Source: Oscillibacter sp. (lineage in GTDB: Bacteria > Bacillota > Clostridia > Oscillospirales > Oscillospiraceae). From it: 39,944 bases of DNA. The stretch's first letter is position 1, and every line of letters starts with the position of its first letter. Below the pieces are notes generated by a model. The model saw nothing but the letters and a program-made list of their open reading frames with translations, searched no databases and had not been told where the DNA came from. A program made the position numbers and the translations under genes. This document shows positions 1 to 39,944 of the stretch, piece by piece. The DNA lies in the NCBI GenBank assembly GCA_022797935.1, contig JAAWLO010000013.1, positions 1 to 39,944 on the forward strand, read 5' to 3'.

Positions 1-137
1 TCCATGCTGCCGTTCTCCTTCCCGTTTGTTGTAACGACAGTATAGCCGGAAAGCATTGAGAAAGCTATTACCAACACCACCGAAGAACGCTGAACACATA
101 AAGCATAAGCAACAATGGCGGGACGGTGCTTCCGCAT
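1..137 (-). CDS. Unrecognised partial ORF, N-terminal part only, runs off the left edge
   Basis: An open frame of 45 codons starts at an ATG at 135-137 and is still open at base 1. The N-terminus is basic (MRKHRP), followed by a hydrophobic stretch and the segment SSVVLVIAFSML, so it could be a membrane or secreted protein. No Shine-Dalgarno is visible before this ATG. A second ATG slightly upstream (about 149), in another frame, does have GAGG in front but stops after 26 codons. All three minus frames are rather open here, so a decayed or frameshifted gene is equally possible. I do not recognise the family. Confidence 0.25.
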   Translation of the reverse strand, partial: MRKHRPAIVAYALCVQRSSVVLVIAFSMLSGYTVVTTNGKENGSM

Positions 138-177
138 GGAAAGAGCATAAGATTAAACCTCAAAGCCCAGATACGAC

Positions 178-384
178 AAAATCCCGCAGAAGATCATGTA
201 ACTAGGTCTTGTTTGAAAATTGGCGGAATGCTGGATTGGGGCAGATTTTTTGCCAGGCAAGGCGATTGGACGCGGGAATCCTGACGGATTTCAAGTCAAA
301 TCAACGCAGTCCTGGCAGAAAAAGATGCCCTAAAACGGCGTTTTGCCATTTTTCAAACAAGGCCTAAATCTTCTGCGGGATTTT
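178..384. repeat. Imperfect long inverted repeat, MITE-like palindromic element
   Basis: Outer arms at 178-194 and 368-384 are perfect 17-bp inverted repeats (AAAATCCCGCAGAAGAT). A second pair lies inside at 203-224 and 345-366 (TAGG-T/C-CTTGTTTGAAAA then TGGC) with two small differences. A third, weaker pair (GGGCA...TTTTT...GCCAGG) lies near 238-262 and 310-331. The whole 207-bp unit could fold into one long stem. It holds no ORF. This is the architecture of a small non-autonomous mobile element or a mobile palindromic repeat. It sits just downstream of the minus-strand GntR gene and might also end its transcript. Confidence 0.65.
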
Positions 385-419
385 TTCAATTTTAGGCAAA
401 GGAATTTATGCCTCATATT

Positions 420-1175
420 TTACAATTGACTCACGTCGCGAATCAGATTGAGACGGATCATCTCGGTATCCGCGTAGATGGTTCCTTGAAGAACCGGACT
501 GTTATCCCCATCATAATTCGTAATTTCCAGCAGTGTAAACACCTTGATTTTTCCTGGAGGGATATCAAAGTACGCCGTCAGCTCCGGAACTTCTCCGCTG
601 GAGGCAGCCCGCAGACGCATCATATCCCACATCACATGGATTCCCGCGCTTTCCCGCAGAAATTCATATAGGGAGCGCTTATCCCCGGACATGTCCCGCC
701 AATTCCTGTCCTTAATCCTTCCGTCCCGAATGCAGTCAATGCAGTACATGCAGGGCTTTTGATCCGCATAGTACAGCGAACGGACCTCCTGCAGCTGATG
801 GGTCGGGCTGCAATTTAGTTTGCCCCCCAGAGAGCCGGCGGGTATTAAACGGACAGACAGCACCTCAATGTGGGAATTGTGGCCGTTTCGCTCAATGATA
901 TTCCGCAGATCAATCCGGGGATACAGGGTGGTATTCACCTGCATGGCCCTGGCGTTTACATAGGTGCCGCTGCCCTGCCTGCGATTTACTTTCCCCTCGA
1001 TCTCCAAATCATGGAGCACCGCCCGGACGGTGCTCCGGCTCACTTGAAATTTCTCGGCAAGCTGCCCCTCGGACAGCAGCCGCGTGCTGTAGGACAGATC
1101 CATTTTTCCAATCAGCTCTAAAATCTGACCCCGGACACGTTCCCGAAGAGACTGTTCACTGCCTGGCTGTGTCAT
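420..1175 (-). CDS. GntR family (HutC/UTRA-type) transcriptional regulator
   Basis: The 251-aa protein has an N-terminal GntR winged helix (about residues 10-75: SEGQLAEKFQVSRSTVRAVL, then the wing motif RRQGSGTYV) and a C-terminal UTRA ligand-binding domain (about 95-245). Length is normal for the HutC subfamily. The start ATG at 1173-1175 has GGAGG eight bases upstream. It is transcribed divergently from the NCS2 permease and deaminase genes, with 278 bp between the starts, so it is the likely local regulator of that purine module, perhaps with a purine or related ligand. Function is from family and context; the ligand is unknown. Confidence 0.85.
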   Translation of the reverse strand: MTQPGSEQSLRERVRGQILELIGKMDLSYSTRLLSEGQLAEKFQVSRSTVRAVLHDLEIEGKVNRRQGSGTYVNARAMQVNTTLYPRIDLRNIIERNGHNSHIEVLSVRLIPAGSLGGKLNCSPTHQLQEVRSLYYADQKPCMYCIDCIRDGRIKDRNWRDMSGDKRSLYEFLRESAGIHVMWDMMRLRAASSGEVPELTAYFDIPPGKIKVFTLLEITNYDGDNSPVLQGTIYADTEMIRLNLIRDVSQL

Positions 1176-1197
1176 AAAGACCCTCCATCCCCTATCC

Positions 1198-1241
1198 TTG
1201 TGTACAGCGATACAAAGCCGGTGCGTTTATCAGCAGTATAC
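1198..1241. promoter_or_regulatory. Possible GntR operator region
   Basis: An imperfect dyad with TTGT and ACAA ends surrounds TGTACA at 1198-1215, and a GTATAC core lies at 1236-1241. HutC-subfamily operators often have a GT-N-TA-N-AC core, so these are candidate binding sites next to the regulator's own start. The evidence is weak. Confidence 0.25.
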
Positions 1242-1361
1242 ATCATTTTTGCCAAAATGGGAAGACGTCTCAAATTCGTCGAACAATTTCCTGATATTCG
1301 CCTGTTCTGGCCCACTGGCAAGGGGTGAAATGAAAATGTCGTCCGACGTTTTTCCCGGATA

Positions 1362-1390
1362 TTGCATTCAGAATCTTTCGCCATTACAAT
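1362..1390 (+). promoter_or_regulatory. Sigma-A-type promoter for the purine permease operon
   Basis: A -35 box TTGCAT (1362-1367) is separated by exactly 17 bp from a -10 box TACAAT (1385-1390). Transcription would start near 1397, about 55 nt before the permease ATG. That leader is too short for a purine riboswitch aptamer. Confidence 0.55.
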
Positions 1391-1453
1391 GAAAACAATC
1401 GGTGTATGCACAGCCGGAAAATTGAATCTGCAAATTGTCAGGAGGACGGGAAA

Positions 1454-2833
1454 ATGGACCAAACCACGAGAAAGGATTCTCCTCTGGAGCGCATCTTTCA
1501 TCTGTCGGAACGCGGAACAAACGTGCGGACAGAGCTTCTGGCCGGAGCCACAACGTTTTTATCCTGCGTCAGCATTGTCGTTTTGAATCCCAGCATTCTC
1601 TCCGCCACCGGAATGGATTCCAGGGCCCTGTTCTGGGCCACCGCGCTGGCCTGCTTCATCGGCTGTGTCTGGATGGGTTTGCTTGGAAACTTCCCATTTG
1701 CCCTTGGCCCGGCTATGGGTCTGAACAGCTATATGGCGTTCACAGTGGTTCTTGGAATGGGCCTGTCCTGGGAAAACGGCCTGGCCTGCGTGTTTACGTC
1801 CGGCTGTGTCTTCATGATTCTCAGCATCTTCAAGGTGCAGCAGCACATTGTCGACGCGGTGCCGGACTGCGTGAAAAAGGCGATTGGTGCGGGTGTTGGT
1901 ATGTTTATCGCCTTTTGCGGCTTCCAGTCCGCCGGGCTGATTCAGCGGTCGGAAAGCACGATGGTGGCGATTGGAGACCTCGGGAACCCCGGCACCGTTC
2001 TGGCGATGATCGGAATTGCCATCACTGCGGTCCTGGTGATTCGCCAGGTGAAGGGTGGCATTCTCCTGGGAATTATTGCCGTTACGATTTTGGGACTGTT
2101 TGTGAAGAACCCTTCCACCGGCATGGCGTATACCACGCTGCCCTCCGCGTTTATTGCGTTTGACAATCCTGTCGAGGCCCTGGCGCCTACCTTCGGAAAG
2201 CTGTCTTTCAAAGGCATGTTTACGGGCTCCTTTTCCGCGATCATGGGAACGGTTTTCGCCATTATCAGCTTCCTGTTTGTAGACCTGTTTGACAGCCTGG
2301 GCGTCTTTCTGGGAATTGCCCCCAAAGCTGGGCTGGTGGATGAAAACGGCAAGACTCCGGGAGCCGGAAAGGCCCTGTTTGTCTCTGCGGGTGCTGCCGC
2401 CGTGGGCGCGGTGCTTGGAACCAGCACCGTATCCATCTACGGCGCGGAGAGCGCCACGGGAATTGCCGAGGGCGGCCGCACGGGCTTGACCGCGTGCAGC
2501 ACCGGATGCCTGTTCCTGCTGACGCTGTTCTTCTCACCCCTGTTCCTCATGATACCGGGGATCGCAACCGCTCCGGCTCTGATTATGGTGGGCATTTTCA
2601 TGATGGAGCCCCTGCGCACGCTGGACCTGTCCGATTTTACCGTGGCGATGCCCGTTTTCTTCGCCGTCGCGGCGATGCCCTTTACCTATAACATCGCTTA
2701 CGGCGTGCTGTTTTCCATGCTCAGCTATGTGCTGTGCAAAGCGGCGGCGGGGAAGCGGAAGGAGCTCACGCCCACCATGGTCGCTCTTACCGTTGTGTTC
2801 CTCTCCTATCTGGTTCTCGACGCGATTTTCTAA
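1454..2833 (+). CDS. NCS2 family permease, adenine/guanine/hypoxanthine type
   Basis: The 459-aa polytopic membrane protein belongs to the AzgA/PbuG branch of the nucleobase:cation symporter-2 family. Family motifs are LFVDLFDSLGVFLGIA (about 275-290) and the pair STVSIYGAES and EGGRTGLTA (about 330-352) in the substrate-binding region. I chose the start at 1454 because GGAGG lies eight bases upstream; an in-frame ATG at 1406 has no ribosome site. It is 29 bp ahead of an adenine-deaminase-like gene, so it probably imports adenine and/or other 6-substituted purines. Substrate is inferred from family and neighbours. Confidence 0.9.
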   Translation: MDQTTRKDSPLERIFHLSERGTNVRTELLAGATTFLSCVSIVVLNPSILSATGMDSRALFWATALACFIGCVWMGLLGNFPFALGPAMGLNSYMAFTVVLGMGLSWENGLACVFTSGCVFMILSIFKVQQHIVDAVPDCVKKAIGAGVGMFIAFCGFQSAGLIQRSESTMVAIGDLGNPGTVLAMIGIAITAVLVIRQVKGGILLGIIAVTILGLFVKNPSTGMAYTTLPSAFIAFDNPVEALAPTFGKLSFKGMFTGSFSAIMGTVFAIISFLFVDLFDSLGVFLGIAPKAGLVDENGKTPGAGKALFVSAGAAAVGAVLGTSTVSIYGAESATGIAEGGRTGLTACSTGCLFLLTLFFSPLFLMIPGIATAPALIMVGIFMMEPLRTLDLSDFTVAMPVFFAVAAMPFTYNIAYGVLFSMLSYVLCKAAAGKRKELTPTMVALTVVFLSYLVLDAIF

Positions 2834-2862
2834 CCATTTCATAGCGCGGAAAGGAGTTTGCC

Positions 2863-3897
2863 ATGCTGACAGAGCGTAAAAAAGAATTGATTGAGAAGAT
2901 ACCCAAGGCGGAAAACCATATCCATATTGAAGGCTCCATTCCCTGGGAGCTGGCCCTCCGGCTGGCGGAGAAAAACAAGGTTTCCCTGCCGGTTCACAGC
3001 ATCGAGGAGATTGATTCCTGGGCTCACGGCCTGATCGGGGAAAGGGGCTTGGACGGCTTCATGATCTGCGACCGGACCCTCAATTCCGTCTGCCTCCACG
3101 AGGAGGACTACGAGGCGGTGGTCCTGGCCCTGGCGGAGGAGGACAAGCGGCAGAACATCGTCTATCAGGAGCTTCACCTGGACTATCCGCTGAACGAGGA
3201 GAGGGGGATTCCCCTGGAAGTGGTGATGGAGGGCTATCGCAGCGCCCAGCGGAAGGCCAGGGAGCTCTACGGCGTGGAGATCGTGTACATCGCCGGACTG
3301 GACCGGACGCTGTCCGGCGAACGGTGCTTGTCCTTTGTGAAATCCCTGCGGCCTTACCTGGACATGGTTGCGGGGCTGGGAATGGACTGTGAGGAAAAGG
3401 GCCATCCCTGCATCAAGCATCTGGACAGCTACCAGGAAGCCAAGAGGATGGGGTTGTTTCTGACCGCTCATGCCGGAGAGGACGGCGGCTCGGACAACAT
3501 CTGGGACGCCCTGCGGAAGCTGAATGTCCAGCGGATCGACCACGGCTGCCGCGCGGCGGAAGACCCGGAGCTGATTCGGTACTTAAAAGAGCGGGACATC
3601 CTGTGCGCCATGTGCCCGGTAAGCAATGTGTATTCCGGGGCGGCGGCCAGTTTTGAGGCCCATCCCTTCCTCACGCTGCTCCGGGCGGGGGTGCCGGTGT
3701 CCATCAGTTCCGACGACCCGCCCTATACAAACAGCCTGACGGAAGAGCTGATGACGGACGCGGAAAAGATGAACCTCACCGAGGAGGAGATCATCCGAGT
3801 TGTCCGGAACGGCTTTGCCTATTCCATTCAGGGGCAGGGGTATTTACCGGCCTTTGACGCGTGGGTGCGGGAATTTCAAAGAAAAGGAGCGGACTGA
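2863..3897 (+). CDS. Adenosine/adenine deaminase family protein (adenine-deaminase-like)
   Basis: The 344-aa metal-dependent amidohydrolase is predicted to deaminate a 6-aminopurine to the 6-oxo form. Metal and catalytic motifs are in place: HIHIEGS (H19, H21), HAGED (H203, E206), RIDHG (H227) and SSDDPPY (D284, D285). The combination CPVSN plus SDDP, rather than the TDDP of classical adenosine deaminases, resembles Add-type adenine deaminases and fits the purine permease just upstream. AAGGAG precedes the ATG. It is translationally close to a second, diverged paralogue three bases downstream. Adenosine or another aminopurine cannot be excluded as substrate. Confidence 0.88.
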   Translation: MLTERKKELIEKIPKAENHIHIEGSIPWELALRLAEKNKVSLPVHSIEEIDSWAHGLIGERGLDGFMICDRTLNSVCLHEEDYEAVVLALAEEDKRQNIVYQELHLDYPLNEERGIPLEVVMEGYRSAQRKARELYGVEIVYIAGLDRTLSGERCLSFVKSLRPYLDMVAGLGMDCEEKGHPCIKHLDSYQEAKRMGLFLTAHAGEDGGSDNIWDALRKLNVQRIDHGCRAAEDPELIRYLKERDILCAMCPVSNVYSGAAASFEAHPFLTLLRAGVPVSISSDDPPYTNSLTEELMTDAEKMNLTEEEIIRVVRNGFAYSIQGQGYLPAFDAWVREFQRKGAD

Positions 3898-3899
3898 CC

Positions 3900-4901
3900 A
3901 TGGGTTTTTCTGAACAGCAGCTTCGGGCGCTTCCGAAGCTGGAGCTGCACATTCACCTGGAGGGGACCTTTGACCTTGACACCATGTGCCGTCTGGCGGA
4001 AAAGAACGGGGTTCCGCTGCCCCGCCCCCGGGAAGCGTTGATCTCGTTCTCCGGGTTGAGTGAATTCCTGGACCTGCTGGACTGGATCTGCTCCCTGGCG
4101 CGGGAGAAGAAGGACGCCCGGGAGCTGGCGTATCATTTCGCGGAGTACGCCAGGGAGCAGGGCATTGTGTACGCGGAGGTAATGGTCAATCCGTCCCATT
4201 GGAAGAACCTGGCGGTTGGCGACGTGGTGTCCGGTATTCTGGAGGGGTTCGACCAGGCGGGGGCCGACGGTCTCCCGGACTGCCGCCTTCTGGTTTCCCT
4301 GCGGCGGGAGCAGTCCGCCGCATCGGCGGAGAGGACCGTAGAATGGGTGTTTTCTCATCCGCATTCCAGGCTGCTGGGCCTTTCCGCCGACGGGAACGAG
4401 GCCCTTGCCAAGGATTCCAACCGGCATCTGGCGCCTTTTTTTGCCAAGGCGAGGGAGGCGGGCCTCGGCGTCACGGTACACGCGGGGGAGTCCTCCGGAC
4501 CGGAGGGAGTCGCAGCGGCGCTGGACTGCGGCGGGGCCCAGAGAATTGACCACGGCGTGCGGGCTGTGGAGGACGGCGCCCTCTTGGAACGCCTGCAAAA
4601 GGACAGGGTTCCCCTGAATGTGTGCTTTACCTCCAACGTTGTGGGAGGGCTCTACAGCGCGGAGACCCACCCGCTGAAGCGCCTGTATGACAAAGGGCTT
4701 CTGGTAACGGTCGGCACCGACGATCCCATGTTGCTGAACAACACCCTTTGTCAGGAGCTTTCCAAAGTGGCCGGGCAGTACGATTGGACCATGGAGGATC
4801 TCGTGCGGCTCCAATATAACGCCATCCAGGCGGCCTTTTGCACCGAGGAGGAAAAAGACCGCTTGAGGGAACAGCTCCGTCTCTTTGAAGCAAGCCTGTA
4901 A
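3900..4901 (+). CDS. Adenosine deaminase family protein (second paralogue)
   Basis: The 333-aa member of the adenosine/AMP deaminase family starts two bases after the previous stop; AAAGGAG just before that stop sets this ATG. Motifs are HIHLEG (H17, H19), HAGE (H194), RIDHG, CFTSN and GTDDP (D274, D275). The TDDP and TSN forms are those of adenosine deaminases, so this copy may act on adenosine or a deoxy or modified nucleoside while its neighbour acts on the base. Sequence identity between the two copies is limited, so they are old paralogues rather than a recent duplication. A strong terminator follows. Confidence 0.87.
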   Translation: MGFSEQQLRALPKLELHIHLEGTFDLDTMCRLAEKNGVPLPRPREALISFSGLSEFLDLLDWICSLAREKKDARELAYHFAEYAREQGIVYAEVMVNPSHWKNLAVGDVVSGILEGFDQAGADGLPDCRLLVSLRREQSAASAERTVEWVFSHPHSRLLGLSADGNEALAKDSNRHLAPFFAKAREAGLGVTVHAGESSGPEGVAAALDCGGAQRIDHGVRAVEDGALLERLQKDRVPLNVCFTSNVVGGLYSAETHPLKRLYDKGLLVTVGTDDPMLLNNTLCQELSKVAGQYDWTMEDLVRLQYNAIQAAFCTEEEKDRLREQLRLFEASL

Positions 4902-4910
4902 AGGAACGGA

Positions 4911-4943
4911 AAAGGCGGGAAAGTCTGACTTTCCCGCCTTTTT
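4911..4943 (+). terminator. Rho-independent terminator of the purine operon
   Basis: A 14-bp stem AAAGGCGGGAAAGT with its complement, a short TGA-type loop and a following run of T. It lies ten bases after the deaminase stop and closes the permease-deaminase operon. Its symmetric A/T flanks mean it could act in both directions. Confidence 0.85.
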
Positions 4944-4968
4944 GTGCAATAAACAAGAGGTGTTCCAA

Positions 4969-5841
4969 ATGAAACCATACCAAAAGGGTACGGCCCTGGT
5001 CATTTTATCGGCCATTGTTTTTGGCCTGAATCCGTTCTTTGCGAGAAGCGTTTATGCCAACGGAGGAAATGCCTGGACTCTGACGTTCTTATCGAAAGCC
5101 ATCGGCGTTCCGGCGCTGTTTTTGATGCGCCGGCTGTCCGGGAGCCAGTCTGTCCCCCTGGACAGGACCAGCCTCAAAAAGCTCTTAATCTGTTCGCTGG
5201 GATGCGCGGCTGCGCCGGTCCTGTTGTACTCCTCTTATCCTTATATCTCCTCCGGCATGGCTACAACGCTCCATTTTACTTACCCGGCCATTGTGATCGT
5301 AAGCTGTTCCTTGTTCTTCCGCGAGCGGCTGACGGTTCGCCAGAGGTTTTGCTGCGCACTTTGCATGGCGGGGATTTTATGCTTCTATACGCCCGGCGGG
5401 GACAGCGGCGGGCTTGGAATATTTCTTGCGCTGTCGTCTGGCCTTGCATATGCGTTTTATGTGGTCTATCTTTCCAAAAGCGGGCTTCAGAGCATACCGT
5501 CTCTCCAATTGGTGCCCTGGTTGTTTTTGTTTACCGCTGTGGAAGTGCTGGCTGTCTCGGGTATAACCGGCCAATTGGATTTTGGCCTGACGGCTGCCGG
5601 ATGGGCCATGGCCCTTTTATTTTCCATCCTGCACGCCTGTGTCGCCACCGTTGCGTTCCAGATGGGGGCAAAATATATAGGGGCTCAGAGCGCTTCCCTG
5701 CTGTCTACATTTGAGCCACTGACCAGCGTTCTGGTGGGTGTTATGCTTTTCCAAGAACCGTTTTCTCCACGAGACGCCGTTGGAGCGGGATGTATTCTGG
5801 TCTCGGTGGTGTTGTTGTCTTGCGGCCATAAGCGGGAATAA
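4969..5841 (+). CDS. EamA/DMT family transporter
   Basis: The 290-aa protein has two repeated EamA halves and about ten hydrophobic helices, with typical motifs in each half (for example SGMATTLHFTYPAIV about 94-108 and the second-half GAQSASLLSTFEPL about 237-250). Drug/metabolite transporters of this size usually export metabolites or amino acids. The start at 4969 has AAGAGG upstream. The preceding terminator suggests it is expressed separately from the purine operon or by read-through. No substrate can be assigned. Confidence 0.88.
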   Translation: MKPYQKGTALVILSAIVFGLNPFFARSVYANGGNAWTLTFLSKAIGVPALFLMRRLSGSQSVPLDRTSLKKLLICSLGCAAAPVLLYSSYPYISSGMATTLHFTYPAIVIVSCSLFFRERLTVRQRFCCALCMAGILCFYTPGGDSGGLGIFLALSSGLAYAFYVVYLSKSGLQSIPSLQLVPWLFLFTAVEVLAVSGITGQLDFGLTAAGWAMALLFSILHACVATVAFQMGAKYIGAQSASLLSTFEPLTSVLVGVMLFQEPFSPRDAVGAGCILVSVVLLSCGHKRE

Positions 5842-6123
5842 GGCGGGATGTTCGATTATCAAAACTGTATACACGAGGAGCGCATGGAATAGGGTCGGGA
5901 AGTATTTCTTGCGGACCAAAGCGTTCCCAAAGCGGTCCGATTGACTGGCGGGACTCTAAAATGCGTATTTTTTTCTTTTGGGGATTGGTGGAGAGTTTGA
6001 GTCGCGCGTTTCTCCAAAACAGCTCATTTTGCATCGTTGGTGCGTTATTTCTACTTTACTCACCTAAATTCATCCAATATCTCCAAATTATTCTTGTTTT
6101 TGAGCAAATCATGCTCTTTGTGC
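5842..6123. other. Intergenic region with no recognisable gene
   Basis: About 280 bases, more AT-rich than its surroundings, with no convincing start site, Shine-Dalgarno-linked ORF or structured RNA that I can see. An apparent plus-strand ORF here runs through the antisense of the tRNA and is rejected. Confidence 0.5.
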
Positions 6124-6157
6124 GCAAAAATCCCGCACTGAAGTGCAGGATTTTTGC
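6124..6157 (-). terminator. Terminator of the tRNA-Pro gene
   Basis: A hairpin with arms GCAAAAATCC-GCAC and GTGC-GGATTTTTGC, one mismatch and a TGAA-type loop. Read on the minus strand it lies about 25 bases after the tRNA 3' end and finishes in a T run. It is symmetric enough to work in both directions. Confidence 0.75.
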
Positions 6158-6182
6158 TTGTATCTCATTTGTCAACGAAACT

Positions 6183-6258
6183 TGGTCCGAGTGGCGGGAT
6201 TTGAACCCACGGCCTCATGGTCCCGAACCATGCGCGCTACCAACTGCGCTACACCCGG
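6183..6258 (-). tRNA. tRNA-Pro (anticodon CGG)
   Basis: A complete 76-nt cloverleaf. The acceptor stem is CCGGGTG with CACTCGG (one G-T pair), the D arm is GCGC-AGTTGGTA-GCGC, and the anticodon stem CATGG/CCATG has loop TTCGGGA giving anticodon CGG. The T arm is GTGGG-TTCAAAT-CCCGC, the discriminator is A and the CCA end is encoded. The CGG anticodon reads the proline codon CCG, common in a GC-rich genome. It has its own near-perfect promoter and a terminator. Confidence 0.95.
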
Positions 6259-6332
6259 ATAGACAAAAAGGGGAAGGAGGGAAAAGCGAAAAAAGGAAGC
6301 AAAGGGAAGTAATGAGAATTACCAACTTGTTC

Positions 6333-6361
6333 ATTATAATCAATAATTCTTTTTTTGTCAA
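6333..6361 (-). promoter_or_regulatory. Consensus promoter for tRNA-Pro
   Basis: On the minus strand a perfect -35 TTGACA (6356-6361), a 17-bp AT-rich spacer and a perfect -10 TATAAT (6333-6338). Transcription would start about 68 nt before the tRNA 5' end. This is the best consensus promoter in the window, as expected for a stable RNA gene. Confidence 0.9.
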
Positions 6362-6392
6362 TCCCATTTTTCTTTTTTTGTAAAATGGAAGA

Positions 6393-6424
6393 GCGCCGCT
6401 CCTCGAGAACCGGAAGAGCGGCGC
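6393..6424 (-). terminator. GC-rich hairpin after the nucleoside kinase
   Basis: A 9-bp stem (GCGCCGCTC/GAGCGGCGC) with a 14-nt loop. On the minus strand it is about 45 bases after the kinase stop and is followed by TCTTCCATTTT, so the T run is interrupted. It probably terminates the kinase transcript before the tRNA promoter. Confidence 0.55.
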
Positions 6425-6433
6425 CCGTTCTGC

Positions 6434-6477
6434 CATCAAACGTGCATTAAACGCGTATCAAAGGTGCATCAAACGTG
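6434..6477. repeat. Four degenerate 11-bp tandem repeats at the kinase 3' end
   Basis: The units are CATCAAACGTG, CATTAAACGCG, TATCAAAGGTG and CATCAAACGTG, directly abutting. The first and last are identical and the middle two differ at two positions each. The last unit covers the final codons and stop of the nucleoside kinase, so the array seems to have grown from the gene end. Confidence 0.7.
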
Positions 6478-8139
6478 ATAGCAGCCTCCGCCGATAAACT
6501 CCCGCAGAAGGGAGGTCTTGGGGACATCATCCGCCGGAATCGGCAGGAAATAATTCAGGAACTTCAAAAGCCGCTTTGCCTCGATATACTCCTCGCTGTT
6601 CCGGGGAACCCCGCAGAGCAGCGGCTGTACATAGGGCTTCAGCAGAGCGGTTTCGTAAATCAGAGCCGAGTTGAAAATCATGTCCGCGCTGTCCTGGAAG
6701 GGGAAGATGTTCTCCTCCTCTCCCCGCCGCACGGAGGGCCACATTTTAATGGTCGCCTGGGCGCTGTAGCCCCGAGTGCGGGCGTCCCGCTCAATCCGCC
6801 GCAGAAGACGGGCGTCAGTGGTGGGGATGCGGTTGTGGCCATCGATATTCAGGGTGGTCAGGCAGCTGATATAGATTTTGTATTTGCTCTCCCTGGGCAG
6901 GGCCTGGGTGAATTGATCGTTGAGGCAGTGGATGCCCTCAATCACCAGCACGTCCTCCGGGCCCAGGGCCAGGAAGTTTCCGTTGTACTCCCGGGCGCCC
7001 TTTTTGAAATTGAAACTGGGAAGCTCCACGGTCTCCCCCTTCAGCAGGCGGACCATGTCCTCGTTGAACTGGGCCACATCCATGGCGCCCAGACCCTCAA
7101 AGTCGTAGTTGCCGTTTTCGTCCCGGGGGGTGTCCTCCCGGTTCTTGAAGTAATTATCCGTGGCAATGGCATAGGGCCGCAGGCCGCAGGCCCGCAGCTG
7201 GGTGGAAAGGCGGTGGGAGAAGGTGGTTTTGCCGGAGGAGGAGGGGCCCGCGATCATGACAAAGCGCACCTGCTTCCGCTGGGCAATCTCCGCGGCAATG
7301 TCGCCGATCTTCTTTTCCATCATGGCCTCGTGGGCCAGAATCAGCGGCGTGGCGCCTCCCTGGGAGACTGTGGTGTTCAGCTCCGCCACGTTGGCGGCGT
7401 TCAGCGCCTGGGAGCGCAGGGTGGACTCGTAAAGCTCCCGGAAAACCTTTTTGGAGGGATGGAAATCCCCCAATTGGTTGGGGTCCTTCTGGGTGGGCAG
7501 GCGGAGGACAAAGCCGCTGTCAAAGAGCTCCAGGCCGAAGCAGCGGATGTAGCTGGTGTCTGGGGCCATATAGCCGTAGAAATAATCTACGAATCCATCC
7601 AGAGAATACACGTTCACATGGGAGTCTATGCGGAAGCTCAGCAGCTGGGCCTTGTGAACCAGACGGGCCTTGTGGAAGAGCTCCATGGCGTCATCGGTGC
7701 TGAGGGTGTGCTTTTCAATGGGCTTCGCGGCGGCGGACAGCTCTCGCATCCGGGCTTCCACCCGGTCCAGGAGCGCCTGGTCCAGGGAGAAATTCCCCTT
7801 GGTCAGCAGGAAGAGGGCACTGCTGAGGGAGTACTCCACAGAGATGCGGTCCACATTCTCCTGGCCTACCACGTCGTAAAAGGCCTTCAGCAGCAGGAAG
7901 ACCGCGCTCCGCTCGTAGGTCTGAATGCCGGGCTTGTCCCGGGCGGTGACCATCTTCAGCGTGCAGTCCCGGTCCAGGGTCTTGTGAAGCTCACAGAGTT
8001 TTCCGTCTCGCTTGACCAGCAGAATGTCACAGGGGTACTGGGCTTGAAAGTCCGACGCAATGGCTTGATAGGACGTGCCCTGGGGATAGGCGTGTTCCGC
8101 GCCGTCCACCGTGACCTTAAACAGTCTCTTTTCTTCCAT
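6469..8139 (-). CDS. TGS-domain nucleoside (uridine-type) kinase
   Basis: The 556-aa fusion has an N-terminal TGS-like domain (about 5-65), a region related to the threonyl-tRNA synthetase second additional domain (about 70-230), and a C-terminal phosphoribulokinase/uridine kinase domain. The kinase has the P-loop GPSSSGKTT (about 297-305), ATDNYF and VIEGIH motifs. This architecture is conserved in Clostridia as a nucleoside kinase that phosphorylates uridine/cytidine-type substrates; the role of the TGS part is not known to me. GGAGG precedes the start. It has its own promoter and is not part of the neighbouring catabolic operons. Confidence 0.9.
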   Translation of the reverse strand: MEEKRLFKVTVDGAEHAYPQGTSYQAIASDFQAQYPCDILLVKRDGKLCELHKTLDRDCTLKMVTARDKPGIQTYERSAVFLLLKAFYDVVGQENVDRISVEYSLSSALFLLTKGNFSLDQALLDRVEARMRELSAAAKPIEKHTLSTDDAMELFHKARLVHKAQLLSFRIDSHVNVYSLDGFVDYFYGYMAPDTSYIRCFGLELFDSGFVLRLPTQKDPNQLGDFHPSKKVFRELYESTLRSQALNAANVAELNTTVSQGGATPLILAHEAMMEKKIGDIAAEIAQRKQVRFVMIAGPSSSGKTTFSHRLSTQLRACGLRPYAIATDNYFKNREDTPRDENGNYDFEGLGAMDVAQFNEDMVRLLKGETVELPSFNFKKGAREYNGNFLALGPEDVLVIEGIHCLNDQFTQALPRESKYKIYISCLTTLNIDGHNRIPTTDARLLRRIERDARTRGYSAQATIKMWPSVRRGEEENIFPFQDSADMIFNSALIYETALLKPYVQPLLCGVPRNSEEYIEAKRLLKFLNYFLPIPADDVPKTSLLREFIGGGCYHV

Positions 8140-8198
8140 AGGATGGCCTCCTCTGTTTCAATGTGATTGCCCCGCCGGGCAGGGAAGGGGTCCTCTTC

Positions 8199-8227
8199 AT
8201 CATACGCTATTTTTCACAAAAATACAA
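8199..8227 (-). promoter_or_regulatory. Promoter of the nucleoside kinase gene
   Basis: Minus-strand -35 TTGTAT (8222-8227), 17-bp spacer and -10 TATGAT (8199-8204), about 60 bp before the kinase start. Confidence 0.6.
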
Positions 8228-8296
8228 GCGGAAGAAGACGGGCCCGGAAAGCGGACCATTTTCGGAGGGAACACGGCTCTCGGGAGGGGAGCGGCC

Positions 8297-8797
8297 TCAC
8301 CGGCTCCGGACGGTCACTTGAATCCGGCTGTAGTCATAGCCCACCGCGTCCAGAATGCGTCCGGTCAGAATGCGCAGCAGCGACTCCGTGTCGTAGTGGG
8401 TTTCCAGGTAGAGGCCCTGGTCAATGACTAGAGGGCTTCGCATTCCCGTCACGCTGCTGCTGAGAAGGACGCGGTCCCGCCCCTGGATGCGGTTGCGTAG
8501 TTTCATCAGCGCGTCATGCTTGGTCTGGTCCTGATTGCAGTGCTTCATCACCGCTTCCGCCACCTTTTTCCAGGTGGGCGTAATGACCCGCTGGCCGTCC
8601 GGGAGCAGGACGCTGACGGGACGGCGTCCTTTGAAGCCGCTGGGATTCCTCGTCAAGAAAAACGCCTCTTCGAAGGGCTGCGGCGGGATGGCGGGGTTTC
8701 TCTCCGCCTGTTCCAGTTCCGCAATCAGGCGCCGCAGCGTTTCCGCCGACGTTTCCAGGGAGGCCAGCAGTTCTTTCAATTCTTTCAGTTTTTCCAT
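8297..8797 (-). CDS. Small conserved-looking protein of unknown function, paralogue A
   Basis: The 166-aa protein has an N-terminal coiled-coil-like heptad region (about 1-35, rich in L, E and K) followed by a compact C-terminal domain (about 60-165). The domain has motifs KGRRPVSVLLPDG, TPTWKKV, LRNRIQGR, GLYLETHYD and GRILDAVGYDY. The domain is about half identical by eye to that of the next gene upstream in transcription. I chose the ATG at 8797 because AAGGAGG lies eight bases before it; the ATG at 8824 has no such site. The KGKRP-PDG-TWKK and YxETN patterns recall a module sometimes seen in restriction-linked and hypothetical proteins, but I cannot name it. No function is assigned. Confidence 0.75.
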   Translation of the reverse strand: MEKLKELKELLASLETSAETLRRLIAELEQAERNPAIPPQPFEEAFFLTRNPSGFKGRRPVSVLLPDGQRVITPTWKKVAEAVMKHCNQDQTKHDALMKLRNRIQGRDRVLLSSSVTGMRSPLVIDQGLYLETHYDTESLLRILTGRILDAVGYDYSRIQVTVRSR

Positions 8798-8874
8798 ATC
8801 GAAATCCTCCTTACTGATTTGCACGTTTTACCGAGAAGGCTCGAACCTGCTCTTCCGCGCGGGGCGGTACGGTC

Positions 8875-9342
8875 TTATGCCGATTCCAGGGCAACCCAAA
8901 TCCCGCTGTAGTCAAAATCCACCGCATCCAGAATACGTTTGGTAGTAATTTTTACTAAATACTCCGCACTGTAATTCGTTTCGAAGTAAAGCTGCTGCCC
9001 AAGACGAACCGGAGAGAACATTCCCGCAGGGCTGCTGCCAAGAATGGTGCGGGTTCTACCCCGAATTTGATTCCGGAGCTTCCGAAGAGATTTCCGTTTT
9101 TCCGGATCTTCGGCGCAGGTCTTCAAAAGCGTTTCTGACAGTTTTTTCCAGGATACGGTTTCCACGCGGGTGCCGTCGGGAAAGATGATGGCCCGCGGAC
9201 GTTTTCCCTTGAAAAAACAGGGGTCCATGGTCAGAGGGTAGAGCAGCTCCCGCTGAGGCTCTGGGTTGAGAGCCGCAAGCAGAGCCTTCCAATCCACCCC
9301 CTGGACAGACATGTGATTTACGTGAAGCCTGATTTCAATCAT
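8875..9342 (-). CDS. Small conserved-looking protein of unknown function, paralogue B
   Basis: The 155-aa protein is the first gene of a two-gene unit. Its domain (about 45-153) matches paralogue A: KGKRPRAIIFPDG, TVSWKKL, LRNQIRGR, LYFETNYS and KRILDAVDFDY. It differs in its N-terminus (MIEIRLHVNHMSVQGVDW), which lacks the coiled-coil of A. AAGGAGGG precedes the ATG. The 77-bp gap to paralogue A and the shared promoter upstream suggest co-expression. Divergent N-termini on a shared domain could mean two subunits or two regulators with different partners; that is inference. Confidence 0.75.
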   Translation of the reverse strand: MIEIRLHVNHMSVQGVDWKALLAALNPEPQRELLYPLTMDPCFFKGKRPRAIIFPDGTRVETVSWKKLSETLLKTCAEDPEKRKSLRKLRNQIRGRTRTILGSSPAGMFSPVRLGQQLYFETNYSAEYLVKITTKRILDAVDFDYSGIWVALESA

Positions 9343-9387
9343 GCTCGTCCCTCCTTTTTGTTTCTGTACGTGCGCACCTGTTATGCT

Positions 9388-9445
9388 TGATGCGGCAAAA
9401 AAATAAAAGTATTGTGCCTTTTATTATACACGATATCCCGCATCA
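9388..9445. promoter_or_regulatory. Inverted repeat flanking the promoter of the paralogous pair
   Basis: TGATGCGG at 9388-9395 and CCGCATCA at 9438-9445 are perfect 8-bp inverted arms 42 bp apart. The right arm lies in the promoter spacer and the left arm lies in the leader. This could be a pair of half-sites for a looped repressor, or a long-range stem. Confidence 0.35.
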
Positions 9446-9451
9446 TTGCAA
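9423..9451 (-). promoter_or_regulatory. Promoter of the paralogous small-protein pair
   Basis: Minus-strand -35 TTGCAA (9446-9451), 17-bp spacer and perfect -10 TATAAT (9423-9428). Transcription would start about 75 nt before the first ATG. Confidence 0.7.
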
Positions 9452-9539
9452 GGAAAATTTTTGGTTGATTTACTATTGCTTTCTCACTCCGAAGCACCGG
9501 CAGCCGGAGACTGCCGGGACAAACCGCTGCCTCCGGCTC

Positions 9540-9579
9540 AAAAAACAGCGGTGCTCTCCGCTTTCCGGGAGAACACCGC
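9540..9579 (-). terminator. Terminator of the long catabolic operon
   Basis: On the minus strand GCGGTG-TTCTCC pairs with GGAGA-CACCGC with one mismatch, followed by TGTTTTTT. It lies seven bases after the stop of the small membrane protein, the last gene of the operon. A second GC-rich hairpin (AGCCGGAG/CTCCGGCT, 9502-9538) follows. Confidence 0.8.
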
Positions 9580-9585
9580 ATCCGT

Positions 9586-9837
9586 TCACCAATGGTATTT
9601 TCGTTCCAAAACCAGGGAAATGGCATACAGGAGACCGGCGATTACGAAGACGCCCAGCAGAACGGCATCCTCAGCCGGGCTCCCGGCTATCTGGGTTAAA
9701 AGTGCGCAAAGCAGCACCGCCCACGCGCCCCAGCGAACCGCGGCCACCACCGTCCGCTTCCAGCCGCCGGAGGACGGGGAAGGCGGGGAGGGGGCGGCGG
9801 ACACGCGCGGATGTTGCCTGTGTTTCTTCTTTGCCAT
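9586..9837 (-). CDS. Small two-helix membrane protein, unknown function
   Basis: The 83-aa protein has a basic, proline- and serine-rich N-terminus (MAKKKHRQHP) and two hydrophobic helices (about 32-50 and 58-77), ending ERKYHW. The start has AAAAGGAG six bases upstream, which sets this ATG in a longer open frame. It is the last gene before a strong terminator and follows the YitT gene by about 50 bases. Topology suggests a small inner-membrane protein; no family was recognised. Confidence 0.65.
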   Translation of the reverse strand: MAKKKHRQHPRVSAAPSPPSPSSGGWKRTVVAAVRWGAWAVLLCALLTQIAGSPAEDAVLLGVFVIAGLLYAISLVLERKYHW

Positions 9838-9886
9838 AGCAGCTCCTTTTTCCGTTCTGTTCGGACCGTCCGGCGGCTGCCGGGAA

Positions 9887-10747
9887 TCAGGCCCCGTATT
9901 TCTTGGAAGCCGTAAAACCCCGGCCCCGCACCTCGTTGACCTGGGTGATGATGAGAAAGGCCGCCGGGTCCAGGGCCTGCACCGCCTTTGCCACCTGAAA
10001 GAACTCCCGCCTGCTGACCACCGCCAGAACCGCGCGGGTCTCCTGGTGGGAAAAGCCGCCCTCTGCCCGCAGCAGGGTGGTGCCCCGGTCAAACTGCTTC
10101 AGAATGGCCTGGCTGATCTGCTCATATTGGCGGCTGATGATTTTTACCTCGATTTTGGACCTGCCGGAGAGCAGAAGCCGGTCCAGAACCTGGGAGTACA
10201 GCGCCACCAGCAGAATGCCGTAGAGAATCCGCTCCCGGCTGGCAGAAACCGCCTGCAGAAGCAAAATCACGCCGTCGAAAGCGCCCAGCAGCAGGGACAT
10301 GGAAAGGCCGGTGTATTTCTGTATAATCAGCGGCGGAATGTCCATGCCGCCGGTGGACGCGCCGTTTTGCACCACCAGGGCAATCCCGGTTCCGATCAGC
10401 ACGCCGCCGAACAGGGCGCAGAGCATGGAATCCGCTGTGAGCGGGCCGGTGAGCAGGAGAAGCCGCTCACAGCCGGCCAGGAACAGGGGATAGGCCGCCG
10501 TGCTCAGCAGCGTGGTCAGGGCAAAGGTCCTTCCCAGCAGAGCCGCGCCCAGGAGAAACATGCCGGTGTTGAATCCGGTTACGAACAGGGAAATGGGGAT
10601 TCCCGTGAGGCTGTGCACGAAGAGGGCGATTCCGGTGGACCCGCCTGTAATCAGCTGTGCCGGAAGAACGAAGTAGACAATGGCGGCGGCGTAAAGGCAG
10701 TTGCCCAGCAGGATGGCAGCGATTCGGACCGGCTGCGGCGGATGCAT
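9887..10747 (-). CDS. YitT family membrane protein (DUF2179 C-terminal domain)
   Basis: The 286-aa protein has five or six transmembrane helices in the N-terminal 190 residues, including the family motif ITGGSTGIAL (about 33-42) and GASTGGMDI (about 128-136). A cytosolic DUF2179 domain (about 205-280) with GFSHQE and ITQVNEVRGRGF follows. The ATG at 10747 is fixed by GGAAAGGAG, which lies in the last codons of the MATE gene; the five-base spacing implies coupled translation. YitT proteins have no firm biochemical function. Its place after a MATE gene in a catabolic operon suggests a membrane transport or signalling role. Confidence 0.88.
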   Translation of the reverse strand: MHPPQPVRIAAILLGNCLYAAAIVYFVLPAQLITGGSTGIALFVHSLTGIPISLFVTGFNTGMFLLGAALLGRTFALTTLLSTAAYPLFLAGCERLLLLTGPLTADSMLCALFGGVLIGTGIALVVQNGASTGGMDIPPLIIQKYTGLSMSLLLGAFDGVILLLQAVSASRERILYGILLVALYSQVLDRLLLSGRSKIEVKIISRQYEQISQAILKQFDRGTTLLRAEGGFSHQETRAVLAVVSRREFFQVAKAVQALDPAAFLIITQVNEVRGRGFTASKKYGA

Positions 10748-10752
10748 CACAA

Positions 10753-12129
10753 TCACTCCTTTCCGTTTGCATTTGCGGGAGGAGTGTCCTCCAGCGCCCG
10801 CAGGTTGGGCCGGAGAATGGCGGCTCCCAGCAGGGTGGACAGCACATCTGAACAGGGCTGGACCGCAATGAGGCCCGGCAGGCCGAAAAACCGGGGCAGC
10901 ACCAGAATCAGAGGCACCAGAAAGAGACCCTGCCGTCCGCTGCCTATGAGGGCGGCGTCCCGGTTCCGCCCAATGCCCTGGAGCATCACAAAGCCTGTGG
11001 AGCACACCGGCAGCAGGGACAGCGTCGCCATATGGGCCTGCAGAATCCAGGAGCCGTACCGGATGACCTCCGGGTCTTCCCGGCGGAAGACTGCAATCAT
11101 CTGCTCCGGGAAGAGAAAGGCGGCAGCAATCACCACCAAAAGCGCCGCCCCCAGTTTGATGCAGAACCAGAAGCCCTGCTTCACCCGGCGGTACTGCCCC
11201 GCGCCGTAGTTGTAGCTGCACACCGTCTGATAGCCCTCGCCAATGCCGAAGTAAATCTGCTGGCAGATGTGCACCAGCCGGTTTACCACCAGGAAGGCGG
11301 CGACCGCCGCGTCCCCATAGGGCTTGGCGGCCCGGTTCAGCAGCACGGAGGCCAGACTGGACAGCCCGTTTTTCAAAAAGCTGGAGAAGCCGCCCCGCAG
11401 AATATCCAGAAAGCTGGACCAGGAGGGGGTGAAATTCCGCAGCCGGATAGGAATGCATCCCTCCAGGGAGGTCTGCCGCAGCAGGACGAAGAAGCTGACC
11501 ACCTCCCCGGTGAGGGTGGCGGCCCCTGCCCCTGCGAAGCCCATACCGGCATGGAAGATGAGAAGCGGGTCCAGAAGGATGTTCAGTACCGCTCCGCTGC
11601 CCAGACCGTACATGGCCCGCTTGGAGAAGCCCTGGAAGCGCAGGATACAGCTGAGGGCTGTGGCGGCAGCCTTGAAGGGCATGGCAAGCAGGATATAACG
11701 GGCGTAGACCACCGTGTAGGCCTGCATGCTCTCCGTGGCCCCCAGCAGAGCGGCCAGAGGCTGGAGGAACAGAAGGCCCAGCGCCATCAGAAGGCTCACC
11801 AGCACAAGGACACAGACCAGCCCCTGCACGGCGGTGCGCTGGGCCTCCGCAGTCTCCTGGCGGCCCAGCTGGCGGCCCATCAGCGTGCCGGTGCCCTTTC
11901 CGAACATCAGCCCCAGGGCTGAAATCAGGGTCATCAGCGGGTACACCAGGCCCACCGCCCCGGTGGCGCTGGTTCCCAGCCGCCCGACAAAGTAGGTGTC
12001 CGCCAGATTGTAGACCGAGGTAATCAGCAGCGAGATGACGGAGGGGACGGACATGCGGATAATGAGCCGTTCCAGAGGTGTTTCCACCATTTCCTGATAC
12101 TTGGCTGCCGGACTGTGTTCAAGTGCCAT
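10753..12129 (-). CDS. MATE family efflux transporter
   Basis: The 458-aa protein has about twelve membrane helices and the typical MATE N-terminus (PLERLIIRMSVPSVISLLIT, then VYNLADTYFVGRLGTSATGA about 40-60). The second MATE half begins near 240. MATE proteins export organic cations or metabolites by Na+ or H+ antiport. The start at 12129 has a GGGGG-rich site upstream; a further ATG 12 codons earlier overlaps a hairpin. As part of a catabolic operon it might export an intermediate or an inhibitory by-product, but drug efflux cannot be excluded. Confidence 0.9.
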   Translation of the reverse strand: MALEHSPAAKYQEMVETPLERLIIRMSVPSVISLLITSVYNLADTYFVGRLGTSATGAVGLVYPLMTLISALGLMFGKGTGTLMGRQLGRQETAEAQRTAVQGLVCVLVLVSLLMALGLLFLQPLAALLGATESMQAYTVVYARYILLAMPFKAAATALSCILRFQGFSKRAMYGLGSGAVLNILLDPLLIFHAGMGFAGAGAATLTGEVVSFFVLLRQTSLEGCIPIRLRNFTPSWSSFLDILRGGFSSFLKNGLSSLASVLLNRAAKPYGDAAVAAFLVVNRLVHICQQIYFGIGEGYQTVCSYNYGAGQYRRVKQGFWFCIKLGAALLVVIAAAFLFPEQMIAVFRREDPEVIRYGSWILQAHMATLSLLPVCSTGFVMLQGIGRNRDAALIGSGRQGLFLVPLILVLPRFFGLPGLIAVQPCSDVLSTLLGAAILRPNLRALEDTPPANANGKE

Positions 12130-12151
12130 AGGTTTTCGTCCCCCTTTGCGG

Positions 12152-12188
12152 AGAATGTCAGCCACCGCAGAGGAATGGCTGACATTCT
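12152..12188 (-). other. Perfect 13-bp hairpin between the aldolase and MATE genes
   Basis: AGAATGTCAGCCA at 12152-12164 pairs perfectly with 12176-12188 around an 11-nt loop. No T run follows on either strand, so it looks like an mRNA processing or stabilising hairpin, or a leaky terminator, setting lower expression of the MATE and YitT genes. Confidence 0.6.
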
Positions 12189-12209
12189 GGTTATCTGGAA
12201 TCAGACAGT

Positions 12210-13106
12210 TTACTTCATGCCCCGGGCGTGGTCGGCGGCCACCGTCTCTTTGATTTTTTCCACAGCGGCGTCGCTGAGGGAGGCGAAAGGACGGCGGCAG
12301 GGGCCCACCGGATTTCCGGCAATCCGCGCCGCCGTTTTAGTGACGGTATTGGGATTGCCGAATTTGAAGCAGTTCCGGATGGGGCGGATGCTGTCCTGGG
12401 CCTTTTTGGCGCCTTCCAGGTCACCGGCCAGGAAGAGACGGTAGATGGAAACCATGACCTCGGGATAAATGTTGGCCACGGCGGTGATGCCGCCTGCGCC
12501 GCCCGCCAGCAGGTTCCAGAGAATCAGGGCGTCGTTGCCGGAGAGGACGCTGAAGGTCTCGGGGTCGGTCAGCTCGATATACTGCTTCATGTTGTCGAAG
12601 TTGCCGCTGGAATCCTTCACGCCCGCAATGCCCGGCACCTTGCTCAGGCGGGCCACGGTGTCGGGGTTGATATTGTTGCCGGTGCGGGCGGGCATGTTGT
12701 ACAGAACAATGGGCAGGTCCACCGCGGCGGCCAGCTCTGCGTAATGGCCGTAAATTTCCTCTTGGGAAATGGCGGCGAAATAGGGGCTGATGACCGACAG
12801 TACATCCGCGCCCAGTTCCTTCGCCTTCCGGGAGAGGCGGATGGTATCCGCTGTGCCGGGCATGCCGGTTCCGGCATAGACGGGGACGCGGCCATCGGCG
12901 GTTTTCACCACGGTTTCAATAATCCGCAGCTTCTCGTCCTCGGAGAGAATGTAGGCCTCGCCGTTGGTGCCCAGGCAGAATACACCGTCTGCCCCTGCGG
13001 CGATCTGGCGGTTTACCTGATTTCGGATTTCCTCCAGGTTCAGGGACTCGTCGTCCTGCATGGAGGTGACCATAGCGGCAATAATGCCCTTGACCAGTTT
13101 AGCCAT
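12210..13106 (-). CDS. DHDPS/NAL family aldolase or synthase (canonical active site)
   Basis: The 298-aa (beta/alpha)8-barrel protein has full catalytic motifs of the dihydrodipicolinate synthase/N-acetylneuraminate lyase superfamily: GTNGEA (about 44-49), LYNMPARTG (tyrosine near 136) and the Schiff-base lysine K164 in GVKDSSG. It therefore probably forms or cleaves a pyruvate C-C bond. True DapA is possible, but its place directly after the TRAP permease in an acid-sugar operon favours a 2-keto-3-deoxy-acid or 4-hydroxy-2-oxo-acid aldolase. AAAGGAAC precedes the ATG at 13106. It differs markedly from the two atypical DHDPS-like genes earlier in the operon. Confidence 0.85.
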   Translation of the reverse strand: MAKLVKGIIAAMVTSMQDDESLNLEEIRNQVNRQIAAGADGVFCLGTNGEAYILSEDEKLRIIETVVKTADGRVPVYAGTGMPGTADTIRLSRKAKELGADVLSVISPYFAAISQEEIYGHYAELAAAVDLPIVLYNMPARTGNNINPDTVARLSKVPGIAGVKDSSGNFDNMKQYIELTDPETFSVLSGNDALILWNLLAGGAGGITAVANIYPEVMVSIYRLFLAGDLEGAKKAQDSIRPIRNCFKFGNPNTVTKTAARIAGNPVGPCRRPFASLSDAAVEKIKETVAADHARGMK

Positions 13107-13131
13107 GATAATCGTTCCTTTCCAATTGGGT

Positions 13132-15144
13132 TTATTCCTCGTCCAGGTTGACCTTTGAGGTGTCGGCCTCCACATGGGTCACCGTTTTGACCGCGCCTGC
13201 CAGCTCCGGATGCTCCCGGCGGTACGCCTGGCGGGCCAGAATCTGCAGCACCAGAATCACCGCGCCAATGCCGAGGCCCACCATATCTGTATAGGTCTCG
13301 GGAATGCAGGTGCAGATGCCGCCCGCCACCAGCAGCAGCCGCTGCCACATGGGGAGGTTGGTCAGCAGATACCCGGCCACGGCAAAGACCAGCATGGCGG
13401 TGCCCAGGGCCAGGATGCCGGTGTCGTGGAAGATTTCCAGGAAGCTGCCGTCCATCAGAATGCCGGGCTCATACACGAAGGCGAAGGGGGCAAAGAAGGC
13501 CACGGAGGCATAGACCATGCCGCGCCAGCCGGTGTCCCAGGGCTTGGCGTCCGCAATTCCGGCGGCGGTGTAGGAGGCAATGCACACCGGCGGGGTGATC
13601 TGGGCGAAAATGCCGAAGTAGAAGATGAACATGTTGGCAGCCAGCGTGCTGATGCCCAGGCCCTTCAGCGTGGGGATAAAGAGGACGTAGGCGGTCAGAT
13701 ACGCCGCCACCGTGGGCAGCGCCATGCCCAGCAGCATGCAGCCCAGCATGGTGATAATCAGTCCAATCCACATCAGGTCGCCGCCCATGGAGGAGATCAC
13801 GGAAGACAGGCGGGTGGCCAGACCGGAGATGGATACGATACCGATAATGATGCCGCAGCCGGAGATGGGCTGTGAGGTGTTGGAGGAGAGGCGGGTAGCG
13901 TTGAGCACCTGCTGGATGATGTGAATGGGGCCGTAGCGCATCTTGGGACTGATGACGTTCAGCACCAGAATGGCGGCAATGCCGTAGAGCGCGGAGCGCT
14001 GCAGGGTGCATCCGGCGGCAATGGCGGCCACCAGCACCACAATGGGGCTGAGGAGGTACAGCCGGGGAAGAATGGGCTCGCACTCCAAATCCATCTGCAC
14101 GCTTTCACCGGCGTTGGCCCGCTTCTTGGCCAGCATATGGACCAGCAGGAAGATGGCCAGGTAATACATGACGGCGGGAATCATAGCGGCCTTGCAGATG
14201 GCCATGTAGGAGATGCCCAGCATCTCGGCCATCAGAAAAGCGCCCGTGCCCATAATGGGGGGCATGATCTGTCCGCCGGTGGAGGCAGCGGCCTCAATGG
14301 CGCCGGCTTCCTCCGGGGCATAGCCCACCTTTTTCATCATGGGAATGGTCATGACGCCGGTACCGGCCACGTTGGCGGCGGCGGAACCGGAGATCATGCC
14401 CATCAGGCCGGAGGCCATCACCGCCGCCTTGGCGGGGCCGGAGTTGTCGTTGGACCGGGCGCCGAACTTGATGCCGATATCAATCAGGACCTGACCGCCG
14501 CCGCAGGTGCCGAACAGGGAGCCGAAAATCATGATCCAGTACATGAAGCCGGAGCCCGCGCCGGTGGCGGTGCCGTAGATGCCCTCGCTGCCCATGACCA
14601 TCAGGTCGGTAAACTTGGAGAGATTCATGCCGCCGTAGAAGAGAATGCCCGGCAGCCAGCGGGCGGTCCAGACATAGACGATGAATACGCCGATGAAAAT
14701 CACCAGGGTCAGACCCACGGTCCGGTAAATGCCCAGCAGGACCAGAATAATCAGGGTGACACACTCGAAGATATCGATCCATTGGACCGGGTCCAGGTAG
14801 TTGACCCGGAGGCCCAGACGCTCGAATTGGCTGAGGGCGTACCAGATGTGGTAGAAGAAGGTGACAAACACGAACCAGTCCGAGACCGAGTCAAAGGCGC
14901 GGCCCGCCTTGCTTTTGTGCTTGCCGGGATTCAGCAGCACGCAGAGAAACCCAATGCTGGACACATGGATGGGGCGGACCAGCATGGGGACCATGGGGTT
15001 GATAAAGGTACGGTAGAGCTGGAAGAGCAGATAGGCCAGCGTGACCCAGACCGCAGCGGTCGCCCGGGGGTTTTCCTTGACCAGGGTCTCCTTGATCTGC
15101 TGCCCGACACTCTTTTTTGCCAGAGTTTTGTCCGATGTACTCAT
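13132..15144 (-). CDS. TRAP transporter fused permease (4TM/12TM, TAXI-associated)
   Basis: The 670-aa protein joins a small DctQ-like part (about 30-200) and a large DctM-like part (about 210-620) in one chain, as in TRAP systems that use TAXI binding proteins. Many hydrophobic helices and conserved stretches such as GSAAANVAGTG and IEAAASTGGQIMPPIMG (about 255-295) are visible. The C-terminus after about 640 is hydrophilic. It works with the TAXI lipoprotein encoded 136 bp upstream, coupling uptake of an organic acid to Na+ or H+. AAAGGAAC precedes the start. The operon context points to an acid sugar or related carboxylate. Confidence 0.93.
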   Translation of the reverse strand: MSTSDKTLAKKSVGQQIKETLVKENPRATAAVWVTLAYLLFQLYRTFINPMVPMLVRPIHVSSIGFLCVLLNPGKHKSKAGRAFDSVSDWFVFVTFFYHIWYALSQFERLGLRVNYLDPVQWIDIFECVTLIILVLLGIYRTVGLTLVIFIGVFIVYVWTARWLPGILFYGGMNLSKFTDLMVMGSEGIYGTATGAGSGFMYWIMIFGSLFGTCGGGQVLIDIGIKFGARSNDNSGPAKAAVMASGLMGMISGSAAANVAGTGVMTIPMMKKVGYAPEEAGAIEAAASTGGQIMPPIMGTGAFLMAEMLGISYMAICKAAMIPAVMYYLAIFLLVHMLAKKRANAGESVQMDLECEPILPRLYLLSPIVVLVAAIAAGCTLQRSALYGIAAILVLNVISPKMRYGPIHIIQQVLNATRLSSNTSQPISGCGIIIGIVSISGLATRLSSVISSMGGDLMWIGLIITMLGCMLLGMALPTVAAYLTAYVLFIPTLKGLGISTLAANMFIFYFGIFAQITPPVCIASYTAAGIADAKPWDTGWRGMVYASVAFFAPFAFVYEPGILMDGSFLEIFHDTGILALGTAMLVFAVAGYLLTNLPMWQRLLLVAGGICTCIPETYTDMVGLGIGAVILVLQILARQAYRREHPELAGAVKTVTHVEADTSKVNLDEE

Positions 15145-15238
15145 AAGAAAGTGTTCCTTTCAGGCAATCAGGCCCCGAAACAAAATCCGGGGTGCGGCAG
15201 ATAGCAGCGTTGATGCGGGGACCTTTCCGTGTCCCGGA

Positions 15239-15268
15239 GGCGGGGCGGAGAACTTGCTCCGCCCTGCC
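15239..15268 (-). other. Intercistronic hairpin between TRAP binding protein and permease
   Basis: GGCGGAG pairs with CTCCGCC around an AACTTG loop, extended by further GC pairs. There is no T run. Such hairpins behind binding-protein genes usually stabilise the upstream message so that the SBP is made in excess of the permease. Confidence 0.6.
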
Positions 15269-15280
15269 CCAGGCATTGGA

Positions 15281-16396
15281 TTATTTGCCGGTGTAGACGC
15301 CGCTGCCGTCCAGAACGCCAATGTCCTGGAAATACCGGACAGCGCCGGGGTGCATGGGAACCACCATGGCATTGAAGTCCACCATGTCGGCGTAGGTGAT
15401 GTCACGGTAACCGGCTACGTCCTCGGAGAGCGTCTCCACGTTTTCCACCAGAATCTTGGTCATGGCATAGGCCAGCTCCTCGTCCATGTCGGAGGAGACG
15501 ATTTTAGAGGAGGCCTGGCAGGCGGAGGGGAGTTCCTCCTCGGTCTGGCCGAAGGAGCCTGCGGGGATGACGGCGGAGGCATAGCCGCGTTCGCACATAC
15601 CGGTGATTTCCTCCTCCGTGAGGCCGGAGACCACAATGTCGGCGCTCATGCAAAGCTCGGTCAGGGAAGAGGAGGTGGAGACGGTGTGGCCCACCATCAT
15701 GTCGGCCTGGCCGTCCTGAAGCATGTCGCAGCAGGCAGAGCCGTCGGTGAAGGTGACGCTGCCACCCCAGCTCTCAATGTCCTCAACGGTGACGCCGTGG
15801 ATGTCCAGCAGATACACAAAGGAGACATAGTCAGAGGAGCCCACAGGCTCTGCTACAAAGCGGCAGGGAATCTGCTTCTCAATGACCTCGGCAATGGTGG
15901 AGCAGCCGGTTTTGTCCACGAAGCTCTTGGTGGCCAGCTCCGCCACAAAGGCGTATTTCACCGTGGCCATCAGGGCGCTGACCTTGGAATAGGGGTCCTT
16001 GCCCTCCATCCCCACCGTGCCGCTCATGGCGTTCTGGCCGGTGCCGAAGTCGCCCATACCGGCTTCAATCAGATAGCCCACGCTGGAGCAGCCGCTGGAG
16101 ATGGTCTCCTGGGTGACGGTGGACCCGGCGGGCAGATTCTCCTGGAGAACCTTGCCCTCAGAGGCCAGGGTGATGTAGTCGTCCGTGCCGGCGCCCTGGC
16201 TCAGGAGTGTCAGGTTTACGGGGCCGGAGAGGCCAGAGTCATTGCTGCTGTCACCGCCGGCGTCACTGCCGCTGTCGGACTCGCCGCCGGTCTGAGGAGG
16301 CGGGTCCTGGGAATCGGAGCCGCCGGAATTGCCGCCGCAGGCGGCCAGCGTTAAAAGCATGGTGAGTGCAAGAATCCAGGCAAATACTTTTTTCAT
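15281..16396 (-). CDS. TAXI family TRAP transporter solute-binding lipoprotein
   Basis: The 371-aa protein has a lipoprotein signal peptide (MKKVFAWILALTMLLTLAAC, lipobox LAAC, C20), a low-complexity Gly/Ser/Asp linker to about residue 58, and a TAXI-type binding domain. The domain begins at LTLLSQGAGTDDY and ends PMHPGAVRYFQDIGV. It would capture the substrate outside the membrane and pass it to the fused permease downstream. GGGAG precedes the start. Known ligands of characterised TAXI proteins are few, and four-carbon acid sugar systems described so far use a different SBP family, so the pairing here is notable. Confidence 0.9.
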   Translation of the reverse strand: MKKVFAWILALTMLLTLAACGGNSGGSDSQDPPPQTGGESDSGSDAGGDSSNDSGLSGPVNLTLLSQGAGTDDYITLASEGKVLQENLPAGSTVTQETISSGCSSVGYLIEAGMGDFGTGQNAMSGTVGMEGKDPYSKVSALMATVKYAFVAELATKSFVDKTGCSTIAEVIEKQIPCRFVAEPVGSSDYVSFVYLLDIHGVTVEDIESWGGSVTFTDGSACCDMLQDGQADMMVGHTVSTSSSLTELCMSADIVVSGLTEEEITGMCERGYASAVIPAGSFGQTEEELPSACQASSKIVSSDMDEELAYAMTKILVENVETLSEDVAGYRDITYADMVDFNAMVVPMHPGAVRYFQDIGVLDGSGVYTGK

Positions 16397-16433
16397 GGTT
16401 CAAATCTCCCTTCAAAAATGTGGGTGTTTATTT

Positions 16434-16457
16434 TCTTTACCGGCTCAGCCGGGTAAA
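16434..16457 (-). other. Hairpin between pdxA2-like and TRAP binding protein genes
   Basis: CTTTAC-GGC pairs with GCC-GTAAAG with one bulged base and a TCA loop, in a 73-bp gap. There is no T run in the transcribed direction within the next few bases, so read-through is expected. It may set the 5' end of a processed SBP message. Confidence 0.45.
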
Positions 16458-16469
16458 GACAAAGGGGGC

Positions 16470-17552
16470 TCAGTTCTTCGCTTTGGCCAGGCGGATGGCG
16501 TAACCCATGGCGTTGACCAGGCTCAGTTGGTTGGCGAGTCCGTTTCCGGCGTGGCCGAAGCCGGTTCCGTGGTCCACGGAGGCCCGGATAATGGGCAGGC
16601 CCAGGGTTACGTTGATGCCCGCCACGGCCTCCCAGCGCCCGGCCTCCCGGTCGTACACGAAGCCCTTGACCTTCAGGGGAATGTGGCCCTGGTCGTGATA
16701 CATGACGACCACAATATCATACCACCCGCCCAGGGCTTTGGAAAACACCGTATCCGGCGGAGTGGGCTTTTTCTCGGGGATGTCTATGCCCTCCGCCAGG
16801 GCGGCGTCAATGGCGGGCTGAATCTCCTCCTGCTCTTCCGTGCCGAACATGCCGTTTTCCCCGCAGTGGGGGTTCAGACCGGCTACGCCGATTCGGGGAT
16901 GCGCAATGCCCAGGGCCCGGCAGCCTGCGTCGGCAATGCGGATGCACTCCAGCACCCGGTCCTTCTTCACCCGGTCACAGGCCTCCCGCAGGGAGACGTG
17001 GGTGGACACATGAACCACCCGCAGGTCCTCGTGGGCCAGCATCATGGTATACTGGTCCGTGTGGGTGTAGTGGGCATAGATTTCGGTGTGTCCGGAGTAA
17101 CGGTGCCCGGCCATGTGGATGGCCTCTTTGCTGAGGGCATTGGTGACGGTGGCGTCGATTTCCCCGGCCAGAGCCATGGAAATGACCTGCTTCACATACT
17201 GGAAGGCCGCTTCGCCGCCCGTTTTGCAGGCCCCCACGCCGAAGGGTCTGGGTTCGTCCAGGTCCGAGGTGTCCGGAATCTGTTCCGGCGGCACCAGCCC
17301 CAAATCCAGCACGTCAATGGAGCCATAGGTAAAGTGGGCCTCCTCTATGGAGCGGACGGCATGCAGCGACAGATGAATGTCGTCCACCTTCTCCGCCACC
17401 TTCAGCGCGTAGGCCATGCTGGAGGCGTCGCCCACCACCAGGGGGCGGCAGCGGTCATAGATGGCGGCATCCGCCAGAGCGCGGACGGTGATTTCCGGGC
17501 CGTTGCCGAAGGGGTCGCCCATGGAAATGCCAAGAATCGGTCGGTTGTCCAT
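16470..17552 (-). CDS. pdxA2: PdxA family dehydrogenase (PdxA2, D-threonate/D-erythronate 4-phosphate type)
   Basis: The 360-aa protein belongs to the 4-hydroxythreonine-4-phosphate dehydrogenase family. It has the N-terminal GISMGDPFGNGPEI, the metal-binding histidine regions GHRYSGHTEIYAHYTHT (about 148-164), NPHCGENGMFG (about 228-238) and MYHDQGHIPLK (about 272-282). PdxA2 proteins next to a DUF1537 kinase oxidise and decarboxylate D-threonate or D-erythronate 4-phosphate to DHAP rather than making pyridoxal phosphate. Here the kinase lies two genes upstream in the same operon and no other vitamin B6 gene is near. AAGGAA precedes the start. Family is firm; the exact stereoisomer is not. 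Confidence 0.9.
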   Translation of the reverse strand: MDNRPILGISMGDPFGNGPEITVRALADAAIYDRCRPLVVGDASSMAYALKVAEKVDDIHLSLHAVRSIEEAHFTYGSIDVLDLGLVPPEQIPDTSDLDEPRPFGVGACKTGGEAAFQYVKQVISMALAGEIDATVTNALSKEAIHMAGHRYSGHTEIYAHYTHTDQYTMMLAHEDLRVVHVSTHVSLREACDRVKKDRVLECIRIADAGCRALGIAHPRIGVAGLNPHCGENGMFGTEEQEEIQPAIDAALAEGIDIPEKKPTPPDTVFSKALGGWYDIVVVMYHDQGHIPLKVKGFVYDREAGRWEAVAGINVTLGLPIIRASVDHGTGFGHAGNGLANQLSLVNAMGYAIRLAKAKN

Positions 17553-17579
17553 TCAAGTTTCCTTCTTTCTTCGGAACAT

Positions 17580-18746
17580 TCAGTGCGGAAGGACCTGAAG
17601 ATAGATCTCCCGCGCGTCGGCAGGGGTGACCTCCCGCATGTTGTTGGCCAGCAGCCGCTGCACCTGCATGCCGGCGTCTACCAGACCGTCCAGGTCCTCC
17701 CGGGAGACATGGAATTCCTCCAGACTGGTGGGGATGTTCAGGTGCTCCACAATCTCTCCCATCCGCCGGACCACCCAGGCGCTTTTCTCCTCGTCGGAAA
17801 CACAGGTTTTCTCCCCGTGGACCACGCGGTCATAGGCCAGGGCCAGCCTGCCGCGGATGGCGGGCTCGTTGAATTTCATCACCGGCACCAGGAGGATGGC
17901 GTTGGAGACGCCGTGGGCAATGTGGTACTTGCCGCCCAAGGGGTAGCTGAGGGCATGGACGGCGGTGGTGCCGGAACAGGTGATGGCCATACCGGCGTAA
18001 AAGGCCGCGATCTGCATCCGGTTTTTCGCCTCCAGGGCGTCGGGGTCGTCACAGGCGGTTTCTATGTTGTTTAGGATGAGGTCAAAGGCCTCCAGGGCAA
18101 AGGTGTCGCTGAAGGGATTGGCCTTGTTGCTGGTGAAGCACTCAATGGCATGGGCCATAGCGTCCACACCGGTGGCCGCCGCAATGCGCCGGGGAAGATT
18201 CCGCACCATAGCGGCGTCCAGAATCACGAAATCCGGCACCATGCTGGCGTTGACGATGCCCACCTTCAGCTCCTGTTCCGGCACGGCCACAATGGCGTTG
18301 GGCGTGGCCTCGGAACCGGTGCCCGCCGTGGTGGGGATCAGGCAGGTTTGGACGCGTTTCTCCGCCAGACCGGGCCGGTCCAGCAAATCCTTGACGGTGA
18401 GGTTGTCCTCCCCGGCCAGAAGGCTGGCCAGCTTGGCCGTATCCATGACGCTGCCGCCGCCCACGGCCACAATCAGCTCCGCGCCGGAGGCCCGGAACAC
18501 GTCCACCAGCTTCTGCACTTGGGCATAGGTGGGCTCCGGCGGCAGGTCGGAGATGACAAGGGTCTCCGTGCCCGCCTCCTTCAGCTTGGCCAGGGGCAGG
18601 TCCAGCAGACCGGTGCGCAGAATGCCTTCGTCGGTGAAGACGGCTGTCTTTGGGACGTTGGCGGCAATGGCCGTCAGGTTTTCCAGGGCGTTTTTGCCGC
18701 TGTAAACCTTTCTGGGCATTGTCATTTGATAGGTTTCCAGTGCCAT
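17580..18746 (-). CDS. Iron-containing (group III) alcohol dehydrogenase
   Basis: The protein is about 388 aa. It has the nucleotide-binding region VAVGGGSVMDTAK and the Fe/metal ligand motifs GVDAMAHAIE, YPLGGKYHIAHG (histidines about 255-275). This family interconverts aldehydes or ketones and alcohols with NAD(P)H. Lying between the acid-sugar kinase and PdxA2 genes, it may oxidise a sugar-acid hydroxyl to allow epimerisation, or reduce an aldehyde such as glycolaldehyde released by the DHDPS-like lyases. The start is uncertain: MALETYQ at 18746 fits family length, but in-frame ATGs at 18758 and 18794 are also possible and none has a clear Shine-Dalgarno. Confidence 0.88.
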   Translation of the reverse strand: MALETYQMTMPRKVYSGKNALENLTAIAANVPKTAVFTDEGILRTGLLDLPLAKLKEAGTETLVISDLPPEPTYAQVQKLVDVFRASGAELIVAVGGGSVMDTAKLASLLAGEDNLTVKDLLDRPGLAEKRVQTCLIPTTAGTGSEATPNAIVAVPEQELKVGIVNASMVPDFVILDAAMVRNLPRRIAAATGVDAMAHAIECFTSNKANPFSDTFALEAFDLILNNIETACDDPDALEAKNRMQIAAFYAGMAITCSGTTAVHALSYPLGGKYHIAHGVSNAILLVPVMKFNEPAIRGRLALAYDRVVHGEKTCVSDEEKSAWVVRRMGEIVEHLNIPTSLEEFHVSREDLDGLVDAGMQVQRLLANNMREVTPADAREIYLQVLPH

Positions 18747-18821
18747 AGGTATCACCATACCGGCCACAAGAGGCCGCCTTTCTTCTTTAAACATGATGCT
18801 GCCGGGATGTTCCGGCCTCTC

Positions 18822-20099
18822 TCAGGAGAGCGCGCAGGTCGAGTATTCCACGGCCCCCTCCTGAAGGGCCAGCAGCAGGTCCCGCTGGCCGAAGCCGCCG
18901 GATTTTGAGAGAATTTCGTACTGCCGTCCCTGGTACGTCACCTTGGAGAGCACCACGCCGGGACACAGCTCCCCTATGGGGGTCAACTCCCGGCAGCGGA
19001 TGGCCTCCAGGAAGGCCAGCAGCGTGTCCCCGCCGATAATCATGAAGCGGGCGTCTGTCTCTCCGTCCTCCCGGTCGATCAGGGCCTTGAGAATCGCGCC
19101 CATCCGGCGGGCGATCCGCTGGCGGATATTCTCCAGGGTCAGGCCTGCGGCGCCCTCGGTCAGGTGGCCGGTTCCGTTTTGCAGAGAGTCGATAATCAGG
19201 TGCTCCGTGTCCAGATATGCGGACCAGACCCGGTCCATCACGGCGCGTCCGCCGCCGGAAAGCAGATCCTCCTCCTGGAGCAGAACCGGCAGGGGAATGT
19301 GCAGCCTCTGCCAGCCCTGGGCCTCCGCGCAGTCCATTTGGCCGCAGGAAATGGGATTGACGCTGCCGCAGATTACTGCCAGACGGCCGCATCCGGCCTC
19401 TGCCCGGTTTCCCTCCCGCCGGCGCAGGCCCAGGAACGGCGGCAGGCTCTCCGCCAGCCCGGCGCAGCCGGCCACCACCTTCAGGCGTCCCTGGCGGGCC
19501 AGCGCCTGCACCGTGCTTTCCATGTCTGCCTGGGAGGAGCAGTCAAACACACGAATGCAGTGCTCCTCCTCCGGCGGAAGCGGCCCGGCCTCCTGACCGG
19601 AGACCACCCGGACGGGAACGCTGCACTGCTGCCGAAGCAGGTCCGGAACATAGCTCTCCATCACCGGGTCAAAGGGGTCCTGACCGAAAACGCTTTGGTC
19701 CACGGGTACGCCGTCTATGTAGTGAACCCCCTTCCGGGTGACCCGGTTCATAGAGGGCAGGGCGGGGATGAAGCTGATGGAGGACTCCCCGCTTCCGTCC
19801 AGCACGGCGCTGAGCTCCGCGCCGATGTTGCCCCGCAGGGCGGAATCGGTCTTTTTGAATATGCAGCCGATTCCGGCGGCGGAAGCCCGCTCGGTGATGC
19901 GCCGGATGACACGGTAGGCCTCCTGGGGCGGCAGGTGGCGGGTCGGCGCACAGAGCACCAGGACTTCCTCCGGTATGCCGGCGGCAAAATCCGTTTCGGT
20001 ATCCATCACCACCTTTGTGGCGGCGCCTGCCGCGGAAAATTTCACGCCGGTATCCAGCGCGCCGGTGAAATCGTCCGCGACGATGAGCATTTTTATCAT
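18822..20099 (-). CDS. Four-carbon acid sugar kinase family protein (DUF1537, DtnK/OtnK type)
   Basis: The 425-aa protein has the N-terminal motif IVADDFTGALDT (D9, D10), FKKTDSALRGNIGAEL (about 82-97) and the C-terminal nucleotide-binding part with IIGGDT and LSKSGGFGQRD. Family members phosphorylate D-threonate, D-erythronate or 3-oxo-tetronates with ATP at O4. Co-occurrence with a PdxA2 gene points to D-threonate or D-erythronate kinase rather than the OtnK route, which needs LtnD/OtnI/OtnC partners that are not present here. GGTGG is present upstream of the ATG at 20099; a second ATG three codons in is possible. Confidence 0.9.
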   Translation of the reverse strand: MIKMLIVADDFTGALDTGVKFSAAGAATKVVMDTETDFAAGIPEEVLVLCAPTRHLPPQEAYRVIRRITERASAAGIGCIFKKTDSALRGNIGAELSAVLDGSGESSISFIPALPSMNRVTRKGVHYIDGVPVDQSVFGQDPFDPVMESYVPDLLRQQCSVPVRVVSGQEAGPLPPEEEHCIRVFDCSSQADMESTVQALARQGRLKVVAGCAGLAESLPPFLGLRRREGNRAEAGCGRLAVICGSVNPISCGQMDCAEAQGWQRLHIPLPVLLQEEDLLSGGGRAVMDRVWSAYLDTEHLIIDSLQNGTGHLTEGAAGLTLENIRQRIARRMGAILKALIDREDGETDARFMIIGGDTLLAFLEAIRCRELTPIGELCPGVVLSKVTYQGRQYEILSKSGGFGQRDLLLALQEGAVEYSTCALS

Positions 20100-20126
20100 A
20101 ACATCAAAACCACCCTATCCAGGAAT

Positions 20127-21044
20127 TCAGGCGAGCCAGTATTCATCCATGCGCTCCCGGATGCGCAGGGCCCGGCCGATCATTTCGCCGGCGTAGCGCT
20201 CCTGCACACGGTCCATGGCGTAGGGGCCTCGGAAATTTACCGTGGTATAGAGTCCCAGCCGCTGGAAGTACCGCTTGTGGAAGCCGAGGTTGACGCTGTC
20301 GGACTGCCGGGTGAAGACCAGAATGGGCAGTATGTCAAAGAACAGCCGCATAGCCGCCTCCCGGCTTTTCTCGTGGTACAGGCGGTATACGTTCACGAAC
20401 AATTCGAATAAACCGGAGGGCATCAGGGCGTGAATGCCCCGGTCGAAGGCCTCAATCATCTGGTCGCTGCCCCAGGAGCCGCTGATGTTGAGCCGTCCCC
20501 CCGTGGCGGCGCGGATGGCGGTGTAATCCGGACCGGGGTTGGCGGTTTCGATCTTGATGCAGCGGAAGCGGTCAAACTGTTCAAACATAGCCTGGACAAA
20601 GGGGGCACGCAGCTCGTTGTCCTTCGTGTCCTGCAGACAGAGGAAGGGGGGATGTAGCGCGTTTACCGCCTCCACCAGCTCCCAATAGCTCTCCTCGGAA
20701 GTGGTGGGCATGAAGATGTTGATGCCGCTCACCCCCAGGTCCAGATACCGCTTCGCCTGCTCCACGCAGGATGCCGCGTCCGGTCCCCGGACGTTGGGAA
20801 GGACGATGGCGTCCCGTCCGTCTTCCGCAACCACCGCCACCAGCTCGGCGGCCATCTGGAAGCGCTCCTCTTCGCTCAGATAATCCATTTCGCTGGCAAA
20901 GCAGGGAGCCAGAAAGCCGGAGACCCCGGCCTCCAAAGCCGCTTCCGCCGTGCGCCGCAGGTCTGCCCAATGGATGGACTGGTCGTCCCGGAAGGGGGTG
21001 TTTACCGTTGTGATGATGCCGTGCATGGGATAGAGTTCTTTCAT
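20127..21044 (-). CDS. Atypical DHDPS family lyase, copy 1
   Basis: The 305-aa barrel protein of the DHDPS/NAL superfamily keeps the Schiff-base lysine (K164 in CIKIE). The GTTGE motif is replaced by PCFASEMDYL and the catalytic-tyrosine YNxP motif by LCLQDTKDN. A KIE-x4-PGP stretch after the lysine and NISGSWGSDQ follow. It therefore probably forms an imine with a 2-keto acid but uses other residues for proton transfer. AGGAGG precedes the ATG. It lies 24 bp after a close paralogue with the same N-terminus (MKELYPMHGIITTV), so the pair arose by tandem duplication. Aldolase, dehydratase or hydratase activity on an acid-sugar derivative is inferred. Confidence 0.85.
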   Translation of the reverse strand: MKELYPMHGIITTVNTPFRDDQSIHWADLRRTAEAALEAGVSGFLAPCFASEMDYLSEEERFQMAAELVAVVAEDGRDAIVLPNVRGPDAASCVEQAKRYLDLGVSGINIFMPTTSEESYWELVEAVNALHPPFLCLQDTKDNELRAPFVQAMFEQFDRFRCIKIETANPGPDYTAIRAATGGRLNISGSWGSDQMIEAFDRGIHALMPSGLFELFVNVYRLYHEKSREAAMRLFFDILPILVFTRQSDSVNLGFHKRYFQRLGLYTTVNFRGPYAMDRVQERYAGEMIGRALRIRERMDEYWLA

Positions 21045-21068
21045 CAGGTCCTCCTGTTCCGGCGGGGC

Positions 21069-21989
21069 TCAGGCCCAATAAGAGGAGATGCTGTCCCGCA
21101 GCTTGACGGCGTATTCAATCAGGTCCTCTGCGTAGCGCTGGTGGTACTCGTCGAACAAGACCTCTTCCCGGCTGACGGCTTCGTCAAACACGCCGATACG
21201 CTTGAAATACAGCTTGTGGAAATAGCGGTTCAGCGGCTGGCTCTGGCGGGTGAAGCTGATGACAGGCAGCATGGCGAAAAACAGCTCCATGGCCTTTTCC
21301 CGCCGCCCCTTGTGGTAGAGCTCATAGACGTTCACAAACAGCTCGGGCATACCGGAGGGCATCAGGGCGTGGATGCCCCGGTCATAGGCTTCAATGGATT
21401 GGCTGCTGCCCCAGGCGCCGCTGATGTTCAAACGGCCGCCGGTGGCCTCCAGGATGCGGGTGTATTTGGGGCCGGGGTCCTTCACCTCGATCTTGGCGCA
21501 GCGGACGCTTTCAAATTCCTCAAACAGGCGGATCAGAAGCCGGTCCGGCAGGCCGTCGTCCGTCATGGAGACATCCTGAATGCAGAGGAAACGGGGCTTC
21601 ATGGCGTCAATCCGGCGGACCATATCGCAGTATGCGTCATCCGTGGTGTAGGGCATGTTCAGGTTCAGCCCGTCCACGTCCAGGGCCAGGTATTCTTCGC
21701 ACTGCCGCAGGCGGGTTTCCTCGTCGTTGGCGGTGATGCTGGGGATGACCAGGCAGTGTTCCCGGGTCCGGGCCAGAGCTACGGTCTCCCGCACCTCCTG
21801 TAAAATTTCCTCATGGGTCAGCTGGTTCATCTCGCTGGCCATGCAGGGCACCAGAAAGCCGGCGGCGCCGGCGTCCATGCAGAGCTGAATCTCCCGGCGA
21901 AAGGAGGGCCAGTCGATCTCCTTGCTTCCGGAGCGGAAGGGGGTGATGACGGTGGTGATGATGCCGTGCATAGGATAGAGTTCTTTCAT
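21069..21989 (-). CDS. Atypical DHDPS family lyase, copy 2
   Basis: The 306-aa tandem paralogue of the next gene keeps lysine K166 (CAKIEVKDPGPKY) and shares the altered motifs PCMASEMNQLT and LCIQDVSM in place of GTTGE and YNxP. It ends with a helical region shared with copy 1 (FHKLYFKRIGV). The start at 21989 is set by GGAGGTG; an upstream in-frame ATG lacks a ribosome site. It is the first gene after an internal promoter. Retention of two diverged copies suggests different substrates or a heteromer. Confidence 0.85.
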   Translation of the reverse strand: MKELYPMHGIITTVITPFRSGSKEIDWPSFRREIQLCMDAGAAGFLVPCMASEMNQLTHEEILQEVRETVALARTREHCLVIPSITANDEETRLRQCEEYLALDVDGLNLNMPYTTDDAYCDMVRRIDAMKPRFLCIQDVSMTDDGLPDRLLIRLFEEFESVRCAKIEVKDPGPKYTRILEATGGRLNISGAWGSSQSIEAYDRGIHALMPSGMPELFVNVYELYHKGRREKAMELFFAMLPVISFTRQSQPLNRYFHKLYFKRIGVFDEAVSREEVLFDEYHQRYAEDLIEYAVKLRDSISSYWA

Positions 21990-22065
21990 TTTAAGACACC
22001 TCCAAAAGAATAAGGGGCAAAATTTGTGCAATGCTCACGCCGCTCCCCTGATAATCCTGGCTCTT

Positions 22066-22093
22066 ATTATACAGGTTGACGGTTTCGGCACAA
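22066..22093 (-). promoter_or_regulatory. Internal promoter of the acid-sugar operon
   Basis: On the minus strand -35 TTGTGC (22088-22093), 16-bp spacer and perfect -10 TATAAT (22066-22071), about 75 bp before the first DHDPS-like gene. It would drive the main operon independently of the FAH gene. Confidence 0.6.
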
Positions 22094-22094
22094 G

Positions 22095-22110
22095 AAAGCC
22101 GCCTGGCTTT
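22095..22110. promoter_or_regulatory. Inverted repeat next to the internal -35 box
   Basis: AAAGCC-GCCT-GGCTTT is a 6-bp perfect dyad directly upstream of the -35 box, a fitting place for an activator or repressor site. Confidence 0.4.
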
Positions 22111-22226
22111 GCTGTTCTCAAATGAAACATTTTTTCAGAGTCCCGGCGGCAAAATCAAACACCGATGCAAAGCGCCCGGCTGTTTTTGTAGAATTTAAAT
22201 AAAGGGTTTGCGGCGGAATTCCCCCG

Positions 22227-22247
22227 CCCAGGCGGCCGCCGCCTGGG
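22227..22247 (-). terminator. GC-only hairpin after the FAH gene
   Basis: A 21-bp near-perfect palindrome (CCCAGGCGG arm, NotI-like centre) 45 bp after the FAH stop. It has no T run, so it may be a weak terminator, an RNA processing site or a DNA cruciform separating FAH from the internal promoter. Confidence 0.45.
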
Positions 22248-22292
22248 GGCCGGGAAGGGGGAAGAAAGCCCTCTGGTTTCCGGACGCGGGAG

Positions 22293-23174
22293 TCACGATG
22301 CCCCGTCCCGCACCGTGTTTTCCAGCACGCCAATGCCCTCGATTTCACAGGTGACCACATCCCCGTCCTTCAAAAAAACCGGCGGGTTCCGTCCAAAGCC
22401 AATGCCCGTGGGGCTGCCGGTGGCAAAGATGGCGCCTGCCGGAAGCGTCATGCCCTGGGACAGCTGGCTGATGATTTCCGTTATGCCGAAGAGCATGTCC
22501 TGGGTATTGCCGTCCTGCCGGAGTTCCCCGTTGACGGACAGCCGGAGGCGGAGCCGGGGAGGGTACGGAATCTCATCCGCCGTCACAATCCAGGGGCCCA
22601 GGGGGCAGGCGCCGTCCAGACTTTTCATGAAATAGTTCTGCTTGTGACGGCTCAGCTCCCGGGCGGTGACATCATTCAGAATCGTGTAGCCGAACACGCA
22701 GGATTCCACCTCCTCCGGCGGCACCCGGAAGGTGTCCCGGCCCAGGATGACCGCCAATTCGCACTCGTAGTCCAGAGTTGAGATGAAGCCCACATGAGAG
22801 GGGATGTCTTCCCCGTCTCCCCGGCAGCGATCCACCGCCTTTCCGAAGAAGATGGGCCAGGTCCGCTGGGTCCGCTGTTCCCCCAGGGCGTCCGCCATCT
22901 CGTTTGCGTGGTCCTTGTAGTTCAGGCCCATGCAGACCACGTCCCGCACCGGGTGGGGGACCGGCGCCAGCAGGCGGACCGCCTCCAGCGGGAGCCGGAC
23001 CGGAGCTCTCTCTGCGGCGGCGATGATTTCTTCCAGAATTTTCCGGTCTGTCCGGCGAATCAGGCCGTTCATGGTTCCGTAGTCATAGCCTATGGCGTCC
23101 AGCAGCACCACGCCGCTGTCCGTCAGCACCGCCACATGTTCGGTCTCCTGGTATAAGCAGGTCAAAAGCTTCAT
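22293..23174 (-). CDS. Fumarylacetoacetate hydrolase (FAH) family protein
   Basis: The 293-aa protein has a short N-terminal domain and a FAH fold from about residue 75 (VCMGLNYKDHANEM). Metal ligands include DYECELAVILGR (about 137-148); GYTILNDVTARELS and FATGSPTGIGFG motifs follow. Members hydrolyse or decarboxylate beta-diketo acids, or hydrate/isomerise 2-oxo acids, in aromatic and sugar-acid breakdown. Next to DHDPS-like lyases it may split or hydrate a diketo-deoxy acid. No strong ribosome site is seen (GTGGTG only). It is the first gene downstream of the divergent promoter shared with the PrpR-N regulator, and a gap of 303 bp separates it from the next gene. Confidence 0.88.
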   Translation of the reverse strand: MKLLTCLYQETEHVAVLTDSGVVLLDAIGYDYGTMNGLIRRTDRKILEEIIAAAERAPVRLPLEAVRLLAPVPHPVRDVVCMGLNYKDHANEMADALGEQRTQRTWPIFFGKAVDRCRGDGEDIPSHVGFISTLDYECELAVILGRDTFRVPPEEVESCVFGYTILNDVTARELSRHKQNYFMKSLDGACPLGPWIVTADEIPYPPRLRLRLSVNGELRQDGNTQDMLFGITEIISQLSQGMTLPAGAIFATGSPTGIGFGRNPPVFLKDGDVVTCEIEGIGVLENTVRDGAS

Positions 23175-23220
23175 TTCTGCACACCACTTTCTCGCGGTTG
23201 TCCGCGGAATTATCGATTAT

Positions 23221-23234
23221 GGAAAAATTTTTCC
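23221..23234. promoter_or_regulatory. Perfect palindrome, candidate operator
   Basis: GGAAAAATTTTTCC is a perfect 14-bp palindrome just downstream of the predicted FAH transcription start and 46 bp before its ATG. It could be an operator for the divergent regulator. Confidence 0.45.
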
Positions 23235-23242
23235 GGTTTCCA

Positions 23243-23276
23243 TGCCTATGCTAAGGCAATCCGCCCAATACCGCAA
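23243..23276 (-). promoter_or_regulatory. FAH promoter with dyad around the -10 box
   Basis: Minus-strand -35 TTGCGG (23271-23276), 17-bp spacer and -10 TAGCAT (23248-23253). The -10 is exactly enclosed by the inverted repeat TGCCT/AGGCA (23243-23258), which would place a bound protein on the -10 element. Confidence 0.45.
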
Positions 23277-23330
23277 GAGCCAGGGAGAGGGAAAGCTGTG
23301 CAAAACGAAACACTTTTCTTGGAAGGCTAC

Positions 23331-23359
23331 TTGTTTTTTGAACAGTCCCCTGCTATAAT
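23331..23359 (+). promoter_or_regulatory. Promoter of the PrpR-N regulator gene
   Basis: -35 TTGTTT (23331-23336), 17-bp spacer and perfect -10 TATAAT (23354-23359), about 80 bp before the regulator ATG. It is a sigma-A-type promoter; no sigma-54 GG-N10-GC element was found in this gap. Confidence 0.7.
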
Positions 23360-23439
23360 CAGGGCAGCTTTTTCGGACATTCCGCGCCCCGGCGGCAGGT
23401 GTTTCCGGGTCTGCGGACCTTGCGGAAGGGAGGTACCTT

Positions 23440-25215
23440 ATGAAAAAACTGCGGCTTTTGTGCATTCCCCCCTATGAGGGCATGTACAATCTGATGACCA
23501 ATCTGGCGGCCCAGCGCAGCGACGTGGAGTTCATCATCCACATGGGGAACCTGGAGGACGGGCTGAAGGCGGTTTTGGAAAACCGGCACAACAACATAGA
23601 CGCCGTCATCTCCCGGGGCGGCACGGCGGAGACCATCCGCGCCCACTGCGGCGATATCCCCGCCTGCGACATCATCCCTTCTGTGTACGACGTTCTGAGG
23701 ACCATCCGTCTGGCCCAGGGCATGGCGGAACGCTTTGCCGTGGTGGGCTTTCCCAGCATCACCAAGCCTGCGGACATGCTCCGGGACATCATGCAGTACG
23801 ATTTTCAGGTGCGGACCATCCGCAGCGGCGCGGAGTGTGAAGCCTGTATCCGCCGCCTGCGGGACGAGGGCGTCCAGGCGGTTGTGGGCGACACGATCTC
23901 CGCCGCCTGTGCCCGGCAGCTGGGGATGCACGGGCTTTTGATTGTCTCCGGCATTGAGAGCGTGGAGTCCGCCATCAACAGCGCGGTGAAGATGCACCAC
24001 TACTACGATTCCATCAGTAAGCGGGCGGCCCTCTTCTCCGACCTGCTGGCGGCGGAGGACCGGGAGCTTCTGATTTACACCGCCAAGGGCCATCCGTTTT
24101 TCTCCAATGTCACAGACCTGCCGGAGGATATCTCCCGTCTGCTGGCGCAGAAGGTTTCCAATGTCATTGCCCAGGATTCGCTGAAAATCATGCGGCGGGC
24201 GGAAAACTGCGTGCTTTCCATCAATGGGCAGCTGCTCCAGTCCGGCGGGGAGGATTACTGTGTCTACACCATTACCCGCCTGTCCAATACCGCCGTGTTT
24301 GACCGGTATCTGATTCAATATCTCCCGCCGGAAACAGACTTGCCGGACTCCAAGCCCATGGAATACTATCTGGGGGTCAGCGAGGAGATTACCGCCGTCC
24401 GCGCCGCCTGCGACCGCTATGCCCTCATGAGCGCGCCGGTGCTGCTGACGGGGGCCCGGGGAACCGGCAAGGACCGCTTTGCCCATTACATCTATGCCCA
24501 CAGCAAGCGCAAGCACAGCTCCTTCGTCAGTATTGACGCTGGTCTTTTGGACGATAAGGGCTGGAATTTCCTCCTGAAAAATGACCGTTCTCCCCTGACT
24601 GATTCCGGACTCACCATCTTCTTCCAGAGAATGCAGTCCGCCGCCCCCGCCCAGCAGCAGCAGTTTATCATCTACCTGAAAAACTCCCGGGTATTTCAGG
24701 CAAACCGGCTGATTTTTTCCTATACGGAGGAGGAGGGGGCCATTCCCCAGGATGACCTGTATCTCTACCTGACCGAGACCGTGGGCTGCCTGTGCCTGCA
24801 CACGCCCAGTCTGGCCCAGAGGCGGGAGGACATCCCCACGCTGGTGAGCCTGTATATCAACGCGGTCAACGTGGAGCACAGCACCCGGGTGGTGGGGCTG
24901 ACCCATGACGCCATGCTGACGCTGCAGAACCATACCTGGACGCGAAATGTGGACCAGCTCTTTCAGTTTGTGCAGGAACTGGTGATCGGGGCCAAGACCT
25001 CCTACATCTCCGGGGAGCAGGTGCAGTCGCTGCTGGCCAGAGAGATGCGGACCGCTCCGGCTCTTACGGAGACCGGCATTAACCTGGACAGGACCCTGGA
25101 TGAAATTGTGCAGGACATTGTGCTTCGGGTCTATGAGGCCGAGAACCTGAATCAGACCCGCACCGCCAAGCATCTGGGCATCAGCCGGAGCACGCTGTGG
25201 CGGATGCTGAAATGA
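23440..25215 (+). CDS. PrpR-N domain regulator with degenerate AAA+ domain and Fis-type HTH
   Basis: The 591-aa protein has a PrpR-type N-terminal sensor domain (about 5-190: MKKLRLLCIPPYEGMYNL, VISRGGTAETIR), a linker PAS-like region (about 200-300) and an AAA+ region (about 325-520). A Fis-type helix-turn-helix sits at the extreme C-terminus (TRTAKHLGISRSTLWRMLK). The P-loop reads TGARGTGKDRF, without the usual S/T after the lysine; no GAFTGA loop is seen and the Walker B region (LTIFFQRMQS) lacks DE. It therefore looks unable to activate sigma-54 in the normal way. Divergent from the FAH/DHDPS operon, it probably controls that operon in response to an acid metabolite. GGGAGG precedes the start. 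Confidence 0.85.
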   Translation: MKKLRLLCIPPYEGMYNLMTNLAAQRSDVEFIIHMGNLEDGLKAVLENRHNNIDAVISRGGTAETIRAHCGDIPACDIIPSVYDVLRTIRLAQGMAERFAVVGFPSITKPADMLRDIMQYDFQVRTIRSGAECEACIRRLRDEGVQAVVGDTISAACARQLGMHGLLIVSGIESVESAINSAVKMHHYYDSISKRAALFSDLLAAEDRELLIYTAKGHPFFSNVTDLPEDISRLLAQKVSNVIAQDSLKIMRRAENCVLSINGQLLQSGGEDYCVYTITRLSNTAVFDRYLIQYLPPETDLPDSKPMEYYLGVSEEITAVRAACDRYALMSAPVLLTGARGTGKDRFAHYIYAHSKRKHSSFVSIDAGLLDDKGWNFLLKNDRSPLTDSGLTIFFQRMQSAAPAQQQQFIIYLKNSRVFQANRLIFSYTEEEGAIPQDDLYLYLTETVGCLCLHTPSLAQRREDIPTLVSLYINAVNVEHSTRVVGLTHDAMLTLQNHTWTRNVDQLFQFVQELVIGAKTSYISGEQVQSLLAREMRTAPALTETGINLDRTLDEIVQDIVLRVYEAENLNQTRTAKHLGISRSTLWRMLK

Positions 25216-25283
25216 CTTGTTTCAAGCTGAGACAGTTTTTGTAAAAACGTTCAAAATTTCAAGCCGGAAAGCCCTCCAATCCG

Positions 25284-25312
25284 TTGAATCTTCCTAGGAT
25301 ATCTGGTAGAGT
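25284..25312 (+). promoter_or_regulatory. Possible promoter before the MalY-type gene
   Basis: -35 TTGAAT (25284-25289), 17-bp spacer and -10 TAGAGT (25307-25312). It is a moderate match in the 200-bp gap after the regulator. The gap also has two direct copies of TTTCAAGC (about 25221 and 25256). Confidence 0.35.
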
Positions 25313-25415
25313 CGCAGACAACCGAACAACGCGGTTTTTCAAACAGCGGACCACCGGTGCGCCTGGTCTCAGGGGTGCGTCCCCCCGCGTTCAGCCGCAG
25401 AGAATGGAGGAGCTT

Positions 25416-26624
25416 ATGACAAATCAGTTTTTTGATACCGCGCATTTTCCGGAGCGCCGGAACAGCAACAGTGTCAAATGGGACGGACTGGCCGCCCGGT
25501 ATGGCCGGGAGGACCTGCTGCCCCTCTGGGTGGCGGATATGGATTTCCCGTCGCCGCCCTGCGTCCGGGAGGCGCTGCACAGGGCAGTGGACTTTGGTGT
25601 GTACGGCTATTTTGCGCCGCCTGCGTCCTATCAGGACGCCTTCCTGGCCTGGGAATGGACCCACCATCAGGCGGCCGCTGAGCGGGCGTGGCTGCGGTTC
25701 ACGCCCGGCGTCGTCACCGGCATCTACTGGTCCATCAGCGCCCTCACCGCCCCGGGGGACGGCGTAGCGGTTCTGACCCCCTGCTATTACCCCTTCCTGG
25801 ACGCAGTGCGGGATACCGGCCGCCGTTTGGTCTGCAGCAATCTGCTTCATACGGAGGCGGGCTATACCATAGATTTCCAGGACCTGGAGGAGAAAATCCG
25901 CCGGGAACGGGTGACCATGCTGCTGCTGTGCTCCCCCCACAATCCGGTGGGCCGGGTGTGGACAGAAGGGGAATTGACCCGGCTGCTGGACATCTGCGCC
26001 CGTCACGGGGTGCTGGCGGTCAGTGATGAAATCCATCAGGATCTGGTTTTCGGCGGGCGGTCCAACTGGTCCTGCCTGCGGTTTCCCGCCCATCTGGACC
26101 GGGTGATTGTGCTCACCTCCGGGTCGAAGACCTTCAACATTGCCGGACTGCAGAATTCCTTTGCCGTCATCCCCAACGAAGCCCTTCGAAAGGCTTTTGA
26201 TGCCTATGTCAAAACCATCCGGATCAAAAAAGGAAGCGCTTTGGGCTATGTGGCGGCGGAGGCGGGCTACCGGGAGGGCGGCCCTTGGCTGGCAGAGGTG
26301 CTGACATATCTCCAGGAAAATGACCGCATTCTGCGGGAGACGCTGACAAAGGCCCTGCCGGAAATCCGGATCGAACCGCTGGAGGGCACCTATATGGCCT
26401 GGGTGGATTTGTCGGCCTATGTCGATCCGGAGCGGCTGGTATCCCTTGTGCAGGACCGGGCGAGACTGGCGGTGGATTTTGGCTTCTGGTTCTGGCCGGA
26501 AGAACTGGTCCCTGCCGGGGAGGCCCATATCCGCATCAATCTGGCTGCGTCCCGGGAGAACGTTGTCCTGGCGGCGGAGCGCTTGATTCAGGCGGTTCGG
26601 GAGCAGGAAGGAGCAGGGAGATGA
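25416..26624 (+). CDS. MalY/PatB family PLP-dependent aminotransferase / C-S lyase
   Basis: The 402-aa fold-type I PLP enzyme has WVADMDF near the N-terminus, the motif SPHNPVGRVW (about 175-184), SDEIHQDL (about 206-213) and the PLP lysine K238 in SGSKTFNIAGLQ. A C-terminal arginine lies in AHIRINLA. The MalY/PatB subfamily usually shows cystathionine beta-lyase activity but also includes aminotransferases. GGAGG precedes the ATG at 25416. The next gene overlaps its stop by four bases, so the two are translated together, and the role is probably linked to the acid-sugar system rather than methionine synthesis; that is inference. Confidence 0.87.
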   Translation: MTNQFFDTAHFPERRNSNSVKWDGLAARYGREDLLPLWVADMDFPSPPCVREALHRAVDFGVYGYFAPPASYQDAFLAWEWTHHQAAAERAWLRFTPGVVTGIYWSISALTAPGDGVAVLTPCYYPFLDAVRDTGRRLVCSNLLHTEAGYTIDFQDLEEKIRRERVTMLLLCSPHNPVGRVWTEGELTRLLDICARHGVLAVSDEIHQDLVFGGRSNWSCLRFPAHLDRVIVLTSGSKTFNIAGLQNSFAVIPNEALRKAFDAYVKTIRIKKGSALGYVAAEAGYREGGPWLAEVLTYLQENDRILRETLTKALPEIRIEPLEGTYMAWVDLSAYVDPERLVSLVQDRARLAVDFGFWFWPEELVPAGEAHIRINLAASRENVVLAAERLIQAVREQEGAGR

Positions 26625-27430
26625 AGACAAACCGGCTGCGTGCGATTCTGAACCGGGGAGGCTCCTCTTTGGCGACCCGCATCTCCAGCTCCTGGGGTTT
26701 GATTACGGAATTGGCGGCTGACTGCGGCTGCTATGATTACATGGAGTACCTGGCGGAATACGCGCCGTTTCAGACGGAGGATTTTGAAAATCTGGCGCGG
26801 GCCTGCGAGCTTCATGGCATGGGCTCCATTTTGAAAGTGGATTTCCAGAACCGGGCCTGGACGGCGCAGAAGGCGCTGGCAGCGGGTATCCAGGGTATTC
26901 TCTTCACCGACTGCAAAACCGCCGCCGAGGTGGAGGAATGCGTTCGCCTCACCATGCCGGATACACCGGAGTACGGCGGCCGGTTCGGCTATCCCAGCTA
27001 CCGCTGGATTGGATACCAGCCCAGTCAGCCGCAGCTGAGCTACGCGAAAATGGCCGCCGAATCGGTGCGGCTGTTCATGATTGAGAAGAAGGAGAGCGTT
27101 GAGCAGATTGAGGAAATCTGCCGGATTCCCGGGGTGGATATGATTCAGTTTGGCCCCTCCGATTATTCCATGAGCTGTGGGCATAACGCGGCGGAGCCTG
27201 GCTGGGTGGAAACGCGCAAAGAGGCGGAACGGCATTGTATCCGTGTGGCCCTGGAGCACGGCGTAGAGCCCCGGTGTGAGATTGAAACGCCGGAGGAAGC
27301 GGACTATTACCGCGGGCTGGGCGTAAAGCACTTCTGTCTTGGAGACGAGGTAAAGGTGCTGCGGAATTGGTGGAGTGTAAACGGCAAAAAGCTGCGGGCA
27401 ATGCTGGGCGAACGCGCAGAGAATTTATAA
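26621..27430 (+). CDS. HpcH/HpaI aldolase/citrate lyase family protein with altered active site
   Basis: The 269-aa protein has the HpcH/HpaI barrel, with metal ligands MIEKKE (E near 150) and VDMIQFGPSDYSMS (D near 180). The segment that in HpaI reads EHAP, with the catalytic histidine, is EYAP here (YLAEYAPF, about 43-50). The arginine that holds the pyruvate enolate (usually before the first loop, as VR) appears to be replaced in LKVDFQNR. The ATG overlaps the previous stop (ATGA). It probably binds a keto acid with a divalent metal but may not be a classical aldolase. A bidirectional terminator follows. Confidence 0.85.
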   Translation: MKTNRLRAILNRGGSSLATRISSSWGLITELAADCGCYDYMEYLAEYAPFQTEDFENLARACELHGMGSILKVDFQNRAWTAQKALAAGIQGILFTDCKTAAEVEECVRLTMPDTPEYGGRFGYPSYRWIGYQPSQPQLSYAKMAAESVRLFMIEKKESVEQIEEICRIPGVDMIQFGPSDYSMSCGHNAAEPGWVETRKEAERHCIRVALEHGVEPRCEIETPEEADYYRGLGVKHFCLGDEVKVLRNWWSVNGKKLRAMLGERAENL

Positions 27431-27460
27431 GACGGCAAGGCTGGCCTTGCGTGACTGCAG

Positions 27461-27499
27461 AAACACCCCCTGGTGTACAAAGTACATCAGGGGGTGTTT
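27461..27499. terminator. Bidirectional terminator between convergent genes
   Basis: An 18-bp stem with one mismatch (AAACACCCCCTG...CAGGGGGTGTTT) and AAA loop, with short T runs on both sides. It separates the convergent HpcH-family gene (plus) and zinc dehydrogenase gene (minus). A smaller hairpin GCAAGG-CTGG-CCTTGC (27435-27450) precedes it on the plus side. Confidence 0.85.
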
Positions 27500-27538
27500 G
27501 TCTATAGCGGGGGAACGGCTACATCACAAATTCCCGTA

Positions 27539-28564
27539 TCAAGAAATCTGAATCTGTATTTTCAGGAAGTTTTCAGGCGCGCGGTCCCAATCAGCGAAGG
27601 CCTTCGGCGCATCGTCAATGGGATAGACGGCGGAAATCAGCCGCTTGAAATCCGACCGGTGTGTACGGATATTTTCCCGCACAGTCTTAAACTCATCGCT
27701 CAGGGCGTTTCGCGCCCCTGCAATGGTAAGCTCCTTTTTCACAATCAGAGTCGCGTTTAGTTCAACATTTTGTTTGCTGTAGCCTACATATCCCACACGC
27801 CCGGCAAAATGAACCGCGTGAATGGCCTGCGTCATGGTCTCAGGCAGGCCGATTGCCTCCACAGCGGCCGGTACGCCGGTCCCATGGGTAATCCGGGCAA
27901 TTTCTTCCTCCAGATTCTGCGTCTGCGGATTCACGCAGGCAGCCGCGCCCATAGCCTTTGCCGTTTCAAACTTTCCGCTGGCGATATCGACGGCAATCAC
28001 GGAGGCGCCGCGGAGGCTGGCGGCAGAGATGACGCCGGAACCAATGAGGCCGCATCCAAATACCAAGACAAATTCCCCTTTTTGAATATGCACCCGCGCG
28101 GCTGCGTGGGCCCCCACGGAAAGCGGCTCAATCAAGGCAATTTCCCCATAAGAAAGCCCTTCGCATTTTATGACGTTTCCATAGGGTGCTGCAATGTATT
28201 CGCACAAGGCCCCCGCCTGCAGCTGCACGCCCAGCGTGCGGCTGTTTTCGCAGCAGTTGATGCGGCCAGTGGAGCAGGGATAGCAATGGCCGCAATGGAA
28301 ATAGGGCTTCACGGTAACAGGGTCCCCCGGTGAGAACAGGCCCTCCGGAACGGCGCTTCCGCAGGACACGACCTCTCCGCCCAGCTCATGGCCGGGAACC
28401 AGGGGGAAGTTTGTCAGGGCGGCAGCGCCCCGGTAGCTCTGCAGGTCGGTGCCGCACAGACCCACCCTGTGGACCCGAATCAACACATCCTGCTCCCCCG
28501 CCTGCGGCTCCGGCAGGTCCATGACGGAAACCTTGCCGGGTCCTTCCATATAAACCGCTTTCAT
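27539..28564 (-). CDS. Zinc-dependent alcohol dehydrogenase, L-galactonate 5-dehydrogenase-like
   Basis: The 341-aa medium-chain dehydrogenase has catalytic zinc ligands in GLCGTD (C near 38) and PGHE (H near 60), the structural zinc cluster CGHCYPCSTGRINCC (about 90-104), and the Rossmann motif VFGCGLIGSG (about 167-176). Features recalled from E. coli LgoD (L-galactonate to D-tagaturonate) are shared: GR-NCCE, ALIEPLSVGAHA and KKELTIAGARNAL. Sorbitol- or threonine-dehydrogenase activity is the alternative. CAGGAGG precedes the ATG at 28564. It is divergent from the ABC transporter operon, whose last genes include tagaturonate epimerase, which supports the LgoD idea. Confidence 0.87.
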   Translation of the reverse strand: MKAVYMEGPGKVSVMDLPEPQAGEQDVLIRVHRVGLCGTDLQSYRGAAALTNFPLVPGHELGGEVVSCGSAVPEGLFSPGDPVTVKPYFHCGHCYPCSTGRINCCENSRTLGVQLQAGALCEYIAAPYGNVIKCEGLSYGEIALIEPLSVGAHAAARVHIQKGEFVLVFGCGLIGSGVISAASLRGASVIAVDIASGKFETAKAMGAAACVNPQTQNLEEEIARITHGTGVPAAVEAIGLPETMTQAIHAVHFAGRVGYVGYSKQNVELNATLIVKKELTIAGARNALSDEFKTVRENIRTHRSDFKRLISAVYPIDDAPKAFADWDRAPENFLKIQIQIS

Positions 28565-28898
28565 GATATTTCCTCCTGATGGTCTGTATTTTGACTGGTG
28601 GCAGCGCCTGAACCGAGGGTGGCCCATGCCGTTTATGCTTATCATAACGGGCCGCCGGTCAATTGATAGCGGGATATTTGGCAAAAACCGGGGAATTTTC
28701 TGCTGATGAAAGAAAGAGCTAAAAATCAGGAAATAATTTTGGAAAAAACGAAAAATCATCAGCATTCACTCAAAATCTACTGCGTCCCTTTCGCTTTTTG
28801 GATATTTTTAAGGGGAACCAAACAAGCTGCTGCGGTCTATGGAAGCAAATTGTACAGCAGACGGTACTGTTTGGAATTTTGAAATTGGAGGAAGAAGC
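28565..28898. promoter_or_regulatory. Divergent intergenic control region
   Basis: A 334-bp AT-rich region between the zinc dehydrogenase and the ABC operon. A 9-bp inverted repeat TGCTGATGA/TCATCAGCA lies at 28701-28709 and 28756-28764, 46 bp apart. An imperfect dyad CCGTT...AACGG with TATGAT on the minus strand lies near 28627-28650. No promoter pair with good boxes was found for the plus strand. Two-component-regulator binding in this region is plausible. Confidence 0.4.
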
Positions 28899-30047
28899 AT
28901 GAAACAGTTTTTGGCACTGCTGCTGGCTTGCGGAGGAAACACGGAAACCGGTTCCCCTGACTCCGGCGGTACCGCCCAAGGGAATACGGCAGAACCGAAG
29001 AGCTCCGGAATCAAACTGGGTATCTCCAACGGCTATTACGGCAATACCTGGCGGGCCCAATATGTGGAAGCCATGAAGAGCTTCTGCGAGGGCCTGGTTC
29101 AGGAGGGCGCCTTGGAGAGCTATACGCTGCTGAACAGTACCGGTGATGTGACGGAGGAGCTGAACAACATCAACAGCCTCATCAGCGAGGGCGTGGACAT
29201 CCTGCTGATTTCCCCCAACTCTCCCACCTCTATGGGAAGTGTGATTCAGACCGCCCAGGAACAGGGCATCTTTGTGGTTATTTTCAATGATGCGGCGGCG
29301 TATGACGGCACCTACTGCATCTACAATGACCAGAGCCAGTTCTGGGAGGTGCAGGCCAAGTGGTTTGCGGAGAAGATGGGCGGCAAAGGCAATCTGGTTT
29401 GGGTAACCGGTTCTTCCGGCAACAGTACCTCCGCCTGCCGCCAAAACGCCGCCAAGGCCGTTCTGGACAACTATCCGGACATTCAGATTCTGGCCTCGGC
29501 TCCGGGCGAATGGTCTGAAACGACGGCGCAGAGCGTGGTGTCCACTTTCCTGTCCACCTATGGCGATCAGATTGACGCGGTTATGGCGGAGGATGTAATG
29601 GCAAACGGCATTGTCCGGGCCTATGAGAATGCCGGTATGGATATCAAACGGATTTCCGGTGACTACCAGAAGAGCTTCCTGGATTGGAACGTGGAGCATC
29701 CCGAGGTGGAGACCATTGGTTCCCCGTCGGTCCCCGCTATTGGAATCAGCTCCATCAAGATTGCCCTGCGTCTGTACAACGGCGATGAACTGGCAGACGG
29801 TGTGCTCCAGCCCAATCAGGAGGACGCCAGTCTCATCAACTCCATCATTCTGCCCATGCCCTATGTGGTGGTGAGCAATCCGGATGATGTGACCGGTCCC
29901 TGGACCGAGGGGTATGACGACACCCGTTTTATCAGCACGGCCGAAGCGGCTGAGCTGTGCGCGGGACAGCCGGATTCTTATATGCTGGACATGCCCCACT
30001 CGGATGAACAGCTGGATGCGCTGTTTCGATATAGTCAACGCAGTTGA
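28899..30047 (+). CDS. Sugar ABC transporter substrate-binding lipoprotein (ribose-type)
   Basis: The 382-aa periplasmic-binding-protein family 4 type protein starts its first lobe at IKLGISNGYYGNTWRAQ (about 36-52), with the hinge and second-lobe motifs PNSPTSMGSVI and AVMAEDVMANGIVRAYENAG. It should deliver a sugar or sugar-acid ligand to the two permeases downstream. GGAGG precedes the ATG at 28899. The signal is odd: the lipobox cysteine is C11 (MKQFLALLLAC), leaving a hydrophobic core of only seven residues, while the TAXI lipoprotein of this window has C20. A small in-frame deletion in the signal peptide may have occurred. Confidence 0.88.
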   Translation: MKQFLALLLACGGNTETGSPDSGGTAQGNTAEPKSSGIKLGISNGYYGNTWRAQYVEAMKSFCEGLVQEGALESYTLLNSTGDVTEELNNINSLISEGVDILLISPNSPTSMGSVIQTAQEQGIFVVIFNDAAAYDGTYCIYNDQSQFWEVQAKWFAEKMGGKGNLVWVTGSSGNSTSACRQNAAKAVLDNYPDIQILASAPGEWSETTAQSVVSTFLSTYGDQIDAVMAEDVMANGIVRAYENAGMDIKRISGDYQKSFLDWNVEHPEVETIGSPSVPAIGISSIKIALRLYNGDELADGVLQPNQEDASLINSIILPMPYVVVSNPDDVTGPWTEGYDDTRFISTAEAAELCAGQPDSYMLDMPHSDEQLDALFRYSQRS

Positions 30048-30086
30048 AAAGGAGTCCCCATTCGCAAGGACGGAACACAAGCCCCT

Positions 30087-30112
30087 GTGCCCTATCCCGT
30101 TGGGTAGGGCAC
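30087..30112 (+). other. Hairpin between SBP and ATPase genes
   Basis: GTGCCCTA pairs perfectly with TAGGGCAC, extended by CCC/GGG with one bulge, in the 90-bp gap after the SBP stop. A weak T stretch follows, so it is likely an attenuator or stabiliser favouring SBP expression. Confidence 0.65.
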
Positions 30113-30137
30113 ATTTCAAAACACAAGGGTGGTCGAC

Positions 30138-31745
30138 ATGAAACTGATATGCAAAGACGTCAGCAAACAATTCGGTTCCAATCCGGCGCTGAGGGGGGTG
30201 AACCTCTCCGTGGACGGCGGCGAAATTCGGGCCCTTTTGGGGGGCAACGGTTCCGGCAAAAGCACACTTTCCAAAATTTTGGGCGGTGCGCTGCACATTA
30301 CCTCCGGTTCTATGGAATTAAACGGAGAACCCTCTGCGCCGTCCTCGCCGGTTGACGCAAAACGGCGGGGAGTGGTGTTTACCTCCCAGGAGCTGAGCCT
30401 GTTTGAAAATCTGACCGTCGAAGAAAACATTGCGCTTTGCAGCCATTCTGTGGAACGGCTGTGGAAAAATGAAACAGCGAAAACAGCAGAAAAAGTGCGG
30501 GCGCTGCTGCGGAAATATGGAATAGAGGGCCTGGCGGACAAGGCTGTCCGGAGTCTTCCGGCAAATGAACAGTACCTTGTAGAATTCATGAAAGCCGTTT
30601 ATCAAAAGGCGGATGTCCTCATCATCGACGAAATTACCTCCGCCCTCTATCAGGAGGATACCGAGATTGTCCGGCGCGTCATGCAGGAATATAAGGCACA
30701 GGGCAAAATCATTCTGTTTATTTCGCACCGCATGCCGGAGATTATGAAGCTGTGCGACACGGTGACGGTGCTGCGGAATGGCGCCGTGATTTCCACCCAT
30801 TCCACCCGGGATGTGACGGAAAGCCTGCTGGTCTCCCAGATGACCGGATTGGATGTGGACTGCGGTTCCGCCCCGCGCCGGCCGGAGAAGCGCACGGCTG
30901 CGAAAACCCTGCTGGCAGTCCGGCAGATGCCGCTTCCGCAGTTCGGCACCGCGATAGACCTGGAGGTCAAGGAGGGGGAGATCATTGGCATTGCCGGTCT
31001 TCAGGGCCATGGGCAGTCCGACCTTGTCCGGCAGCTCTTCGGCCTGAATCCCGCCGTCACGCCCGTTGTAGAGCTGCAGGGACGCACGGTGAGTCTGTCC
31101 GCTCCCATGAAAGCTATCCAGAATCGGATTGCCTTTATCTCTGGAGACCGGACTTTGGAAGGCGTTTTTGAGGAGCGGTCCATTGAAGAAAATGCAGAGG
31201 TTGTCTCTCGAATGATTCTGGGCAGGAAAGTGGATGCGGCGGCGGTTTTGGATGCGTTTCATGTGAAGTACCAGAACAAAGGGGACCGGGTTACCTCGCT
31301 CAGCGGCGGCAACCAGCAGAAAGTGGTGCTGGCCCGCTGGCTGTCCAACGCGCCGCTGGTGGTGCTGGCGGACGACCCCACAAAGGGGATTGACGTACAG
31401 GCCCGGCGGGACGTTCACAAAACCGTGGTCAAAATTGCGGAAATGGGCTCGGCCGTCCTCATGGTCTCCAGCGATCATGAGGAGCTGGTGAATCTGACAA
31501 GCATGTCGGAGAATTCCCGCATTCTGGTTCTGTATGAGGGACAGATTGTCAAAACGCTTACCGGTGGTGACATTTCCGCGGAAAATATCGCGGGCTTCTG
31601 TGAATCTGGGATAGGAGGGGAACATCTATGGACAAAAACAGACTGCTTCGCTGGCCGGCTCTGCCTTCGCTGGTCATGTGCGTCCTTTTCTTTCTCATCA
31701 ATGTTTTCTGTACCAATGGATTTCTGCAGAAACACGTTCTTTTGA
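30138..31745 (+). CDS. Sugar ABC transporter ATP-binding protein, RbsA/MglA type (overlong C-terminus)
   Basis: The double-NBD ATPase of ribose-type importers is read as 535 aa. NBD1 has Walker A GGNGSGKST (about 35-43) and Walker B LIIDEIT, but its signature is SLPANEQYLV. NBD2 has the usual degenerate P-loop GLQGHGQSD, signature LSGGNQQKV (near 387) and Walker B VLADDPTKGID, where the catalytic glutamate is aspartate. Family similarity ends near ENIAGFC (about residue 490). The frame then runs 40 codons more over the start of the permease gene. A TAG just before the permease in the next frame suggests a lost stop or small indel. The ATG at 30138 follows AAGGGTGG. Confidence 0.85.
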   Translation: MKLICKDVSKQFGSNPALRGVNLSVDGGEIRALLGGNGSGKSTLSKILGGALHITSGSMELNGEPSAPSSPVDAKRRGVVFTSQELSLFENLTVEENIALCSHSVERLWKNETAKTAEKVRALLRKYGIEGLADKAVRSLPANEQYLVEFMKAVYQKADVLIIDEITSALYQEDTEIVRRVMQEYKAQGKIILFISHRMPEIMKLCDTVTVLRNGAVISTHSTRDVTESLLVSQMTGLDVDCGSAPRRPEKRTAAKTLLAVRQMPLPQFGTAIDLEVKEGEIIGIAGLQGHGQSDLVRQLFGLNPAVTPVVELQGRTVSLSAPMKAIQNRIAFISGDRTLEGVFEERSIEENAEVVSRMILGRKVDAAAVLDAFHVKYQNKGDRVTSLSGGNQQKVVLARWLSNAPLVVLADDPTKGIDVQARRDVHKTVVKIAEMGSAVLMVSSDHEELVNLTSMSENSRILVLYEGQIVKTLTGGDISAENIAGFCESGIGGEHLWTKTDCFAGRLCLRWSCASFSFSSMFSVPMDFCRNTFF

Positions 31746-32605
31746 GTTTCCTGTCTTCCAACATTCCGCTGGTCTGCGTGTCTATGGGCTGCGCCTGTGT
31801 AATCATCAGCGGCGGTATGGATATCTCGCTGGGGGCGATTGTCAGCCTGACCAACGTCATTTTCGTGAAGCTCAACGCCGCCGGGGTTCCCCTGGCCTTG
31901 CAGATCACCCTTTGCCTCTGCGCGGCCCTGCTGATGGGGCTCCTCAATGGCGTCATCATTGGTCTTCTGCGCGTTACGCCGCTGCTGGCGACCTATGCCA
32001 CCTCCACCGCCTATGCGGGCATTGCCCTGTGGATGCTGCCGGCGCCTGCCGGAACGGTGATGCGCAGCTTTTGCGGCTGGTACAACAGCTGGCTGGCCGC
32101 TGTGATTCCGGTCCCCCTGCTGTTTGCGGCGCTGATTTTCCTTTTGTGGAGCCTGGTCATGAAAACGCCTATGAAATATTGGATATACAGCACCGGCTGT
32201 CACGGCTATCGGGCTTATGTCTCCGCTGTTCCTGTGGGCAGAACCCAGATCTTTTCGTACATGTTTGCCGGATTTGCGGCCGGTATTGCCAGCTTGGCTA
32301 TCTCCAGCTCCACCCAGGGCGGCGACGCCTCGGTGGGCGCGGCGCTGTCCATGAACGCCATTGCGGCCTGTGTCATTGGCGGTATTGGCCTGGCGGGCGG
32401 AACCGGTTCCATAACCGGCTCTGTGTTCGGCGCGGTTTTCCTGAGCCTGGTGATGTTTATTGTCTCGTCTGCCCACATTGCCTCCATTTACCAAAGTCTC
32501 GTGAAGGGCACGATTCTGCTGCTGGGGGTACTGTTCAGCATTCTGATTGAGACCCGCCTTCAGCGCGAAACAGACCGCCCGAATCTCCGCCGCACAGGGC
32601 CGTGA
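31628..32605 (+). CDS. Sugar ABC transporter permease (RbsC type), first subunit
   Basis: The 325-aa protein has eight to ten hydrophobic helices of the BPD_transp_2 family. It shows the conserved stretches IISGGMDISLGAIVSLTN (about 60-77) and the loop region with GGIGLAGGTGSITGSVFGA (about 256-274). TAGGAGGGG precedes the ATG. It forms the membrane channel with the next gene, which encodes a diverged partner, so the transporter is probably a heterodimer. It overlaps the 3' extension of the ATPase frame by 118 bases. Confidence 0.92.
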   Translation: MDKNRLLRWPALPSLVMCVLFFLINVFCTNGFLQKHVLLSFLSSNIPLVCVSMGCACVIISGGMDISLGAIVSLTNVIFVKLNAAGVPLALQITLCLCAALLMGLLNGVIIGLLRVTPLLATYATSTAYAGIALWMLPAPAGTVMRSFCGWYNSWLAAVIPVPLLFAALIFLLWSLVMKTPMKYWIYSTGCHGYRAYVSAVPVGRTQIFSYMFAGFAAGIASLAISSSTQGGDASVGAALSMNAIAACVIGGIGLAGGTGSITGSVFGAVFLSLVMFIVSSAHIASIYQSLVKGTILLLGVLFSILIETRLQRETDRPNLRRTGP

Positions 32606-32620
32606 AGGGAGGCGTTGCAG

Positions 32621-33604
32621 ATGCGTGAAAAAATCCATACGTCCGGAATCTGGAAATCCTGTCAAAACTCCGGCCTGAAGAGTTATGCGCCTGGACTGGC
32701 GGCCATTTTGCTGCTCATCCTCTTGGGCCAGATTCTGCGGCCCGGGTTTGCCTCCTCCGCCAATATCTCCAGCATTTTGAACCAGGCGTCCGTGCTGGCG
32801 GTTGTCTGCATTGGACAGCTGGTGGTCATAGCCGGTACGGGAGGAATTGACCTTTCCACAGGCGCGTGCGTCTCCATGGGAGCGCTGACCGGCTCTATGT
32901 TCATGGACGGAAATATGGTTCAGCTTCCCCTGGCCATCCTGATTACCCTGCTGCTGGGGGCGGCGGCAGGCTGCCTGAATGGAACCGGCATCCAGCTCTT
33001 CAAAATCCCGGCGTTGGCTATGACGCTCATCATGTCCACCGTGATTGACGGTTTTACAAAGGCCGTTACAAAGGGAAAACCCTCCTTGAATCTGCCGAAG
33101 CTTTACAAGGCTATCATTGGCCAGCCCATAGCGGGCCGGTTCTGCGCCATTATTTTGATTGCCGCTGTATTTGTCGTGCTGTATGAGCTGCTGCTAGGCA
33201 AAACCAGTTTTGGCAAGTCCATCTATGTCATGGGCAGCAACCGCACGGCAGCCGGAATGTGCGGGCTGAACGTCCGGTTTCTGTCCGTTTTCGTATATGT
33301 GATTTCCGGCGCTATGGCCAGTCTGGCCGGTTTGATTCTGGTCGGCTATGTGGGCAGCGCCCAAATGGGCATGGGCGACGCCTACACCATGCTGTCTATT
33401 GCCGCAGTGGTAACCGGCGGCGCAAAGGTTACCGGCGGCAAGGGTTCCCTGCTGGGCGGAGTGATCGGTTCTGTTGTGCTGGTGCTGCTGTCCACGGTGC
33501 TGACGTCTATGGGAATGCCCGAGGGCGCCCGCCAGTTCTTCCAGGGTATGATTCTGTTGGCCGTGCTGATTGCCAACTGCCGTCTGCCCTTCTTCCGGCA
33601 ATAA
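32621..33604 (+). CDS. Sugar ABC transporter permease (RbsC type), second subunit
   Basis: The 327-aa BPD_transp_2 protein has motifs IAGTGGIDLSTGACVSMGAL (about 71-90) and GGAKVTGGKGSLLGG (about 266-280). The ATG at 32621 follows GGGAGG by eight bases and is preferred over a TTG two codons earlier. It starts 15 bp after the first permease. Pairing of two different permeases with one double ATPase is common in autoinducer-2 and some sugar systems. Confidence 0.92.
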   Translation: MREKIHTSGIWKSCQNSGLKSYAPGLAAILLLILLGQILRPGFASSANISSILNQASVLAVVCIGQLVVIAGTGGIDLSTGACVSMGALTGSMFMDGNMVQLPLAILITLLLGAAAGCLNGTGIQLFKIPALAMTLIMSTVIDGFTKAVTKGKPSLNLPKLYKAIIGQPIAGRFCAIILIAAVFVVLYELLLGKTSFGKSIYVMGSNRTAAGMCGLNVRFLSVFVYVISGAMASLAGLILVGYVGSAQMGMGDAYTMLSIAAVVTGGAKVTGGKGSLLGGVIGSVVLVLLSTVLTSMGMPEGARQFFQGMILLAVLIANCRLPFFRQ

Positions 33605-33630
33605 ACGAAATGCAAGCAGGAGGTCATCTT

Positions 33631-34449
33631 ATGAAAGGGCTCAAATTCGCCATTCTCCCGCATGGATATATTGAAAACGATCTGGCCTGGAATGTGGCCA
33701 TGCCCAATCCGGCAACCCGTTCGGCTCCGGACGCCAAGCCGGTTTGGGGGAGGTTCCCGACTTACTCCGTTTTGATCTCCCATCCTTCGGAGGGGCATAT
33801 CTTGTTTGACACCGGCTCTGCGCCGGGAGACGAGGCCGGGCGGCGGCCGGCGTCCATGAACGACCGGTTTCCGCTGTACATCCGGCGGGAAGAATTCCTG
33901 GACCGGCGGCTGGAGGCCTTGGGGCTTTGCGTGGAGGATATTTCTCTGGTTCTGTGCTCGCATATGCACTGGGATCACAGCGGAGGCCTGAGCTTCTTCG
34001 CCTACAGGAGCACGCCGCAGAAGGTCCTGGCGCCCAAAGCGGATTATACATTTGGCCTGACGCACACACTCGCGCCCTATCAAGCGGCGGATGACTGCGT
34101 TTACTTCCGCGAGAATTACCTGTTTGAGAATCTGGATTATACGCTGGTGGAGCAGGACCAGCCCCTGTGTGAGGGGATGGATTTGATTCTGCTGGAGGGC
34201 CACACCCCTGCCGTCATGGGGCTGGTGCTTCATCTGGAAAGCGGGGCTGTAATCTTTCCCTCGGATGCCATTGGCAGCCAGGCCAACTACGACGGCAGGT
34301 GTCCCGGCATCATCTACGACAGTCTTGGGTTCCAAAGGGCGGTTCAAAAGGTGCGCGGCCTCCAGCGGCAGCTGAACGCCAACGTAATATTCCCGCATGA
34401 CGCCGGACAGTTTGCCGGTCTGCGGCAGGCGCCCTATTTTTATGAGTAG
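33631..34449 (+). CDS. Metallo-beta-lactamase fold hydrolase, putative lactonase
   Basis: The 272-aa protein has the zinc motif SHMHWDHSGG (H111, H113, D115, H116), a further histidine in LEGHTPAVMGL (about 189-199), the aspartate in FPSDAIGSQANY and a last histidine in FPHDAGQF. The layout resembles AiiA-type N-acyl-homoserine lactonases. Within an operon with a sugar-type importer, a galactonate-type dehydrogenase nearby and UxaE downstream, opening of an aldonolactone is a better guess than quorum quenching. CAGGAGGTC precedes the ATG. It ends the ABC operon; the next gene has its own promoter. Confidence 0.87.
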   Translation: MKGLKFAILPHGYIENDLAWNVAMPNPATRSAPDAKPVWGRFPTYSVLISHPSEGHILFDTGSAPGDEAGRRPASMNDRFPLYIRREEFLDRRLEALGLCVEDISLVLCSHMHWDHSGGLSFFAYRSTPQKVLAPKADYTFGLTHTLAPYQAADDCVYFRENYLFENLDYTLVEQDQPLCEGMDLILLEGHTPAVMGLVLHLESGAVIFPSDAIGSQANYDGRCPGIIYDSLGFQRAVQKVRGLQRQLNANVIFPHDAGQFAGLRQAPYFYE

Positions 34450-34484
34450 GAAGGAATTGGCAATTCGTTTTTCGGAGAGGCTTC

Positions 34485-34513
34485 TTTACACGTTCCGGGG
34501 AATATGGTATATT
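34485..34513 (+). promoter_or_regulatory. Promoter of the two-component system genes
   Basis: -35 TTTACA (34485-34490), 17-bp spacer and -10 TATATT (34508-34513). It lies 36 bp after the lactonase stop and would give a leader of about 170 nt. Confidence 0.65.
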
Positions 34514-34624
34514 ATGTTAGAATCAGCGGTTCAGGAACCCTTTTGCGTATGACGGAATGCTGCGCCCGGAGCGCTGGATTTGCCGTCTGGGGCCTTTCCC
34601 ATTTCATCCAGGCTGAACAATCAA

Positions 34625-34661
34625 AAGCAGCTCTGTCAACGTTCAGCTGGCAGAGCTGCTT
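34625..34661 (+). other. Hairpin in the leader of the histidine kinase gene
   Basis: AAGCAGCTCTG pairs perfectly with CAGAGCTGCTT (11 bp) around a 15-nt loop, 16 bases before the ribosome site. No T run follows; it may shape translation or mRNA stability. Confidence 0.6.
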
Positions 34662-34689
34662 GCCATCTCAACGGGTCAGGAGGCGTGCT

Positions 34690-36438
34690 TTGAAAGTTTT
34701 CTCCCTGAAAAAGAAGCTGATTGTCTGGGTCCTTCTTTGGATCTGTTTCCCCATTACCGTCTTTTCCGCTGTGTTTATCTTTTATGAGAGCAACATTGTG
34801 AAACAGGAAATCCGGCATTACGCGGACAGGCAGATTTCTTCCCTGGCGGCGCAGATGGATTGGTACTTCCGCTCTGTGCAGCACATCTCCAAAAGCTATT
34901 ACAACGACGAGTTTATCAACGGCCTGGTCCATCCCGGACACCCCCGTGACCGGATGTCGTTTCTGGAAGACCAGCTGAATCTGCTGAGCATGAAAAAGGT
35001 GAATAACTACACCCTGGAGGATACCGAGCTGCAAGTGACGGTTATCACCTGGGACGGGAAAATCTACGGCACAAATTTATACCGGAAGACCTTCGATGTA
35101 AAAGAGATGCGGAAAACCCCGTGGTATCAGCAGCTGCTGAAAAATCCGTGGGAGGTCTTGTGGATTCAGGACTGCTTTCTCAGCGATTTGATTTATGATG
35201 AGGAACAGGGGCAGGTGTTCAACATCTGGGTTCTGAAATCCCCCAGTACCTATGAGCCTGTTGGGTTTCTGATTGTGGATTTTCCCCTGGAAGACCTGAC
35301 GGGCCAGTTTGACGGCTATTTTGACAGCCGGGAACTGTTCGCCGTCCAGGACATGTATGATAAGACCATCTTTTGCAGCAATGAGGCCCGCATGCAGGAG
35401 GCAGACGCGGTTCTGCATGGCTGGACCGGCGAACTGGCGGCGGAAAGTCCTCTTACATCCTCCAAATATTATCAGGCCGGCGCGGAGACCCGGCATGGCC
35501 GTTGGTCGATTTCACTGTTTACCACCCAGGGAGCGGCCCTGAACCGCTACGACTCCTTCGTCAGATTTTTCCTTCTGGCCTTTTTCCTCTATGTGGGTCT
35601 TATCCTTGTCCTGCTGCTCCTGATCAGCAATCAGATTGTCCGTCCCATTCAATCCCTCACGGCGACCATACGGATTGCGCAGTCCGGAAACATGGACGCC
35701 CGGGCGGACATCCGCAGCCGGGACGAAATCGGTGAGCTGGCCTCCGCGTACAACAGCCTGCTGGACGAGATTCACCGGCTCATGGATCATATCACCGCGG
35801 AAAACGAGCAGAAACGGCGGGCGGAAATGCAGGCGCTGTCCGCGCAGATCAATCCGCATTTTATCCTGAATACCCTGACCTCCATCCGGGCTTTGATTTA
35901 CCAGGGGCTCAACCGGACTGCGGAAAAAACCGTCCTTACCTTTGCCTTTCTGCTGAAAAATGTACTGTCCTGGGAGCAGGAGATGTGTACCCTGGGGAAG
36001 GAAATGGACTTCGTGGGCAAATGCGTGGAAATTTATCAGATGTCCTTTGAATACCCCATGCGGATCAGCATTGAAATGGACCCCGCGCTGTATGACTGTA
36101 TGGTCATCAAGATGATTACACAGCCCATTGTGGAAAACGCGATTCTGCACGGTTTGAAGCCCAAGGAGGGGGACAAGTCGCTTTCCGTTCGGGTTCTCCG
36201 GGACGACGGCGTCAAAATCCTGATTTACGACAATGGAATCGGCAGCACAAAGCAATTCCTGTTTGACCAGGTGAACATGAAATTTGGCCGGGGAATTGGC
36301 ATGCAGAATGTATACAACCGCATTGTCCTGCATCACGGTTCCCACTATGGCCTGCAGTTTTACAGCCGGCCCGGAGAGGGAACGCTGGTGACCCTGCACC
36401 TGCCTTATATCCGGGAAGAAGGAGAGACGCATGATTGA
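34690..36438 (+). CDS. YesM-type sensor histidine kinase (TTG start)
   Basis: The 582-aa protein has a transmembrane helix (about 9-31), an extracellular sensor region to about 290, a second helix (about 292-317) and a HAMP domain (RPIQSLTATIRIAQSG onward). A His_kinase domain with phospho-acceptor H390 in QINPHFILN and a HATPase domain with VENAILHGLKP and DNGIGS follow. The start is taken as TTG at 34690 because CAGGAGG lies six bases before it; no good ATG exists before the first helix. Eight bases overlap with the response regulator. It likely senses an extracellular sugar or sugar acid and controls the ABC and UxaE genes. Confidence 0.88.
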   Translation: MKVFSLKKKLIVWVLLWICFPITVFSAVFIFYESNIVKQEIRHYADRQISSLAAQMDWYFRSVQHISKSYYNDEFINGLVHPGHPRDRMSFLEDQLNLLSMKKVNNYTLEDTELQVTVITWDGKIYGTNLYRKTFDVKEMRKTPWYQQLLKNPWEVLWIQDCFLSDLIYDEEQGQVFNIWVLKSPSTYEPVGFLIVDFPLEDLTGQFDGYFDSRELFAVQDMYDKTIFCSNEARMQEADAVLHGWTGELAAESPLTSSKYYQAGAETRHGRWSISLFTTQGAALNRYDSFVRFFLLAFFLYVGLILVLLLLISNQIVRPIQSLTATIRIAQSGNMDARADIRSRDEIGELASAYNSLLDEIHRLMDHITAENEQKRRAEMQALSAQINPHFILNTLTSIRALIYQGLNRTAEKTVLTFAFLLKNVLSWEQEMCTLGKEMDFVGKCVEIYQMSFEYPMRISIEMDPALYDCMVIKMITQPIVENAILHGLKPKEGDKSLSVRVLRDDGVKILIYDNGIGSTKQFLFDQVNMKFGRGIGMQNVYNRIVLHHGSHYGLQFYSRPGEGTLVTLHLPYIREEGETHD

Positions 36439-37993
36439 GAAAATCCTGGTGGTTGATGACGATTTCTTGATTCGGAAATGGCTCTGCCTTCTGATTCAGC
36501 AGAGCCGGAAGTGCCATGCGGAAATCCTTCAGGCTGATAACGGTCAGAAGGCGCTGGAGCTCCTGGACAAGGAAACCGTTGACCTGGTCATCACGGATAT
36601 CAAAATGCCGCTGATTGACGGTGTGGACCTGGTCCGTCAGATTCAGAAAATGGAGGTGCCGCCGCAGATTGCCGTTCTCAGCGCATATGACGACTACAGT
36701 TATGTCCGGTCGACCCTGAAGGAGGGGATACTGGATTATCTCCTGAAGGGGGAGATGGAGCTGCATGACATTGACGCCCTGCTGGAGCTGGCGGAGCAGA
36801 AACAGGCGGCCAGGCTTCCGCATCCCGAGGCACAGCCGCCCAAAGGCGCTCACAATTTCACGAAAGTGATTGCCGGGGCGTTCCGCGAATGCCTGGAGAA
36901 CCCCGAACGTGATTTGGAGCTTTTTCTGGAACAGTCCTTTGGGAAAAAGATGGTCTTTCCGGCGGAAAGCCTTGTGTGCTGCCTCAAAAATCCCCAGCGC
37001 TCAGAGGCGGTCCGGTTCCACGTGCTGAGCCGTCTGGCAGACATCTGCGGCGCGCAGAAGCTGGACTGCCTGCTGCTTCCGTATCCGCCGGACCTGCTCT
37101 TTTTTCTGTACCACCGGCAGACGGACTCTGAGGGCCGCCGTTTTTCCGAGCGGCTGCTCCAACAGGCCCGGGAGGCCTTGGAAAAAACGCCGGATGGCTG
37201 CACGCTTACCGGCGTTGACCGCAGCCGTATCCTGGACGCCCGGCAGCTTCGCAAGGTATTTTCCCGGCAGATTGAGGACGCCCTCCGGATCAGCTTTTAT
37301 CAATTGCGTCATCTGCCAGTGACGCAGTCCCCCGAGCAGGAGCTGACATGCCTGGCCGCATGGAAAGAGGAAATCTCCGCGCTGATTCGGAAGAAGCAAT
37401 ACGCCAGCGTACGGAGTTCCTTCCAGGATATGGCCGCCAAATGCCGGGAAACCGCAGTCAGCCCCAAGCTGTTCGTCAACAGCTGCATTGCCATTTGTTA
37501 CCGGTTCTCCGCGTACATACAGTCCTTTACCACCAACGCCCATCTGGCGCTGGTAGAGGACACGGTGTTCCAGCTTCAGCGCACGGAAACCGCCCAGGAA
37601 AGCGAGCGGCAGATGCTGTCTTTGATGGACTATATTTACGACCTCGCAAAGAAGCATCCGCGGTATTCCCAGGCCATTGAAAAAAGCATTGATTATATCG
37701 CCGGGCACTATTCCGAAAAGCTGAGTCTGGACGAGATCAGCAGCTATGTTTATCTGAACAAGAGCTATTTTTCTGAGCTTTTCAAAAAAGAGATGGGAAT
37801 CAATTACAATGACTACATCAACCAGGTCCGAATCCAGCGGGCCTGTGAGCTGATGGCGGAGGGGCGGCACACCCTGTCCGGCATTGCGCAGATGGTCGGA
37901 TTTTCCGATCAGAATTATTTCTCCAAGGTGTTCAAGCGCATTGTTGGAGAGAGTCCCAAGAGCTATCAGAAGGCATTGCGGCACAGCCGTTGA
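36431..37993 (+). CDS. AraC-type response regulator (YesN family)
   Basis: The 520-aa protein has an N-terminal receiver domain (acidic pocket VVDDD, phospho-acceptor D56 in ITDIKMP, LSAYDDY and K in LLKGEM), a long middle region (about 130-410) and a C-terminal AraC double HTH (about 420-518, SELFKKEMGINYNDYINQVR and GFSDQNYFSKVFKR). Length is usual for YesN partners of YesM kinases. It overlaps the kinase gene by eight bases. The cognate targets are probably the divergent region at 28565-28898 and the uxaE upstream region. Confidence 0.92.
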   Translation: MIEKILVVDDDFLIRKWLCLLIQQSRKCHAEILQADNGQKALELLDKETVDLVITDIKMPLIDGVDLVRQIQKMEVPPQIAVLSAYDDYSYVRSTLKEGILDYLLKGEMELHDIDALLELAEQKQAARLPHPEAQPPKGAHNFTKVIAGAFRECLENPERDLELFLEQSFGKKMVFPAESLVCCLKNPQRSEAVRFHVLSRLADICGAQKLDCLLLPYPPDLLFFLYHRQTDSEGRRFSERLLQQAREALEKTPDGCTLTGVDRSRILDARQLRKVFSRQIEDALRISFYQLRHLPVTQSPEQELTCLAAWKEEISALIRKKQYASVRSSFQDMAAKCRETAVSPKLFVNSCIAICYRFSAYIQSFTTNAHLALVEDTVFQLQRTETAQESERQMLSLMDYIYDLAKKHPRYSQAIEKSIDYIAGHYSEKLSLDEISSYVYLNKSYFSELFKKEMGINYNDYINQVRIQRACELMAEGRHTLSGIAQMVGFSDQNYFSKVFKRIVGESPKSYQKALRHSR

Positions 37994-38198
37994 AACACCG
38001 CTGATATGGTCTGCCCACTGCCGGTTCCTTGGGATGCCTCTGAAAAAAAGACGCTTTTTCAAAGAAATTACGGTTTTTAAAATACGAGATAAACAAGGCG
38101 GGAATCTGCCGAAAAAATGACAGGTTTCCACGCGTTCTCTCCATGTATGAAAATCCTTCTGCCGTTAGAATGGATATACAGACAAGGAGGGACTGCGG

Positions 38199-39746
38199 AT
38201 GAACAGAAACCGAATGCTCAATATCTGCCGGAACGCAGGCTATACGCCCAGCGCCGCGTCCTGGCGGGAACGGGACGGCTGTACATACGTCATGGCGCGG
38301 CGCCAGCAGACGCCCGTGCTGCTGGTCTCCGGAAGTGCGCCGGAGATATTTGAGGGAACGCGGGTCTCCGCAGGGGGAGATTCAGTTCTGGCCTGCCGGC
38401 TGAACAAGCAAAACGCCGCCGCACTGCGGGAGTTGTTTCCCTGCACGGCTCCCGCCAGCCTCAGCGGTCATGCGGCCAGTATGGGCTTTGGCGACCGGCT
38501 GGGCCTGGTGACCGGCGCTCACATCAAAGCGCTGGAAGGCTCCGGCGCATTTCCGGTGCTGGCACAGCAGTCGAAACGGGAACTGTCTCTCACCGGCCGG
38601 ACCTGGTGCGATATGTTGGACTGTGTCACCTGGCAGGTATTTGAGGCTGGATATGAAGGCGGTTATGCGGCGGACGGCGACCATCTGAAAACCTTTGAGG
38701 AGGTGCGGGAGGCCATTGACGGCGGCGCAACCATGATTACGCTGGACTGCTCGGAACAGACAAATCCTACCGCAGCCGGACTTTCTTCAGCAGAAGCCGC
38801 GGAACTGTGCGGCCGTAGACTGGATACGGCCCTGACCGCGCAATGGAATGCGGATTATGAGGAGAAGACGGTTTCTCTGGGCGGCGGCTTCGGTATCCGC
38901 TTGGCTCTGGAAATACTTCCGTCCCTGTATTTGGCATACAGCGGCGCATTGGCGTTTGTGGAGCGTATAGACCGGGAGCTTATCCGCAAGAGCGGACGCC
39001 CTGTGGCTCTGGAGATTTCCCTTGATGAAACCGAGACGGAGACCAGCCCGGCCGCACACTATTTTGTGGCCAGTGCGCTGCAGAAGCGGGGGGTAACCAT
39101 CGAAAGCATAGCGCCTCGCTTCTGCGGAGAGTTCCAAAAGGGAATCGACTATATTGGCGACGTAACGCGTTTCCAGGCGGAATTTGCCGTTCATGCGCAG
39201 ATTGCAAGGGCGTTGGGCTATCGGCTCAGCGTACATTCCGGCAGTGATAAATTCTCTGTTTTTCCGTATGTGGGCAGGCTGACGGATTTCCGCTTTCATC
39301 TGAAAACCTCCGGTACCAGCTGGGTGGAAGCGGTGCGGGTGATTGCGGCCTGCAATCCGGAACTGTTTAAACGAATGCTGAAGTTCTCCTGTGAAAAGTT
39401 CCGTGAGGCAAAGGCGCATTACCACGTCTCCGGCCAGGCGGAACGGGTGCCGTCCATGGACCGCATTGCCGCCAAGGATCTGCCGGGTCTACTGGACGGG
39501 GCGGACGCCCGTCAGGTGATACATATTACCTACGGCTATTTACTGCAGGCTGTGGATGAACAAAACAGGCCTCTGTTCCGGGACGAGATCTACGATACAC
39601 TGCGCCGGAACAAGGCGGCGCTGGATGCGGCGATTACAGCCCACAGCCGCCGCCATCTGGAGTGCCTGGGGGTTTTGGACCCGCCGGTTTCCGGTTCGAA
39701 TGGGGCGGATGCCCCGCGTCTTCAGCAAACAAAAAAGCACGATTGA
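38199..39746 (+). CDS. uxaE: Tagaturonate epimerase family protein
   Basis: The 515-aa protein matches the UxaE family, known in Thermotoga to interconvert D-tagaturonate and D-fructuronate. Family-typical stretches are SMGFGDRLGLVTGAHI (about 96-111), YAADGDHLKT (about 155-164), APRFCGEFQKGIDYIGD (about 304-320) and SVHSGSDKFSVFPY (about 344-357). These hold likely metal and catalytic residues (Asp, His, Glu). AAGGAGGG precedes the ATG. No uronate isomerase or mannonate genes lie in the window, so the next steps must be encoded elsewhere. Its place after the two-component genes links it to the ABC cluster. Confidence 0.9.
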   Translation: MNRNRMLNICRNAGYTPSAASWRERDGCTYVMARRQQTPVLLVSGSAPEIFEGTRVSAGGDSVLACRLNKQNAAALRELFPCTAPASLSGHAASMGFGDRLGLVTGAHIKALEGSGAFPVLAQQSKRELSLTGRTWCDMLDCVTWQVFEAGYEGGYAADGDHLKTFEEVREAIDGGATMITLDCSEQTNPTAAGLSSAEAAELCGRRLDTALTAQWNADYEEKTVSLGGGFGIRLALEILPSLYLAYSGALAFVERIDRELIRKSGRPVALEISLDETETETSPAAHYFVASALQKRGVTIESIAPRFCGEFQKGIDYIGDVTRFQAEFAVHAQIARALGYRLSVHSGSDKFSVFPYVGRLTDFRFHLKTSGTSWVEAVRVIAACNPELFKRMLKFSCEKFREAKAHYHVSGQAERVPSMDRIAAKDLPGLLDGADARQVIHITYGYLLQAVDEQNRPLFRDEIYDTLRRNKAALDAAITAHSRRHLECLGVLDPPVSGSNGADAPRLQQTKKHD

Positions 39747-39762
39747 AAAATCGTGCTTTTTT
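39731..39762. terminator. Terminator between uxaE and lysA
   Basis: AAAAAAGCACGATT with its complement and a GAAA loop, T/A runs on both sides. It overlaps the last codons of uxaE and serves both convergent genes. Confidence 0.9.
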
Positions 39763-39781
39763 GCTGCCTCAAGCCGTGTTC

Positions 39782-39944
39782 TCACCAGACCAGCGTGGCA
39801 AAATAATCTTCCAGCGTCTCTGCCCGGCGGATCAGCTCCACCGAGCCATCCTCCTTCAAAAGCAGTTCCGCCGAGCGGAGTTTTCCGTTGTAGTTATAGC
39901 CCATGGAAAAGCCGTGGGCTCCGGTGTCATGAATGACCAGCAGG
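39782..39944 (-). CDS. lysA: Diaminopimelate decarboxylase, C-terminal part (cut by the window edge)
   Basis: On the minus strand 53 codons and a TGA are readable, open to the right edge. The protein reads DTGAHGFSMGYNYNGKLRS, then AELLLKEDGSVELIRRAET and LEDYFATLVW. The GAHGFSMGYNYN and RRAET-EDYFATL stretches are those of the C-terminal end of LysA, the last enzyme of lysine synthesis, which decarboxylates meso-diaminopimelate with PLP. Only the beta-barrel C-terminus is visible; the PLP lysine lies outside the window. It is convergent with uxaE and marks a return to core genes. Confidence 0.85.
   Translation of the reverse strand, partial: LLVIHDTGAHGFSMGYNYNGKLRSAELLLKEDGSVELIRRAETLEDYFATLVW

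Follow-up and report, generated by a model that had tools for sequence, protein, structure and literature searches.

The genes on the contig described here may form a cluster for the catabolism of an aldonolactone, with L-galactono-1,4-lactone as the most likely candidate; this is our best explanation, at a little under even confidence. In the proposed route a YesM/YesN two-component system would sense the compound, and a CUT2 importer would take the lactone up in its neutral form. An MBL-fold enzyme would open the ring to give L-galactonate, a zinc dehydrogenase would oxidise C5 of L-galactonate to D-tagaturonate, and UxaE would epimerise this to D-fructuronate. A UxuB-like reductase and UxuA, encoded on another contig, would convert D-fructuronate to 2-keto-3-deoxygluconate, which a KDG-kinase-like protein and KDPG aldolase would take onward. 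The identities of UxaE, UxuA and KDPG aldolase are well supported by sequence, and tagaturonate as the dehydrogenase product is supported by tree and context; we infer the substrate of the MBL-fold enzyme, the identity of the lactone, the importer ligand and the regulation.

The pathway had been proposed in a first-pass annotation. Its epimerase and the clade of its dehydrogenase are supported, with further support from the neighbourhood of dehydrogenase relatives to UxaA, UxaB or UxaE and to lactonases and from the place of MBL-fold enzymes in importer operons; conservation of the full gene set and the ‘LgoD-like motifs’ are not. The chemistry is already known in other bacteria, and here the ring-opening enzyme resembles a family usually labelled a signal destroyer. 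If the reading is right, a group of proteins whose best profile is a quorum-quenching lactonase would have to be moved to sugar-lactone catabolism, and a dedicated uptake route would be added for L-galactonolactone, a product of the ascorbate pathway and of algal sugars.

Organization of the locus

The window, i.e. the whole stretch of DNA analysed, is the complete contig JAAWLO010000013.1 (C63; 39,944 nt) of Oscillibacter sp., assembly GCA_022797935.1. Pfam and NCBIfam scans of the window confirmed every part that the first-pass annotation had named, each in its place:

27542..28564, minus strand: zinc-dependent MDR dehydrogenase, proposed L-galactonate 5-dehydrogenase (Pfam ADH_N/ADH_zinc_N; tree; conserved Cys/His)
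28565..28898, no strand: divergent intergenic region between the dehydrogenase and binding-protein starts, presumed shared promoter region
28899..30047, plus strand: CUT2 substrate-binding protein (Peripla_BP_4, 1.7e-43)
30138..31745, plus strand: CUT2 double ATPase (two ABC_tran stretches in a single 538-aa frame)
31628..32605, plus strand: CUT2 permease 1 (BPD_transp_2, 3.6e-18)
32615..33604, plus strand: CUT2 permease 2 (BPD_transp_2, 3.6e-35)
33631..34449, plus strand: MBL-fold hydrolase, proposed aldonolactonase (Lactamase_B, 5.7e-16)
34504..36438, plus strand: YesM-type sensor kinase (His_kinase, HAMP, HATPase_c)
36431..37993, plus strand: YesN-type AraC response regulator (Response_reg, HTH_18)
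38199..39746, plus strand: UxaE tagaturonate-fructuronate epimerase (PF16257, 536.6 bits)

The layout is contiguous and divergent and spans 12 kb, with 334 bases between the dehydrogenase gene and the divergently oriented binding-protein gene. With only 26 bases between the stop of permease 2 and its own start, the MBL gene is most likely part of the importer operon. The contig ends 198 bases past the UxaE stop, so that the right edge of the cluster is open. No source gene for the lactone or for L-galactose is linked in the cluster. For the YesM-type kinase the gene caller favoured an alternative start at 34690. Genes were called with a codon table derived from the window, which is unsuited to the low-GC loci L257, L239, L243 and L259; these were re-read by open frames, with the exception of L259.

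Epimerase and downstream genes

The tagaturonate epimerase of the first reading is indeed UxaE, with a PF16257 score of 536.6 bits against a cut-off of 27.1 (6.6e-161), a match to PDB 6il9 (7.8e-121) and conserved blocks in common with its counterpart in Cohnella laeviribosi, from which the solved enzyme comes. It is the only match detected in its own genome. Contig C156 of that genome holds UxuA, UxaC and the UxuB-like gene together; also present are KDPG aldolase (239 bits against a cut-off of 156) and the KDG-kinase-like gene on C112. The UxuB-like protein scores 141/603 bits for fructuronate reductase and 145/600 bits for arabinitol dehydrogenase. UxaA gave no match in the genome, which is only 84% complete, so this absence is weak evidence; since the UxuA branch is present and UxaA was not detected, D-tagaturonate should leave via UxaE. 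A second Mannitol_dh_C match, on C121, was considered as UxaB and set aside, as by eye it reads as a mannitol-phosphate dehydrogenase.

Dehydrogenase and its relatives

The dehydrogenase comprises 341 aa from its first methionine. The gene stands where it had been reported, and the 408-aa open reading frame first given for it takes in upstream sequence outside the Pfam domains. The protein has a zinc MDR fold (ADH_N, 3.1e-26; ADH_zinc_N, 1.8e-25), and C37, H59, E60, C91, C94, C97 and C105, which we take to be zinc-ligand residues, are invariant in a four-row alignment. The best rows of a PDB sequence search are an alcohol dehydrogenase and threonine dehydrogenases (3.7e-37, 3.8e-37), with a sorbitol dehydrogenase at 1.4e-31. 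In the NCBIfam ranking IolM (176 bits) and Tdh (174) stand above the RspB-type PRK10083 (160), all far below cut-off; among the matches listed, the relatives at L183 and L019 likewise stay below every NCBIfam cut-off.

In a tree containing no sorbitol dehydrogenases the protein is sister to the L-galactonate-type clade (support 96/91; 94/90 in a second tree), on a long branch and with at most 38-39% identity to that clade. Its separation from threonine dehydrogenases, assumed earlier, holds with a qualification: the grouping with them has an AU p of 0.029, and the AU p values are weakened because the groups were drawn up once the tree had been seen. The ‘LgoD-like motifs’ of the first reading were worded too strongly, the identity being 31% to E. 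coli LgoD and 30% to RspB; pairing with LgoD alone (AU p 0.098) is not rejected, yet is not the best tree.

Gene context points in the same direction as the tree. Of the 20 loci retrieved with the dehydrogenase, 15 have UxaA, UxaB or UxaE in the fetched flank, against none of ten loci of other MDR dehydrogenases searched identically; L019, found through UxaE, is a further relative locus with a tagaturonate enzyme. All four UxaB proteins scanned (L183, L233, L241, L243) exceed the tagaturonate-reductase cut-off. An Amidohydro_2 lactonase shares a gene run with the dehydrogenase at 9/20 loci and adjoins it at five, as in L235, where the order is CUT2-like permease, Amidohydro_2, dehydrogenase, UxaB. 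Here ‘lactonase’ is a name given by family and context only, as the L235 protein has no near solved relative (best PDB match 4i6k, 1.9e-05) and both Amidohydro_2 proteins scanned fall below the NCBIfam cut-offs. The pairing of dehydrogenase and UxaE recurs in L019 and L233, the latter with YesM-YesN plus UxaB-TRAP-dehydrogenase-UxaE; UxaE also has MDR dehydrogenases from other groups in its vicinity (L059, L080, L138). Tree and context together suggest that the enzyme and its relatives follow the pattern of L-galactonate dehydrogenases, though identity does not exceed 38-39%, and the 20 loci provide a testable annotation, L-galactonate dehydrogenase, for this MDR clade. An apparent split between ten TRAP loci, which lack the lactonase, and nine lactonase loci (Fisher p 0.0002) was dropped as an independent correlation: on the tree it is a single change, and thus no evidence of repeated coupling.

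The same relatives bear on a rather unlikely alternative, in which free L-galactose or an L-galactoside is what the importer carries. An unlinked sugar 1-dehydrogenase would then produce the lactone inside the cell for the MBL-fold enzyme to open, with the remaining steps as proposed above; such a route would amount to the Phocaeicola vulgatus L-galactose pathway built from different parts. Sugars are the usual cargo of CUT2 importers, the contig stops shortly past UxaE, and 8/20 relatives lie near a Glu_dehyd_C-like sugar dehydrogenase. Seven of these sugar dehydrogenases are 62-71% identical to the L243 copy, and the five scanned with Pfam reach 19-29 bits, below the cut-off of 34.9. Seven of the eight loci also hold a lactonase, one a GH29 and two a GH2 gene. 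Against this, no sugar 1-dehydrogenase was recognised in the window cluster or beside the MBL gene of L252.

It is improbable that the substrate is instead another aldonate (L-gulonate, L-gluconate or other) oxidised to D-fructuronate or another keto-aldonate, with UxaE balancing tagaturonate and fructuronate. The near-equal identities to LgoD and RspB would agree with this, as would the wider clade, which includes loci with LarA-like, IlvD-like and SDR genes at which no tagaturonate gene was found. For Luteolibacter LguD, kcat/Km for L-gluconate and L-galactonate differs 1.2-fold according to an excerpt of PMC12632266. On the other side, grouping with the RspB dehydrogenases is rejected (AU p 0.038, group drawn up post hoc), and UxaE would be superfluous here for a fructuronate product if the UxuB-like protein is a fructuronate reductase, UxaA not having been found.

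MBL-fold hydrolase and importer

The importer is complete by Pfam, with binding protein, double ATPase and two permeases. The best PDB sequence match of the binding protein is 4pe6 (1.2e-28), and its PDB matches gave no usable hint of the ligand; the double ATPase matches AraG best in NCBIfam (336 bits, cut-off 689).

The MBL protein matches PDB 6cgy (1.6e-39) and GcL (1.7e-36). AhlS is its best NCBIfam profile, and at 148.4 bits it misses the AhlS equivalog cut-off of 475; its relatives score 81-163 bits. The metal-ligand set HxHxDH, H, D, H is invariant in the three copies of its own genome. Tyr223 is kept in all MLLs bar one known example, as stated in an excerpt of PMC11423328. The window protein has Gly at this position of GcL (position derived from Asp122, with an offset of one in the numbering); Thr, Thr and Ser occur in C53b, G411 and G560, and Tyr in C53a, G786 and G866. 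Because C53a and G786, two of the six importer-linked proteins, keep Tyr223, its loss is no marker of that group.

A sugar importer setting for the enzyme, as first claimed, was found again: the six MBL proteins with the highest scores (the window protein is one, and three come from its own genome) all belong to CUT2 importer operons. Two weaker-scoring proteins and five distant ones lie outside such operons; the distant five (28-37%; L131-L133, L193, L194) have no match to a CUT2 permease or binding protein, L131 having an ATPase match only. The searches detected the protein in 3/394 genomes of the order (E up to 1e-50) and 4/391 of the class (1e-45), its own genome counted in both. Relatives in C53 and L251 sit with an FGGY kinase and an aldolase, and that in L257 with an FGGY kinase and a 2-hydroxyacid dehydrogenase; in L252 the importer-MBL unit has a divergent YesM-YesN pair and no recognised enzyme. 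As the neighbours are other enzymes or none, the substrates of these relatives probably differ. We tentatively propose that this AhlS-profiling subfamily may open, in the cytosol, the rings of sugar lactones brought in by CUT2 importers. It would take the place of amidohydrolase lactonases in L-galactonate catabolism and would contribute to other aldonate routes in the sister operons that hold FGGY kinase and class II aldolase.

The L252 arrangement, with neither dehydrogenase nor UxaE, would also fit a quite improbable reading in which the genes form no joint pathway: UxaE would serve D-galacturonate, converted to tagaturonate by the UxaC of C156, the MBL protein would act as a lactonase in signal quenching or detoxification, and the dehydrogenase would have its role elsewhere. 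UxaC exists in the genome, AhlS is the best MBL profile, and UxaE occurs with UxaC at 24/89 loci and with an L-galactonate-type dehydrogenase at 2/89, one of which (L233) was added by hand. The contiguous divergent layout, the repeated pairing of dehydrogenase and UxaE, the wide shortfall from the AhlS cut-off and the loss of Tyr223 speak against it.

It is very improbable that the cluster is a modified form of the Thermotoga-type inositol route, with an IolM-like dehydrogenase, the MBL enzyme in place of the ring-opening hydrolase IolN and UxaE taking tagaturonate. In favour of this reading, IolM is the best NCBIfam profile of the dehydrogenase (7e-52), and UxaE loci L138 and L080 hold IolN (503 and 509 bits, cut-off 245), IolO-like proteins (222 and 228 bits, short of the required 300) and three MDR dehydrogenases, with a CUT2-like ATPase and permease matched by BLAST. 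Against it, the window dehydrogenase reaches 176.3 bits against an IolM cut-off of 450, no higher than the UxaA/UxaB-linked L183 (190) or the UxaE-linked L019 (198), no IolN- or IolO-like match occurs among the ten proteins scanned, and the inositol loci gave no MBL match at 1e-12.

Conservation and comparison with known systems

Conserved co-occurrence of the five gene families, as expected in the first-pass annotation, was not observed: the whole set is seen nowhere else, and its halves recur. All five parts together were found in no locus among the dehydrogenase and MBL relatives examined, and an MBL homologue in none of 80 UxaE loci (the best 80 of 435 confirmed relatives, 40-48% identity; 47 with full flanks, ten under 10 kb). 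The open-licence literature searched gave no account of a CUT2 operon that includes an MBL aldonolactonase, nor of this gene combination.

The aldonolactone route proposed here resembles the pathway by which Phocaeicola (Bacteroides) vulgatus uses L-galactose, reportedly BVU_0219/0220/0222, in leading from a lactone over L-galactonate and D-tagaturonate to hexuronate enzymes. The lactonase there is said to be an amidohydrolase; the window combines an MBL-fold enzyme with a CUT2 importer, UxaE and YesM/YesN, and L-galactose dehydrogenase is not linked to these genes. In E. coli the acid enters through another carrier and tagaturonate is drained via UxaB/UxaA, and the LgoD/LgoR system is not known to include a lactonase.

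An excerpt of PMC12632266 names BVU_0219 and BVU_0222 and reports E. coli LgoD, by annotation a zinc MDR dehydrogenase, as feeding D-tagaturonate into the hexuronate network, a likeness to the window enzyme despite the low identity given above. It also describes the lgu cluster of Luteolibacter LG18, where an L-galactonate dehydrogenase stands with tagaturonate reductase and altronate dehydratase; drainage there is via LguC/LguB, and the word ‘lactonase’ is absent from that text. In Thermotoga maritima UxaE joins tagaturonate to the UxuB/UxuA branch with galacturonate as entry (excerpt of PMC6353982), whereas the entry proposed for the window is a lactone or aldonate. With the MBL lactonases GcL, AaL and AhlS (excerpt of PMC11423328; PDB 6cgy, 6n9q) the window protein shares the residues that bind the dinuclear metal centre and, judged from its sequence, the fold; it differs in its Gly at Tyr223 and in its gene lying within a sugar importer operon. 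Loci L235-L237, L239, L241 and L243 are similar in combining a lactonase, an L-galactonate-type dehydrogenase and a tagaturonate sink, with Amidohydro_2 and UxaB and/or UxaA where the window has the MBL enzyme and UxaE.

Cluster organization

The genome of this Oscillibacter sp. comprises 2.69 Mb (84% complete), of which the window is one contig (C63). Between 27.5 and 39.7 kb the gene of a zinc MDR dehydrogenase is divergent from the remainder of the cluster, which lies on the plus strand in the order CUT2 importer, MBL-fold hydrolase, YesM/YesN pair and UxaE. The hydrolase gene is located 26 bases beyond the second permease gene.

CUT2 importer, plus strand: binding protein, double ATPase and two permeases

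The N-terminus of the binding protein (28899-28950) reads MKQFLALLLACGGN, a lipoprotein-like signal of unusually short length. The frames of the ATPase and the first permease overlap by 118 bases (31628-31745); the ATPase tail is out of frame with the permease here, which may reflect a sequence error or the loss of a stop.

Dehydrogenase

The dehydrogenase shares 31% identity with LgoD and 30% with RspB of E. coli, and its best profiles, IolM (176 bits) and Tdh (174 bits), are both far below cut-off; pairwise and profile comparison therefore decide nothing for this protein. It is sister to a 16-row clade in a tree of 43 rows (support 96/91) and to 21 rows in a tree of 41 rows (94/90), for which seven long or distant rows were removed and five relatives put in; its branch is long. 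With groups drawn up after the tree, placement was forced with the RspB clade (p 0.038), with Tdh (p 0.029) and with LgoD alone (p 0.098).

A four-row profile, made from the window protein and from L019, L183 and L184, these three picked for context or identity, matched 24 proteins when run against 394 genomes of the order, 20 of which had a match; 20 loci were counted after subtraction of the window and three weak matches. UxaA, UxaB or UxaE occur within the fetched flank at 15 of these (at L230 with a weak UxaA match), and also near the dehydrogenase of L019, which came in through UxaE and stands outside the 20. None of the three was found in the fetched flanks of L232, L234, L238, L240 and L242 (the contig of L238 stops right after the dehydrogenase gene), nor at ten loci of other MDR dehydrogenases; at L059, L080 and L138, fetched through UxaE, other MDR dehydrogenases lie near UxaE. 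All four UxaB proteins scanned passed the NCBIfam tagaturonate-reductase cut-off; UxaA of L183 matched a single model, that of galactarate dehydratase, and scored below its cut-off.

Oxidation of L-gulonate leads to fructuronate and that of L-galactonate to tagaturonate. This chemistry fits the two adjacent operons of one genome (G128), an RspB-type dehydrogenase with UxuA/UxuB for the former and an L-galactonate-type one with UxaB/UxaA for the latter. Tree and context together suggest that the window dehydrogenase probably forms tagaturonate.

An Amidohydro_2 protein, a putative lactonase, shares the gene run of the dehydrogenase at 9 of the 20 loci, adjoining it at L234, L235, L240, L242 and L243 and following UxaB and/or UxaA at L236, where only tblastn showed it, and at L237, L239 and L241. 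Eight loci (L236-L243) carry a Glu_dehyd_C-like sugar dehydrogenase, below the Pfam cut-off where scanned. TRAP transporters occur at 10 of the 20 loci, none of these with the putative lactonase, a single change on the tree.

L240, L242 and L243 (4774-12729), which combine dehydrogenase, Amidohydro_2 and Glu_dehyd_C-like genes with GH29 or GH2 genes (GH29 in L243), look like L-galactose utilisation loci, L243 resembling in effect an L-galactose route. A neighbouring dehydrogenase clade (L185-L189, L244), with varying LarA-like, IlvD-like, SDR and GntT-like genes labeled by eye, marks a putative separate aldonate island.

UxaE and hexuronate enzymes

UxaE of the window matches PF16257 with 536.6 bits and solved relatives at 7.8e-121, keeps the blocks common to the Cohnella laeviribosi copy, and is the single match in its genome. 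Matches were found in 12 of 250 genomes of the family sample and in none of the three congeners listed within it. UxuA, UxaC and a UxuB-like gene lie together on contig C156; the UxuB-like protein is 31% identical to E. coli UxuB and scores only 141 of 603 bits as fructuronate reductase. Contig C112 carries a KDPG aldolase (239 bits, cut-off 156) and a KDG-kinase-like gene. UxaE, UxuA and KDPG aldolase are assigned by homology. No UxaA match was obtained in this 84% complete genome; if its hexuronate gene set is complete, D-tagaturonate exits only through UxaE. Among 12 further genomes from the genus, one has both UxuA and UxaC.

The UxaE loci L080 (7108-8900) and L138 (6002-7773), from Agathobaculum and a relative in the family, combine IolN, an IolO-like gene and a CUT2-like importer with three MDR dehydrogenases, a putative inositol route of the Thermotoga type.

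MBL-fold hydrolase

The nearest solved structures are the lactonases 6cgy (1.6e-39) and GcL (1.7e-36). Metal-ligand residues are retained; with 148 bits the protein falls short of the AhlS cut-off of 475, and Gly occupies the position of GcL Tyr223. The role of Tyr223 in GcL is described in PMC11423328, according to which neither this residue nor Asp122 is completely necessary.

A profile of the three own-genome copies delivered eight close matches, spread over 6 genomes, in one sample of 394 genomes and another of 391. All of the six top-scoring proteins (window, two on contig C53 of this genome, G411, G560, G786) are encoded in CUT2 importer operons. No such operon was found at the two weakest, G866 and G761 (genes poorly called in G761), or at the loci of five more distant proteins, one of which (L131) has one ATPase match. 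The two C53 copies flank one importer; genes for an FGGY-type kinase, a class II aldolase and an MDR dehydrogenase lie in the vicinity.

These C53 paralogues (L130, C53:8000-27900, at 4585-14694) are 48% and 42% identical to the window protein and are accompanied by a divergent DeoR-like regulator; the G411 operon (L251) is related.

At one locus of genome G560 (L252), importer and MBL genes lie opposite YesM-YesN and an additional gene for a binding protein; the window shares this importer-hydrolase-sensor module. Another (L233) carries YesM-YesN and UxaB-TRAP-dehydrogenase-UxaE. Two modules that are separate in G560 are joined in the window.

Proposed pathway

Importer and ring opener would deliver L-galactonate from the lactone, which dehydrogenase and epimerase would convert via D-tagaturonate to D-fructuronate. 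This order, proposed in the first-pass annotation, is retained; the full gene set was not found conserved at the other loci surveyed. The odds that the MBL enzyme acts on an aldonolactone appear about even, and the lactone is a more tentative candidate for the importer's ligand.

The chemistry of the route is already known. It reportedly occurs in P. vulgatus. It is described for E. coli and Luteolibacter, with oxidation of L-galactonate to tagaturonate (PMC12632266), and UxaE for Thermotoga (PMC6353982). New within the open-licence literature, as far as searched, are the MBL fold in the place of the lactonase, the location of its gene within importer operons of the CUT2 type, and the use of UxaE to drain an L-galactonate-type cluster.

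Other genes of the window

Genes of other families occupy 12.2-25.2 kb. This region (12213-25212) is another putative sugar-acid cluster, with a DHDPS-family gene (two further genes alike by eye, no Pfam row at 1e-10), a TRAP transporter with NMT1-like binding protein, PdxA, Fe-ADH, an SBD_N/NBD_C kinase-like gene, FAA hydrolase and a PrpR_N regulator. Two adjacent minus-strand ORFs (8297-8824 and 8875-9342) resemble tandem paralogues by eye.
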